A stretch of 53,884 bases of DNA from Woeseiaceae bacterium (GTDB lineage: Bacteria > Pseudomonadota > Gammaproteobacteria > Steroidobacterales > Woeseiaceae). The notes below the pieces were generated by a model that ran no database searches, was not told where the DNA came from, and was given only the letters and a program-made list of their open reading frames with translations. Of the stretch, positions 1 through 53,884 are shown one piece after another; position 1 is the first letter of the stretch; every line of letters starts with the position of its first letter. The position numbers were made by a program, and so were the translations under genes. The DNA is taken from assembly GCA_021773135.1 (NCBI GenBank), contig JAJFKP010000009.1, positions 1 to 53,884 on the forward strand, written 5' to 3'.

Positions 1-35
1 GAGTCCGTCGCTCTAACCAACTGAGCTACATCACC
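1..35 (-). pseudogene. tRNA-Met-like 5' half, cut by window edge
   Basis: Read on the minus strand this is an acceptor 5' strand GGTGATG, the TA spacer, a D-arm with GCTC/GAGC stem and the beginning of an anticodon arm. The rest lies outside the window, so it may be a true tRNA-Met gene or another repeat copy. The neighbouring full copy is defective, which makes a repeat copy more likely. Confidence 0.5.
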
Positions 36-63
36 AATGTTCGTTGCCTGTCAATTCTACCCA

Positions 64-208
64 ACAAATGGGTGGATTTGACTCGAATCGACCTAGGTCG
101 ATTCTCACCCTGCGGGCGCCTTCGGCGTCCAAATCGCTAACGCGATTTGTGAACCACCGACCGTAGGGCTTATGAGTCCGTCGCTCTAACCAACTGAGCT
201 ACATCATC
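64..208 (-). pseudogene. tRNA-Met(CAT)-like element with expanded T-loop
   Basis: On the minus strand the acceptor 5' strand (from 208), D-arm and CAT anticodon loop (complement of 170-176) are recognisable. The anticodon stem has two mismatches. The T-stem GGTGG (complement of 154-158) and CCACC (complement of 71-75) is intact but separated by 78 nt instead of 7. The inserted stretch contains three hairpins: 130-149 (8-bp stem, 4-nt loop), about 114-130 (GGCGCC/GGCGTCC, TTC loop) and 85-104 (20-nt perfect palindrome). The 3' acceptor strand pairs only partly with the 5' strand. It therefore looks like a non-functional tRNA derivative, or a structured RNA using a tRNA-like scaffold. Confidence 0.6.
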
Positions 209-395
209 AATGTTCGTTGCCTGTCAATTCTACCTATCAAATGGGTGGATTTGACTCGAATCGACCTGTGTCGATTCTCACCCTGCGGGCGCCTTCGGTG
301 ACCCATACACTTTCGCGATTTTTAAGCCACCGACTGTAGGGCTTATGAGTGCGTTGCTCTATCCTTGTGACTCCGTCGCCCCGCTACACTACCTT

Positions 396-787
396 TGTCC
401 TGGGAGCGCTGGAAGGCTAAATTGTGATTGTCGGACTAAAGATCAATTCGCACCAGTCCGCGACTATCTATATGGCGAGCGGGCGAATTGGGGTGCAAAT
501 TGTCCGGCTGAGGGCCAATCCTGTCAAGCATACCGGGAGACTATTCCATGCCAAATACGCAAAGCGTTCCGCTTCCTGTGAAATCCGCCTGTTGCTTGAC
601 AGCTGCCGTGTTGCCGGCTTCGGCGTCAAGGCGAAGTCGGCTCAGGCTGATAAATGCAAGGTTCAGTCCCGAAAACACCACGGAATGGACGAGACAAACA
701 AAGTTGCCAATCCAGACGACAGAATTCATCGATAAACCTGAGTGACGACTTGAACCTGCAATACTACACGCGGATACTGTTTCTACT
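396..787. other. Gene-free stretch after the tRNA-like repeats
   Basis: No convincing gene is seen. One 65-codon reading frame (548-745, plus) has a GGGAG about 9 bases before its ATG and a short hydrophobic N-terminal stretch, but its composition after that is random-looking and I do not call it. A weak promoter at 750-778 is listed separately. Confidence 0.5.
750..778 (+). promoter_or_regulatory. Possible sigma70 promoter for the mgtE operon
   Basis: TTGAAC at 750-755 and GATACT at 773-778 are separated by 17 bp. Each matches the consensus at four of six positions. Transcription would begin only a few bases before the ATG at 788, giving a nearly leaderless message, which fits the lack of a Shine-Dalgarno sequence there. 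Confidence 0.25.
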
Positions 788-1552
788 ATGTTAGGTGACT
801 TTATTGCCCGTGACGAAGTTATTGCTATTGCGATACTGTTTCTCGGTGTGATCGCCGCTCGCCTTGCCAGCATCGCCGCCGGGGCCATGCTCGGTCTCCT
901 TGATCGGCGTGCAGCCCAGCTGGCAACTACCGAAGATGCCCTGGTCTCACCAAAGCTGATCCGCGTCATCCGCGCTGTGCTTTTCTGGCTGATCGTCGTG
1001 CTAGCAATTTCCTACGCACTGGCGGTGCTGGGTGTCGGTGGTCTGTCGACGATGTTAGTCAACTTTATGGATTTCGTTCCTCAGATCCTGGTCGGCTTCA
1101 CGATTGTTGTGGCCGGGCATGTCATTGGGCTCCTGGCGAGCCACGTTGCCTCCAACTTAGACAGCGACACGTCGACAAGCTCGTTAGCCCCGCGCCTCGT
1201 CTACGGCACCATAGTCGTCGTTGCCGTCGTTATGGGCCTCCAACACGTCAACGTCGATATCTCGTTTGTCACCCAACTGTTACTGATCGGGGTTGCCGTT
1301 GCTGGTAGCGGACTGATGCTCGCATTCGGTCTGGGCGCGCGGCAGCATGTCGCAAACCTGCTCGCCCGACGGGAGCTTTCGCGTTTGGCCGTCACCGATC
1401 GTATACGCATCGACGGGGTCGAGGGCGACATCGTGGACATCCATGCAACCGGAGTGGATATTGCCACCGCGGAGGGCGTGGTGTCAGTGCCGGCAGCGCG
1501 ATTCGCCGACACTAGCGTCCTCAGATTCAAGAAAGTCAGCAAGGATGAGTGA
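788..1552 (+). CDS. MscS-like TM-helix membrane protein (mechanosensitive channel family)
   Basis: A 254-residue inner-membrane protein with about five hydrophobic segments (roughly residues 10-37, 60-90, 96-120, 134-152 and 158-184). The segment containing GLGARQHVANLLARRE resembles the pore-lining helix of MscS and of the TM_helix repeat family. A short beta-rich tail (about residues 200-246, with RIRIDGVEGDIVDI) looks like the start of the MscS beta domain, and the large C-terminal vestibule of MscS is missing. The role is probably a small ion or osmotic channel, inferred from family only. The stop overlaps the start of the next gene (ATGAGTGA), so the three genes to 3652 form one operon with MgtE, hinting at a link to magnesium or ionic balance. 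Confidence 0.75.
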   Translation: MLGDFIARDEVIAIAILFLGVIAARLASIAAGAMLGLLDRRAAQLATTEDALVSPKLIRVIRAVLFWLIVVLAISYALAVLGVGGLSTMLVNFMDFVPQILVGFTIVVAGHVIGLLASHVASNLDSDTSTSSLAPRLVYGTIVVVAVVMGLQHVNVDISFVTQLLLIGVAVAGSGLMLAFGLGARQHVANLLARRELSRLAVTDRIRIDGVEGDIVDIHATGVDIATAEGVVSVPAARFADTSVLRFKKVSKDE

Positions 1553-2363
1553 AATCGATCGGTTGAGTAAAGACTTCGCGATGCGCCACCCGGATTCCTT
1601 CGCACGAATTCTTGCTGGCGGTGAATTCGAAGAGAGCGAACGTATTCTCGAGAGCTTGCCGGCGGATCGCAAGGCGGCCATCGTTGCGCGACTGCCCGCA
1701 CCGCAGATTCGGCAACTGCTCGAATCAGAACGACATCGTCCCGCAGACTGGCTCGTGGATGCACCCTTCGACGATGCGATGACCTTGCTCAGCCGACTGT
1801 CGCGCAAGAGACGCCTTGCATTAGTGAACAGCCTTCAGAACCGGCAACGCCAGCGCCAGTTTTTGCGACAACAGCAGTATCCAGCCCACAGCGTGGGTGC
1901 GCTGGTGGCAGAAATACCCTTGCGTGTCGACTCAGAGTCACCGGCCGCTGAAGTGTTGGCAGAGCTGCGCAAGATCGATGTCGAGTCTCAGGGACCCGTC
2001 GTCATCGTTGACGCCGAGGGGCACTACCTCGGGATCCTCGATCGGTGGCGGCTGCTGCTGCGAAATCCTGCAACCGGGACGATCGCGGATTACGTCATTA
2101 ATGTCACGCCCGTTCGTCCCGAAACGCCGGTCGTTGCCGTCGCGATGCATGAAGAATGGCACACCCGTAACTGGTTGCCCGTTATCGATTATGAGCGCCG
2201 CATTCTTGGCGCCGTGTCGCGCGAGAAAGTCTTGCGTGCTGCGAGCGTGCACTCGGGAAGCGTGCAGCCCGGCGGCAATACCCTGCTGGATCTGCTCGCT
2301 GACCTCGTCTACATGTGTGAAGCCGTGCTGCTAAAGACCCTGCCGGGGAAAGATACGTCGTGA
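1545..2363 (+). CDS. MgtE-like soluble protein: MgtE N-domain plus CBS pair, no channel
   Basis: The start is the ATG at 1545 overlapping the upstream stop; the frame stays open further upstream but only inside the previous gene. The 272-residue product has a helical MgtE_N-type superhelix (about residues 1-112) and a CBS pair (about 118-236, including SVGALVAEIPLRV, the MgtE-type junction). It ends in one hydrophobic-leaning helix and lacks the five-helix MgtE membrane domain. The next gene, overlapping by four bases, is a full MgtE. In MgtE the N and CBS domains sense Mg2+ and gate the pore, so this protein could be a regulatory subunit mixing with MgtE; that is inference. It could also be a decayed duplicate, but the clean frame and coupling argue against decay. 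Confidence 0.75.
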   Translation: MSEIDRLSKDFAMRHPDSFARILAGGEFEESERILESLPADRKAAIVARLPAPQIRQLLESERHRPADWLVDAPFDDAMTLLSRLSRKRRLALVNSLQNRQRQRQFLRQQQYPAHSVGALVAEIPLRVDSESPAAEVLAELRKIDVESQGPVVIVDAEGHYLGILDRWRLLLRNPATGTIADYVINVTPVRPETPVVAVAMHEEWHTRNWLPVIDYERRILGAVSREKVLRAASVHSGSVQPGGNTLLDLLADLVYMCEAVLLKTLPGKDTS

Positions 2364-3652
2364 CGCTATACGCAGAACTTAAAGACACCTACTTGCTTGA
2401 GCAACCGGCCGACGCCGCCCGTTGTCTCGAAGCAATGCCGACCGACGAGCTGCGACAACACCTGCGCGATATCAGCCCGACCGCGCTGATTAACTGCATG
2501 GACTACCTGTCCACCAGTCGAGCAGCCGAGGCCTTCGTTGCGCTTACGAACAGGCAAAAGCGCACGGTATTGCGAGATGCCTCGCCGCGGCTCGCCATCA
2601 GCATGCTTGCCGGGATGGACGACGCTGCACGAGCTGAACATATGGCGAAGCTGCCCAAATCGGTCCAACAAGACCTGGAGCGCCTGCAGCAATTTGACGA
2701 GAACACGGCCGGCCGCTTGCTCGATCGACCTTATGACACCGTTCGGTCCGACATGACAGTGACACACGCGCTCCAGGTTTTGCGTAGTTCGGGAGCGCGC
2801 CGCACACGATCCGTTTACGTGGTCGACCGCGGCAATCGCCTCGTCGGTCGCGTTGACATGCAGGCAATGGCGATGGCGGACGGTGACTGCCTGATGAGCG
2901 AGTTGCTCGAGGATATCGAGGCCAGCGTGCTGGCAACGGCACCCCGCAGCGAAGTCGTTGAACTGCTCGATCGATACCGGGTCGACTCGCTGCCGGTAGT
3001 CGACGTCGAGGGACGGTTGCTCGGCGTAGTGCGTTATAAGACTCTGTTCCAGGCGATCGAAGCCGTTGCCACGGCAAGTCTGCAAAAGATGGTTGGCGTT
3101 AGCGCGGACGAACGCGCTTTGTCGACACCTGTTTTCTCTGTCAGGCGCCGACTGCCGTGGTTACACATCAACCTGTTAACGGCATTCCTTGCCGCCGCAG
3201 TCGTTGGCGTATTTGAATCGCTGATTGCGCAGTTCACAGCTCTTGCCGTGTTATTACCCGTCGTGGCAGGTCAATCGGGCAACGCGGGCGCGCAGGCGCT
3301 CGCCGTAACGATGCGCGGTCTTGCATTGCGCGAAATCGGCACGCGGGAGTGGCGCAAGGTGCTCTGGAAAGAGGTTCGCGTTGGTTTCATAAACGGATTC
3401 GCGCTCGCCTTCACCTGCGGCGTCGCCGTTTTCGCCTGGAGCCAGTCGATCGGTCTTGCCCTCGTCATTGGCGTCGCGATGATACTGTCCATGATCGCTG
3501 CCGGTATCTCCGGCGCCGTCGTGCCGATAATGTTGATTCGACTTGGCCAGGATCCTGCGACCGCTTCCTCCATTATTCTGACCACTGTCACCGACGTTGC
3601 CGGCTTCATTTCGTTCCTGGGAACGGCGTCGCTGCTGTCATTCATGCTTTAA
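2360..3652 (+). CDS. mgtE: Magnesium transporter MgtE
   Basis: A 430-residue Mg2+ channel/transporter of the inner membrane. The N-terminal helical domain spans about residues 1-125, the CBS pair about 128-240, and five membrane helices about 268-430. The membrane part carries the family signature VVAGQSGNAGAQALAV (about 302-316). The last helix contains TDVAGFISFLG, whose Asp (about 412) is at the place of the Mg2+-binding pore Asp of the Thermus protein. The start is a GTG at 2360 overlapping the previous stop as GTGA, so translation is coupled. It shares its operon with an MscS-like protein and an MgtE paralogue without a channel. It converges with glgX, with only 22 bases between the stops and no classic terminator. 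Confidence 0.93.
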   Translation: MTLYAELKDTYLLEQPADAARCLEAMPTDELRQHLRDISPTALINCMDYLSTSRAAEAFVALTNRQKRTVLRDASPRLAISMLAGMDDAARAEHMAKLPKSVQQDLERLQQFDENTAGRLLDRPYDTVRSDMTVTHALQVLRSSGARRTRSVYVVDRGNRLVGRVDMQAMAMADGDCLMSELLEDIEASVLATAPRSEVVELLDRYRVDSLPVVDVEGRLLGVVRYKTLFQAIEAVATASLQKMVGVSADERALSTPVFSVRRRLPWLHINLLTAFLAAAVVGVFESLIAQFTALAVLLPVVAGQSGNAGAQALAVTMRGLALREIGTREWRKVLWKEVRVGFINGFALAFTCGVAVFAWSQSIGLALVIGVAMILSMIAAGISGAVVPIMLIRLGQDPATASSIILTTVTDVAGFISFLGTASLLSFML

Positions 3653-3674
3653 GGGCCAGACGCTGGCGACACCT

Positions 3675-5738
3675 TCATGTACCTGAACGTTGTGCGACTA
3701 CATCGCCCGAGTTGACGAGGCAGGTGACGCTGCTACCGGATATCTTCCACGACCCGTCCGCAGGTTGGCTATCAATGCTGTCTTGGCCATCAAAAGCGAC
3801 CTGCCAGTTCTCGCCTGGCAAGATTGGCAGTCTGAACCACACGGCGCTGTGGTCGGCATTAATGAGTATCGCAATAGCCGTGCTGCCAGGCTCGGACAGA
3901 ACCACGCCGAACGTAGCGACCCGGTCCCATTCGTCACCCTTCAGTTCGCGTCCGTCCGGCAGGTACCATGCGATGTCCGGCCTGTCTCCAGATCCCGGTT
4001 GATCGCCGTGACGGTATACCCCCTGTCGCAGCAACGGGGATACGTTTCTGATCCGGATCAGTTCACGAACGGCAGCAACGAACGACGGATCTTCCGCCAG
4101 ACCCGACCAGTCGATCCAGCCGATCGGGTTGTCCTGGGCATAGGCGTTGTTGTTGCCTTGTTGTGAGTTGCCGAACTCGTCACCGCCCAGCAGCATCGGC
4201 GTGCCCTGCGAAAACAAAAGGGTTGCAAGCAGATTCAAGCGCCGTTGTCGGCGGCTGTTAAGGATGCGCGGATCGTCCGTGTCACCTTCAGCGCCGAAAT
4301 TGTCGCTGAAATTGTGGCGGTGGCCGTCCTGATTTTCTTCACCGTTGGCCTGATTGTGACGTGACGCATAGCTGACCAGGTCAGCGAGTGTAAACCCGTC
4401 ATGGCTGGTAACGAAATTGATGCTGGCTGTGGGGCCGCGTCCATTGTTGTCGAAGCGGTCCGCCGAACCGTGCAGACGTTTGGCAAGGTTGGGCGCCGAA
4501 TTATCATCGCCCCGCCAGAAGCGGCGGACATCATCGCGGAATTGATCGTTCCATTCACCCCAACCTGGCGGGAAATTGCCGAGCTGATAACCGTCCGGCC
4601 CGACATCCCACGGTTCCGCGATCAGCTTCAGCTGCGCGAGTTTCGGGTCTTTCGCAATGGCCCTGAGCAGCGGGTGGCCGGTCCGGAAACCGTCGCGGGA
4701 CCGAGCGAGAACGGTTGCGAGGTCGAAGCGAAATCCATCCACGCCCATCTCATCGCTCCAGTAACGGAGACTGTCGATTATCAGCGCCTGGACCACCGGC
4801 TGATCTGCGTCCAGCGTGTTGCCACACCCGGTGTCATCAAGGTAGACGCTGGGGTCGGATGCATCGAGCCGATAATAGCTGCGATTATCGAGCCCCCGAA
4901 AGGAGAGCGTCGGGCCAAAGCGGTCTCCTTCGCCAGTGTGGTTGTAGGCGACGTCGAGAATAACTTCGATCCCGGCAGCGTGGATCGAGTCGACCATTTC
5001 GCGGAAATATGGTGCGTCGTCGCGACCGAGGTAGCGCCTGGCCGGCGTAAAAAAATTGATCGAATTGTAGCCCCAGAGATTTTTCAAGCCTTTTTCGAAC
5101 AGGTGTTGCTCGTCTATGAATTCGAACACCGGCATGAGTTCGACTGACGTAATACCGAGGGCGGAAAGGTACTCGAGTATCTCGCCGTTAGCCATGCCGC
5201 GAAAACGTCCTCGCTCTGCTGCGGACAACCCGGGGTGTTGCATGGTGTAGCCGCGGACATTGGTCTCGTAAATTATCGTTTTGCGCCAGGGAATCTGCGG
5301 CCGATGGTCCGGCCGCCGATCCATTTCACCGGTTACGATACATTTTGGTACGTGCGGCGAACTGTCCTCGCTACTGCGGACGAATCTCGACGATGCGGGA
5401 CGGACGTAGTCGAAAACGGCTGACGACCAGCTGAACTTTCCGTCCAGGCAGCGAGCATAAGGATCCAGTAGCAGCTTGTCTGGGTTCGATCTGATTCCGT
5501 TTTCGGGCACGTAGCCGCCGTGAACCCGGAAGCCGTACGCCTGGCCCGGTTTGCAATCTTTCACCCAGCCGTGCCAGACGTCACCGCTTCTGCCCGGCAA
5601 TGCCAGTCGGGCTGTTTCGATTCCGTTTTCAAACAGGCAGAGGTCAATCGCCTCTGCTGTTGACGAGTAAACAGCAAAATTGACGCCGTCGTCGATCAAA
5701 ACGGCGCCCATTGTTGCAGCGGAGCCGGCTTCGATCAC
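3675..5738 (-). CDS. glgX: Glycogen debranching enzyme GlgX (isoamylase type)
   Basis: A cytoplasmic GH13 enzyme that hydrolyses alpha-1,6 branches of phosphorylase-trimmed glycogen. A CBM48-like N-domain (about residues 8-110) is followed by the (beta/alpha)8 domain. The catalytic residues are visible: the nucleophile Asp in GFRFDLA (about 339), the acid Glu in LIAEPWDVG (about 375) and the transition-state Asp in TSHDGFT (about 447). DVAYNHTGEG is GH13 conserved region I. I prefer the GTG at 5738 because it overlaps the glgP stop as GTGA; a TTG at 5771 would lengthen the protein by 11 residues, and an ATG at 5711 would cut the conserved N-terminus. It is the last gene of the malQ-glgC-glgB-glgP-glgX operon. 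Confidence 0.95.
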   Translation of the reverse strand: MIEAGSAATMGAVLIDDGVNFAVYSSTAEAIDLCLFENGIETARLALPGRSGDVWHGWVKDCKPGQAYGFRVHGGYVPENGIRSNPDKLLLDPYARCLDGKFSWSSAVFDYVRPASSRFVRSSEDSSPHVPKCIVTGEMDRRPDHRPQIPWRKTIIYETNVRGYTMQHPGLSAAERGRFRGMANGEILEYLSALGITSVELMPVFEFIDEQHLFEKGLKNLWGYNSINFFTPARRYLGRDDAPYFREMVDSIHAAGIEVILDVAYNHTGEGDRFGPTLSFRGLDNRSYYRLDASDPSVYLDDTGCGNTLDADQPVVQALIIDSLRYWSDEMGVDGFRFDLATVLARSRDGFRTGHPLLRAIAKDPKLAQLKLIAEPWDVGPDGYQLGNFPPGWGEWNDQFRDDVRRFWRGDDNSAPNLAKRLHGSADRFDNNGRGPTASINFVTSHDGFTLADLVSYASRHNQANGEENQDGHRHNFSDNFGAEGDTDDPRILNSRRQRRLNLLATLLFSQGTPMLLGGDEFGNSQQGNNNAYAQDNPIGWIDWSGLAEDPSFVAAVRELIRIRNVSPLLRQGVYRHGDQPGSGDRPDIAWYLPDGRELKGDEWDRVATFGVVLSEPGSTAIAILINADHSAVWFRLPILPGENWQVAFDGQDSIDSQPADGSWKISGSSVTCLVNSGDVVAQRSGT

Positions 5739-8236
5739 GGCAATGCTGGTGTGACCGGCCGCAAACGCCAAATATCTTCGTTATATTCTCTGATCGTTCG
5801 GTCGGAGGAAAATCGGCCGGACATTGCCGTGTTAAGTATGCTCGACGCGGTCCATGCAGTTTGATCCAGCCATCTGGCGTCAACCTGTTCTTGTGCTGCT
5901 ACAAAAGCACCAAAATCGGCCGCCGTCATCCATGGATCGTGTTGACTGCGGATGGCCTGAACGATGCTGTCGAAAGGCGCACTATCGCCAGCCGACAACT
6001 TGCCGCTCTCGAGCCAGCTCATAACGCTCTGCAGGTCCTCATCCGCGGCGATGATACTGTCCGGGTCGTAGACCGGCTGCAGCTCGGCTATTTCGGTGAC
6101 AGTCAGCCCGAACAGGAAGAAGTGATCCGGTCCGACCGCTTCCAGGATTTCGACATTTGCACCGTCAAGTGTGCCAACCGTCAACGCGCCATTCATCATG
6201 AACTTCATGTTTCCGGTTCCGGAAGCTTCTTTGCCCGCAGTCGAAAGCTGCGCAGACAGGTCTGTCGCCGGACAAATGCGTTCCATTGCGGATACATTGT
6301 AATCGGGCAGGAAAATCAGTTTCAGCCGCCCGGCCACGGCAGGGTCATTGTTGATTATCCGCGCAACGTCATTAATGCATTTGACGATCTGCTTTGCCAT
6401 TACGTAGCCGGGCGCAGCTTTGCCGCCAATAATAATGACTCTCGGCACAGGTTCATCGCCATCACCTCGCAGTATTCGGTCATAGAGGTGTATCGCATGC
6501 ATCAGGTTCAAAAGCTGGCGTTTGTATTCGTGAATGCGCTTCACCTGTACGTCAAACAAGGCCGTCTCATCAACAGTGATGCCGAGCCGTGACTGGATTT
6601 CTGCGGCGAGGCGCGTCTTATTGTCCCGGCGGACCGTGCGCCAGGCCGACTGCATGTCGGGGTCGTCAGCGTAGTCGCGAAGACGTTCGAGTTGCGGCAG
6701 GTCGGTTACCCAATGGTCGCCGATGCGCGCAGTGATTAACTCCGCCAACGCGGGATTACAGGCAGCAAGCCACCGTCTTTGGGTGACACCGTTGGTTTTG
6801 TTATTAAAACGATGCGGCCACAGATTGGCGAAATCCCTGAACAGTCCCTCCCTGAGAAGTTTGGAGTGCAGTTCGGCAACGCCATTGACTGAGTAGCTGC
6901 CAACGATTGCCAGGTATGCCATGCGGACGGATGCATCGTCGCGTATCAGTGACATTCGCGCGACCATTTCTTTGTTATCGGGCCAGCGTTCCACAACCTC
7001 TTCAAGAAATCTCGTATTGATCTCGTAAATGATATCGAGCAGTCGTGGCAGCAGCTGACGTAACATTGTCACCGGCCACTCTTCCAGGGCCTCGGGCAAC
7101 AGTGTGTGGTTCGTGTACGCCATTGTCGAACTGGTGATAGTCCATGCCGAGTCCCACGAGAGGCCGTGCTCGTCCATCAGCAGCCGCATTAATTCGGGCA
7201 CAGCGATTGCCGGATGCGTATCGTTTAGCTGGAAGCAGTTCTTTTCGGCGAATTCACCAAAGTCTTCGCCGTGTCGCTTGCGCCAGCGACGCAGCGTGTC
7301 CTGCAGACTCGCCGAAGCCAGGAAGTACTGCTGCCGCAATCTGAGTTCCTTGCCGCTCTCATTGGCGTCGTTCGGGTACAGCACCATCGTGATGTTGTCT
7401 GCGGCGTTTTTTTCCGCCACGGCCTCCGAGTAACTGCCGGCATTAAATTCAGCAAGATCGAATGCGTCTGTGGCATCCGCCGACCATAAACGCAATGTAT
7501 TGACAATATCGTTTCTGTATCCGGGAATCGGCACATCAAACGGAATCGCCAGCACGTCATGGGTATCCCGCCATTCGAATCGCTTCCTGCCATCTGCATC
7601 GCGGTAGGCCTCTGTGTGGCCTCCAAAACGGACGACCTGCGCGATCTCGATGCGCTCTATCTCCCACGGAAAGCCTTCTCGCAGCCAGGAATCGGGTTCT
7701 TCCACCTGGTGTCCTTGCTCGATACGTTGCCGGAACATGCCGTAACGATAGCGAATCCCGTAGCCGATGACGGGCAACGCCAGCGTAGCGCAGCTGTCGA
7801 GAAAGCACGCTGCCAGCCGTCCGAGCCCGCCGTTGCCGAGTCCCGCGTCATGCTCACGCTCCTCGACAATTTCAAGCTCGAGGCCAAGTCGCGCGACTGC
7901 CTCGGATGTTTCCCTGGTCAGGTCCATGCTCAGGAGCGCGTTGGATAGCAGACGGCCCATCAGGTACTCGAGCGATAAGTAGGCCACTTGCCGGCTGTCA
8001 TCGCGGGCCGTTGCAATCCGGGTACGATTCCAGCGCTCGACGAGTCGTTCCCTGACCGCAAGCGCCACGGCCTGGTAGAGGAACGGCGAGCGCGTATGAA
8101 CGGTGCGGCGACCGAGCATGCGCACGTAATAGTGCGTGAAATCGTCAAGGATGGCATCCGCAGTCATCGGCAGCGGCGCCAGTTGAAGCAATTCGAGGTC
8201 CCCTGCCCCGATGGGGGTGTCTCCGTTCCCGGCCAC
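5735..8236 (-). CDS. glgP: Glycogen phosphorylase
   Basis: An 833-residue GT35 phosphorylase that releases glucose-1-phosphate from the non-reducing ends of glycogen using pyridoxal phosphate. Seen in the sequence: the N-terminal YYVRMLGRRTVHTRSPF region, the LSLEYLMGRLL and GLGNGGLGRLAACFLDS motifs, and the PLP-lysine region EASGTGNMKFMMNGAL followed by TLDGANVEI. The length is normal for the family. The start is a GTG with GGAGAA a few bases upstream. It lies 16 bp after glgB and overlaps glgX by four bases, so phosphorolysis and debranching are co-expressed with the synthetic genes glgC and glgB. Confidence 0.97.
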   Translation of the reverse strand: MAGNGDTPIGAGDLELLQLAPLPMTADAILDDFTHYYVRMLGRRTVHTRSPFLYQAVALAVRERLVERWNRTRIATARDDSRQVAYLSLEYLMGRLLSNALLSMDLTRETSEAVARLGLELEIVEEREHDAGLGNGGLGRLAACFLDSCATLALPVIGYGIRYRYGMFRQRIEQGHQVEEPDSWLREGFPWEIERIEIAQVVRFGGHTEAYRDADGRKRFEWRDTHDVLAIPFDVPIPGYRNDIVNTLRLWSADATDAFDLAEFNAGSYSEAVAEKNAADNITMVLYPNDANESGKELRLRQQYFLASASLQDTLRRWRKRHGEDFGEFAEKNCFQLNDTHPAIAVPELMRLLMDEHGLSWDSAWTITSSTMAYTNHTLLPEALEEWPVTMLRQLLPRLLDIIYEINTRFLEEVVERWPDNKEMVARMSLIRDDASVRMAYLAIVGSYSVNGVAELHSKLLREGLFRDFANLWPHRFNNKTNGVTQRRWLAACNPALAELITARIGDHWVTDLPQLERLRDYADDPDMQSAWRTVRRDNKTRLAAEIQSRLGITVDETALFDVQVKRIHEYKRQLLNLMHAIHLYDRILRGDGDEPVPRVIIIGGKAAPGYVMAKQIVKCINDVARIINNDPAVAGRLKLIFLPDYNVSAMERICPATDLSAQLSTAGKEASGTGNMKFMMNGALTVGTLDGANVEILEAVGPDHFFLFGLTVTEIAELQPVYDPDSIIAADEDLQSVMSWLESGKLSAGDSAPFDSIVQAIRSQHDPWMTAADFGAFVAAQEQVDARWLDQTAWTASSILNTAMSGRFSSDRTIREYNEDIWRLRPVTPALP

Positions 8237-8252
8237 GTTGTTCTCCGTCCAG

Positions 8253-10430
8253 TTACTGCGATAAATTTGTTGCTGGTCGAAGCATGACCATCGCCAGCGG
8301 CGGCAATGTTATCCGGATTACGTGGCTGGATGCGTCTTTTTTAACGCAATGCAGCGTGCCCGGATTGTGCACCCCACTGCCGCCATAGCATTCCTTGTCT
8401 GTGTTTAGCAGCTCGTGGTATGCCAACTGGCCGGAAACCGGTATTTCGAAGTCTTCGCGAACCAAAGGTGTGAAATTAGCGACACAGACCACCGAGCTGC
8501 CGTCCCCGGCGTGGCGCAGCCACGCGAAGGTGCTGTGATCACGGTCATCCGCAATCAGCCAGGTGAATCCCTTTCTCTCGAAATCAATCTCGTAAAGCGC
8601 CGCTGTATCGCGATAGACCCTGTTCAAGTCCCGCACGAGCCGCCTTAATCCCGCGTGCAGCGGCTCGTCCAGCAAATGCCAATCCAGAGACTGTTCATGA
8701 TTCCATTCAATGCGCTGGCCGAACTCGCCGCCCATGAACATGAGCTTCTTGCCGGGGTGGCAGTATTGAAAGCCGAAATACGCACGCAGGCCTGCAAACT
8801 GCTGCCAGTCATCCCCGGGCATCCTGCCGAGGAGCGAGCCTTTGCCGTGCACGACTTCGTCATGGGACAGTGGTAGCACAAAGTTTTCTTCAAACGCGTA
8901 CACCAGGCCGAATGTCATCTTGTCGTGATGGTACTTACGAAACAGCGGATCTTCCTGCATATATCCCAGCGTGTCGTGCATCCAGCCGAGGTTCCATTTG
9001 TAGGTAAAACCCAGGCCGCCCGCGTACACAGGCTTCGTGACGCCAGGCCACGTCGTGGATTCTTCTGCAAATGTTGTTCCGCCGCAGGCGTGCAGAACTT
9101 CGTTCATGCGCTGCAGGAACCTGACCGCGTCATGATTCTGGTTGCCGCCTTCCTCGTTCGGCAACCAGTCAGCACCTTTCCTTGAATAATCGAGATAGAT
9201 CATCGAGGCAACTGCATCGACTCTCAGGCTGTCAATATGCATTTGCTCAACCCAGAAGCGGGCGTTGCCGATAAGATAATCGACGACCTCGCGCCTGCCA
9301 TAGTCAAAGTTGAGGGTTCCCCAGTCGATGTGTTCCGCGCGACGGGGATCTTCGTGCTCATAGAGCGCAGTGCCATCGAATCTCCGCAGCCCGTGATCAT
9401 CTCGCGGGAAATGCGCAGCGACCCAGTCCAGGATCACGCCGATGCCTGCCTGGTGACAGCGGTCGACCAGGTAACGCAGATCATCCGGCGAGCCAAACCG
9501 GGAGGTGGCCGCGTACAGACCTATTGGCTGGTAACCCCACGACCCATCGAACGGGTGCTCTGATACCGGCATCAATTCGACGTGCGTAAATGCCAGCTCC
9601 TGGACGTAATTGACGAGTTCATCCGCGAGTTCCCGGTAGGTATAGCGGCTGTCGCCATGAACTGCTTTGCGGCGCCACGACCCGAGATGTACTTCGTAGA
9701 TACTCACCGGACGGTCAAGTTCCGTCTGCTGGGGGCGGCGCCTCATCCAGTCTTCGTCGCCCCAGCGGTAATTGCTGCGAAACACGATCGATGCCGTGCC
9801 GGGCGACGGTTCGGCGCGTTGCGCATAGGGATCTGACTTCAATGGCAGTAGCCGGCCGTCTCTGTCCAGCAATTCGAACTTGTAAGCGGCGTCATCCAGC
9901 ACCTGGGGAACAAAAATCTCCCAACAACCGCTGTCTGCATGTCGTCGCATGACATGCACGCGACCGTCCCAGGCGTTCCACTCGCCGACCACGCTCACGC
10001 GCCTGGCGTTCGGCGCCCAGACCGCAAAACATGTTCCAATCACGCCATGGTGCGAGATAACCTGCGCGCCAAGTTGCTCGTGCGTTGCGGCGTCATTCCC
10101 GCCGGACATGAGCGAGCCAAACCGGTAAGGATCTTCGAGCGTTTGCTCGTGCCCGTCCGCGAAAATAAAACGCAGCAGGTAGCGTCGTTTGCGCGCCGGC
10201 ATCAGCCCCGAGAAAAACCCGTCGGGATGCACCATGTGCATCTCCGCGAGCAAACTACCGTCAGCCCTGACCAATTCGGCACGGTTTGCCCCGGGCCGGA
10301 AGGCCCGAACGATTCTGCCTCCCTCGACGGGATGCATGCCGAGAACAGCAAACGGGTCCGCGTTTGTACCGTTTACAAGCGCGTCGATCGCGGCAACGTT
10401 GCGCGCCTTATCTCCGGACAGGATTTCCAT
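8253..10430 (-). CDS. glgB: 1,4-alpha-glucan branching enzyme
   Basis: A GH13 enzyme of about 725 residues that cuts alpha-1,4 chains and rejoins them as alpha-1,6 branches. It has two N-terminal CBM48/E-set-like domains (about residues 10-110 and 115-215) and the catalytic barrel. The key residues are the Asp in DSLRVDAVASM, the Glu in FAEESTTWPG and the Asp in LPLSHDEVVHGKG; a C-terminal all-beta domain follows. The full two-module N-terminus is that of the long proteobacterial GlgB type. The start chosen is the ATG at 10430; a TTG lies immediately before it. It is 39 bp after glgC and 16 bp before glgP on the same strand. Confidence 0.96.
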   Translation of the reverse strand: MEILSGDKARNVAAIDALVNGTNADPFAVLGMHPVEGGRIVRAFRPGANRAELVRADGSLLAEMHMVHPDGFFSGLMPARKRRYLLRFIFADGHEQTLEDPYRFGSLMSGGNDAATHEQLGAQVISHHGVIGTCFAVWAPNARRVSVVGEWNAWDGRVHVMRRHADSGCWEIFVPQVLDDAAYKFELLDRDGRLLPLKSDPYAQRAEPSPGTASIVFRSNYRWGDEDWMRRRPQQTELDRPVSIYEVHLGSWRRKAVHGDSRYTYRELADELVNYVQELAFTHVELMPVSEHPFDGSWGYQPIGLYAATSRFGSPDDLRYLVDRCHQAGIGVILDWVAAHFPRDDHGLRRFDGTALYEHEDPRRAEHIDWGTLNFDYGRREVVDYLIGNARFWVEQMHIDSLRVDAVASMIYLDYSRKGADWLPNEEGGNQNHDAVRFLQRMNEVLHACGGTTFAEESTTWPGVTKPVYAGGLGFTYKWNLGWMHDTLGYMQEDPLFRKYHHDKMTFGLVYAFEENFVLPLSHDEVVHGKGSLLGRMPGDDWQQFAGLRAYFGFQYCHPGKKLMFMGGEFGQRIEWNHEQSLDWHLLDEPLHAGLRRLVRDLNRVYRDTAALYEIDFERKGFTWLIADDRDHSTFAWLRHAGDGSSVVCVANFTPLVREDFEIPVSGQLAYHELLNTDKECYGGSGVHNPGTLHCVKKDASSHVIRITLPPLAMVMLRPATNLSQ

Positions 10431-10469
10431 CAACCAGGCTCGCGTCGCACCCGATTGGCCAGAAAAGTC

Positions 10470-11753
10470 CTAGCGGGGATTGTGCAGCGCCTGGTTGAGC
10501 ATGTCTGGCGTCACCAGCACCACGCCATCATCGGTTATCCGAAAACCTCGGGCCCGGTCCGCATCGGCGTCCTCACCAATCACCACGTCTTCGTCGATGA
10601 TGGCGCCGCGATCGATAATGCAACGGTTGATGCGGGCTCGTTTGCGAATTTCGACCTCGGGAAGAATGACCGAATCGCGAACAATACTTTGCTCCTCTGC
10701 ACGGCAATCAGAAAAAAACAGGGAGCGCTGAACGCTCGCACCAGAGATCACACACCCGCCTGCAATCATCGAATCGATCGCTTCGCCGCGGCGATCGGGC
10801 TGGTCAAACACGAATTTGGCCGGCGGCGACTGCCGCTGATTCGTGTAGATCGGCCAGTTCCGATCGTACAGGTTCAGTTGCGGGGTCACAGTGATGAGCT
10901 CCATATTCGCCTGCCAGAAGGCGTCCAGCGTGCCGACATCGCGCCAGTATGCCTGCTTTGACGTATTGGGATCACGAAACGGGTACGCGTACACGTTGTG
11001 CGTCTTGATAATCGATGGAATGATGTTGCGGCCGAAATCGTGCTGCGTGCCTGGTGTTTCGGCATCTTTGACAACCTGCTCGAAAAGGAACTGCGTGTTG
11101 AAAACATAGTTGCCCATGGAAGCAAGGCAGGTGTCCGGCTTGCCGGGCAAAGGCGCGGGCTCTGCAGGTTTCTCGTCAAACGCGATGATACGGCCCGATT
11201 CGTCAACCGTCATCACGCCCAACGCGCCTGCCGCTTCCTCGAGCGGTACCTCGATGCAGCATACCGTCATGTCGGCATCCGTCGACGCGTGTGCCGCAAG
11301 CAGCGGGCCATAGTCCATCTTGTAAACGTGGTCACCGGCCAGTATCAGCACCAGGCGTGGGTCGTGGGTACGAATGATATCGAGATTCTGATAAATCGCA
11401 TCGGCAGTGCCTCGGTACCACTCACCGCCAATGCGCTGCGACGCCGGAAGTATCTCGATAAATTCTCGCAACCCTGCCTGCACCCAGGTCCAGCCCTGCA
11501 CGAGGTGCCGGATCAGTGAATGCGCTTTGTACTGTGTCAACACGCCTATACGACGAATTCCGGAATTGATGCAATTCGACAACGCAAAATCGATGATGCG
11601 CAGTTTCCCCCCGAAATAGACAGACGGCTTGGAGCGCCAGCGGGTCAGCTCATAGAGCCGCGAACCCTGTCCTCCTGCGAGAACAAGCGCGAGCGTTTCA
11701 CGTGTCAGCCGACTGATATGACGTTCGTCGTCCAGGTGCTTTTTGTTAGGCAT
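10470..11753 (-). CDS. glgC: Glucose-1-phosphate adenylyltransferase
   Basis: A 427-residue ADP-glucose pyrophosphorylase making ADP-glucose from ATP and glucose-1-phosphate, the committed step of bacterial glycogen synthesis. The N-terminal nucleotidyltransferase domain shows [11 protein letters not shown] and [21 protein letters not shown]-type motifs. The middle contains IIAFDEKP and GNYVFN, and the C-terminal left-handed beta-helix carries ISGASVQRS and [15 protein letters not shown]. The N-terminal Arg- and Lys-rich region is like that of allosterically controlled enzymes, but effector specificity cannot be read here. It lies 53 bp after malQ and 39 bp before glgB. Confidence 0.96.
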
Positions 11754-11806
11754 GGTCGGACTCGATTCGATTTCCTGTACCAGAGTGTAACCCAGCTATG
11801 CATCCG

Positions 11807-13369
11807 TCAGTCAGTCGCGCCGCGAAGAACCGCGGAGCGGCCGCTACGGGAGATGAACGTGCCCACCTGGTCGATCAGTCGCGCAGACAATTCGCCCTCT
11901 TGCATTCGCCAACGCCAGTTGCCAGCTGTCGTGCCCGGCGTATTCATTCGGGATTCCGAACCGAGGCCGAGCAGATCCTGCATAGGGGCGACGGCCATAC
12001 GGGCCTTGCTGTCGAGCGCCATGCGGAACAAATCAATGTGCACCGTCGCTTCGCTTCCGCCCGTCAGTTCGAGAACCCTTGCCTGCAGCATGCGACTGCC
12101 GGCAGCGCTGCGCCGGCCGTAAGCGTCGCCGCTGAACCAACCCCGGGTCGTGTCATTGTCGTGGGTGCCGGTATAACAAACGCAGTCCTCATCAATTTGC
12201 CCGGGCGCGAAATTTTCGTCCTGAAACGCGAACTGGAGTACCTGCATACCGGGAATGTCGAAACGCCGTCGTAGCGCGATCACGGCCGGGGTTATCTCCC
12301 CAAGGTCCTCGGCGACAATAGGCAATTGTCCCAAGGCATTTTCAAAAGCGCGAAACAATGCGTCGCCGGGTCCTTTGACCCATCGCCCCGCCCGAGCCGT
12401 TTCGGCATCCGCCGGAATCGACCAGAATGACTCAAATCCCCTGAAGTGATCGATCCGGACCAGATCCGCTTGCGTGATTGCGCGTCGGAGTCGCTGCACC
12501 CACCATTTGAAATCTTCGTCCCGGTGCCGCCGCCATCGATACAGCGGGTTGCCCCATCGTTGCCCGTCGACATCGAAGTAGTCCGGCGGTACGCCGGCAT
12601 GCGCCTGCATCACACCGTCGCGATTCATTTGCAGCAAGTCCGGGCGGACCCAGGCGTCTGCGCTGTCAGAGGCCACATAAATCGGCATGTCACCGAACAG
12701 CCACACATCATGGCAGGCCGCAAAGGACTGCAGCTCACGCCACTGCCGATCGAAGAGGAACTGCAGGATCTTGACGCGTTTGATCTCGGCCCGCTCGTCC
12801 CGGTCAAACTTCGCCAGCGAGCGCTGGTAGCGGCGCCGGTAGCGGCGTTCCCAATGCGGCCACGCGACCTGGCCATTACGCAGCTTCAGAACGCGAAAGC
12901 GTGCATAGTCATGCAGCCATTCGGCGTCGGCCAGGTGCATGAATTCTTCGAGCCCGGTTCGCAGAGCGCCCGCGCCGTGCGCCTCGAAATTTGCCGCAGC
13001 GCCGGCCAGTATGGCCGTTTTGACGGGAATCAGGTGGTCGAAATCGACGGTGTCGCGCGCGAAACCGGTTAACGGCATAACGTCTCGATGCCGAAGCAGG
13101 CCGTCGGCGATCAAACTGTCGACATCGATCAGGAGTTCGTTGCCGGCAAACACGGACAGGGGTTGATAGGGAGAGTTGCCGAATGCGGTGGGACCGATCG
13201 GCAGAAATTGCCAGACCGTCGCCTGCATCGCTTGCAGTGCCCGAACGAAAGCCCTCGCATCTGTGCCGATCCCGCCAATCCCGTAGGTGCCAGGTAAGGA
13301 CGACAGGTGCAGACAGACACCGGCACTTCGGGACTTCGGTGGCGCCAGTTTTGGTTTCCTGTTTTTCAT
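11807..13369 (-). CDS. malQ: 4-alpha-glucanotransferase (amylomaltase)
   Basis: A GH77 enzyme of about 520 residues that transfers alpha-1,4-glucan segments between malto-oligosaccharides, recycling the short chains left by GlgX and GlgP. Typical GH77 motifs are present: LHLSSLPGTYGIGGIG near the N-terminus, DLVRIDHFRGFESFW (nucleophile Asp), IVAEDLGEITPAV (acid Glu) and YTGTHDNDTTRGW. I chose the ATG at 13369 (MKNRKPKL); an in-frame ATG at 13390 and upstream starts to 13468 are possible. It is the first gene of the minus-strand glycogen operon and is divergent from the ATP-grasp operon that begins at 13489, so the roughly 120-bp gap should hold promoters for both. Confidence 0.94.
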   Translation of the reverse strand: MKNRKPKLAPPKSRSAGVCLHLSSLPGTYGIGGIGTDARAFVRALQAMQATVWQFLPIGPTAFGNSPYQPLSVFAGNELLIDVDSLIADGLLRHRDVMPLTGFARDTVDFDHLIPVKTAILAGAAANFEAHGAGALRTGLEEFMHLADAEWLHDYARFRVLKLRNGQVAWPHWERRYRRRYQRSLAKFDRDERAEIKRVKILQFLFDRQWRELQSFAACHDVWLFGDMPIYVASDSADAWVRPDLLQMNRDGVMQAHAGVPPDYFDVDGQRWGNPLYRWRRHRDEDFKWWVQRLRRAITQADLVRIDHFRGFESFWSIPADAETARAGRWVKGPGDALFRAFENALGQLPIVAEDLGEITPAVIALRRRFDIPGMQVLQFAFQDENFAPGQIDEDCVCYTGTHDNDTTRGWFSGDAYGRRSAAGSRMLQARVLELTGGSEATVHIDLFRMALDSKARMAVAPMQDLLGLGSESRMNTPGTTAGNWRWRMQEGELSARLIDQVGTFISRSGRSAVLRGATD

Positions 13370-13488
13370 TGGTACCGGATCCATCCGCATGTCCGCTTCG
13401 GATTTTGTAATTGTAAAAGAACTACTTGCCAGCAGAAGCATATCCCGGATTACTTGCCTTGGGGCCAACTCGGTGTTCTCCTAGCGCA

Positions 13489-14712
13489 GTGAAGCCGCAT
13501 ATCATTTTTGTTGCGCCGTTTTTCATGGACGCTACTCTACGATTTCTTTCCGGCACCGCCGGTCTGCCGGGTATTCGACTGTCGCTGATCAGCCAGGATC
13601 CGGCGGAACGCCTGCCGGACCACCTGCGACATCGCCTCGACGGCCACTACCGGATCGATGACGGCCTGGATCCCCAGCAGATCGTTGACGCCGCGCGGAA
13701 GCTGGCAAGGTCGCTGGGTCCGCCCGCACGAATGTTTGGACCGCTCGAGCAATTGCAGGTGTCCCTCGCGCAAGCGCGCGAAGCACTGGGTTTACCCGGA
13801 CTGAGCGCCGAGGCTGCCCTTAGGTTCCGGGACAAGGCATTGATGAAAACCGTGCTGAGCAAGGCCGGCATACCCTGTGCTCGCCACTTGCTGGCTGGCG
13901 AGGAAACGGCAGTGCGCGGCTTCGTCGAGACGGTCGGCTTTCCGATTGTGGTCAAACCTCCGGCAGGCGCAGGCGGCAAGAACACTTTTCGGCTCAACCG
14001 GAATGCGGATCTTGATGCTTTCCTGCGAAGTTATCCGCTGGATCCGGGCAGCCCGACACTCTTCGAGGAATTTGTGCAGGGCACCGAGTACTCGTTCGAC
14101 AGCGTCGTAATTGGCGGTCGCCGTATCTGGCATTCGATTTCAGAATACCAACCAACACCGCTCGAAGTGCTGGAGAACGGCTGGATACAGTGGTGCGTAA
14201 TGTTGCCCAGAGACATTGGCGGCAGCGAATTCGCGCCCATAGTGGACGCAGCGTTCGCAGGACTTGCGGCGCTAGGCATGCAAACCGGTTTCAGTCACAT
14301 GGAGTGGTTCAGGACCCCGGATGGCCGCATCGCCATCTCGGAGGTCGGCGCCCGTCCTCCAGGCGCTCAGTTTTCGTCGTTGATTTCGTATGCTCATGAT
14401 GTCGATATATATTCACTGTGGCCGCGACTAATGGTATTCGACGAATTTGAGCCGCCTGTCCGCCGCTATGCCGTCGGCGCCGCTTATCTCCGCGGCCAGG
14501 GAGCGGGCCTGGTCCGGCACGTTTCAGGACTCGACACCGCCCAGGAGCGATACGGTGACCTCGTTGTTGAAGCGAGGCTTCCTGCAGCCGGCCAGTCGCC
14601 GTCGGACAGTTACGAGGGCGATGGCTTTGTCATTCTCAGACACGAGAAAACCGAGGTCATCGAGAATGCATTGCGGGATATCGTACAGATCGTGCGTGTG
14701 GAACTCGGTTGA
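13489..14712 (+). CDS. ATP-grasp ligase (paralogue A of glycogen locus)
   Basis: A 407-residue ATP-grasp enzyme; the family joins a carboxylate to an amine or similar nucleophile through an acyl-phosphate, with ATP cleaved to ADP. Visible parts: an N-terminal pre-ATP-grasp region, GFPIVVKPPAGAGGKNTF (ATP-binding lysine and loop), LFEEFVQGTEYSFD (the hinge Glu pair) and EVGARPPGA (Mg2+-binding Glu and the region corresponding to ExNxR). The substrate is unknown. It resembles the ligases at 18813-20030 and 21602-22822. The start is GTG at 13489; the longer frame upstream is not needed. It overlaps the S51-like gene (TTGA) and leads a five-gene operon divergent from malQ. Confidence 0.85.
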   Translation: MKPHIIFVAPFFMDATLRFLSGTAGLPGIRLSLISQDPAERLPDHLRHRLDGHYRIDDGLDPQQIVDAARKLARSLGPPARMFGPLEQLQVSLAQAREALGLPGLSAEAALRFRDKALMKTVLSKAGIPCARHLLAGEETAVRGFVETVGFPIVVKPPAGAGGKNTFRLNRNADLDAFLRSYPLDPGSPTLFEEFVQGTEYSFDSVVIGGRRIWHSISEYQPTPLEVLENGWIQWCVMLPRDIGGSEFAPIVDAAFAGLAALGMQTGFSHMEWFRTPDGRIAISEVGARPPGAQFSSLISYAHDVDIYSLWPRLMVFDEFEPPVRRYAVGAAYLRGQGAGLVRHVSGLDTAQERYGDLVVEARLPAAGQSPSDSYEGDGFVILRHEKTEVIENALRDIVQIVRVELG

Positions 14713-15644
14713 CCGTGCAACAACTATTCATTCTTGGACCGCAGCGTCCCGACATAAACCTGGATCAGGCTTTCTCGGGTATCGAGTCGTCGCGGCCGAT
14801 TGCCGTGATATCAGCTGGATGGCAGGAAGCCGAAAACGACATTGACAGCATCGCGAGCGTCATACAACGAAAGCTCACGGACCTTCGACTCTACAGCCAC
14901 GCCGACGAGCTTTTTAAGGAAGACGACCTGTTGCGCGATCAGTATCGCCGGCGCCAGGATCGTCTACAGGAACTGCAGCGCGTGCACCGGATTCGGCTGC
15001 GACAATCTCTCATTGCCGCGCGGCGCCTGCTGCGCGCGGAAGGCGACGCACAAATTCTGCGCCACGAACAGCGTCATGCGATCTCGCAGCTGCGTTCGCT
15101 CGATCGACACCACGCCAAGAGCATTGCGGCAATCCACGCTGAGTTTGACCAGTTGCTGCAGGATCGCCCGTCCGATCAACTGGAGCGAAAGACCCGCCAG
15201 ATCGCCGACGCCGTTGCGGATTCCGACGTTGTTTTGATAACGGGTGGAAACGTTGCCGTATTGGTCAACCGGCTACGACTGTTTGGTGTGAAAGACATGT
15301 TGCGCGACAAGACAATTGTTGCCTGGTCGGCGGGAGCAATGGCGCTGACCGATCACGTCGTCCTGTTTCACGACAAGACACCGCTCGAGAACCGCGATGC
15401 CGAACTACTGGATTGCGGCCTTGGCATTATTCCTGGCGTTGTTTTGCTGCCGAATGCGCGCCACCGGCTGCGGTGGAACGATCGAGTTCGGATCGGTCTC
15501 TTCAGCAGGAGATTTGCGCCGGCTGCGAGCCTGACCCTGGATAACGGCGCTATGCTCCATTATCGCGACGGCCAGCCTGTATCGGCGACCGGCGTCAAGC
15601 GGCTCCTGCGCAGTGGCCGCTTTCGCAAGGCTCGCGTCCAGTGA
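14709..15644 (+). CDS. Peptidase S51/cyanophycinase-like hydrolase with long helical insert
   Basis: A 311-residue protein with a class I glutamine-amidotransferase-like fold of the dipeptidase E/cyanophycinase type. The motifs are LITGGNVAVL (about 176-185) and the nucleophile elbow VAWSAGAMAL with Ser about 207. Between the first strand (about residues 31-36) and the GGN motif sits a charged, Arg/Gln/Leu-rich helical stretch (about 50-165) predicted to be coiled-coil, which I do not recall from ordinary S51 enzymes. The family cleaves Asp-X dipeptides or cyanophycin-type beta-Asp bonds; the substrate here is unknown. It starts at TTG 14709 (coupled) or GTG 14715, and is translationally coupled both to an ATP-grasp ligase and to an esterase, suggesting cleavage of the ligase product. 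Confidence 0.75.
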   Translation: MTVQQLFILGPQRPDINLDQAFSGIESSRPIAVISAGWQEAENDIDSIASVIQRKLTDLRLYSHADELFKEDDLLRDQYRRRQDRLQELQRVHRIRLRQSLIAARRLLRAEGDAQILRHEQRHAISQLRSLDRHHAKSIAAIHAEFDQLLQDRPSDQLERKTRQIADAVADSDVVLITGGNVAVLVNRLRLFGVKDMLRDKTIVAWSAGAMALTDHVVLFHDKTPLENRDAELLDCGLGIIPGVVLLPNARHRLRWNDRVRIGLFSRRFAPAASLTLDNGAMLHYRDGQPVSATGVKRLLRSGRFRKARVQ

Positions 15645-16777
15645 ACGCCGAACTACGCAAGCTCATCAGGAGTGGCGAAGCCTCCGCGGACGCGATCGAC
15701 CGGTTCATCGCGGCGAACAAGTTCCCGATGGTTGACGGCACCGATGTGACGTTCGTCTACCGCGGCGCCGCGGAGGCTATTTTCCTGCGCTGCTGGATCG
15801 CGGGACTCGAAACAGCGCGGCCGCTACAACATCTTCCTGGCTCTGATCTGTGGGCAACGACGATCGAATTGCCGGAAACCTCGCGTATCGAATACAAGTT
15901 CGAAGTCGTCGCCAATGGCAACAGCCACCTGGTTGTCGACCCGCTTAATCCGGTTCTGGCCCATGATCCGTTCGGCGCCAATTCGGTCTGCCAGGGATAT
16001 CGCTATGAGCGGCCGGTCTGGACGAAACCGGATGACAGCGTTCGTGAGGGCCAAATCGAGCAGGTCCGGTTGCACAGCAAGGCTTTTGGCGAACGGCGCA
16101 CGATTGACGTCTATTTGCCGGCGCGCTTTCGGACCAATCGCAAGTACCCGATCCTGATTGCACACGATGGCGCAGACTACTTGCGATTTGCTGCGTTGAA
16201 GACAGTACTCGACAACCTGACGGACCGCCTGGAAATTCCGCAGATTATCGTTGCGCTGACGCAGTCGCCGGATCGACTGAAAGAATACGCTGCGAACGAA
16301 CGGCATTCCGCATTTATTGGCGAGGATCTGCTGCCTGCGCTGGCGCGACGCTACCCGCTGGATGATGCGGCACACTCGCGTGGCATTATGGGCGCCAGTT
16401 TTGGCGGCGTCGCTGCCCTGCATGCCGCGTGGAGTTACCCGGACCTGTTCGGTTGTCTTTTGTTACAGTCGGGATCGTTCGCCTTCAGTGATTTCGGTAA
16501 CCATCAACGCGGTCCGGTGTTCGATCCGGTAGCGCGTTTCATGAACCGCTTTCGCGAAGAGGAGCGACAGGCAAGCGACAAAATTTATATGAGCTGCGGA
16601 ATTTATGAGTCCCTGATTTACGAAAACCGATCGCTGGTGCCCAGACTGCAGTCGCAGGGCAGTACAGTGCGGTTTGAAGAAGTGCGCGACGCGCACAACT
16701 GGGAGAACTGGCGTGACCGCATGCGCAATGGCCTTGCCTGGCTTTTTCCCGGTCCTTTGTGGATGGTATACGAATGA
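15641..16777 (+). CDS. Enterochelin-esterase-like hydrolase with N-terminal E-set domain
   Basis: A 378-residue alpha/beta hydrolase of the Fes/esterase-D-like family. Residues about 30-125 form an E-set/CBM48-like domain, comparable with those of enterochelin esterases and of glycogen enzymes. Residues about 150-375 form the hydrolase, with HDGADYLR (oxyanion region), GASFGGVAAL (nucleophile Ser about 253) and a C-terminal DAHNWENWR carrying the probable catalytic His. No signal peptide is seen, so it should act in the cytoplasm. It overlaps the S51-like gene by GTGA, and 56 bp separate it from the next ATP-grasp gene. It could release an acyl or peptidyl group from a sugar hydroxyl or polysaccharide; that is inference from domain make-up and place. 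Confidence 0.78.
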   Translation: MNAELRKLIRSGEASADAIDRFIAANKFPMVDGTDVTFVYRGAAEAIFLRCWIAGLETARPLQHLPGSDLWATTIELPETSRIEYKFEVVANGNSHLVVDPLNPVLAHDPFGANSVCQGYRYERPVWTKPDDSVREGQIEQVRLHSKAFGERRTIDVYLPARFRTNRKYPILIAHDGADYLRFAALKTVLDNLTDRLEIPQIIVALTQSPDRLKEYAANERHSAFIGEDLLPALARRYPLDDAAHSRGIMGASFGGVAALHAAWSYPDLFGCLLLQSGSFAFSDFGNHQRGPVFDPVARFMNRFREEERQASDKIYMSCGIYESLIYENRSLVPRLQSQGSTVRFEEVRDAHNWENWRDRMRNGLAWLFPGPLWMVYE

Positions 16778-16833
16778 CAGCCCCATACCGTGATCCGCTG
16801 TTGGTGGACCACGGGCAATTCAGGATGTGACAG

Positions 16834-18060
16834 ATGGCAAAAATAACGCGAAAAATCGGTCTCTCACTCGGTGCGGACATCTGCTGGCCGATCTGTTACG
16901 AGGCACTTCTTAAGGAACTCGACCTGGATATACCGGCGGGCAAGGACCGCCAGAGTTTCACAGTCGAACGACTGAACATTGAACCGTTCGACCTGCGCCA
17001 GACCTGCCAATACGACGTGGTCATCGACCGACTGACGCACTGGTATCACACATCCAGGGAGTGGATTAAGAAAGCCATACTCACGGACGATCTTTACGTC
17101 TACAACAATCCGTGGTCACTGCAGTCCATGGAGAAACAGACTACCTACTGCGCGATGATGCGGCTCGGTTTCCCGGTGCCGGATACGTGGCTGATTCCGC
17201 CCAAGGCCTATGTAGAATCGGCAGACCTGGCGCCAACCCTTAAACAATACGCAAAGCTCTTCGACCTTGCGGCAATCGGCGACCAGATGGGGTATCCGCT
17301 ATTCATGAAGCCTTATGACGGCGGTGCCTGGGTCGGCGTAACGGCGATCGACGATCGGGACTCGTTGCGCGACGCTTATGACGCCAGCGGCACCCGCGTC
17401 ATGCATTTGCAGAAAGGCGTGCAACCGAATGATGCCTTCGTGCGCTGCATTGGGCTTGGCCCGCAGTGGCGATTGGTAAACTATGACCCGTCTGCACCGC
17501 TGCATGATCGCTACCGTATGGATACTGACTTCCTGACGACCAACGAAGCACAGCATCTGCGCGAGATGACAACGGTAATCAATGCGTTTTTCGGCTGGGA
17601 CTTCAATTCATGTGAAGCCCTCCGTAGCAATGACACCTGGTGTCCAATCGATTTTGCCAATGCTTGTCCTGACTCGCAGGTCACGTCACTCCATTTTCAT
17701 TTTCCGTGGCTGATCAAGGCGAACCTTCGCTGGTCGATCTTCTGTGCCGCAACAGATCGCAAAATGGATACGAATCTCGACTGGCAATCCTATTTCGAAA
17801 TTGCTGATTCCGAGCGTACTTTCGAAGAGAAGCTTGCGGACTACCTGCTTATCGCTCGCCGCCGTTTTGACGTCGAACAGTTCGAGGAATTCTGCGAGAC
17901 GTACCTTTCACATCTGGACGAAGTGGCACACGAATTCTTTGGCAAACCGATCGTGCGTGATGCGATTCGGCAGAAGGTCGAAGCCCTGTTCCCGGAACAT
18001 GAAGTCGACGAATTCACTGAACTATTTTGGGACCGCGTGCAGAACGGCCGGGCTTCGTGA
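16834..18060 (+). CDS. ATP-grasp ligase, RimK-like (divergent)
   Basis: A 408-residue protein with ATP-grasp features: PLFMKPYDGGAWVGV (ATP-binding Lys and Gly-rich loop, about residues 150-170), MHLQKGVQPND in the hinge region and CPIDFANACPDSQ as the likely metal-binding end. It differs from the three paralogues in this locus, with a longer helical C-terminus (about 315-408) rich in Phe, Glu and Asp. The ligand to be joined is unknown. GGATGTGACAG precedes the ATG as a ribosome-binding region. Its stop overlaps the GTG of the following esterase gene, so ligase and esterase are made together. Confidence 0.72.
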   Translation: MAKITRKIGLSLGADICWPICYEALLKELDLDIPAGKDRQSFTVERLNIEPFDLRQTCQYDVVIDRLTHWYHTSREWIKKAILTDDLYVYNNPWSLQSMEKQTTYCAMMRLGFPVPDTWLIPPKAYVESADLAPTLKQYAKLFDLAAIGDQMGYPLFMKPYDGGAWVGVTAIDDRDSLRDAYDASGTRVMHLQKGVQPNDAFVRCIGLGPQWRLVNYDPSAPLHDRYRMDTDFLTTNEAQHLREMTTVINAFFGWDFNSCEALRSNDTWCPIDFANACPDSQVTSLHFHFPWLIKANLRWSIFCAATDRKMDTNLDWQSYFEIADSERTFEEKLADYLLIARRRFDVEQFEEFCETYLSHLDEVAHEFFGKPIVRDAIRQKVEALFPEHEVDEFTELFWDRVQNGRAS

Positions 18061-18788
18061 GCACAAAGGACGTCATCCGCTGGCATTCGCAACACCTGGA
18101 ACGTGACGTGCAGCTGGTTCGCTGGGGCCACTTCGGCGCGCCTGTATTACTGTTTCCGACCGCGGGTGGCGATGCCGAAGAGGTGGAGCGGTTCCAACTG
18201 ATCCGCGCGCTGGAGCCATTGCTCGATGCAGGACGCCTAAAAATCTACTCCACAGACAGTGTTGCTGGTAAAGCGTGGATCTCTGGAGAACACACAGGTG
18301 AATACTGTTCCAGGTTACAGAATCTGTTCGACGCATTTGTCTACCGGGAAGTAACGCCGGCGATCCGCAAAGACTGCGAATCGGACTCAATTGAAATCAT
18401 CGCGACCGGCGCTTCAATCGGCGCCTTTAACGCCGTTGCGACCGTATGTCGTCATCCGGATGTTTACAAACTGGCCATCGCAATGAGTGGCACTTTTGAT
18501 CTGTCGAAGTACCTGGAGGGCCGTTTCAACCAGGATTTCTATTTCTCGTCGCCACTTCATTTCCTGCCAGGTCTCGACGGCGAGGCGCTCAAACTGTTGC
18601 AATCCAGACTGATATTACTGCCGACGGGCGAAGGTGACTACGAAGACATCGGCGAATCGTGGCGGCTGGCCGGTGTGCTGGGTGACAAACGGGTGCCAAA
18701 CCGCGTTGACTCGTGGGGGCCGCAGTATCACCATAATTGGGTGACGTGGCGCGAAATGCTGCCAAAGTATCTTGCTCAGTTCGTTTGA
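18057..18788 (+). CDS. Esterase-family alpha/beta hydrolase
   Basis: A 243-residue single-domain hydrolase of the putative-esterase (esterase D-like) family. It has APVLLFPTAGG (oxyanion region), IIATGASIGAFNA (nucleophile Ser about 120) and a C-terminal HHNWVTWREML with the likely catalytic His. No signal peptide is visible. The start is GTG 18057, which overlaps the previous stop as GTGA; longer starts fall inside the upstream gene. It is the last gene of the operon 13489-18788 and converges with the ATP-grasp gene on the other strand 24 bp away. With 15641-16777 it makes two esterases in one operon, suggesting an ester-linked intermediate or product. Confidence 0.8.
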   Translation: MSTKDVIRWHSQHLERDVQLVRWGHFGAPVLLFPTAGGDAEEVERFQLIRALEPLLDAGRLKIYSTDSVAGKAWISGEHTGEYCSRLQNLFDAFVYREVTPAIRKDCESDSIEIIATGASIGAFNAVATVCRHPDVYKLAIAMSGTFDLSKYLEGRFNQDFYFSSPLHFLPGLDGEALKLLQSRLILLPTGEGDYEDIGESWRLAGVLGDKRVPNRVDSWGPQYHHNWVTWREMLPKYLAQFV

Positions 18789-18812
18789 GCGCAGGCACGA
18801 CCCTCAACGCCG

Positions 18813-20030
18813 TCAGCCCGCGTAAAGATGTAATTCCGAACCGACTGCGTCGGCCATTGACAGGGTCTGCCCGAGATCGGGATGTCGAAGCATGACAAAA
18901 CCATCGGAAACCAGCGTCTGGCGCCAGTCACGACGAGGCGTGCCCGGCGACAGCAACGTATTCCAGACAACGTGTTCGCCAAAGCGTTTTTGCAAGATGT
19001 CGGCACCCTCAATGGCTTGAATTCTGCCAACTCCCCGGGCCCGCTTGTAAATGGTCGCAACGTTGAATTTGCGGTGAATGTTGTAATCAAAAGGCTTCGC
19101 CGTAACCGCCGAGGCCCAGGCCTTGAAGACGTCGAAATCGCAGGCATATTTCATCTGATCGACCTGATGCGCGCCCGGCGGCCGTGCGCCGATTTCACCG
19201 AAGACAATTTCTCCGTCCGCCTTTCGATACCATTCCATATGTGTGAAACCGGTATTGAATCCAAGCGTCTCGATAACCCGACGCCCCATCTCGATTGCGC
19301 CCTCGAATTCTGGTAGGTCAACGTCGCGTAGTGCGATAACCTGCGGACTGATCCATTCATTGCTCCGTGCGACCAATGGCCGCGGCCGGTACCAGGCAAT
19401 ATTGAAATACGCGATATTGCCGTCGATCGTGATGGTATCGAACGTATATTCTTCGCCATCGACGAATTCCTCCACGCTAACGACCGCGACATGACGCAGC
19501 AAGGGCAGTACGGCCCGTAACTCGTCGTTACTGCCGACTCGATAAGTGTCCGCAGATCCGGCGCCCGCAATCGGTTTCAGAATGACCGGGTAGCCGATAT
19601 CCTGCACCGCAGTCCAAACGTCAGCGACATTGTCGGCGGCGACGTGGCGCGGCGTTCGTATGCCGACCTGGTCGAGCGCGTGTTTCATGGATTCCTTGTC
19701 GCGAAAACGCTGCGCCGAGGAGACATCGAGTCCATCAACCCCGAATTCCTCCCTGAGCTGCGCGGCCAGGACGACCCCCGGTTCCCACAGGCATTCAATC
19801 CGGTCAAGCTGCCGGCCCGATAGCCGGCCACGGATTTCGTCGGCAACTGACGCTGCATCCCACAGCGAGCGGACCTGGATGTAGTCAGCGAGCGAGCGTT
19901 TTACCAGGTCCGGAAGATTTCCGGCTCCCTGGTCGCCGACGCCGATGACTGCGGCACCACATTCGGCGAGACCACGGGTAAACTCCGGCATATCGGCCGG
20001 ATACCCCGGCGAAATCATTAATACATTCAT
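18813..20030 (-). CDS. ATP-grasp ligase (paralogue B of glycogen locus)
   Basis: A 405-residue ATP-grasp enzyme closely related in motif pattern to the ligases at 13489 and 21602. It has a Rossmann-like N-terminus (VLMISPGYPADMPEFTRGLAE), GYPVILKPIAGAGSADTYRV, SVEEFVDGEEYTFDTITIDG and VFGEIGARPPGAHQVDQM. The start is the ATG at 20030 beginning MNVLMISPGY; the frame stays open upstream but that part is Arg-rich and overlaps the divergent glgA region. It stands alone on the minus strand, back-to-back with glgA, with only about 86 bp for both promoters, suggesting joint control with glycogen synthase. The substrate is unknown. Confidence 0.85.
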   Translation of the reverse strand: MNVLMISPGYPADMPEFTRGLAECGAAVIGVGDQGAGNLPDLVKRSLADYIQVRSLWDAASVADEIRGRLSGRQLDRIECLWEPGVVLAAQLREEFGVDGLDVSSAQRFRDKESMKHALDQVGIRTPRHVAADNVADVWTAVQDIGYPVILKPIAGAGSADTYRVGSNDELRAVLPLLRHVAVVSVEEFVDGEEYTFDTITIDGNIAYFNIAWYRPRPLVARSNEWISPQVIALRDVDLPEFEGAIEMGRRVIETLGFNTGFTHMEWYRKADGEIVFGEIGARPPGAHQVDQMKYACDFDVFKAWASAVTAKPFDYNIHRKFNVATIYKRARGVGRIQAIEGADILQKRFGEHVVWNTLLSPGTPRRDWRQTLVSDGFVMLRHPDLGQTLSMADAVGSELHLYAG

Positions 20031-20116
20031 CGGCCAGCCAGACCTCAAAATAGACACGCTTTCGCGAATTGCAACGTAGAATAGCACCCATTGTCGCACC
20101 TCAAAGAAAAACAACA

Positions 20117-21589
20117 TTGGCCCGTAACAACACACTGAAGCTATGTTTTGCCAGCTCCGAGTTTGCGCCTTTCGCAAAGACCGGCGGACTGGCCGACGTG
20201 TGCGCGGCCCTGTCGTCGTTTCTCGACCGTGAAAATCATGATGTGCGCGTGCTGCTGCCATTGTATCGACGAGTTCGGCAGACTGACGTTGACATTCAGC
20301 CCGTCGATTTTCTCCAGAATCTCAATGTCCGGATCGGCCCGCACGACATTCCATATTCGATCGACCAGGTGCGCGTGCCTGGCGAAGAACTTTCGATCTA
20401 CCTGCTGCGCTGCCCGCCGTTATTTGATCGCGACGGTATATACACGCAAGACCATGATGAACATCTGCGTTTTATCATGCTCTCCCGGGCTGCCATCGAG
20501 ATGTGTCAGCATATGGGATTTGCCCCGGATGTGTTTCACGTCCACGACTGGCACACGGCGCTGATTCCGTTGTACCTGAAGACTGTTTACGCATGGGATC
20601 GACTGTTCGAGCACACCCGGACCATACTTACCATCCACAATATTGCCTACCAGGGCGTCATCGGTAGAGACGCACTTCCGGACCTGGGACTCGGCGACGA
20701 TGTCGGGGAACTTCACCAGGGCGAACTTGACGCCGGACGCATTAATTTTCTCAAGACCGGGATCTTGCATGCCGATGTCGTGACCACCGTCAGCCCTACC
20801 TACGCCAGCGAAATCCAGGGTGATGAACTGGGCATGGGGCTACAGGACTTGCTGCGTGCTCGTAGCGACACCCTTATCGGCATACTTAACGGCGTCGATT
20901 ATCGGCACTGGGACCCGTCATGCGACGCCTTGATTCCACATCAGTATTCGTCGAAAAACTTAGCTGGCAAGGCGAAAAACAAACGCAAGCTGGCCAAGGA
21001 GCTTGGCCTCGATGTTGACGATGATGTACCGCTGATTGGCATGGTGACGCGACTGACGCCGCAAAAAGGCATTGACCTGGTGCAGCAAGCGTTACCGGAT
21101 CTTTTGGCGGAGAAACGCTTTGCGCTGGCGATCCTGGGAAGTGGTGCGGCATCATACGAATCCTTTTTCGAATGGTTACAGGCACGACATCGTAATCAGG
21201 TTTGTTTTTACCGGGGATTCAACAACAAACTTGCCCACTGGATCGAAGCCGCTAGCGACATGTTTTTGATGCCATCGCTTTTCGAACCCTGCGGGCTGAA
21301 CCAGATGTACAGCCTTCGCTATGGGACGGTGCCAATTGTCCACGATACCGGCGGGCTCGCGGACACGGTCGAACTGTTCAATCCCGCTACGGGCAGCGGT
21401 AATGGCATCAAGTTCAGACATGCCGACGCGAACGCACTGCGCTGGGCAATCGAGACGGGGCTGGGATGGTATGCGGACAAGCGTATGTGGCGACGAATCA
21501 TGCGCAACGGCATGGCGATGGATTATTCCTGGGATCGCCAGGGTAAACAGTATATTGACCTGTACCGGCGACTGTCCGGCGCAGAATAA
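20117..21589 (+). CDS. glgA: Glycogen synthase (ADP-glucose type)
   Basis: A GT5 enzyme of about 490 residues that transfers glucose from ADP-glucose to the growing alpha-1,4 chain. Diagnostic motifs are LCFASSEFAPFAKTGGLADV (KTGGL, ADP-glucose binding), VFHVHDWHTALIPLYLK, TIHNIAYQG, MVTRLTPQKGIDLV and EPCGLNQMYSLRYGTVPIVH with the GT-B Glu pair. The start is probably the TTG at 20117 (LARNNTLKLCF) after an AAGAAA stretch; another TTG at 20069 is in frame. It is separated from the main glg operon by the ATP-grasp/esterase genes and is followed 12 bp later by two more ATP-grasp genes, so glycogen synthesis is directly co-transcribed with the unknown ligases. Confidence 0.95.
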   Translation: MARNNTLKLCFASSEFAPFAKTGGLADVCAALSSFLDRENHDVRVLLPLYRRVRQTDVDIQPVDFLQNLNVRIGPHDIPYSIDQVRVPGEELSIYLLRCPPLFDRDGIYTQDHDEHLRFIMLSRAAIEMCQHMGFAPDVFHVHDWHTALIPLYLKTVYAWDRLFEHTRTILTIHNIAYQGVIGRDALPDLGLGDDVGELHQGELDAGRINFLKTGILHADVVTTVSPTYASEIQGDELGMGLQDLLRARSDTLIGILNGVDYRHWDPSCDALIPHQYSSKNLAGKAKNKRKLAKELGLDVDDDVPLIGMVTRLTPQKGIDLVQQALPDLLAEKRFALAILGSGAASYESFFEWLQARHRNQVCFYRGFNNKLAHWIEAASDMFLMPSLFEPCGLNQMYSLRYGTVPIVHDTGGLADTVELFNPATGSGNGIKFRHADANALRWAIETGLGWYADKRMWRRIMRNGMAMDYSWDRQGKQYIDLYRRLSGAE

Positions 21590-21601
21590 CGGAATGCCGA
21601 C

Positions 21602-22822
21602 ATGAATATTATTTTCATCGAACCCAGTTTTCCCTATAACCAGAAGAAATTCGTGCACGCATTGTGCGCAGCGGGTGCGAACGTCATTGGCATAGGTGAG
21701 CGGCCTGCAGAATACCTCGACGACGAACTTAAGGAGTGGCTCGCAGACTACACGCAGGTCAGATCGGTTGTGCACGAACCATCACTTCTGGAAGCCGTGC
21801 AGTCTGTCCAGGCGAAAGTTTGGGTCGACAGGCTCGAGGCAACCGTGGAAGCGCACATCATGGCGGCCGCCGCCGTCCGCGAGGCCTGCAGTATTCCAGG
21901 TACGTCCTCTGCGACAGCCTATCTCTGCCGCGACAAGCCGGCTATGAAAGAAGCGCTGCGGAAAGCGGGTGTCCCGTGCGCGCGGTCAACCCGAGCCACG
22001 TCCGGCGCGGAGGCGAAGGCCTTCGCGGACGCCGTTGGTTATCCGTTAATCGTCAAACCACCAGCGGGCGCGGGTGCAGCATCGACTTTCCGCGTTGGTA
22101 ACGCCGCAGATCTAAACCGGGTGATTGTGGAATCCGGACTTGCCGAGGGCACGGAAGTCGCTATCGAGGAATTTATAGAGGGCCATGAGGGCTACCTGGA
22201 TACACTGACGATTAACGGCGAGGTCGCTCACGAATTTGCAACTCATTACTACCCGAACGTGCTTGAAGCGATGCGTCAACGCTGGATTTCACCGCAGATG
22301 GTCGTGACCAACCGCATCGATGCAGCCGGTTACGACGAGGTCAAGGCGATGGCAAGAAAGGTCATTTCCGTGCTGGAAATCGATACGTCGCCGACCCACA
22401 TGGAATGGTTCTACGGGCCAAAGGGACTCAAGTTTTCGGAAATCGGATGTCGCCCGCCCGGTGTCGGGCAATGGGATGTCTACAATGCAGCGAATGAATT
22501 CAATTTGTATTTTGAGTGGGCGCATGCGCTCGTGAAGGGCCGCATTCATACGCGACCTTCCAGACGCTTTTCTGCAGGCATGATTGCGCTTCGGCCGGAA
22601 CGAGACGGCACGATCAGCGGTTACTCCGGGGTGGCGGACATCGAGCGCAAATACCGTGAATGTATATTTGGTGCGCATTTTCCTTCGCCTGGTTCGCCGA
22701 CGCAACCAATCGAAGGCGGTTACATGGCAAACGCCTGGATGCGCTTGCGACACCCCGACTACGATACGCTGCGCGCCATGCTGAACGAAGTCGGGCAGAC
22801 CGTGCGGGTTCACGCAGAATGA
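21602..22822 (+). CDS. ATP-grasp ligase (paralogue C of glycogen locus)
   Basis: A 406-residue ATP-grasp enzyme with a Rossmann-like start (MNIIFIEPSFPYNQKKF), GYPLIVKPPAGAGAASTFRV, AIEEFIEGHEGYLDTLTING and KFSEIGCRPPGVGQWDVYN. Motif order and wording match paralogues A and B, although its start is most like B (both begin MNV/IL-I followed by SPGYP or EPSFP). It lies 12 bp after glgA and overlaps the following PGM1-like ligase by ATGA, so the three genes form one transcription unit. The acceptor and donor are unknown; carboxylate-amine ligation is the family expectation. Confidence 0.86.
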   Translation: MNIIFIEPSFPYNQKKFVHALCAAGANVIGIGERPAEYLDDELKEWLADYTQVRSVVHEPSLLEAVQSVQAKVWVDRLEATVEAHIMAAAAVREACSIPGTSSATAYLCRDKPAMKEALRKAGVPCARSTRATSGAEAKAFADAVGYPLIVKPPAGAGAASTFRVGNAADLNRVIVESGLAEGTEVAIEEFIEGHEGYLDTLTINGEVAHEFATHYYPNVLEAMRQRWISPQMVVTNRIDAAGYDEVKAMARKVISVLEIDTSPTHMEWFYGPKGLKFSEIGCRPPGVGQWDVYNAANEFNLYFEWAHALVKGRIHTRPSRRFSAGMIALRPERDGTISGYSGVADIERKYRECIFGAHFPSPGSPTQPIEGGYMANAWMRLRHPDYDTLRAMLNEVGQTVRVHAE

Positions 22823-24405
22823 GTGACTATGGAGTTATCCCGGCAGGCGGCTCGACTGATCAAGAGATTGCCCGCTTCGAAACGCTCAAGCCGCGATTGC
22901 TCGCGGTTTGGGAGGCCCTCGAAGCTGACGAGTTATATGAACACACCTCGGTCATCGTGCCCTCGCTAAGTGTCGATCAGGAAGAGCTGGCCAAGGTCAC
23001 GGGCGCGTCATTTTACGAAGAGCGGCTGATGTTCGCGGTGATTCGGCTGCGCAATCCAAATGCACGCGTTATTTATATTACAAGCCAGCCTGTCAACCCT
23101 GATGTCGTCGAATATTACCTGGAGCTCTTGCCGGGCGTTGTTTCGTCACACGCTCGGCGGCGATTGCACATGATCTCGGTGTATGACGCGACGCCGCGAC
23201 CATTGAGCGCCAAATTGATCGAACGACCGCGTTTGCTTGCGCGAATCCGGACATTGATTGGCGACCGGCAGCACGCGTATCTCACTTGTTATAACGCCAC
23301 GGCGCTCGAGCGTCGGCTTGCCGTTGAGTTAGGGATCCCGTTAAACGGCGTTGACCCCGCACTTTTATATCACGGCACCAAATCCGGCAGTCGCAAGCTG
23401 TTTGCGAACGCTGGCATCGATCATCCGGCCGGCACAGAAGGTCTCTACGATGAGACTGACATCATCGATGCCCTGCTCGATCTGAAACAGTCTCGGCCGA
23501 CGGTCCGCCGTGCGGTCGTTAAACTCAATGAAGGATTCGCCGGTGAGGGCAATGCGGTCTTTACTTACCCGAACAAGAATCCGAATCGAGATGACATCGC
23601 CGCGGCACTTCGCCTGGTATCGTGGCCGTCGGGCCAGGGTCAGTACGAAACCTACTTGCAGAAATTCGGGATTATGGGCGGCGTTATTGAAGAGATGATC
23701 GAGGCTGCGGAGATTCATTCCCCAAGCGTGCAGATGCGCATACATCCCGATGGCCGTACCTCGCTGGTGTCAACCCATGAGCAGGTCCTCGGTGGCGACA
23801 CCGGACAGGTCTATCTCGGCTGCCGATACCCTGCGCGTGACGACTACCGCCTCGAAATACAGGAATTCGGCATGCGCGTCGGCGAGGAGCTGTCGAGGAA
23901 TGGTGTCATCGGGCGATTCGGTGTCGATTTCATCACCTACCCGAATGAGGACGGCGCCTGGCAAACGCAAGCCATCGAGATCAATCTTCGAATGTGTGGC
24001 ACAACGCCGCCATTTCATGCCCTGGAATTTCTGACCAGTGGCAAAATCGACCACGCAACCGGGCTGTTTCACGCACCGGACGGACAGCAGAAATTTTATT
24101 CTGCGACGGACAACCTCAAATCCCCTGGCTACTGCGGGCTCTTGCCAGAAGACCTGTTTGAAATCATATCCCACTGCGGTCTGCATTTTAGTCACGCAAC
24201 AAACACCGGGGTGCTGTTCTATATGATGGGTGCGCTATCGCAATACGGCAAACTGGGCATGACCTGCATTGGAAATACGCGCGAACAGGCCAGTGAGATG
24301 TTCTCCAGAATGATAGGTGTACTTGACGACGAAACACAGAACAGGAATCACGGTTCGCCCGGGCAGGTAATGCCGTTTCTCGATCGATACCTTTCTATGG
24401 AATAA
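22819..24405 (+). CDS. PGM1-type ATP-grasp peptide ligase-like protein
   Basis: A 528-residue protein similar in build to ATP-grasp peptide ligases of the PGM1 type. An N-terminal domain (about residues 1-180, with VIVPSLSVDQEELAKVTGA) precedes the ATP-grasp part, which shows RRAVVKLNEGFAGEGNAVF, VIEEMIEAAEIHSPS and QAIEINLRMCGTTPPFHAL (metal-binding Glu/Asn, with the conserved Arg). The start is the ATG at 22819 overlapping the upstream stop; the frame is open further upstream only inside the previous gene. PGM1 itself makes a peptide bond in pheganomycin biosynthesis, so peptide or amide formation is a fair expectation; the actual substrates are unknown. It ends the glgA operon and converges with the PQQ dehydrogenase gene. 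Confidence 0.8.
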   Translation: MSDYGVIPAGGSTDQEIARFETLKPRLLAVWEALEADELYEHTSVIVPSLSVDQEELAKVTGASFYEERLMFAVIRLRNPNARVIYITSQPVNPDVVEYYLELLPGVVSSHARRRLHMISVYDATPRPLSAKLIERPRLLARIRTLIGDRQHAYLTCYNATALERRLAVELGIPLNGVDPALLYHGTKSGSRKLFANAGIDHPAGTEGLYDETDIIDALLDLKQSRPTVRRAVVKLNEGFAGEGNAVFTYPNKNPNRDDIAAALRLVSWPSGQGQYETYLQKFGIMGGVIEEMIEAAEIHSPSVQMRIHPDGRTSLVSTHEQVLGGDTGQVYLGCRYPARDDYRLEIQEFGMRVGEELSRNGVIGRFGVDFITYPNEDGAWQTQAIEINLRMCGTTPPFHALEFLTSGKIDHATGLFHAPDGQQKFYSATDNLKSPGYCGLLPEDLFEIISHCGLHFSHATNTGVLFYMMGALSQYGKLGMTCIGNTREQASEMFSRMIGVLDDETQNRNHGSPGQVMPFLDRYLSME

Positions 24406-24464
24406 GTGGGCGTGGCACAAGATTATTCCTTTGGCACTCAGGATAATCCGCCAAACCATCTTGA

Positions 24465-24500
24465 TGCCTGCTGCCGGCATGCCGGATCAGCTGTCAGGCA
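24465..24500. terminator. Nested inverted repeat between convergent operons
   Basis: TGCCTG (24465-24470) pairs with CAGGCA (24495-24500), and inside lies the perfect 12-bp palindrome CCGGCATGCCGG (24474-24485). It sits between the convergent stops at 24405 and 24564, where a terminator would be expected, but there is no T-run on either side, so a classic Rho-independent terminator is not proven. Confidence 0.3.
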
Positions 24501-24563
24501 CTTGCGGTGCAGTGCAGAAGTAAAGAAAGTCGAAATATGCTCGCCGGCGGGTGCTTTCGCAGC

Positions 24564-26165
24564 CTACTCGAGCCCAAATACATAGAGCGTCCCGCCGCCT
24601 GTGGAGACCACGCGCTGCTTGCCATCCACAGCAAAGGACATCGGATTGGTACGCACCGCTCCGCCACTCTGGAAGTCCCACAGCGCCTCGCCGGTTGCCG
24701 CATCCAACGCGAACATATTGCCCTCGTTGCTGCCACCGAAAACCAGCCCTCCGGCAGTGGCCATGACGCCTGCCCAGGGCGGCGAATGCAGCATGAATTC
24801 CCACTGCTGCTTGCCAGTCAGTACGTCCAACGCCCGGATCGCGCCGGCGGCATCGTCACCGGACAGCGCCTGCTCGCCGCCACCTAAGAACGGCTCGCCC
24901 TCCTCGTATTCGACATCCGCTTTGTAATACACGGATCCCATGAGGCGGGTGGCAACGAAGAACTGCTCTGTCTCGGGATTGTAGGAAGGGCTGAACCAGT
25001 TTGTCGCACCCTGCAGACTCGGCCAGACCAGGTTACCGTCGTAAGTAGGATCCGTGCCAGGAATGACGATCGGCCGGCCCGCTTCGTCGAGCCCGCTGGC
25101 CCAGGTCTGTTTTGAATACTCGTTGCCGTGCAGGAACTCCCCGGTTTCGCGATCCAGTAAATAGAAAAAGGCATTGCGATTCGCCAGCGCAACAATCTTT
25201 CGGTCTTCGTCGTTGAACTCCGCATCGAGCAAGACCGGAATCTGGTTTGCGTCCCAGTCATGCGTGTCATGCGGCGTATATTGAAAGTGCCATTCTAGTT
25301 CGCCCGTATTCGGATCCAGCGCAATGATCGAACAGGAGTACAGGTTGTCGCCCGGCCGCACATCGCCGTTCCAGTCGGGCGCCGGGTTGCCAACCGTCCA
25401 GTAGAGCAGATCGAGATCGGGATCGTACGATCCGGTCAGCCAGGTAGACCCGCCACCCGTTTGCCAGGCGTCGCCCTGCCAGGTCTCGCTGCCCGGGTCG
25501 CCGGGCGCCGGTATCGTATAAAAACGCCAGTCCAGTTCGCCGGTTGCCGAATCGTAGGCATCGACGAAGCCGCGCACACCAGCCTCCGCTCCACTGACAC
25601 CGATGATAATCCTGTTCTCAATGGCGAGCGGCGCAAGGGTCAACGCAAAGCCGATATCATTGTCGGCAACTGCAACATCCCACCGTACTGCACCCGTTGC
25701 TGCGTCGAGTGACACAAGATGTGCATCCAGCGTTGCAACATAAACCGCGTCATTCAGCAATGCCACGCCACGATTGACCTTGGGGAAACCGATGTTTTTG
25801 ACGTCCTCGTCGATATCGGGGGTCCAGCTCCACAAGCGTTTTCCGGTTCTCGCGTCGAGCGCAGTGACCGTGCTCGGTGGTTCCGTCAGGTACATGACTC
25901 CGTCAGCAACCAGGGGCGTCGTCTCAACCAGACCGGCACCCGTGTGCGTTGAGGGCTGCATCTGATAGGCCCAGATAACCTTGAGATCAACGACATTTTC
26001 GGTATTGATTTCTACGAGCGGCGAATATCGCTCCGACCGATACGTACCCGAATAGGTCAGCCAGCTTTCTTTATCGTCTGCCGCGTTGACGAGGCGTTCG
26101 AAACTGACTTCCGCATGTACCGCCGGAGAAACTAGCAGCGCTGCAACCATTATTGTCTTCTTCAT
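24564..26165 (-). CDS. PQQ-dependent alcohol dehydrogenase, lanthanide-type active site
   Basis: A 533-residue periplasmic quinoprotein with a signal peptide (residues 1-18, ending AVHA) and repeated tryptophan-docking motifs such as ALDARTGKRLWSW and ALDAATGEALWDF of an eight-bladed propeller. The metal/PQQ-site residues are visible: Glu about 194 in GAEAGVRG, Asn about 260 in VGNPAPDWNGD, and HDTHDWDAN with the presumed catalytic Asp about 303 followed two places later by Asp 305. The extra Asp is the mark of lanthanide-dependent (XoxF/PedH-like) enzymes; calcium enzymes have Ala or Ser there. The adjacent Cys pair of methanol dehydrogenase is absent. The alcohol substrate is unknown. Its start overlaps the stop of the cytochrome c gene upstream, its likely electron acceptor. 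Confidence 0.88.
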   Translation of the reverse strand: MKKTIMVAALLVSPAVHAEVSFERLVNAADDKESWLTYSGTYRSERYSPLVEINTENVVDLKVIWAYQMQPSTHTGAGLVETTPLVADGVMYLTEPPSTVTALDARTGKRLWSWTPDIDEDVKNIGFPKVNRGVALLNDAVYVATLDAHLVSLDAATGAVRWDVAVADNDIGFALTLAPLAIENRIIIGVSGAEAGVRGFVDAYDSATGELDWRFYTIPAPGDPGSETWQGDAWQTGGGSTWLTGSYDPDLDLLYWTVGNPAPDWNGDVRPGDNLYSCSIIALDPNTGELEWHFQYTPHDTHDWDANQIPVLLDAEFNDEDRKIVALANRNAFFYLLDRETGEFLHGNEYSKQTWASGLDEAGRPIVIPGTDPTYDGNLVWPSLQGATNWFSPSYNPETEQFFVATRLMGSVYYKADVEYEEGEPFLGGGEQALSGDDAAGAIRALDVLTGKQQWEFMLHSPPWAGVMATAGGLVFGGSNEGNMFALDAATGEALWDFQSGGAVRTNPMSFAVDGKQRVVSTGGGTLYVFGLE

Positions 26166-26944
26166 CGTTCGCTCCGGAGACTCATCAGGTAAGAGACCAC
26201 ATCGTCCAGGTCTTGCCCTGAAAGGCTAGCCCCGTACTCAGGCATTAGACTATGCGCAAAGACTTTTTCGAATTCGATCAGGTCGTCTTTGCGGAACGAA
26301 TGCACAGACCCGGCGACGTCGCGAACCTGGATTGAAAACGCGTCCTCGTTGATACGCAATCCTTCTACGCGATCCTCAAGCGTCCTGACGCGAACCGTTA
26401 GATAGTCTTTATAGCCGGCGGTCTGCGACTGTGCTTCGGCAGGCGCTACCAGCGAGCTGCGCAGATAATCGAGTCCCCGCTGATCGCCGACCGTAGTCAG
26501 TTCGGGGCCGATGCCAATTCCGTGACCCGCAATGATGTGGCATGCCGGGCAGCCGCCAATATCCTGGTAAACCCTGCGCCCACGGCCCGGATCACCGGGC
26601 ATTTCCTCCGCCTCGAGGCGACCCAGCGTGCGCACGTATCCAGCCACTCTCGTTGTCTGCGTGTCATCAAGTGACCAGATTGCTGGCATGCCCGTTCCGG
26701 GTATGCCGTCATCGATAATAGCAATCAGCTGCTCGTCATCGTTGACATACTGAAGCGCTGGCCTTGCCAGGTTTGAGCCTTCACCTCCGGCGCCATCAAT
26801 ACCGTGACAGCGTGCGCAGTGAATGCGGAACAGTCGTTCACCGTCAGCGAGGTCACCCGCCGTCAGCAGGTCCAGAGGAGATTGCGCCATGGCAGCTGGC
26901 GAGGAAAGAATCAGGACTAGCGCAACCAGCCTGCCGTTCTTCAT
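26162..26944 (-). CDS. Exported diheme cytochrome c
   Basis: A 260-residue periplasmic protein with a signal peptide (about residues 1-20, ending AMA). There are two heme-binding motifs, CARCH (43-47) and CPACH (132-136). Candidate Met axial ligands are in GTGMPAIW (about 86) and SLMPEYG near the C-terminus. The second domain has a long insert (about 150-225) before the distal Met. It overlaps the PQQ dehydrogenase gene by ATGA, so the two are co-translated; it most likely takes electrons from the quinoprotein to the terminal oxidase chain. No PQQ-synthesis gene lies in the window. Confidence 0.9.
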   Translation of the reverse strand: MKNGRLVALVLILSSPAAMAQSPLDLLTAGDLADGERLFRIHCARCHGIDGAGGEGSNLARPALQYVNDDEQLIAIIDDGIPGTGMPAIWSLDDTQTTRVAGYVRTLGRLEAEEMPGDPGRGRRVYQDIGGCPACHIIAGHGIGIGPELTTVGDQRGLDYLRSSLVAPAEAQSQTAGYKDYLTVRVRTLEDRVEGLRINEDAFSIQVRDVAGSVHSFRKDDLIEFEKVFAHSLMPEYGASLSGQDLDDVVSYLMSLRSER

Positions 26945-27047
26945 GACGACTACCTCTTTCAGGCGCTCTTAAGGTAGAACGAATCTATCAGACCCGCGGT
27001 CGACAAGGAAGATTGTGCACAATACGCGCTGCGAGGTGATACCTAAG

Positions 27048-27053
27048 TATAAT
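27048..27053 (+). promoter_or_regulatory. Consensus -10 box TATAAT before the PH-domain/TRAP operon
   Basis: A perfect TATAAT lies at 27048-27053, placing a start of transcription near 27060 and giving a leader of about 20 bases before the ATG at 27081. No good -35 box is found 16-18 bp upstream, so activation by a regulator, or chance, is possible. Confidence 0.35.
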
Positions 27054-27080
27054 GGCCGCCAGCTTTATCCGGAAATATGC

Positions 27081-27611
27081 ATGTTTGAAAACCCCGAGAT
27101 CTCTATCGACGAATTGCCCAGGATTGACACGATCACGTGGCTGCAGATGGACGAGAAGTACGCTCGCCGCAAATTGGCCGACGCGGCCATTACGTTTTTC
27201 ATACTGCTCTTCAGCATCGCGATGTTACGCACCCTTTTCGGCATTGCATTCGCCGACGACGGACCCGACATCAACCTTAGCTGGCTCTGGCTGATACCAT
27301 TCCTGGTGGGCATGCCACTATTTGTCTGGCCCTTTATCAGCGTGCCCAAAAAAGGCTATGCCGTCAGGGACAAAGACATCATTTACAAATCCGGCGTGTT
27401 CTGGCGCACCGTGACAGCAATTCCTTTTAACCGCCTGCAACACGTCGAAAAAAGCAGCACTCCTCTCGATCGTCGGTTTCAGCTCGCCTCGCTACAGTTG
27501 TTCACGGCCGGCGGCTCCGGCGGCGACCTGAAAATACACGGCCTCTCTGCCAAGACGGCTGAAAAACTTCGCAAATTCATGCTGGACAAGATCGGATCCA
27601 GCATTGAGTGA
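27081..27611 (+). CDS. Membrane protein with bacterial PH domain (YdbS-like)
   Basis: A 176-residue protein with two hydrophobic helices (about residues 33-55 and 66-90) followed by a bPH2-type pleckstrin-homology domain (about 95-176, with YAVRDKDIIYKSGVFWRTVTAIPFNRLQHVE). This pattern is typical of YdbS. I chose the ATG at 27081 because it follows the promoter box and leaves an ordinary N-terminus; a GTG at 27015 is in frame. The stop overlaps the next gene, a larger YdbT-like partner. The function of the YdbS/YdbT pair is not well defined; roles at the membrane have been suggested. Confidence 0.8.
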   Translation: MFENPEISIDELPRIDTITWLQMDEKYARRKLADAAITFFILLFSIAMLRTLFGIAFADDGPDINLSWLWLIPFLVGMPLFVWPFISVPKKGYAVRDKDIIYKSGVFWRTVTAIPFNRLQHVEKSSTPLDRRFQLASLQLFTAGGSGGDLKIHGLSAKTAEKLRKFMLDKIGSSIE

Positions 27612-29130
27612 GAGTAACGAGGGAAGGCGTATCGAAAAACGATGGCGCCATACTTCGCCGCTTGCGGCGATCTTCTACCTGGGAAAGATCTACAAAGCCA
27701 TTGCACAGAATGCCGTGCAGACGTTCGCGCCGCTGTTCGCATTGCTGGTCGCGGCCGAAGGAAATCTGGTTGGCAAGGTTATTTTTGGCGTCATTGCGTT
27801 CGTGACGATAACGCTCGTCAGCGCAATTGTCAGGTACTGGTTTTTCCGCTACCGAGTTACAGAAGACTCGGTACTCATTCGTGAAGGCGTATTTAACAAG
27901 ACCCAGGTAGACATCAAGTTTGATCGCATCCAGGCGATCAATACGCAGCAAAACATCGTCTTTCGGCCCTTTGATCTTGTCACTGTCATGTTTGATACGG
28001 CAGGATCCTCCAAACAGGAAGGTCACCTGCCAGCGATAAAGTCCGAACTCGCGGACTCATTGAAGGCTCGCATTCGCTCAGAGCGCCGATCAGAGACGAA
28101 CATTGAAAACGATGCCGCCGAACCCGCACCAGACTCACGCATCTTATTGCAGCTTACCAAACTGGATATGGTTCGCATTGGCCTGTCGAGCGGGCGAGTC
28201 CTGATTATTTTGGCTTTGCTTGGTCCACTTATGGACAACATCGACAAGCGAATCGAGCAGTTCGTCAGCGAGAGCGACGTTGTCGCGATTTTGAATAGCG
28301 CGGGAATATCGGTAGCAAGCGGCGCTGGCCTGATCATTGGCGCAGTACTCTTATTGGTTGCACTCCTTGCCGGCGCGTCTATCGCAGGAGCTTTTCTGCG
28401 CTACTACCGTTTCGAACTTCGGTCGGAAGAAGCTACACTGCGGTCGACGGGTGGTTTGCTGACACGGCACGAGCATTCTATCAACCTGGCCAAAATTCAG
28501 TCGCTGCGGGCTATTCAAAATCCGGCACTGCGTTTATTCAGGCGATATCGATTGCGGGCGAAACAGGCTTCGAGCGGCAAGTCAGGTAAGGGCAAGCAGT
28601 TCGATGTGCCGATTTGTAATGCAGAACAACTGCCGCAGCTCAGCAATGAGGTGTTCGGTGCCGAGTTCGCAAGTGTCGACCTGGAGCCGCGATCTGAGTC
28701 ATTCCAACCTATCGCAATGAGCTACATACGGTCCCGGTTTCTGGTTTTCGGGCTGCTACCTGCCATGGTGACTACCCCCCTTTTCTATTTCCTGATCGGA
28801 AAAATTGCATTCGTATTGCTCGCCTGGCTGCCGATTAGCGCCCTTGCCGTGTGGCACCACCACCGAAAGTTCGGATTCGTCATTGCCGACAATGGCGTCG
28901 TATTGCGAAGAGGTTTTATCGGTTACCAGACAGTTGCCTTCCTGCACCGTAAAGTACAGCGCATCAATGTAACGCAGACACCGCTCCAGGAGAGGAAGGG
29001 GTTGGCCACGATTCGCTTTTACCTGGCGTCGGGGTCGCTTAGACTGCCCTACGTCGACCATACAGTGGCCAAAGATTTGCGCGATTACATCCTCTACAAA
29101 GTTGAATCCAGTCAGTTGGCCTGGCACTGA
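27604..29130 (+). CDS. Membrane protein with repeated bacterial PH domains (YdbT-like)
   Basis: A 508-residue inner-membrane protein with paired membrane helices and bPH2 domains in repeated units: helices about 20-80 and a PH domain about 82-155; helices about 195-270 and a PH domain about 270-365; helices about 385-425 and a PH domain about 425-505. Repeated signatures include YWFFRYRVTEDSVLIREGVF, YYRFELRSEEATLRSTGGL and FGFVIADNGVVLRRGFIG. It starts at a TTG overlapping the upstream stop. It lies one base before a TAXI TRAP receptor gene, making it part of a four-gene transport operon, which is an uncommon setting as far as I know. Confidence 0.82.
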   Translation: MSESNEGRRIEKRWRHTSPLAAIFYLGKIYKAIAQNAVQTFAPLFALLVAAEGNLVGKVIFGVIAFVTITLVSAIVRYWFFRYRVTEDSVLIREGVFNKTQVDIKFDRIQAINTQQNIVFRPFDLVTVMFDTAGSSKQEGHLPAIKSELADSLKARIRSERRSETNIENDAAEPAPDSRILLQLTKLDMVRIGLSSGRVLIILALLGPLMDNIDKRIEQFVSESDVVAILNSAGISVASGAGLIIGAVLLLVALLAGASIAGAFLRYYRFELRSEEATLRSTGGLLTRHEHSINLAKIQSLRAIQNPALRLFRRYRLRAKQASSGKSGKGKQFDVPICNAEQLPQLSNEVFGAEFASVDLEPRSESFQPIAMSYIRSRFLVFGLLPAMVTTPLFYFLIGKIAFVLLAWLPISALAVWHHHRKFGFVIADNGVVLRRGFIGYQTVAFLHRKVQRINVTQTPLQERKGLATIRFYLASGSLRLPYVDHTVAKDLRDYILYKVESSQLAWH

Positions 29131-29131
29131 T

Positions 29132-30139
29132 ATGCAACGGCCTTTGAGATCACTTGCCTGTTTTGTGGTGTTCGTCATTTTGGCTGCGTGCACGGAAAAC
29201 CTGTCGACTGACAGGCCTTACATTCTCACAACCGCGACAACGGGTGGCACCTACTATCCGGTTGGCGTCGCGCTGGCGACGATCACGAAAGCGCAGCTCT
29301 ACGAGAAGCACGGTATTAGCCTGTCTGCGATTAGCTCGGCAGGGTCGGCCGAAAACATAAAACTGATGCGCGATAACCAGGCGCAGTTCTCGATATTGCA
29401 GGGGATCTTTGCCGCGTGGGCGTGGAATGGCGACGGACCGATCAGCAAACCACAGCCCTGGTTGCGCAGCATTGCCGCGTTATGGCAGAACACGGATCAC
29501 TTCGTGTTGCTAACCGAGTTAACCGTGGACGGCACGATCTGGGATATCGACAAGCTCGATGGAGAACGATTTGTGCTGGGTGCAAGGAATTCCGGCGCGG
29601 AGAAGAGTGGCGATCACATCCTGAAGAGTCTCGGCATCGATTACGAAGACAAGCTCGACCTGGCCTACATGGGTTATGGCGCAACAGCGAACGCCATCCA
29701 GGATGGCACGATCGTCGGCATGAATATCCCCGCCGGACCGCCGGTGACCGGCATCACCCGGGCGTTTGCGATGGTGGGCGAGGACCTTACTTTGCTCAGC
29801 TTTTCGGACGAAGATATCGAGGCGATCAACGCTACCTACCCATTGTGGAGTCGCTACGTCATTCCTGCCAACACCTATCCGAATCAGCCGGAAGACATCC
29901 AGGGTGTGGCGCACCCAAACATTTTCGCCGTCCGGGCGGACATTCCTGACGAAGTTGTTTACCTGATTACCAAAACGTTGTGGGAAAACCTTGCCGCCTT
30001 GCGTGAAATTCACAAAGCAACGCGCGACGTATCATTTGAAACTGCGCTGACCGGCATCGGTGCGCCGCTCCACCCTGGCGCCGCGCGCTATTATCGTGAA
30101 CAGGGTATCGAAATACCCGCCGCCTTGACGCCGCCGTGA
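29132..30139 (+). CDS. TAXI-family TRAP transporter solute receptor (lipoprotein)
   Basis: A 335-residue substrate-binding protein of a TRAP transporter. The N-terminus is a lipoprotein signal with lipobox LAAC, so it is probably anchored in the periplasm. The TAXI hallmark is LTTATTGGTYYPVGVALATI, followed by SAGSAENIKLMRDNQAQFSILQ and the C-terminal HPGAARYYREQGIEIP. The ATG at 29132 starts the signal peptide directly after the upstream stop. It overlaps the fused permease gene by GTGA. TAXI systems often carry dicarboxylates or glutamate-like compounds; the substrate here cannot be read from sequence. Confidence 0.92.
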   Translation: MQRPLRSLACFVVFVILAACTENLSTDRPYILTTATTGGTYYPVGVALATITKAQLYEKHGISLSAISSAGSAENIKLMRDNQAQFSILQGIFAAWAWNGDGPISKPQPWLRSIAALWQNTDHFVLLTELTVDGTIWDIDKLDGERFVLGARNSGAEKSGDHILKSLGIDYEDKLDLAYMGYGATANAIQDGTIVGMNIPAGPPVTGITRAFAMVGEDLTLLSFSDEDIEAINATYPLWSRYVIPANTYPNQPEDIQGVAHPNIFAVRADIPDEVVYLITKTLWENLAALREIHKATRDVSFETALTGIGAPLHPGAARYYREQGIEIPAALTPP

Positions 30140-32121
30140 GCGAGAAGGTATTCAAGTGGCTGGCGGTCGCGTTCGCCCTTTTCCACGTATACAACAATTT
30201 GTTCACCGCGGTATCGGAACTCTGGTTTGCGGCGATTCACTTTGGCGGATTTGGTGCCTTGTGTGCATTAGGATTCCATCAAAGTGAAACGCCAGCGCGA
30301 CGCAAACTGAATTACTTTCTTGCGACCCTCGCTGTATCGATCCCGGTGTACCTTATCTTTTTTGAGGATGCGCTCTACCTGAGGGAATCCAGCTTCATCT
30401 GGAGTGATTATCTATTCGCCGGGCTGGCAGTTGTCCTCGCAATGGAGTTTACGCGACGAACCACAGGCTGGTTCATGCCCACCCTGATCGCGCTCTGCCT
30501 GTCCTACATCCTGTTTCTGGGTCGCTACGTTCCCGGCGTTTTTTCGTTTCCGGGTCTGAGTGTAGAGACGGTCCTGTACCGTACCTACTTCAGTAACGAC
30601 GGCATGTTCGGCATGGTCGCCAACATCTCCTCGACCTTTGTTTTCATGTTCATTCTCTTCGGCGCGTTCCTGCTGAAATCAGGAGCAGGGGATTTCATCG
30701 TCAACGTGGCGCGCAGTTTCGCGGGCCGATTTCAAGGCGGTGCGGGTCATGTCGCAGTGGTCAGCTCAGGCCTGATGGGTTCCGTTTCCGGTTCAGCCGT
30801 CGCAACGACGGTTTCGACCGGTGTCATCACCATCCCCATGATGACGCGCTCCGGATTTACTCCGAGATTCGCAGCCGGCGTCGAGGCTGCAGCATCGACG
30901 GGTGGGCAGCTCATGCCGCCGGTGATGGGCGCCGGCGCATTCGTCATGTCAAGTTACACACAAATTCCCTATCTGCACATCATCGCGGTGTCCGTCCTGC
31001 CTGCGCTGCTTTATTTCCTGACAGTAGCGTTCTTTGTCCGCATAGAAGCGCGTCGCCTTGGTCTCACAACCAACGAGCACGACGATCAGTTATCAACTCG
31101 GGCTGCGCTCCGCAGTGGCTGGCACTTTGTCATCCCTCTGGGCGTGTTGGTGGCCTCATTGATCATCGGTTATACGCCCGTCCGGTCGGCGACGCTCGCG
31201 ATCTTTGCCGTAATCGCAGTTTCCTGGATCACTGACACACCGATGACGCTCAACCGATGTATCGAGGCAATACTCGACGCACTGCGCATCATGGTACCAA
31301 CAGCCATTCTGCTCATTGCCGTGGGCCTGGTCGTCAACGTCGTGACGACGACCGGGCTTGGAAACGCGTTTTCGCTGATGATTGTTGAGTGGGCCGGCGG
31401 CAACCTGTTGATTACACTCGTTCTCGTGGCTGTGGCATCCCTCATACTGGGCATGGGCCTGCCTGTGACTGCCTCATACATAGTGCTGGCAACCCTGGCC
31501 GCCCCGGCACTCTATGATTTGATCAGCCAGGCTGAGATGTTGCAGGCGCTGAGCGCCACTAATTTGCCATCGAACGTCCGTGCTGTTGTAGATCTGTTCG
31601 GCGGCGACCCGGTTCGTGCACTCAATGAAATGCCGATCGAGATGCGCCAGCTGGTGCGCGGGGACCTGCTTGATCCTTCGCTCGTCACCGGCATGCTGCT
31701 GAGCGCGCACCTTATTATCTTCTGGCTGTCACAAGACAGCAACGTCACGCCGCCGGTTTGCCTGGTCGCATTCACCGCCGCGGCAATAGCAGGCACGCCG
31801 CCGATGCGAACCGGTTTGACGTCCTGGAAAGTGGCTAAGGGTCTGTACCTTGTTCCGGCCCTGTTCGCTTTCACACCGTTGGTTACGGGGAGCTGGATCG
31901 AACGAATAAGTGTTTTTGTGTTTGCCTGCTTCGGCCTCTATGCGCTTGCCGGGCTTTTGCAATGGCACCTCGAAGAAAAGCTCAATCCGGTAACCGCAGC
32001 GTTAGTACTCGCGAGCGCTATTGGACTGCTGTGGACACCATTCGGCACCTGGATTCATATTGGCGGTGCGGTCCTGCTGGTTGGCATTGTGATCTACCAG
32101 CGACGTGCGGCTATACGTTGA
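30136..32121 (+). CDS. TRAP transporter fused permease (DctQM type)
   Basis: A 661-residue integral membrane protein in which the small (about residues 1-110) and large (about 115-655) TRAP membrane subunits are fused, as is usual in TAXI systems. Many hydrophobic helices are visible. DctM-type motifs include [41 protein letters not shown] and [24 protein letters not shown]. It uses ion gradients to drive uptake of the ligand delivered by the receptor upstream. The start GTG overlaps the receptor stop. Its last 11 bases overlap, tail to tail, with the end of ychF on the other strand. Confidence 0.93.
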
Positions 32122-33202
32122 AACGAAAATGCATTACATCGCCTTCCTGGACGATATATTCCTTGCCTTCCAGGCGTAATCGTCCCGCTTCTTTTGCGCC
32201 CTGCTCACCATTGCCGGCCACATAATCCTCGTAGGCAATTACCTCTGCCCGGATGAAGCCTTTTTCAAAATCAGTGTGAATCTCTGCTGCCGCCTTTGGT
32301 GCGGTAGCCCCGATCCGGGTGGTCCATGCCCGCACTTCTTTTTCGCCGGCGGTGAAAAAAGTTTGCAGACCGAGCAGCGTATAACCGCAGCGAATGACAC
32401 GATTAAGACCAGGTTCATTTAGCCCAAGATCTGCGAGAAATTCTACTTTATCCTCGTCGTCGAGCTGCGCAATCTCTGCTTCTATGGCGGCACAAATAAT
32501 AACGATCTCTGCACCTTCGGATTTCGCCAGGGCGGCGACTGCGTCGACATGCGGATTGTTGTCGAATCCGCCTTCATCCACGTTCGCGACATACATGACC
32601 GGTTTCCCGGTGATCATGTGCAGGTCCCGCAACCGCTCCCGATCGTTATCATCGAGATCCAGCGTACGCAGCGGGTAGCCTTCAGCCAGGTGGTCACGAA
32701 CGCGCTGCAACGCATCGCGTAGTGCAACGGCCTCTTTCTCGTTGGTTTTGGCGTTTTTCTCGGCTTTGTACAACTGCTTCTCTACAGATTCGAGATCGGC
32801 AAGCGCGAGCTCCGTATTGATCGTTTCAATATCGTCAACCGGGTCGATGGATCCGGAAACATGCGTCACATCATCGTCCTCGAAACAGCGCACGACATGC
32901 GCAATTGCATTGGTCTCCCTGATGTTTGCGAGGAACTGGTTGCCAAGTCCTTCACCTTGCGAAGCCCCTTTGACCAAGCCAGCAATATCCACGAATTCCA
33001 TCGTTGTCGGGATGATCTTCTGCGGCTTCACTATTCCGGCGAGGATATCGAGCCGAGGATCCGGCACAGGAACGATCCCAACATTCGGTTCGATGGTGCA
33101 AAAGGGGTAATTTTCAGCCGGAATCTCAGCCGCGGTCAACGCATTGAACAGCGTTGATTTCCCAACGTTCGGCAGGCCGACGATGCCACATTTTATTGCC
33201 AT
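32111..33202 (-). CDS. ychF: Redox-regulated ATPase YchF
   Basis: A 363-residue Obg-family P-loop protein that prefers ATP and associates with ribosomes. The G1 motif GLPNVGKST, the switch region [20 protein letters not shown], the altered G4 region YVANVDEGG (NxxE-type instead of NKxD) and the C-terminal TGS domain ending [16 protein letters not shown] are visible. The length is normal. It lies 24 bp after pth, as in many gammaproteobacteria. Its 3' end overlaps the TRAP permease gene by 11 bases. Confidence 0.96.
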
Positions 33203-33226
33203 ATCGAGAGTTTCTTTTGAATGCGT

Positions 33227-33811
33227 TTAATCTGATTTATTCGTATGGAGTTTTTTCATCGCCGCGTTCAGGCCATCTTCGACCAGGAGCGACACAACGT
33301 CCGCAGCATCGTTAACGTTTTGCATGATCGCCGCTTCGACATCACTCGATGCTTTCTTGAGAACGTAAGAGGTAACCTTGTCCTTTTGCCCGGGGTGGCC
33401 AACACCCAGTCGCAGCCGCAGAAAATCGCGCCCGCAATGCTGAATGACGTCGCGTAACCCATTGTGACCACCATGTCCGCCGCCGTCTTTCAACTTTACC
33501 GTTCCCGGCGGCAGATCGATCTCATCGTGCGCAACCAACAGCTGCCTGGCGTTCAATCGATAGTAGTCAAGCACGCCACGTACCGGTCCGCCGCTCAGGT
33601 TCATATAACTCTGTGGTTTCACGAGCCAGACGTCATGACCAGCGACATCGACTTTGCAAACATCCGCGTCGAAGCGCTTTTCGTATTTGAAAATTGCTCC
33701 GGCACGCCGTGCCAACTCGTCGACGAACCAGAAGCCCGCGTTGTGCAGCGTTCGTTCGTGACGTTCCTCTGGATTGCCAAGCCCGGCGATCATTGTGACG
33801 TGATTATTCAT
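33227..33811 (-). CDS. pth: Peptidyl-tRNA hydrolase
   Basis: A 194-residue cytoplasmic enzyme that cleaves peptidyl-tRNA released from stalled ribosomes. Seen: IAGLGNPEERHERTLHNAGF with the catalytic His in LHNAG, the WLVKPQSYMNLSGGPV motif, VAHDEIDLPPGTVKLKDGGG with the catalytic Asp, and GGHNGLRD. The usual TRHN is TLHN here, a minor change. It lies between a terminator after rplY and ychF and is likely co-transcribed with ychF. Confidence 0.97.
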   Translation of the reverse strand: MNNHVTMIAGLGNPEERHERTLHNAGFWFVDELARRAGAIFKYEKRFDADVCKVDVAGHDVWLVKPQSYMNLSGGPVRGVLDYYRLNARQLLVAHDEIDLPPGTVKLKDGGGHGGHNGLRDVIQHCGRDFLRLRLGVGHPGQKDKVTSYVLKKASSDVEAAIMQNVNDAADVVSLLVEDGLNAAMKKLHTNKSD

Positions 33812-33843
33812 AGCAACACTATGGTAGCGCTTCAGGCCAAATC

Positions 33844-33873
33844 AACAAAAAGGCCGCCACGAAGGGCGGCCTT
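33844..33873 (-). terminator. Rho-independent terminator after rplY
   Basis: Read on the minus strand, AAGGCCGCC and GGCGGCCTT form a perfect 9-bp stem with a 6-nt loop, followed by a run of T residues. It sits 22 bp beyond the rplY stop and before pth, so it should end rplY transcripts and separate them from pth-ychF. Confidence 0.85.
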
Positions 33874-33894
33874 TCTATGCTCAACCTGACTCTG

Positions 33895-34593
33895 TTAGCT
33901 CTCCTCGGAGCCACCTTCGCTATCAGCGTCAGCGTCAGGTGCTTCTCCATCTTCGCCTTCAGCAGCGTCCACACCGTCGGCAGCTTCATCCTCTTCTTCC
34001 TCGATAGCTGCGACCTTGATAATTTGGATAGAAACGATCGCCTGATCGTGCTCGGGCCCCTGAGCAAGCTCGAGTATTTCAACGCCGTCGGGAACCTTGA
34101 TATCCGATAAATGCAACATCTCGTTGAGCTCAAGCTCAGCGACATCCACCTCGAAGTACTCCGGAAGGTCTCTGGGCAGGCAGCTGACTTCAACGTCAGT
34201 CATCAGCCTGGAAACAGATCCTCCACCCTCTCTGACGCCCACAGCAGATTCAGTATTCATATAGTGAATAGGCACATTCATGGTGATCTTCTCGTCGGCG
34301 ACAATGCGCTGGAAATCCATATGCAAAACTCTGCGCTTGGCAGGATGGCGCTGGATATCCTTGACGATGGCGGCCTGGCTTTTACCGCCAACCTTGATAT
34401 TCAGGATGCTCGAATAGAACGATTCGTTCTCGAGTTGTTGCAGCACGCGATTGTGGTCGAAGGCCAGTTTTCTGGGCGCACGACCGGCACCATAGATGAT
34501 TGCAGGAACTTTTCCTTCATGACGCAGGCGGCGGCTCGCACCTTTCCCCTGGTCTTCACGAATTTCCGCAATCAGATCGAAATCTTGACTCAT
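33895..34593 (-). CDS. rplY: Ribosomal protein L25, TL5/Ctc form
   Basis: A 232-residue 5S-rRNA-binding protein. The N-terminal L25 domain (about residues 1-95, beginning DFDLIAEIREDQGKGASRRL) is followed by the C-terminal TL5/Ctc beta-domain (about 96-190), then an acidic, Asp/Glu-rich tail of about 40 residues that is probably disordered. The start is the ATG at 34593 with GGAGAA upstream; the frame is open further up, but that part is leader. A good promoter lies about 90-115 bp upstream and a terminator directly after. In many gammaproteobacteria prs and ispE come before rplY; here they are absent. Confidence 0.96.
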   Translation of the reverse strand: MSQDFDLIAEIREDQGKGASRRLRHEGKVPAIIYGAGRAPRKLAFDHNRVLQQLENESFYSSILNIKVGGKSQAAIVKDIQRHPAKRRVLHMDFQRIVADEKITMNVPIHYMNTESAVGVREGGGSVSRLMTDVEVSCLPRDLPEYFEVDVAELELNEMLHLSDIKVPDGVEILELAQGPEHDQAIVSIQIIKVAAIEEEEDEAADGVDAAEGEDGEAPDADADSEGGSEES

Positions 34594-34621
34594 TTGAGTT
34601 CTCCGATAACTGATTGATTGT

Positions 34622-34639
34622 GAAGCCGTTTTAGGCTTC
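34622..34639 (-). promoter_or_regulatory. Hairpin in the rplY leader
   Basis: GAAGCC and GGCTTC form a 6-bp hairpin with a 6-nt loop in the roughly 80-nt untranslated leader, preceded on the transcript by a T-run. Several ribosomal-protein genes are autoregulated through such leaders, but the hairpin is short and the role is speculative. Confidence 0.3.
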
Positions 34640-34681
34640 CATAAAAAATCCCGATCGCGACCAACCGGGCATGGGGCGCGA

Positions 34682-34710
34682 ATAGTAGCCCAAAGGCGCA
34701 TGACCCGCAA
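34682..34710 (-). promoter_or_regulatory. Sigma70 promoter for rplY
   Basis: On the minus strand TTGCGG (34710-34705) and TACTAT (34687-34682) are spaced by exactly 17 bp. Each matches the consensus at four or five positions. The predicted transcription start, near 34675, gives a leader of about 80 nt before the rplY ATG. Confidence 0.55.
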
Positions 34711-34810
34711 TGCGGCCTGCGAAAATTGCGGTCTGAGTCTTTTCGCGGCGGTGAATTCAGCCGTGGAAGGTTACAGCGTTAGTTCGTTATCCTGATTTAT
34801 GTCGAGCGGA

Positions 34811-35326
34811 TCACGACTCCGATTCTGCACTTTCGGTGTCACCATCCTCGGTGCCAACTTCTCTCGGTTCCGGCATCGGGAGAGGAGCCGCCGGTATCTT
34901 CGGCTTGCGTTTGCTCGCATTTCTCATCGCGTCGGCCTGCACTTTGGAAACTCGTTGATGTATGCCGAGCCAACATTTCGGAATCGGGCGCACGTCCTCC
35001 CAGGCGCCGGTCAGTCCGGCGATGCCATCTCCCTGGCACATCTGCCCGTCACTCGAGTTATAAGAAAAGGTGCCGAGTCGCTTCAGGCCGTGGCACGTAT
35101 TGCGCAGCACATTGTGATAAATCCTGCGGGCGCTCATGTAAATAAGAACATTCCTGTCGTCGAGTATTCGAATGCGGCTAATCCTGCGGGTAGGAATACA
35201 GGTCCGGGTTTCCAGCTCCACTTCGGGTTCCACTTCGATCTCGAATTCCTGGGCCTGAGATGGTGCGAAACACGCCAAAGCCGTGAACGACAAAGAAACT
35301 ATCGTCATTGTTCGAGTCACGATCAT
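34811..35326 (-). CDS. Secreted DUF6491-family protein
   Basis: A 171-residue protein with a signal peptide (about residues 1-25: TIVSLSFTALACFAPSQAQ). A Cys-containing core (RTCIPTRRISRIRILDDRNVLIYM, NTCHGLKRLGTFSY, DGQMCQGDGI) matches what I know as DUF6491, a family of uncharacterised periplasmic proteins common in Woeseia- and Xanthomonas-like bacteria. The C-terminus is an extended Pro/Lys- then Glu-rich tail. The start is the ATG at 35326 with GGGAG upstream. The function is unknown. It is a single gene, divergent from the SnoaL-like gene. Confidence 0.72.
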   Translation of the reverse strand: MIVTRTMTIVSLSFTALACFAPSQAQEFEIEVEPEVELETRTCIPTRRISRIRILDDRNVLIYMSARRIYHNVLRNTCHGLKRLGTFSYNSSDGQMCQGDGIAGLTGAWEDVRPIPKCWLGIHQRVSKVQADAMRNASKRKPKIPAAPLPMPEPREVGTEDGDTESAESES

Positions 35327-35692
35327 CTCAGCTCCCGTTCTATTGTGTAAAAGCAGACTATGCTCGGTTGGACCCGTCAGGAACATCCATTGTTCCATTA
35401 ATTGCCTCGTATTAAGCCCGAAATGCCGGCAGTTATTGCAAAGCGATGCCAGGGAGGGCATTTCTGGTGCTCGCAATTCTTGCCAGCGGCCGGGCCGAAA
35501 TCGAAATTCGAGCGGTACGCACAACCACATTTGGCGAGAGGCGGATTCAAATCCAAAAGTTTATGACCCATTCGACACGAATAGCGGGCGCCCAATGCGT
35601 GACAAGATAAACTGCGAATTCGTCCATTTGCTTGTTAATTTCGTGGAGCGCGAATAAAAGTCAGACTCTGTAATTTTGCGATCCTAATAGCC
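35327..35692. other. Divergent intergenic region
   Basis: About 366 bp between divergent genes with no credible coding frame. A weak plus-strand promoter-like pair (TTGCTT at 35628-35633 and CGAATA at 35651-35656, 17 bp apart) may serve the SnoaL-like gene. Confidence 0.4.
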
Positions 35693-36145
35693 TTGGCAGC
35701 GATAGGTTTAAACGCCGACCTCGGCAACGCAGAAGAAGGCCTGAGCTTGTCGGCGTCACGGGATGAGTGCGCGATGTCTGCCCAGGAAGTCGTCGAGCAG
35801 ATTTTGGACCTGTTATATGTGAAGAAAGAAGTGCACCTGGCCTTTGAAACCTGGGTTCATTCGGATCATATCCAGCACAAAGCGACTCTTCCGGACGGCC
35901 GGGAGGCGGTCATTACCTTTCTTGAAAAATTGCTCGAACGTTTCCCAGATCGAATCTTCACGATCCACCGAATCATCTCCTCAGGGGATCTGGTTGCAGT
36001 GCACTGTCATAGCCAGGCGAATTCGGAAGACCCGGGGTATGCCGTTGTCGACATCTTTCGAGTTGAAAACTGTCGCATGGGGGAGCATTGGGACATTGTG
36101 CAAGCAGTGCCAATCCACTCCGAGAACGACAACTCGATGTTTTGA
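35693..36145 (+). CDS. SnoaL-like (NTF2-fold) protein
   Basis: A 150-residue reading frame whose core (about residues 28-150) fits the SnoaL-like/NTF2 fold: SAQEVVEQILDLLYVKKE, HSDHIQHKATLPDGREAVITFL, IFTIHRIISSGDLVAVHCHSQ and VDIFRVENCRMGEHWDIVQ. Relatives are often annotated as predicted SnoaL-like aldol-condensation enzymes; activity is unknown. The start is unclear. TTG at 35693 lies inside a hydrophobic stretch that reads through from about 35660 (LCNFAILIALAAIGLNA) without a standard start codon, as if a signal peptide had lost its start; ATG at 35774 with GGATGAG upstream would give a cytoplasmic core. Confidence 0.7.
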   Translation: MAAIGLNADLGNAEEGLSLSASRDECAMSAQEVVEQILDLLYVKKEVHLAFETWVHSDHIQHKATLPDGREAVITFLEKLLERFPDRIFTIHRIISSGDLVAVHCHSQANSEDPGYAVVDIFRVENCRMGEHWDIVQAVPIHSENDNSMF

Positions 36146-36330
36146 AGTTTCGGCGTTGTCTTCTTTCTTTGAAGTCGTCCGGTTATATAGGGTAGGCCCG
36201 CCGGCAGGCGGCTACAGCCTGACTGTTGACAGTTTCGAAAGGAACCATTACCTGGCCCTGCAAAGTAGTTAGGAATTCTACCCGACTGCCTCGGTAAGCA
36301 GCATGAATACGCCTCGTGTAAAATGACGCT

Positions 36331-37599
36331 ATGGCAATAGAATCAATCGCCGATGTTCTGAACAGAAGCTGCCACTGCATCAACGTCGATCCGCAAAAGT
36401 TGCGGAAGTCACTGGATGAGCGGTTCGGCGAACCTGGCTCTTATCGTCGTCTGCGCGAGACGCACCCCAATCTGCTTGCTGATTCTCCGGTTTTTGTTGG
36501 GCGCGAGCACATCGCAAAAATGCAGGACGTTATTGACGCCATCGAGCATGTGGTCACGCTCGAGGCATACCAAAAGCAGGTCCTTAAGTCGGCGCCAGAT
36601 ATTGCCGCGGTTGCAAACGGTCCGCATGGCGTGTTTTTTGGCTACGACTTTCACCTGACAAAGGAGGGTCCACGGCTAATAGAGATTAATACCAACGCCG
36701 GGGGCGCGCTGTTGCTGCAGCATGTTGCCGCAGCCCAGAAAGCGTGTTGCCGCGAAGTCGGTGATTTTTTCGTGGGTCCGCAGGGTCTCGATCACGTTGA
36801 AAAGGCGTTTGTCGACATGTTCCGTGAAGAACTGCGCGCGCAGAAGCCGACTGGCGAACTTCGATGTATCGCAATCGTGGATGAAGAGCCCCTGCAACAG
36901 TACCTGAGGCCTGAATTCGAATTGTTTCAACAAATGTTTGCTGGTCATGGGGTCGAGGCCATCATTGCGGACCCCGGCGACTTTGCTCTAAGTGACAACC
37001 AACTGCTTGCACAAGGTAAAACCGTGGACCTGGTTTATAATCGGCTGACTGATTTCTACCTGCAGTCGGAAGCTGTTGCTACTCTTCGCGTGGCTTTTGA
37101 AACTGGTGCTGCCGTATTTACGCCCAGCCCACGCACCCATGCACTATATGCAGATAAACGGAATCTTACTGTGTTTGGTGACAAAGACACTCTGCGGCAG
37201 ATGGGCGCATCCAGCGAGGCCGTCGAGACCCTGTCAAAGACTATCCCGCGCACGGTACTCGTGAATCACGACAATGCGGACGAACTCTGGTCCGGCAGGC
37301 GCCAGCTATTTTTCAAACCGGTGTGGGGGTTCGGCAGCCGCGGCACCTACAAGGGTGCCAAATTGACGAAAAAGACATGGTCGTCAATCCTGCAGTCGGA
37401 ATATGTCGCACAGGCGTTGATCGACCCCGGCGAGCGACTGCTGCTTGCAGATGGCGCTCATCGCTCGATGAAAGTCGACATCCGTTGTTACGCCTATCGG
37501 GGTGAAATGCAGCTGCTGGGCGCGCGCATGTATCGGGGGCAGACGACCAATTTTCGCACGGACGGAGGAGGCCTGGCCGCGGTGTTCACGACGCCCTGA
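36331..37599 (+). CDS. ATP-grasp-like protein, possibly circularly permuted
   Basis: A 422-residue cytoplasmic protein. FFGYDFHLTKEGPRLIEINTN followed by AGGALL (about residues 102-126) looks like the metal-binding Glu/Asn end of an ATP-grasp site, whereas QLFFKPVWGFGSRGTYKGAK (about 328-347) looks like the ATP-binding Lys and Gly-rich loop. The order is thus reversed relative to standard ATP-grasp enzymes, as in circularly permuted families such as glutathionylspermidine synthase. This reading is from motifs only. It is a single gene between the SnoaL-like gene and a 368-bp gene-free gap, with no coupled partner. The substrate is unknown. Confidence 0.6.
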   Translation: MAIESIADVLNRSCHCINVDPQKLRKSLDERFGEPGSYRRLRETHPNLLADSPVFVGREHIAKMQDVIDAIEHVVTLEAYQKQVLKSAPDIAAVANGPHGVFFGYDFHLTKEGPRLIEINTNAGGALLLQHVAAAQKACCREVGDFFVGPQGLDHVEKAFVDMFREELRAQKPTGELRCIAIVDEEPLQQYLRPEFELFQQMFAGHGVEAIIADPGDFALSDNQLLAQGKTVDLVYNRLTDFYLQSEAVATLRVAFETGAAVFTPSPRTHALYADKRNLTVFGDKDTLRQMGASSEAVETLSKTIPRTVLVNHDNADELWSGRRQLFFKPVWGFGSRGTYKGAKLTKKTWSSILQSEYVAQALIDPGERLLLADGAHRSMKVDIRCYAYRGEMQLLGARMYRGQTTNFRTDGGGLAAVFTTP

Positions 37600-37967
37600 G
37601 TCATCCGCGGCGCCGCGGTCACCAGCCGTGAGTTTCCCGCCCTTCAAGTAGTCCGATAGCACGGCGAGAAGTTACGCCCAAATGAGTCCAATTCAACGTC
37701 CCTACCCGTGTTTTACGGTCAGGCAATACTCGCAAGTCACGAAATGACGTCATTTCTGACTTATGCCGACCAATGAATGCTATGCGCCGGCGGGCTTTCG
37801 TCTAACCGAACAACAGCATTGCGCCCATTGCCCAATCGTCTGCGCGGGTGGAGTTTCTCAGAGCATTAAATCGATTCGACATGAGATGAGAACACGGCGC
37901 CAGCCAGGTTTGAGTCTGCTCCCCTGGCGGCAGCTATACGGGCCGGTCCGGTCAGCAAACTCTGCAG
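37600..37967. other. Gene-free gap with a 16-bp palindrome
   Basis: No credible gene. It contains the perfect palindrome GAAATGACGTCATTTC at 37741-37756 and a weaker inverted repeat GCCAGG/CCTGGC near 37900-37930. The convergent neighbours end at 37599 and 37967. Confidence 0.4.
37741..37756. promoter_or_regulatory. Perfect 16-bp palindrome, possible operator
   Basis: GAAATGACGTCATTTC reads the same on both strands. The TGACGTCA core resembles a dimeric regulator site. It lies between two convergent gene ends, not before a gene, so an operator role is uncertain. Confidence 0.25.
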
Positions 37968-38507
37968 CTAATTCCCTTTCGGTTTTCGTTGCCACACGTA
38001 CGATCTTCGTTCCTGCCAGCTTCCATCCGGCAGAATGTCGTAAGACGTGCCAACATTGCTGCTCGCATGATGCTCGGTTACGTGACCCACTTCGCGTAGG
38101 TTGCCGGCTGGACTGTAAAAGATCTGCTCAAGGCGATCTTTATTATCGCCATCCGGCGTGAGCGTCCCGGTACCGAATGTGCCGTCGGCGCCAAACTGCT
38201 GAACATAGGCGCTCTGATCTCCGGAATGCCAATACATTCGAAACTCCCACAACGTGCGAACCTCTTTTCCGTCGATCATGCCGTACAGCCGCCCTATAGC
38301 GCTTTGCCTACCTATGCCCCAATTCCACTCCATCACATACGTGTCGAACAGCTCACTGTCGCTTTGATAGGCTGAGTTATCGGCGGCCCAGATGCTGTCT
38401 CCGGGCGCCAGTCGCTCAAGATTCTCCTGGAACCAGTCGGGTGGCTCAGCCGAGACGTCAAGTGAAACGGATACAATGGCTAATGTGAGAACTCGTGAAA
38501 ACAACAT
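37968..38507 (-). CDS. Secreted hypothetical protein
   Basis: A 179-residue protein with a signal peptide (about residues 1-20: RVLTLAIVSVSLDVSA). The mature part is rich in aromatic and acidic residues, with repeated beta-like stretches (FDTYVMEWNWGIGRQ, VRTLWEFRMYWH, LEQIFYSPAGNLREVGHV), suggesting a small periplasmic or outer-membrane-associated beta protein. I do not recognise the family. AGGAAC is seen before the ATG. It is followed downstream by a gene-free gap and preceded by the GNAT gene on the same strand, 152 bp away. Confidence 0.65.
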   Translation of the reverse strand: MLFSRVLTLAIVSVSLDVSAEPPDWFQENLERLAPGDSIWAADNSAYQSDSELFDTYVMEWNWGIGRQSAIGRLYGMIDGKEVRTLWEFRMYWHSGDQSAYVQQFGADGTFGTGTLTPDGDNKDRLEQIFYSPAGNLREVGHVTEHHASSNVGTSYDILPDGSWQERRSYVWQRKPKGN

Positions 38508-38659
38508 TTGTAGTTCCTGGTTTTTTTGTCGATATTGATTTCGACCGAAGTTGGCCTGGAAAAGTTGCGCCCTATGAAATATAGCCGGCCATCAGCGTTC
38601 GGTCACCGGCCACACTAATTACACCGCGCCACCCGATGAGCATCCAATAGATCAGATTA

Positions 38660-39091
38660 TCAATCTTCGAGGTCCCATTCATAGAGCAGAAACTGTTGCG
38701 CAGCTTCGACCTCCGCAATCGAGCCGAAACAGGCCTGGGCGGCATGATTATCGATATCCGTCCCCAGCCATGCAAAACCGCAATTTCTGTTTTCGGCTGC
38801 ATCCAGTAGCGCTTTGACCAGGGCTCGGCCGATGCCATTTTTTCTGTAGGGTGGCGCGACACCGACTTCATTGATCCACAGCTGCGGCTGCTTGTCCGGG
38901 TGGAAGTATTCGACTGCGGACGCCATGCCAATGACGCTATCGCCAACCACGGCTATAAACATGATATGTCGCGCGTCTTCAAGAAAAGCGTGCAGCTGAG
39001 CGACATCAATCGGGTTGTCAAAAACCTCCGGCTTCACGCGCTCCAGTAGTCGGGCGTTTTCTGCCGTCAGGAGCTGAATGTCGTATTCCAT
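38660..39091 (-). CDS. GNAT-family N-acetyltransferase
   Basis: A 143-residue acetyl-CoA-dependent acyltransferase of the GNAT fold. Motif A is clear as INEVGVAPPYRKNGIGRALVKALLDAA (R-x-x-G-x-G/A acetyl-CoA loop, about residues 73-99). The following LGTDIDNHAAQACF is motif B with N..A..CF. The arrangement is similar to AAC(6')-type and related small-molecule acetyltransferases, but the substrate is not readable. No signal peptide. It is a stand-alone gene. Confidence 0.85.
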   Translation of the reverse strand: MEYDIQLLTAENARLLERVKPEVFDNPIDVAQLHAFLEDARHIMFIAVVGDSVIGMASAVEYFHPDKQPQLWINEVGVAPPYRKNGIGRALVKALLDAAENRNCGFAWLGTDIDNHAAQACFGSIAEVEAAQQFLLYEWDLED

Positions 39092-39193
39092 CGAAGAAGA
39101 TATCCGGACTATTGTTGTTCAGTCGAAATCGGCCCGCTGTTTTCGCCCGCCTTCATGCCTCGGCATGGCGACGTGATTTTTTTACTCACGGCA

Positions 39194-39670
39194 TTATTGA
39201 AATTTGATCGTTTCCACGACGAACGTCAATTCCTGACCCATTAAATTGGCAGTAATTTGCCAACAACCTGCATCCGGAAAGTGGATACCCGTTAGCATTA
39301 TCGGCGCCCCCAACGAAGATCCAAGCGCATTCGTCGGCCGGTCGACAATAACCCCGTGCGGGCCTCCGTGCAGGCTGTCTACCTTGACTGTAAGGTCAGA
39401 CTCCTGGCCTGGCTCAGAACCAATACTCCACCAAGAAACCTTACCAGTTATTCGGGCCCCGGGCTTGGTGGTGGACCAGATACCATCTTCAGGCAAGATT
39501 GTGGCCAGTGACTCACTGCCGTACCAGGTTGACACCTGCGGCCACGGCTCTGCAAAAACCCTGTCAGAGCCGAGTGTCACGGGACACGTCACTTCGGGTT
39601 GCGCACCAATGTATTGCGAAAAGACGGCAAAACCGAGTGCAATAAAAGGCGCTATGACCGTACGTTTCAC
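39194..39670 (-). CDS. Secreted hypothetical protein
   Basis: A protein of about 158 residues. I chose the GTG at 39670, which begins VKRTVIAPFIALGFAVFSQ and gives a normal signal peptide ending near IGA; a GTG at 39727 would add 19 residues. The mature part has paired Cys (VTCPVTLG and DAGCWQITANL) and beta-rich segments, ending GQELTFVVETIKFQ. The IHFPDAGCWQIT ending resembles small secreted Ig- or beta-sandwich-like proteins, but I cannot name the family. It is a single gene. Confidence 0.6.
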   Translation of the reverse strand: MKRTVIAPFIALGFAVFSQYIGAQPEVTCPVTLGSDRVFAEPWPQVSTWYGSESLATILPEDGIWSTTKPGARITGKVSWWSIGSEPGQESDLTVKVDSLHGGPHGVIVDRPTNALGSSLGAPIMLTGIHFPDAGCWQITANLMGQELTFVVETIKFQ

Positions 39671-39808
39671 GACGGCACCTGCAGCTGAAGACCTGCTCAA
39701 TGCACTATTATAGGCGACCAATTTCACGTGCTGCGCCGTTCGTCGACATCCGCTAATAGATTATTGCGTGATAACCGGCGTCAGTGACGATCACAGACCG
39801 TATGTCCG

Positions 39809-40126
39809 TCACAAATTCGGATCAGGATCCCGCGTGTTTTCGTTGCCGTCAATGACGAAGATTCGGGCTTCAGACGACGCATGACGGAAAGCCCGCGCAT
39901 CCACGTAGTCAGGATCTTCGTACCAGTCAAGGATGGCCTGCCGTGACGGAAACTCAAGAATGACCATTCGGTCGTTGTACTTTTCACCTTCGACAGTAAG
40001 GATATCGCCTCCGCGCGCGAGAAATTTGCCGCCATATTTTCTGACGATGGGCGGTGTCCGATCCGTATATTTTCGGTACGTATCGTGGTCAGATATCGAC
40101 ATCATGGAAACAACGTATGCAGTCAT
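39809..40126 (-). CDS. DUF1330-family protein
   Basis: A 105-residue dimeric alpha+beta barrel-type protein (DUF1330). It has YVVSMMSISDHDTYRKYTDRTPPIVRKYGGKFLARGGD at the N-terminal side and VILEFPSRQAILDWYEDPDYVDARAFR, the family's usual FPS...W..dpdY motif. Function in the family is largely unknown. It is a single gene followed upstream by the 731-bp gene-free region. Confidence 0.88.
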   Translation of the reverse strand: MTAYVVSMMSISDHDTYRKYTDRTPPIVRKYGGKFLARGGDILTVEGEKYNDRMVILEFPSRQAILDWYEDPDYVDARAFRHASSEARIFVIDGNENTRDPDPNL

Positions 40127-40857
40127 CGACGTTACTCACTAAGTTCGCAAAAAAACCAGAATAAACCAACGGCAGTAGCATTTCGTTCGCTGAAAACCGG
40201 TCATAGTAATTCTACTCGATTGGTCGCGTGTAAAGTTGATTTGCCAATCCGGATGCAGGTTTGCTCGGCGTCATCCCGGAACAATGGTAAAACTGTCGTT
40301 TCAACACTCTGTGTTAACTGGTTTTCGGCCGGCAGCGATCTGAAGGCTGGAATGGAAGACTGGCAGTCGAAACGTCGACGTTACTCAACGGGCAAGGTCA
40401 CAATTTTAGCAGCCGGAAGGCATCGATCTACAGAAAGTGGATGGCAACCTGATGAACGCATCATCCATCTTGACAGCGCTGAAAAAATTCGACCCAACGT
40501 GGAAGCTGAAAGCTTATTGGATAAGCGCGGTTTCCCCTCCATCACGTTGGCGAATGTACGCCATGAATTTGATCGCTGTGTCCGCAAAATGGCGCCGAAC
40601 CGCTCACGGATTAAGAGGCGCTGTATCGAATGACCAGAACTGGCCTGGCAAGGGTCACGGGCGGCTCTGTCAACGACAGGGACTGCTCTGGCAGGATATT
40701 TCGCGTAACGGATTCGAACCTTGCGGTTCTCCGGCCTGCCGAAGATGCTGCTCGCAATCAATCCATTAACAAAACGCCGGCGGATTGCTCCATCGGCGTC
40801 TCTGCTAATCGTCTCGAAAATCTGCTCTATATTGTGAATTTCACTCGCGAATCACAC
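40127..40857. other. 731-bp region without a credible gene
   Basis: Open frames exist in several phases (for example 40085-40633 and 40381-40761), but none has convincing composition, a ribosome-binding site or a recognisable domain. The sequence around 40705-40730 resembles the T-arm of a tRNA on the minus strand (AAGGTTCGAATCC), but no complete cloverleaf can be drawn. It could be a decayed gene or an insertion remnant. Confidence 0.4.
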
Positions 40858-43311
40858 TTAGTTTGCGCCAAAGTTGTAGCGAAACTGAGCGCCCCACATT
40901 CTCGGTGCACCAACGTGGACGATGGTAATCCCCGGCGCGGAATTTCTGAGCGGATTGAGCGTATTTGCTGTGAATGCAGGCTCGTTGTTTTCCTTGTACG
41001 GGAAAATTGTATTCGCCGTGCCACCTGCCCAGCCGTTGCCAGACCGAACGTATTCCTCATCAAAGCAGTTGCTGCAAAACAGTGAAACTTCGTAATCGCC
41101 ATTCTCCGAGATCCACTTGATTCGGGCATTGGCCAGGCCGTAATCAGGGATATACAAAGTCGTGCTGTCCTGCGGTGATGTAGCGTGCTCATCGGTGAAC
41201 GCATAATCGAGGCTGGTAACGATGCTTGCGCCACTGGACAGTTCCGAGGTTAATCGTAAACCGGTGTTCCAGCTTAAATCCGGCGCTGCACTAAACGGGG
41301 ACGCAGTCGTAACACCGGCAGACGGGTTTGTTATCTGGTCCCATTTGGCATCCAGTATGCCGACGCCGATATTCCAGACCAGGTTGTCGGTCAAGGCCGC
41401 CATGCCATCGAATTCCCAGCCGGTAATTTTACCGTCGCCGACATTTGTCGTACATCGATTGTTGCAAATCGGCGATGTTGTCACGGTGATCTGCTTATCC
41501 TGGTAGTCCATGCTGAACGCAGTAAGATTTGCCCTTACACGACCGCCAAATAATGTCGTTCGCACTCCGATCTCACTGCTATCGAGCTGTTCTTCCTCAA
41601 ATGGCGTGTTGATGTCCTGCACGCTGTCGTTCGTGCCACCGGCTTTGTAGCCGCTGGAGAACGAGCCATAGAACATCACGTCATCATTGGCACGATACTC
41701 AAGTGCAATACGAGGTGTAACTGCATCGAAGGTGTCACCGCCGGAGACACCGGCATTGGAAATACACGACCCCTGCACTGATGGATCGCAGGTACCGCCT
41801 TCGTACGTCGGCGCAACCAGGTCGGCCAGACCCAGGTCATCGGCCAGCCGGTCGAGGCGCTCATCCCACATCGCAACCTGGCTGACGGAGTAGTTCTTGT
41901 CGTCTTCCGTATAGCGCACGCCAAGTGTGAGCGAAAAGGCATCTGTAAATGCGTACGTTCCCTGTGCGAATATGCCGAGACTGTCCGTTTCCTGCAGCGC
42001 CGTGTCATTCAGCATCAACGCCCCGTAACGGGCGGTCGACCTGCCATCCCGATCTGCGAATTCGTTTACACCGTTCTCCTCGCTGGAGAAATACACTCCG
42101 GCAACCCAATTGAGGCGATCGTCCATGTGTAATCCATTGAATTGAAATTCCTGCGACCAGAAATCGACAGTCGTTTCGGCGTAGTCATCGAAAAACGTTG
42201 TCGCGTGCGCCACATCGTCAGGATCGCGAAACGCCGTGGAGTCCATCTTCCTGTAACCCGTTATAGATCGCAGCGATGTTTGGTCGCTGATCTCGTAACT
42301 GAAGTCCAGCGACAGTCCCGTGCTCTCGTTATCGGTGAAAGGTATGAGGCCGGTGCCGGCAACCTCGTACAGGCTGTTCGGAATCTCCGCCGCGTACTCC
42401 ATTGCGGTACCGCCCCACTGGTTGTTCCACGCCGCTATTGAGCTGGAACTGGGACTCGCCGGATTCGGTGGCCCGCCCGGATTCGGCAGATCGGTGGTGG
42501 TATTGAAGTTGTAGTAATCAATCAGCTTTACTGCGCCGTTGTTGTCGGAGGACACCGAAAAATCGGCGCGCACATCAACGGTTAGCCGGTCTGAGGGTTG
42601 GTACCGGAGTTGCGCCTGGAAAGCACGTGCGTCCTGATTTCCAAGATCGACGTTATCCGCCAGTCGTTTCACGTAGCCGTCGCGTTCCATGCTGGCGGCC
42701 GATACACGCACAGCCGTCGTTTCAGAAAGCACCGCGTTGAAGGCACCCTTGACGTTAATTCGTTCGTAATCGCCGATCGTCACATCAACGTAACCATGGT
42801 TGCCGTCCAGATCCGGTTTTTTCGTGATGTAGCGAACGGCACCGCCCGTACTGTTCTTGCCAAAGAGCGTCCCCTGTGGCCCGCGCAACACCTCTACCCG
42901 TTCGGTGTCCACGAATTGCAGGAAGCCTACCTGCGGTCGGCCATAGTAGACATCGTCAATGTAGATTGCGACGCCGGGATCGAGGACCGGGCTGATGCGT
43001 GCTTCGTTGACGCCACGGATGGAAAACTGCGCAACTTCCGAACCACGTCCGGTTCCGGAACTGACCATTGCATTTGGCACGAAATCCATCATGTTGACAG
43101 GATCACTGATGCCAAGCTCGTCAAGTCGTTCCGGCGAGAACGCGGTAATCGATACCGGCGTATCCTGAATACTCTGCTCACGGCGTTGCGCAGTCACGAT
43201 GATTTCTGCCAGCGCGTCGGCGCCGTCTTGCTGCGCACCTGCCGGCGATACGAACAGCATCGAAACGCCGAGTGTGCCTGTGAGCATTACTGTCATTGGT
43301 TTTGGATTCAT
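40858..43311 (-). CDS. TonB-dependent outer-membrane receptor
   Basis: An 817-residue outer-membrane transporter with a signal peptide (about residues 1-26, ending AGA). A TonB-box-like and plug start follows (EIIVTAQRREQSIQDTPVSITAF), then the plug with GPQGTLFGKNSTGGAVRYITKKP, then a 22-strand barrel. The shape is that of the large sphingomonad/gammaproteobacterial group of receptors for plant- or algal-derived and other large substrates; the ligand is unknown. The nearest neighbours are an SGNH hydrolase and two DUF6152 proteins. A seven-base G-tract sits in the ribosome-binding region. Confidence 0.94.
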   Translation of the reverse strand: MNPKPMTVMLTGTLGVSMLFVSPAGAQQDGADALAEIIVTAQRREQSIQDTPVSITAFSPERLDELGISDPVNMMDFVPNAMVSSGTGRGSEVAQFSIRGVNEARISPVLDPGVAIYIDDVYYGRPQVGFLQFVDTERVEVLRGPQGTLFGKNSTGGAVRYITKKPDLDGNHGYVDVTIGDYERINVKGAFNAVLSETTAVRVSAASMERDGYVKRLADNVDLGNQDARAFQAQLRYQPSDRLTVDVRADFSVSSDNNGAVKLIDYYNFNTTTDLPNPGGPPNPASPSSSSIAAWNNQWGGTAMEYAAEIPNSLYEVAGTGLIPFTDNESTGLSLDFSYEISDQTSLRSITGYRKMDSTAFRDPDDVAHATTFFDDYAETTVDFWSQEFQFNGLHMDDRLNWVAGVYFSSEENGVNEFADRDGRSTARYGALMLNDTALQETDSLGIFAQGTYAFTDAFSLTLGVRYTEDDKNYSVSQVAMWDERLDRLADDLGLADLVAPTYEGGTCDPSVQGSCISNAGVSGGDTFDAVTPRIALEYRANDDVMFYGSFSSGYKAGGTNDSVQDINTPFEEEQLDSSEIGVRTTLFGGRVRANLTAFSMDYQDKQITVTTSPICNNRCTTNVGDGKITGWEFDGMAALTDNLVWNIGVGILDAKWDQITNPSAGVTTASPFSAAPDLSWNTGLRLTSELSSGASIVTSLDYAFTDEHATSPQDSTTLYIPDYGLANARIKWISENGDYEVSLFCSNCFDEEYVRSGNGWAGGTANTIFPYKENNEPAFTANTLNPLRNSAPGITIVHVGAPRMWGAQFRYNFGAN

Positions 43312-43701
43312 GCATTCCCCCCCATGTTAAAACACTTCGATTGTTGTTCTCGATGAGGCAATCAGGTTGTTCTTGCCAAGCGTCATCGAGCTACCCGTGT
43401 CAGCCTACATGGCGGCTGAACGTACACGCCAGTGTTGTTGCGCCATGCGGAATCAGAACGGTCGGACGCCAAATCCTATTAAAAACAGATGTTTACAGTG
43501 CCGGCGTTCTGAGTCGTTGCATTATGTGCAACAAATCATCGCATTGGCAACTGCGGCTTCGCGGCTGACGTACGGCCGCGAGTGACGATGTCGGTCGGTG
43601 CAGTCCACGGCATCTGCGAAAAGAACGCTTTACCGGCATAGTTGATTGGTCTTATTGTGGCATTGCCTGGAACACGATCTGCAAGCAGAAGGAAAACTAT
43701 C
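43312..43701. other. Divergent intergenic region with inverted repeat
   Basis: A region of 390 bp between the TonB receptor and the SGNH hydrolase. No gene is seen. GTTGCA (43516-43521) and TGCAAC (43527-43532) form an inverted repeat with a 5-base spacer that could be an operator for either gene. Confidence 0.4.
43317..43323 (-). promoter_or_regulatory. Homopolymeric G7 tract at the ribosome-binding site of the TonB receptor
   Basis: On the transcript seven G residues lie 6-12 bases before the ATG at 43311 and act as the Shine-Dalgarno region. They are directly preceded by another ATG. With seven G the upstream ATG opens a tiny frame ending at TGA across the real start; with eight G it would be in frame with the receptor. 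Confidence 0.45.
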
Positions 43702-44604
43702 TTGCCAAATAAGCTCTCGAAAATATTTTCCAGTCTCAGCATATTTGCTGTGATTATTGTATCAAGCGCTCTTGCTGACGATACCCTGGAGGAGTTTTCG
43801 AAATTCCAGAACGCGGCCTCGGACAGTTACGCGGTCGACCCGGAATCTGTTGCGGCGTTCTACCAGCGATCCTATGCCTTCTGGATTCAGAATGCGGTCG
43901 ACTACAACGCTAATCCAGACAGGTATAGCAACGTCATTGCAACCTATCATCGCAACCAGGATAAGTTCCGGCGGGACCGGAAGATCGATCTGGATCGATA
44001 TGAAGACACGATTGAGCGGTTTCGTCGCTTCGACAGTCGCAATACCTTACCGAAGAAGCCGGTGTTATTTGTCGGCAGCTCGAGCATCGTATTCTGGGAG
44101 ACTGCATTGGCGTTTCAGCACGTCCCGGTGATTAATCGCGGATTCGGCGGTGCCAGCCTGCCCGAAGTACTGCACTATTATGACGATGTCATCAGGAAAC
44201 ACTCGCCTGCAGTGGTCGTTGTTTACTGTGATATCGATGTAGAAAACGGTAAGTCGCCTGAATTTTCGGTCAACGCGTTCAAAGACCTGTTTGGCCGCAT
44301 CCACACAGATTTTCCCGCAACACAAATCATTTTCCTCGCGATGAAGCCCACCTTGATCGATGACGTATTGGGGAAAAATGTCAGACGTAACAAGAAAATT
44401 ACAAACCAGATGCTCGCTGAGTACAGCTCAACGCAGGACAACCTGCATTTCGTTGATATCAGCACAGTAATGTATGCCGATGAAACAAGGCTCAGGGCTG
44501 AGATTTTCCTCCCCGATGGCATGCATTTGAATTCTCTCGGGTATGATCTCTGGAACCCGATTGTCGGCAAAAAGATTCAGCAGCTAGGGTCCTGGAACGA
44601 CTGA
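43702..44604 (+). CDS. Exported SGNH/GDSL-type hydrolase
   Basis: A protein of about 300 residues starting at TTG 43702 (PNKLSKIFSSLSIFAVIIVSSALA as signal peptide) with AAGGA eight bases upstream; a TTG at 43642 is also in frame. After a charged helical stretch (about residues 25-115) comes the SGNH fold: VLFVGSSSIVFWE (nucleophile Ser), VINRGFGGASL (Gly block), VVYCDIDVENG (probably the Asn block) and FLPDGMHLNSLGYDLW (Asp and His). It is an esterase or deacetylase acting in the periplasm or outside. Its place beside a TonB receptor suggests work on an imported ester or acetylated glycan, by inference. Confidence 0.83.
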   Translation: MPNKLSKIFSSLSIFAVIIVSSALADDTLEEFSKFQNAASDSYAVDPESVAAFYQRSYAFWIQNAVDYNANPDRYSNVIATYHRNQDKFRRDRKIDLDRYEDTIERFRRFDSRNTLPKKPVLFVGSSSIVFWETALAFQHVPVINRGFGGASLPEVLHYYDDVIRKHSPAVVVVYCDIDVENGKSPEFSVNAFKDLFGRIHTDFPATQIIFLAMKPTLIDDVLGKNVRRNKKITNQMLAEYSSTQDNLHFVDISTVMYADETRLRAEIFLPDGMHLNSLGYDLWNPIVGKKIQQLGSWND

Positions 44605-44690
44605 CAAGATCGCTTTTTCGGGAAGCAGATTGTGAAAGGTGCAGCAACGGCTCCAGGGCACGCAGTTTCAGTCTGGCTGATCCTGATAGC

Positions 44691-44705
44691 GGAGCGTTTC
44701 GCTCC
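44691..44705 (+). other. Short perfect hairpin before the DUF6152 pair
   Basis: GGAGCG and CGCTCC form a 6-bp stem with a TTT loop in the 281-bp gap between 44604 and 44886. There is no T-run after it, so it is not a clear terminator. The rest of the gap shows no gene. Confidence 0.3.
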
Positions 44706-44885
44706 TCGTAAACACTGCAGAACCGCAGACTGAATTTATGGCAATCTCTGGATCATATCGAGAGAAAGCTGGGCATTCTTGATAGCCCATGCCGATTTGC
44801 CACTTGCGACCCGCCGGACGTTGCCAATACGGACAGGTTTGTCGCTGATCGAAGCCGGCAAAGAATTAACAGGGGAATTCGAATT

Positions 44886-45947
44886 ATGCAGTCATCCCGT
44901 CAAACCACGTGCTCGCCTGTCATGAGCACAAACGCTGTTCGTGCGATCGCAGTAAAATTCGCACGCTGTATCGTCGTGATATTAGCCGCCGTCTTCACCA
45001 GCGCGCATCATTCTCATTCAAGCCTTGACAGAAACAACATCCAAACGCATCGGGGTACGGTTACCAAGTACGACTGGCGCATGCCACATGTTTTCATCAA
45101 GGTCATGGCGCCCAATGCCGCCGGAAAAGTTGTGGAATACAGTATCGAGGTGCTGCACCCTCCTGCGATGATCGAGCGCGGCTGGAGCAAAACGTCACTA
45201 AAGCCCGGTGACCAGATAACCTGGCAAGGTGCAGCCGACAAAAATCCCAATCGCGCTTATTCCGGCCTGAATTGGCTGGAAAAGTCCGATGGCACACGGC
45301 TCGAGATGGAAAAGCGAGCCGTAGAAATAATGCCGTCAACAGACTTCACCGGGCTGTGGGTAAGAGACCTGCGCGGCGGGCGACCGCACTACAAGCCACC
45401 GTCAGACTGGCCGTATACGAAGCGCGCGCAGGAGTTGGTAGAAAACTTCGACGAAAGTCAAAACCCGCAGGTTTCCTGCAGGAACCCCGGCCCGCCGAAG
45501 GCGACTTTGTTGCCATACCCAATGAAAATTATAAGACCGGATGACAAGACCATAGTGTTCGACTACGAGCTGCGTGATAAACAGCGAACGATCCATCTCG
45601 ATCGCGACCATCCTGCCGGAGTGCCCTCGGCAATGGGGCACTCTGTCGGGTGGTTTGAAGGCGACGTCCTGGTCATCGAAACCACGAACTTCGTTGCCGA
45701 CCGATGGGGCTCTCACACCGGCGTCGATTCAAGTAACCAAAAACACCTGCTGGAGCGCATCAAGATCGCGGCAGACGGACTGGCGTTGGAGTTTCAGATG
45801 ACGCTAACCGATCCGGAATACCTGACGGAGCCCGTCACCATCGACTATTACATGGCAAAAATTGCGGATCGGGAATTGATCAACGTAGGCTGTACGCTGG
45901 AAAATGCCAGGCTCTACCTGGAGGCAGGCATGGGTGGCAGTAATTAA
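44886..45947 (+). CDS. Exported DUF6152-family protein
   Basis: A 353-residue protein. A signal peptide or anchor (about residues 13-40, VRAIAVKFARCIVVILAAVFTS) ends before AHHSHSSLDRN, the His-rich start typical of DUF6152. The N-terminal beta domain (about 40-135: GTVTKYDWRMPHVFIKVM, LKPGDQITWQGAADKNPNRA) is followed by a second domain (about 150-350: DFTGLWVRDLRGGRPHYKPP, GHSVGWFEGDVLVIETTNF). The start is the ATG at 44886 after AGGGGA; the ATG at residue 13 is an alternative. The function is unknown. It resembles the product of the next gene. Confidence 0.75.
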   Translation: MQSSRQTTCSPVMSTNAVRAIAVKFARCIVVILAAVFTSAHHSHSSLDRNNIQTHRGTVTKYDWRMPHVFIKVMAPNAAGKVVEYSIEVLHPPAMIERGWSKTSLKPGDQITWQGAADKNPNRAYSGLNWLEKSDGTRLEMEKRAVEIMPSTDFTGLWVRDLRGGRPHYKPPSDWPYTKRAQELVENFDESQNPQVSCRNPGPPKATLLPYPMKIIRPDDKTIVFDYELRDKQRTIHLDRDHPAGVPSAMGHSVGWFEGDVLVIETTNFVADRWGSHTGVDSSNQKHLLERIKIAADGLALEFQMTLTDPEYLTEPVTIDYYMAKIADRELINVGCTLENARLYLEAGMGGSN

Positions 45948-46025
45948 GCGAAGGACTTGCACCAACGAAACGCCATTCGCGCCAAGCTTGGCGGGCGACT
46001 GTAAGATTCAGGAGAAGGTAAAAAT

Positions 46026-47258
46026 ATGAACTCTCGTAAACACTTGTTTGTACTGACATTGGCACTTGGACTATTCGCAAGAATCGCCATAGCCCATCAC
46101 TCGGCCGTCGTTTTCGACGAAGCGGCATCGGTCCAGAAGACCGGCGAGGTTACGCAGTTCATCTATCGCAACCCACATATGATTATTACGTTGAATGTGG
46201 AAAGCGAGGCCGGCGAAACCGAGGAGTGGAAAATTGAGGGTCAGAGCATTGCGGCAATGCGTCAGCATGGTTTCGATCGCGGCTCTCTCAAAGTGGGCGA
46301 TGTGGTTACGGTCAAGATGCATCCCTTGAAAAGCGGTAACCCAGGCGGTCTGATCCAGGGAATGATCGGGGCAGATGGCAGGTCTTACTCCATGGACGAT
46401 TCAGGTGCTCCGGAACAAAGGCGGCAGGTCTATCCTGCATTAATGCCCTGGGAACCACCGCCCGAGGATGAGACATGGCAGATGCGGGAGAAGAAAACGC
46501 GGCCACCACAATTGCCGATCGTGTCAGACGGCACCGCTGCGGGAGACGCATCGGCGACCGGCGTTACGCCCGGCGCTCTTGACCCGGACAACCTGGCACG
46601 GGAGCGTCCTCCGGCTCCCTTCGATGTGACGGGTGTCTGGCAATTTCGCGGTGAAGACGAATGGCGTGCAAATTACGGGTCCTTCGAATTCAAACCAGGC
46701 CCCGAATTCACTGCAAAGGGCAAAGCGTTTCACGATGCGTACATGGAAGCATCGAAAAAAGGCGAACGTTACGGCGACCCGACGGCACTTTGTTATCCGG
46801 CGGGCATGCCACGACTCATGACACGCTATGGCTCATTAATGATGACCCAGTTTCCAACCGCGATATTCATGGTGTCGCGCCTGAACAATGAGTATCGCGT
46901 GATCTTCCTGGACGGTCGCGAGCGCGTGCCGGAGGGCAAACTCGATCGAAACTGGGGCGGCGAATCGCTGGGTCATTGGGAAGGCGACACACTGGTGGTG
47001 GAGACCACCGGCTTCACCGACGAGAATCACCTGATCCAGGCTGGCGTTATCACAGGAAGTCAGTTGAAAATTGTGGAGCGTATGCAAATGATTAACGACG
47101 GCAACACGTTGGTTACCGAGTTCACGTTTACCGATCCCGAGCACTGGGTGGGTGAGTGGAAACATGTCAAGTTTCGCGATCGGGTGTTGCGCTCAGACGT
47201 TCGCGAAGCCAATTGCATTTACAAGGACAATTTGTCACTGCCTGGTATGGGCAACTGA
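46026..47258 (+). CDS. Exported DUF6152-family protein, longer paralogue
   Basis: A 410-residue protein with a signal peptide (about residues 1-22) and the AHHSAVVFDE start of the DUF6152 group. It has the same two-domain plan as its upstream neighbour: an N-terminal beta domain (GEVTQFIYRNPHMIITLNV, LKVGDVVTVKMHPLKSGNPG), a Pro-rich linker (about 115-190) and a C-terminal domain (FDVTGVWQFRGEDEW, GHWEGDTLVVETTGFTDENHL). AGGAGAAGG precedes the ATG. It lies 78 bp after the paralogue and is likely in the same operon. The function is unknown; nearby genes suggest secreted metabolite handling. Confidence 0.75.
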   Translation: MNSRKHLFVLTLALGLFARIAIAHHSAVVFDEAASVQKTGEVTQFIYRNPHMIITLNVESEAGETEEWKIEGQSIAAMRQHGFDRGSLKVGDVVTVKMHPLKSGNPGGLIQGMIGADGRSYSMDDSGAPEQRRQVYPALMPWEPPPEDETWQMREKKTRPPQLPIVSDGTAAGDASATGVTPGALDPDNLARERPPAPFDVTGVWQFRGEDEWRANYGSFEFKPGPEFTAKGKAFHDAYMEASKKGERYGDPTALCYPAGMPRLMTRYGSLMMTQFPTAIFMVSRLNNEYRVIFLDGRERVPEGKLDRNWGGESLGHWEGDTLVVETTGFTDENHLIQAGVITGSQLKIVERMQMINDGNTLVTEFTFTDPEHWVGEWKHVKFRDRVLRSDVREANCIYKDNLSLPGMGN

Positions 47259-47279
47259 AGTAATACAGTCAATTTTAAA

Positions 47280-48275
47280 TTGCCAAGATTCTCTGCGAGC
47301 GCCTTCCGGCGTGAGGCCCCGGGCGGACTAGGTACCTGGTACGAATTGCGACGGTCGTTGGTCATGAGCGCCGGATACCTGCTCGTGGCCGTATTGCCGA
47401 AACGAAGGGCGAATGGCGTATTCGAATGGCTCGCCAAACGCCAGCGCGCCAAGTTCCTGGCTCGTGTCGAACGCGACCCAATTGTGGCAAGAATGCAGAC
47501 CCTCTTGTCAGGCATTTGCTCGGACTTAGGGATTCGCGCATCTGCCGAGGAGTACCAGCAGCTCCGTTCGGAAGACCTGTGGGGGCGATGGCAGGCAAGC
47601 TACCGGTCGGATTGGGATGTACGAACGGAGGTCGTGGGACTCGAGCATGTTGCTAACGCTCAGGACCAGGGGAGAGGCGTTGTATTCTGGGGGATGTCTT
47701 TTTGCGGCACGTTGTTTCCCAAGATTGCGCTGAAGAATGCCGGTATTGCACTGACCCAGCTGTCTTCGGCGGACCACGGTGCATGGTATCCGCTAACCCT
47801 GTTGGGAAAATGGGTCGCCGGGCCGTTACATTGTCTGCCGGAAGGCCGTTACCTCGCCGAGCGTATTCGAATGCCCGTCGATGGCAGTAACAAGTATCTC
47901 TTTCGAGTCGGCAAAGTCCTAAAGGGCAAGGGCTGCGTTTGGATTGCCGGAGAGCGCACCCGTGCCAAGAAGCTTGAATGTGTGGAATTGCTGGGCCGCG
48001 AAGCGTGTTTTCCTGTCGGGGCGCCCTTACTGGCGCGACGCTACAATGCGGCGCTGCTTCCCGTGCACACAGAACGATTGGGACGCTTTCACTACCGGGT
48101 CGTTGTCGAAGCTCCACTCGACCTGGACCATGATTTGGACCGCGATGAAATGGTCAAAGGAGCGGTAAACAACTATTCGAACAGGCTGGAGGCGCGGCTC
48201 TGCGCCAAACCCGGCGACTGGGATTGGAATCATCTGTGGGTCAAGAACCTGGCATCGAATCGTTCAGAAAACTGA
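47280..48275 (+). CDS. LpxL-like acyltransferase homologue without catalytic His
   Basis: A 331-residue protein with the overall plan of LpxL/HtrB lysophospholipid acyltransferases: a hydrophobic N-terminal segment, then RGVVFWGMSFCGTLF (about residues 132-146) where the active-site HxxxxD/E motif is expected, then GKWVAGPLHCLPEGR, KVLKGKGCVWIAGERTR and FPVGAPLLARRYNAALLPVHTE. The His and acid of the motif are missing, so normal acyltransfer is doubtful. The start is a TTG at 47280 with no good ribosome-binding site; the true start may lie further in (ATG at 47364). It converges with an ATP-grasp gene 43 bp away, a pairing that may be functional. Confidence 0.65.
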   Translation: MPRFSASAFRREAPGGLGTWYELRRSLVMSAGYLLVAVLPKRRANGVFEWLAKRQRAKFLARVERDPIVARMQTLLSGICSDLGIRASAEEYQQLRSEDLWGRWQASYRSDWDVRTEVVGLEHVANAQDQGRGVVFWGMSFCGTLFPKIALKNAGIALTQLSSADHGAWYPLTLLGKWVAGPLHCLPEGRYLAERIRMPVDGSNKYLFRVGKVLKGKGCVWIAGERTRAKKLECVELLGREACFPVGAPLLARRYNAALLPVHTERLGRFHYRVVVEAPLDLDHDLDRDEMVKGAVNNYSNRLEARLCAKPGDWDWNHLWVKNLASNRSEN

Positions 48276-48317
48276 AAGTATTATCTTCATACCAGCAAAA
48301 CACGGGGTAAGAATTCT

Positions 48318-49523
48318 TTATTGATCATTCGCACCCCGCTTCTCGGGAACAAAAACGCGCACGCACAGATTCCAATACAGTTTGATGGTTGGCAACGGGT
48401 CATTCCATACGAAAGTAGTGTGATAATCGGCGCGCATAAAGTTGCTCAAAGCCTGCGCAAGCCAGGCGAACGTTTGCCGCATCCTGGTTTCCCCATTTAT
48501 TCTCGCCTTGCGCAGGCCAAGCAGATCTCCGTGTAGCCAGTTTTGCGAGCGATTGACTGGATAGCGCGCGTCACAGTCCGACAATTCTCCCTTATGCGCC
48601 TTGACCGATGCTGCGAGCATATCGACACCACAATTTACGGCGAGGCCAATCGTTGATCCTGCTCTCGGATTCGCTTCGAGAAAATAGCTGTTGCCGGACT
48701 CTCCGTCCCTGAGAAACTGGATGAGTGTCAGTCCGGTGTAGTTCAACTCAGCGATCAGCCTTTCGCAATATTCCCGGTGTTCGGCGGTCGGAGGAATGGA
48801 GCGGTCGAAAACACTGTTGCCGGCATAGTCGATTTGGTCTGTCCTGAGAATTTCGGATTCAAAATACAGGCGAATCTGTCCGTTCACGGCGACAATATCG
48901 CAATTGTGCCGCCGACCTCTGATTTCGTTTTGCACAATGATATCGTCCTGCCCGGATGGCCAGTTTGCGACTAATTCAGCAAGATCGGTGGCGGTGCGAA
49001 TGAAAATACATTTCTTGCCGAGCAGCAATGACGTTGAGTCAGAGGCTTTCGCAATGACCGGGAGACCCAGATCGTCGACAGCATCACGTAGGCCCGCTAC
49101 AGAATTAACGGTCCGGGTATCGGCTACAGGCACCTGGCATTTATCCGCAACCCAGTATGCACTCGGCTTGTCCAGGCAGGTGTACACAATCTCGTTGTCT
49201 GGCATCGCAACCGTCACGCCACCAGGTAAACCAGCCCTGATAGCAGCCAGCCCGCGGACGGAGTTTTCACCCACAGGAAAGATCAGGTCGATATGGGCGT
49301 TGCTGGTTAAGAAGTCTGACAGCGCAACCTTGAATGCCGCTGCGTCATCGACGATATCCGGATGTAGCCAGGTCGACGTTACGCATCTGGATGCGTGAAC
49401 GAATCCCCTCGCCAGATCATCACGTGTAACGCCGAGGGTAACCGTGTAATTCAAACGCGCCAGCGAGCGCACAACGGTCAGCGTGTGTTCATGGCAATCC
49501 AGCACAAGTGCATGCTGAGACAT
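48318..49523 (-). CDS. ATP-grasp carboxylate-amine ligase-like protein
   Basis: A 401-residue ATP-grasp enzyme of the carbamoyl-phosphate-synthase-like group. It has a Rossmann-like N-terminus (ALVLDCHEHTLTVVRSLARL), DDLGLPVIAKASDSTSLLLGKK (ATP-binding Lys; loop Thr/Ser-rich), DDIIVQNEIRGRRHNCDIV (hinge and substrate region) and SYFLEANPRAGSTIGLA with the E-x-N-x-R metal site. It is less like the three glycogen-locus ligases than they are like each other. The substrate is unknown. It is a single gene on the minus strand facing the acyltransferase-like gene; together they could build an acylated or amidated small molecule. Confidence 0.85.
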   Translation of the reverse strand: MSQHALVLDCHEHTLTVVRSLARLNYTVTLGVTRDDLARGFVHASRCVTSTWLHPDIVDDAAAFKVALSDFLTSNAHIDLIFPVGENSVRGLAAIRAGLPGGVTVAMPDNEIVYTCLDKPSAYWVADKCQVPVADTRTVNSVAGLRDAVDDLGLPVIAKASDSTSLLLGKKCIFIRTATDLAELVANWPSGQDDIIVQNEIRGRRHNCDIVAVNGQIRLYFESEILRTDQIDYAGNSVFDRSIPPTAEHREYCERLIAELNYTGLTLIQFLRDGESGNSYFLEANPRAGSTIGLAVNCGVDMLAASVKAHKGELSDCDARYPVNRSQNWLHGDLLGLRKARINGETRMRQTFAWLAQALSNFMRADYHTTFVWNDPLPTIKLYWNLCVRVFVPEKRGANDQ

Positions 49524-49626
49524 TAGAAGAAAAGCATTCTCATGCCGGTTCTAACTGTCGATGTGAGCCATACAGTCATGGCAACTCCCGCCCTGCGTTT
49601 CCCCAAGCATAGGGGACGACAGCGTC

Positions 49627-49662
49627 GCAAACCTGATCCGCGTCACGAGTTTCCAGGTTTGC
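49627..49662 (-). other. Inverted repeat between membrane-protein and ATP-grasp genes
   Basis: GCAAACCTG (49627-49635) and CAGGTTTGC (49654-49662) form a perfect 9-bp inverted repeat with an 18-nt spacer. It lies upstream of the ATP-grasp start and downstream of the gene ending at 49708. It may be a terminator stem without a T-run, or an operator. Confidence 0.4.
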
Positions 49663-49707
49663 CAGTGTCTGATCGATAAAACCGTGAGCCACTACCGCCT
49701 TGGATCG

Positions 49708-50226
49708 CTAAGCAGTCCCAAGTATGCCGCGACTGCGCGCATGTTCCCGTACGGCCTGTGCGGCCTCTTTCTTCGAATCGAAATCGATTGCGGGAGAACG
49801 CCAGGTGTACGTCCCGTCAGGCATTTCAAAGCGAACGACATGGCGATGAATGCTGGTGACAAATCGCCAGCCGATTGATGCGAATGCAACGACGACGATA
49901 ATTAGCGGCCCGCTCTCGGGAGAGAAATCAGCGTAGTTTGTAACCAGGTAGAGCGTCAGGACCAATGCGGCAAGCACAAGCGCAATACCAACGACAATGC
50001 GGTAGTAGGCCGTCTCTTTCCTGTAATTAATGGAACGGCAGTCACTTGCGTCGAGGTGCTCCAGCCGGAAGTGTGTCATCTCACCCATATCACGTTTCAA
50101 AAACCAGATGTGTTCATCAGAAATGGCAGCCACGCTGCCTATGTGAGATGGGTATTCATCCTGATCAAGGAGCACAACGACAGATTCGCCCTCGATCTTG
50201 GATCGATTTACATGATGTTCATCCAT
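49708..50226 (-). CDS. Small membrane protein of unknown function
   Basis: A 172-residue protein with a soluble N-terminal part (about residues 1-68: ESVVVLLDQDEYPSHIGSVAAISDEHIWFLKRD), two membrane helices (about 75-95 and 103-122) and a cytoplasmic C-terminal part with beta-like FEMPDGTYTWRSPAIDFDSKKEAAQAVREHA. The domain layout is like small PH- or signalling-type inner-membrane proteins, but I recognise no family. It is separated by 250 bp from the upstream PLP-enzyme gene on the same strand. Confidence 0.6.
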   Translation of the reverse strand: MDEHHVNRSKIEGESVVVLLDQDEYPSHIGSVAAISDEHIWFLKRDMGEMTHFRLEHLDASDCRSINYRKETAYYRIVVGIALVLAALVLTLYLVTNYADFSPESGPLIIVVVAFASIGWRFVTSIHRHVVRFEMPDGTYTWRSPAIDFDSKKEAAQAVREHARSRGILGTA

Positions 50227-50267
50227 ACTGTTCCTGCACGACTTTTAAAACGAATTGCGATTAGATC

Positions 50268-50300
50268 AGTCAGTCGGCGGCAAGCAATTGACGACTGACT
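50268..50300. other. Inverted repeat in gap before the PLP enzyme's 3' end
   Basis: AGTCAGTCG (50268-50276) and CGACTGACT (50292-50300) form a perfect 9-bp inverted repeat with a 15-nt spacer. It is in the 249-bp gap between the minus-strand genes 49708-50226 and 50476-51570. There is no T-run, so a terminator is possible but unproven; it could be an operator of the membrane-protein gene. Confidence 0.35.
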
Positions 50301-50475
50301 CCGAACAGGTAGACAAAAATAAGACATTTAACAGGCGTCGGACTATCAGTAGTTACCCAACTAGTATTTCGCCGCAAAGCAGCAATGCAATGAAAGCGCA
50401 AGCGGACTTGAAGAGAGGATTTCCGTCCTCCGGAGCCGCTTTTGTCAATCACTGCAACCCGACGATTGAATCGCG

Positions 50476-51570
50476 TCAGCTGCGGAAAAAATCCGCGTAC
50501 GGATGAATGGCCGGCGCTCCGCCCGTGTGAAGGAAAACCACATCTCGCGGATTGTCGAGTATTCGACGCTGCAGCAGGTCCAGCATGGCGGACATACATT
50601 TGCCGGTGTAAACCGGGTCGAGGATTACACCTTCGTTTGCTCCGACGGTTCGTATGGCGGCGATTCCAGCATCAGTGGGTCGACCGTACCCCTCGCCAAT
50701 ATATTCATCGTTCACATAAATATCGTCATCTTTGATGAAGTTTTTGGCGATACCGGTTTCGTCGCAAATCATATTCAATACTTCCCGCGTGCGGGTTTCC
50801 AACCTGTCGCGGCGGGCGCTGACCGAAATACCGACGACGGCCGTGTCGGTATTGCCGAAATAACGGAGGCCCATCAACAGGCCGGCCTGGGTTCCACAGC
50901 TGCCGGTTGCGGTGAAAATGTGGCTCGGTCTTATTGCCATCTCTTGCCACTGACCGATTAATTCTCGCGCGGCATTCATGTAGCCGAGGCTGCCTATACC
51001 GTTTGAGGCACCGGCGGGTATGTTGTAGGGATTCCTGCCGGCGGAAGTCAGGTCGGCGAGCACTTTTTCGACGACCGGCCCGCGACCGTCGTCGGCGAAG
51101 TAGATATGGGCACCCAGCAGCTGGTCCATCAGGTAATTGCCACTACCCATCAATTCAGCCTTCATTTCCGGAACCGGGTTCGACAGGATTACGTGACATT
51201 CAAGACCGACCTTGGCGGCGCCGGAGCACGTTTGACGAACATGGTTTGATTGCAGTCCGCCCTGGGTCACGATCGCGCCAGATTTTCTATTCAGAGCTTC
51301 TGCCAGTGCGTATTCGAGCTTGCGAGTCTTGTTGCCCCCGTGCGCAAGCTCCATGACGTCATCGCGTTTAATGAAAAGATCAGGACCGCCAACCAATTTG
51401 GTAAGATTTTCCATCCGGTAACAGGCGGTTGGTAAATGGGTCAGGCTCATGCGTGGAATATCATCAAAAGCCACTTTGCTTCTGGGCACCGCTGCACAGC
51501 CGCCGATTGCGCCGGCAAGCGCTACCGCACCGGCGACTTTCATGAAATCTCTACGGTTCTGTTTAATCAC
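50476..51570 (-). CDS. Exported PLP-dependent enzyme, D-cysteine desulfhydrase/ACC deaminase family
   Basis: A 364-residue fold-type II PLP enzyme. The PLP lysine region HGGNKTRKLE (Lys about 81), QGGLQSNHVRQTC, GSLGYMNAARE and TGSCGTQAGLLMGL (phosphate loop) are typical of D-cysteine desulfhydrase and ACC deaminase. Unusually, the N-terminus is a twin-arginine signal (NRRDFMKVAG, residues 5-14) running into a lipobox-like AIGGC (Cys about 25), so the enzyme is probably exported folded and lipid-anchored. The start is GTG at 51570. It is divergent from a Tat-signal cupin gene. The likely reaction is elimination from a D-amino acid in the periplasm; the substrate is unproven. Confidence 0.82.
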   Translation of the reverse strand: MIKQNRRDFMKVAGAVALAGAIGGCAAVPRSKVAFDDIPRMSLTHLPTACYRMENLTKLVGGPDLFIKRDDVMELAHGGNKTRKLEYALAEALNRKSGAIVTQGGLQSNHVRQTCSGAAKVGLECHVILSNPVPEMKAELMGSGNYLMDQLLGAHIYFADDGRGPVVEKVLADLTSAGRNPYNIPAGASNGIGSLGYMNAARELIGQWQEMAIRPSHIFTATGSCGTQAGLLMGLRYFGNTDTAVVGISVSARRDRLETRTREVLNMICDETGIAKNFIKDDDIYVNDEYIGEGYGRPTDAGIAAIRTVGANEGVILDPVYTGKCMSAMLDLLQRRILDNPRDVVFLHTGGAPAIHPYADFFRS

Positions 51571-51767
51571 GGTTTATCCAGGATTATTAAAAACTAAAGT
51601 GCTGTGGCCGTTGGCCGCAGGATTCGCTGCCTGCCGTAGTCCACAGCAACTCAGCAACTCTGATAGTAGCGTATTGAAGTCAGATATTGCGATCACTAAT
51701 CATGCTGATGTCGAATTATCATGATACGGTATCGGCAGCTTCGGAAAAGTGCGGCGGGTGATTCACG

Positions 51768-52526
51768 ATGTCTCCAAATCCCCTTATCGAATTGCGAGTC
51801 GGTGACGAAATAACTATCTCGCCAACTGATTTTCTTGAGCGCAGGTCGTTTATTATGGCTTTGGGCGGGGTGCTGCTCGGACTGGGGTCGGGAACCAGGT
51901 GTATTGCCGCTCCTGGCGACGATGTCACTTTCAAGGAATTCCTGGCCCGGGCGAATCCTCTTGCGCAGAGCCTCGTAGGCGACCAATCTGCCAGCGGCCA
52001 GGACAAATATCTCAGATCCATCGCTGCGCTCGCATCCGACCTCGCTGACGTGCCCGTTCCTGATAAGTGGAACAATACGAACCAGGGTGTGACGCCGGAC
52101 TCCTACCGTATAGGATTCAATCCGGGGGGAGACCCATTCAGGGTTCTGCATTGGCGAATTGAACCCGGTGCGATATGCAGGCCACATGCACACACGTATG
52201 GAAACGTCCTGTCGATCGGGCTCGAAGGCACTGCACGCGTCAGCAACTACGAAGTGGTCGGTGTTCCCGACTACGAAGAAGAGGGCAGCTTTCTGGTCAA
52301 GCGAACAATTGACCAGCTGTTCAGGCCGGGGTCAATGAACCTCGTATCCCTCGAGAGAAACTATATTCACGGTTTTGTAGCCGGCAAAAATGGTGCCAGG
52401 GGCCTCGACATTACAACGCCACTGAAACCAAAGCCGGCTCACCCGACGCCCTATCTCACGATCGGAGACAGACCTGTTGATGAGTTAGCCGGAACCTATG
52501 AAGCGGCGTGGGAGTTCAGCGACTAG
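51768..52526 (+). CDS. Tat-exported cupin protein
   Basis: A 252-residue protein with a twin-arginine signal (LERRSFIMALGGVLLGLGSG, about residues 23-42) and a cupin core. Motif 1 reads GAICRPHAHTYGNVLSIGLEG with His about 140 and 142. Motif 2 carries a probable third ligand in RNYIHGFVAG (His about 201). The Glu of classical motif 1 is missing, so the metal may be held by three His, as in thiol dioxygenase-like cupins; that is inference. The ATG at 51768 leaves 23 residues before RR. It is divergent from the exported PLP enzyme, so both may act on one periplasmic metabolite. Confidence 0.72.
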   Translation: MSPNPLIELRVGDEITISPTDFLERRSFIMALGGVLLGLGSGTRCIAAPGDDVTFKEFLARANPLAQSLVGDQSASGQDKYLRSIAALASDLADVPVPDKWNNTNQGVTPDSYRIGFNPGGDPFRVLHWRIEPGAICRPHAHTYGNVLSIGLEGTARVSNYEVVGVPDYEEEGSFLVKRTIDQLFRPGSMNLVSLERNYIHGFVAGKNGARGLDITTPLKPKPAHPTPYLTIGDRPVDELAGTYEAAWEFSD

Positions 52527-52545
52527 TCTGGTTTTGGGTTCTCAC

Positions 52546-53884
52546 TTATTCAGGAAGCGTTGACTCCGCGTACGGATCCCGGTTGGGTGGCCGATTATCA
52601 GGACTGGCCGATGCGGGTCCACCGAGACCCAGCCGAGTCGGCACCGTTGCGTCGCTGATGCCTGCGATCGTTACATCCTGGCGTGCCACCACGTGCGCCA
52701 ACAGCGTTTCCACGATTTCCGGATGTTTTGCGGCAAGATCGGTCCGCTCATACGGATCCTCACCGATTCTAAATAACTGAGGCTGCAGCTTGCCGCCGGC
52801 GGCGTCACTCATCTGTACAAGCTTCCAGCCATTCTCGAAAACCGCGGCCCGATAGTTTTGCCGGTCGTGCATGGTCAGAATGCGCAACCGGTCTGGGGTC
52901 GCCTGACCCTCGTTAATGGCTAACCATTGGTTTGTCCCGTCCAACGGATTGGGCCATTCGGGCTTGATTGCCAGGGCGTGTAGCAAGGTCGGTAGCAGGT
53001 CCTCCACCGTGATCATTTCTGCGAACCGTGACCCGGCAACGACACGGCCCGGCCAGCGCACTACGGCCGGAACCCGAATACCGCCTTCCCAGGTCGTGAC
53101 CTTGCCACCGCGCAGCTCGCCATTGCTGGCGCCAAGTCGCGTTGAACCACCGTTGTCGCTCATGAACATGACGAGTGTTTCGTCGTAGAGACCTTCCGCA
53201 TGTAATGCCGACAGAACGCGCCCGATGCCGCGATCCATCTCACTCACCATAGCTGCGTATGTCCGACGATTAGGGTCACTGATGTCGGCATACTCAGCGA
53301 CTGCGGTCAACGGCGCCTGGAGCGGCGAATGTGGGGCATTGTACGCGACGTATAAAAACAGTGGCGCATTCGTGTCGCGCGACCTGATCATCCTGACGGC
53401 CTCATCCGTTATCAGGTTGGTCGAGTAACCTTCCTCGTCCAGGGTTTTCCCGTTGCGCTGCCAGTCGACGCCACGCCAGTAGGTGTGTTGTTCGTAGTTG
53501 ATGAAGCCGCCCAGGTGCCCGTAAAAATGATCGAAACCGCGACTCGTCGGATGATACGGCAGCCTGTTCGGGCCGAGGTGCCATTTGCCGATGGCAAAGG
53601 TCTGGTATCCCGCGTCCTGCAGGTACTCGGGCAGCAATTTCTCCCGGAGCGGCAATCCCTTGGTAAACCAGGGTTCGAAAGGAATAAGCACGCCGGTGTT
53701 CAGCGGAGAACGGCCGGTCATTAATGCGCCACGTGTAGGAGAGCACGCCGGATGAGTATAAAACCGCTCGAGAGCCACGCCCTCGGCTGCCAGCTGGTCG
53801 ATGGATGGCGTCCGAATTTCACTGCCGTGGTAACCGACATCTCCCCACCCCATGTCGTCAGCAACGAACACGACAAGGTTCGTT
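52546..53884 (-). CDS. Sulfatase (formylglycine type), N-terminus cut by window end
   Basis: About 445 residues of an arylsulfatase-type enzyme are visible; the N-terminus lies beyond the right edge. Family marks are FVADDMGWGDVGYHG (metal Asp pair), HPACSPTRGALMTGR with the Cys that is converted to formylglycine (C-x-P-x-R), GKWHLG and LVMFMSDNGGSTRLG (metal Asp-Asn). The end is TLPE. It cleaves sulfate esters, usually in the periplasm, and needs a formylglycine-generating enzyme encoded elsewhere. The natural substrate, for example a sulfated glycan, cannot be told. Its stop lies 20 bp from the convergent cupin gene. Confidence 0.9.
   Translation of the reverse strand, partial: TNLVVFVADDMGWGDVGYHGSEIRTPSIDQLAAEGVALERFYTHPACSPTRGALMTGRSPLNTGVLIPFEPWFTKGLPLREKLLPEYLQDAGYQTFAIGKWHLGPNRLPYHPTSRGFDHFYGHLGGFINYEQHTYWRGVDWQRNGKTLDEEGYSTNLITDEAVRMIRSRDTNAPLFLYVAYNAPHSPLQAPLTAVAEYADISDPNRRTYAAMVSEMDRGIGRVLSALHAEGLYDETLVMFMSDNGGSTRLGASNGELRGGKVTTWEGGIRVPAVVRWPGRVVAGSRFAEMITVEDLLPTLLHALAIKPEWPNPLDGTNQWLAINEGQATPDRLRILTMHDRQNYRAAVFENGWKLVQMSDAAGGKLQPQLFRIGEDPYERTDLAAKHPEIVETLLAHVVARQDVTIAGISDATVPTRLGLGGPASASPDNRPPNRDPYAESTLPE

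Follow-up and report, generated by a model that had tools for sequence, protein, structure and literature searches.

A ligase and hydrolase gene set around a sole glycogen synthase gene suggests a hitherto undescribed pathway linked to glycogen storage

Bacterial glycogen is regarded as an unadorned glucan whose synthesis takes only a handful of well-known enzymes. Like other bacterial glg operons, the one in the window (the whole stretch of 53,884 nucleotides analysed here) contains glgX, glgP, glgB, glgC and malQ in a row, but its glgA lies outside, in a cluster of ligase genes (Table 1). What is a glycogen synthase gene doing in such company? The gene set around this sole glgA suggests that glycogen storage is linked to a pathway not yet described. 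The best explanation, to which we assign a probability of about 0.6, is that the island represents a conserved, patchily distributed non-ribosomal amide or peptide pathway functionally coupled to glycogen synthesis.

The five ATP-grasp genes, two esterases, S51-like gene and glgA announced by the earlier note were all recovered where it had placed them, by Pfam and NCBIfam models and, for A2, by fold. Its remark that most genes are joined by 4-base overlaps agrees with our gene models, in which four of the six same-strand junctions are of this kind (A1/S51, S51/Est1, A2/Est2 and A4/A5), a count resting on start codons that we picked, including GTG starts for A1 and Est2. Est1 and A2 are separated by 56 bases. 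A4 follows glgA after 12 bases. A3 is encoded on the other strand, where it converges with Est2 and diverges from glgA; the island is therefore not a single operon. A tRNA scan of the window found none, GC content did not distinguish the island from the surrounding window, and promoter and terminator scans yielded 4 versus 5.2 expected and 11 versus 12.3 expected, respectively.

Table 1. Features of the window, with coordinates, strand and basis of assignment
Feature	Coordinates	Strand	Basis
Glycogen operon without glgA	3675-13468	-	NCBIfam models over cut-offs
glgX	3675-5771	-	NCBIfam over cut-off
glgP, glycogen-type phosphorylase	5735-8236	-	NCBIfam over cut-off
glgB	8253-10433	-	NCBIfam over cut-off
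glgC	10470-11753	-	NCBIfam over cut-off
malQ, start unsure	11807 to about 13441	-	NCBIfam over cut-off
A1, L-amino-acid-ligase/PurK-like ATP-grasp ligase with EVGARPPG motif	13489-14712	+	Pfam, alignment
S51-fold protein, nucleophile-elbow Ser kept, Asn at usual catalytic His position	14709-15644	+	Pfam, column counts
Est1, Fes/CE1-type serine hydrolase, N-terminal beta domain	15641-16777	+	Pfam, AF2, fold search
A2, predicted divergent ATP-grasp ligase	16834-18060	+	AF2, Foldseek
Est2, small PF00756 serine hydrolase without N-terminal domain	18057-18788	+	Pfam
A3, ATP-grasp ligase, A1/A4 paralogue	18813-20030	-	Pfam
GlgA, ADP-glucose glycogen synthase, start codon unsure	about 20069-21589	+	TIGR02095
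A4, L-amino-acid-ligase-like ATP-grasp ligase, in full and reduced clusters	21602-22822	+	Pfam, profile search
A5, BesA/PGM1-like ATP-grasp ligase	22819-24405	+	Pfam, NCBIfam
TonB-dependent receptor, 16 kb from island	40858-43311		

A search with A2 uncovered 273 loci among 84,980 species genomes. Neighbourhoods were analysed for the best 80 of these 273, whose titles name six phyla and many of whose contigs end early. Among these best 80 loci, Est1 and A2 were adjacent in 74, A2 and Est2 in 72, S51 and Est1 in 54, and GlgA and A4 in 32, while A5 occurred in 10. Such recurrence of the gene set across phyla is far beyond chance, and the earlier expectation of a joint conservation of ligases, hydrolases and glgA in further genomes was borne out. 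Where at least 9 kb were available on both sides (29 loci), GlgA was found in 16 of the 21 loci with S51 and in none of the eight without it. A reduced form, Est1-A2-Est2, was displayed by 19 loci, mainly from Alphaproteobacteria and Granulosicoccus (e.g. Boseongicola aestuarii CECT 8489, Aliiruegeria lutimaris DSM 25294, Oceanibium sediminis O448, Microvirga sp. BT688 and Tropicimonas sp. IMCC6043). A4 was present in 13 of these 19 loci and linked GlgA in none; A4 was also missing from two relatives that carry A2 (G027 and G039). GCS2-type ligases were encountered near the cluster in 11 plus 6 loci (one representative of each checked).

The window GlgA scored 552.6 bits with TIGR02095 (cut-off 328.45) and is predicted to make alpha-1,4-glucan from ADP-glucose, a role indirectly supported by its being the sole PF08323 match in a genome that also holds glgB, glgC, glgP and glgX. 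In two relatives devoid of A2, glgA is flanked by glgC and glgB; these two genes are only 36 bases apart in the window, leaving no room for a glgA. The window and two relatives (G017 and G028, one of them a single-contig genome) have lost the operon glgA and carry their sole copy in the ligase cluster. Replacement is not general, since at least two A2 genomes (G016 and G040) also keep an operon-type glgA; a second PF08323 match was likewise recorded in G041, G043 and other A2 genomes. In a tree of 69 GlgA rows (82 before removal of duplicates and short rows), the cluster GlgAs fell within one clade of 47 rows with a support of 100/100; row L028 of this tree is the operon GlgA of its locus, the cluster copy there being L124.

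Each of the 33 A2 genomes searched carried a PF08323 match (E 5e-34 for the weakest of the best matches), versus 151/274 and 90/196 sampled background genomes at E<=1e-30. In a set of 40 relatives, own genome included, it was found in 11/11 genomes with A2 versus 12/29 without (Fisher p=0.0008, kinship ignored), 10 of these 11 genomes overlapping the 33 above. When split by GlgA type, the count became 11/11 versus 3/29, the types having been split after the E-values were known. YbdK/GCS2 co-occurrence in the relatives was weaker (11/11 versus 16/29, p=0.007 without kinship) because the family is common. Large genomes might hold glgA and the cluster for unrelated reasons; these counts ignore kinship and genome size. 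Together with the relatives in which the cluster glgA is the only copy, the conservation with glgA makes a coupling of the cluster to glycogen synthesis well supported.

Ligases A1, A3, A4 and A5 exceeded the Pfam cut-offs of ATP-grasp models. A1 and A3 are paralogues of A4 (A3-A4 identity 33%) and the three share the motif E-x-G-A/C-R-P-P-G. A1 (37.1 bits with the Pfam ATP-grasp model, cut-off 27; LAL_C2 match weak) kept E and RPPG unchanged in 38/38 rows, and A3 (30.3 bits, same cut-off) kept E and R in 37/37, both row sets containing repeated sequences (33 distinct rows each). In A4, K112, K152, E268 and E280 were conserved in 30/30 rows. Poorly covered rows and those with in-frame stops were left out of the alignments, and the profiles of S51, Est2 and A4 were built from 31/51, 31/67 and 29/49 locus rows, respectively. 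Against solved structures, the A4 profile best matched the L-amino acid ligase 4wd3 (E=5.3e-23), followed by BacD (2.7e-14) and BL00235 (4.7e-14). These enzymes differ from the island proteins in the motif given above and at the level of the BacD model, with which A1, A3 and A4 scored only 23-29 bits for a cut-off of 850.

L-amino acid ligases produce free dipeptides, and the resemblance of A4 to them suits the most serious alternative, in which the product is a soluble peptide or amino-acid conjugate (a nitrogen reserve, osmolyte or redox compound) merely co-regulated with glycogen, glgA riding along and the glucan staying bare. The reduced form without linked GlgA is in line with it, as are the YbdK-type GCS2 ligases of 10 loci lacking GlgA and the N-formylglutamate amidohydrolase added in four myxococcal clusters. 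It fits poorly with the disappearance of glgA from the operon in genomes that carry a member of the cluster-specific glgA clade, and with the glgB gene that two relatives have inserted between A4 and A5; both suggest more than loose co-regulation. We regard it as possible, although well short of even odds.

If A5, which was narrowly sampled, is set aside, A2 was the most conserved protein of the set: 133 of its 408 positions were at least 97% identical across 86 distinct rows, and K159, D273 and N276 were conserved in 80/80. As read from the motifs, the putative ATP- and metal-binding residues appear intact in A1 to A4. In Pfam, A2 showed but a weak Ddl_C match (E=0.002, 18.1 bits for a cut-off of 24), and its assignment as an ordinary Ddl was rejected, local similarity being weak. 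Its AF2 model (pLDDT 90.5) displays an ATP-grasp fold followed by an additional, helical C-terminal stretch of about 90 residues, and on this model A2 is predicted to be an ATP-grasp ligase. The nearest solved folds were RimK (one entry with its substrate RpsF), ArgX/LysX with the carrier LysW, and Ddl. A2 shares the ATP-grasp fold with all of them, but differs by its C-terminal extension and low identity (best Foldseek E 6.9e-11; 10-17% identity and query TM-score <=0.49 among the 50 matches listed). Plasmid carriage was rejected, the plasmid collection searched having yielded no A2 match. A5 scored 95.7 bits with the Pfam IQCH-like ATP-grasp model and 45.9 with PGM1_C, and stayed below the cut-off of the BesA propargylglycine-glutamate ligase model NF042917 (150.4 versus 750 bits).

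The initiation of glycogen synthesis is controlled in eukaryotes by glycogenin, through other means. A comparable control by RimK-like tagging, with the ligases adding residues to GlgA or to a primer protein, would agree with the protein and carrier substrates of the folds closest to A2 and with the proximity of GlgA and A4 already mentioned. Yet among the open reading frames of at least 100 aa in the clusters, none was noticed that would encode a small, conserved carrier or primer, and the two esterases would be left without a clear role. Such tagging is improbable.

The S51-fold protein exceeded the Pfam cut-off of PF03575 Peptidase_S51 (32.5 versus 23.9 bits), but remained far under that of the PepE model and reached only 13.5 bits with the cyanophycinase model TIGR02069 (cut-off 126.6). 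The catalytic Ser132/His174 pair of cyanophycinase served as reference. The nucleophile Ser was kept in 31/32 rows (31 of 51 locus rows used), while position Ser+42, equated with the His by its spacing from the Ser, displayed H in 15, D in 10 and N in 2 of 32 rows, the window having N. With Asn in place of the catalytic His, only the Ser of the required Ser and His was found, the label of hydrolase is unproven, and the earlier statement that S51 enzymes cleave Asp-peptides does not carry over to it. The cyanophycin system (CphA and cyanophycinase) likewise combines ATP-grasp ligases with an S51-fold protein, but the island proteins scored at most 33.6 bits with TIGR02068 (cut-off 850) and 35.6 with PRK14016 (cut-off 877). 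Both these scores and the residue at the S51 histidine position led us to reject cyanophycin-like storage.

The G-x-S-x-G nucleophile and catalytic His of the PF00756/CE1 type were present in both esterases. Est1 (Pfam Esterase 88 bits; AF2 pLDDT 92.9) kept S253, D350 and H352 unchanged in 76/76 rows, and Est2 (33.8 bits, cut-off 22) kept S129 and H235 in 32/32. The nearest solved folds of Est1 were Fes and CBM48-CE1 feruloyl/acetyl esterases, which display the same two-domain fold with Ser and His, but only 16-24% identity (TM 0.55-0.74; first 28 matches listed). The N-terminal domain of Est1 was absent from the PF02922 (CBM48) matches of its own genome at E<=1e-5, and CBM48 was rejected on this ground as proof of glucan binding; Fes itself carries a similar domain. 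That the island makes a siderophore-like or defence metabolite and neighbours the glg genes by accident is very improbable: the fold of Est1 is closest to the enterobactin esterase Fes and a TonB-dependent receptor gene lies 16 kb away, but Est1 stayed below the cut-off of the Fes equivalog NF007758 (117.5 versus 222 bits), no siderophore gene was recognised in the cluster and no iron or transport gene among the recurring neighbours, a minority of which were compared with a family library, and glgA linkage was seen in several phyla.

Gene clusters of ATP-grasp peptide ligases were reportedly described by Iyer et al. in 2009. In the passages of the work from the Burroughs and Aravind group used here (PMC4431377), such clusters link several distinct ligases, ATP-grasp and COOH-NH2 (GCS2-type), as does the island, and moieties are thought to be joined in succession. 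The island differs from them by its tie to a glycogen synthase, the word glycogen occurring 0 times in the text of PMC4431377. No description of this cluster was found in the open-licence literature, as represented by titles, abstract starts and passages of PMC4431377 and PMC2824669, so that an earlier mention is possible.

For the pathway coupled to glycogen synthesis that we favour, the following scheme may be drawn. The core Est1-A2-Est2, usually with A4 and often with a GCS2 ligase, would build and process a small amide- or peptide-type molecule, ligation being driven by ATP. The larger form found in the window would add the paralogous ligases A1 and A3, the S51-fold protein and a dedicated glycogen synthase. 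We infer that the ligases work in sequence on one product. More tentatively, the Fes/CE1-type hydrolases might transfer this product to glucan hydroxyls as an ester, or remove it from them, and the glycogen would then be decorated or primed by a peptide. More doubtful still is the wider proposal that, in many bacteria, a short non-ribosomal peptide or amino-acid chain made by A1-A4 and GCS2-type ligases is esterified to the glucan by Est1/Est2 or primes the dedicated GlgA. The earlier proposal of a locus for a glycogen-linked conjugate survives in its coupling to glycogen, but in its specifics is weakened by the GlgA-less reduced form and the missing S51 histidine.

In several genomes, conserved amide ligases and serine hydrolases hold the sole glycogen synthase gene among them. 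Either glycogen in these bacteria carries a modification or primer as yet unknown, or its synthesis is connected with a peptide metabolite that is likewise unknown. If the wider proposal above were true, carbon and nitrogen would be stored on one particle.

The island proved to be a conserved set of ligase and hydrolase genes with intact motif residues. Three things tie it to glycogen synthase: neighbourhood, joint presence and, in some lineages, the disappearance of the other synthase copy. Within this 4.55 Mb genome, the content claimed by the earlier note was borne out gene by gene; 4-base overlaps, which it placed at most junctions, were found at four of six same-strand junctions. Since A3 lies on the opposite strand, there must be at least three transcription units (A3 and two plus-strand groups).

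Features of the island, in gene order, and its surroundings (window coordinates)
Feature	Position	Strand	Remark
glgX, glgP, glgB, glgC, malQ		-	glycogen genes beside island
A1		+	ATP-grasp ligase
S51-like		+
Est1		+	serine hydrolase
A2		+	central ATP-grasp ligase
Est2		+	serine hydrolase
A3		-	ATP-grasp ligase
GlgA		+	glycogen synthase
A4		+	ATP-grasp ligase
A5	22819-24405	+	Pfam IQCH-like ATP-grasp, 95.7 bits; PGM1_C
PQQ-dependent dehydrogenase and cytochrome c pair	24564-26944	-	directly past island
Lone ATP-grasp protein	48318-49523	-	ATPgrasp_Ter, 31.9 bits; ~24 kb from island

By predicted fold (pLDDT 92.9), the nearest neighbours of Est1 were Fes, the enterobactin esterase, and feruloyl esterases of the CBM48-CE1 type; Ser and His were invariant in Est1 and likewise in Est2. 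Modelled A2 (pLDDT 90.5) came nearest to RimK, ArgX/LysX and Ddl, with little identity to them, and was predicted to differ from them by an added helical C-terminal part; A4 was nearest to L-amino acid ligases. Of 32 rows of the S51-like protein, 31 retained the nucleophile Ser. Its usual catalytic His, at a position presumed from spacing to cyanophycinase, occurred in only 15 of 32 (Asn in the window); the protein may use another His or may not be a peptidase.

A2 was rare: a cut-off of E<=1e-30 left one positive among 274 genomes sampled from the class, the one that holds the window, and two among 196 from the order of Boseongicola, centre genome included. Scanning 84,980 species genomes confirmed 273 loci, and the best 80 were retained. 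By record titles, these 80 belonged to Proteobacteria, Myxococcota, Gemmatimonadota, Acidobacteria, Planctomycetota and Candidatus Eisenbacteria, most being MAGs whose individual labels are possibly wrong. The protein itself was strikingly conserved, with at least 97% identity at 133 of 408 positions (86 distinct rows). In one MAG (G030), A2 and the GlgA-A4 pair each occurred twice; its second island seems split across two contigs (C110 and C98), and a strain mixture in the bin is possible.

Among the best 80 of 273 loci, where many contigs end early, Est1 occurred in 76, Est2 in 72, A4 in 55, S51 in 54, GlgA in 39, A3 in 35, A1 in 31 and A5 in 10. S51 accompanied GlgA in 38 of the 39 loci carrying the latter. 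When only the 29 loci with 9 kb or more on each side are counted, GlgA was found in 16 of the 21 that have S51 and in none of the eight that lack it. The island thus exists in two forms. Type I is composed of S51-Est1-A2-Est2, commonly with A1, A3 and GlgA-A4, and type II of Est1-A2-Est2 without S51. By our own rule for type II (S51 absent despite upstream room, or Est1 below 46% identity), 19 of these 80 loci were assigned to it, chiefly from Alphaproteobacteria and Granulosicoccus; all contained Est2, 13 A4 and none GlgA. In the A2 tree, 18 of the 19 fell into one 21-row branch (96/83) alongside three rows of unknown type, the single outsider being from Gemmatimonadota. In genome G048, ~13 kb of one 834 kb contig separated the Est1-A2-Est2 part from A3-GlgA-A4, so the island may consist of two modules; a narrower gap was seen at locus L088.

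Glycogen synthase (PF08323) was found in all 33 A2 genomes searched, the weakest best match being 5e-34 (G053) and G046 and G049 displaying lower-scoring matches only, against a background of 151/274 and 90/196 sampled genomes. In the relatives set of 40, A2 matched 12 genomes (own included, E<=0.001), 11 of which were counted, G022 holding a mere fragment (E = 5.9e-4); GlgA occurred in 11/11 of these versus 12/29 without A2 (p=0.0008, kinship uncorrected). In a tree of 69 GlgAs, A4-adjacent copies fell within a single clade of 47 rows (100/100), including two rows from genomes lacking A2. A strongly separated type was encountered in eight relatives without A2, joined by copies from G016 and the genome of locus L028, both of which kept the two GlgAs.

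The most telling evidence came from operon comparison. Relatives without A2 (G012, G020) displayed malQ-glgC-glgA-glgB-glgP-glgX, whereas in the window and A2-bearing G017 and G028 glgC adjoins glgB with no glgA between (malQ was not found at this operon in G017), and the one PF08323 match of each lies within the ligase cluster. A missed copy is unlikely in G017, a single contig of 4.06 Mb. In two relatives, glgB itself stood between A4 and A5. Pieces of A1 ended two unjoined contigs of G028, one adjoining the island and the other glgX, as if island and operon were neighbours there too.

Further enzymes occurred near the cluster, identified from one representative each. A GCS2 carboxylate-amine ligase of YbdK type was present in 11 loci, 10 of them lacking GlgA and one (L055) having it; six loci had a GCS2-CBS protein and four, all myxococcal, an N-formylglutamate amidohydrolase. 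This links ATP-grasp with GCS2, an unrelated amide-ligase fold. A PurD-like ATP-grasp/GARS protein, named from the family-library match of the L044 copy (16793-18088), recurred in five loci (also L036, L037, L042 and L045).

Peptide clusters with several ligases are already known (PMC4431377), and animal proteins fusing an ATP-grasp domain to a glycan esterase offer a distant parallel (PMC2824669). To judge from titles and abstract openings, the literature search returned no description of such a cluster with glycogen synthase.

The type II form, devoid of linked glgA, argues that the core product needs none, which makes a soluble compound a strong rival to a glucan-bound product. The ligases probably act in succession to make one product, which Est1 and Est2 might in turn transfer as an ester onto or off the glucan, since CE1-type enzymes work on esters of sugars.
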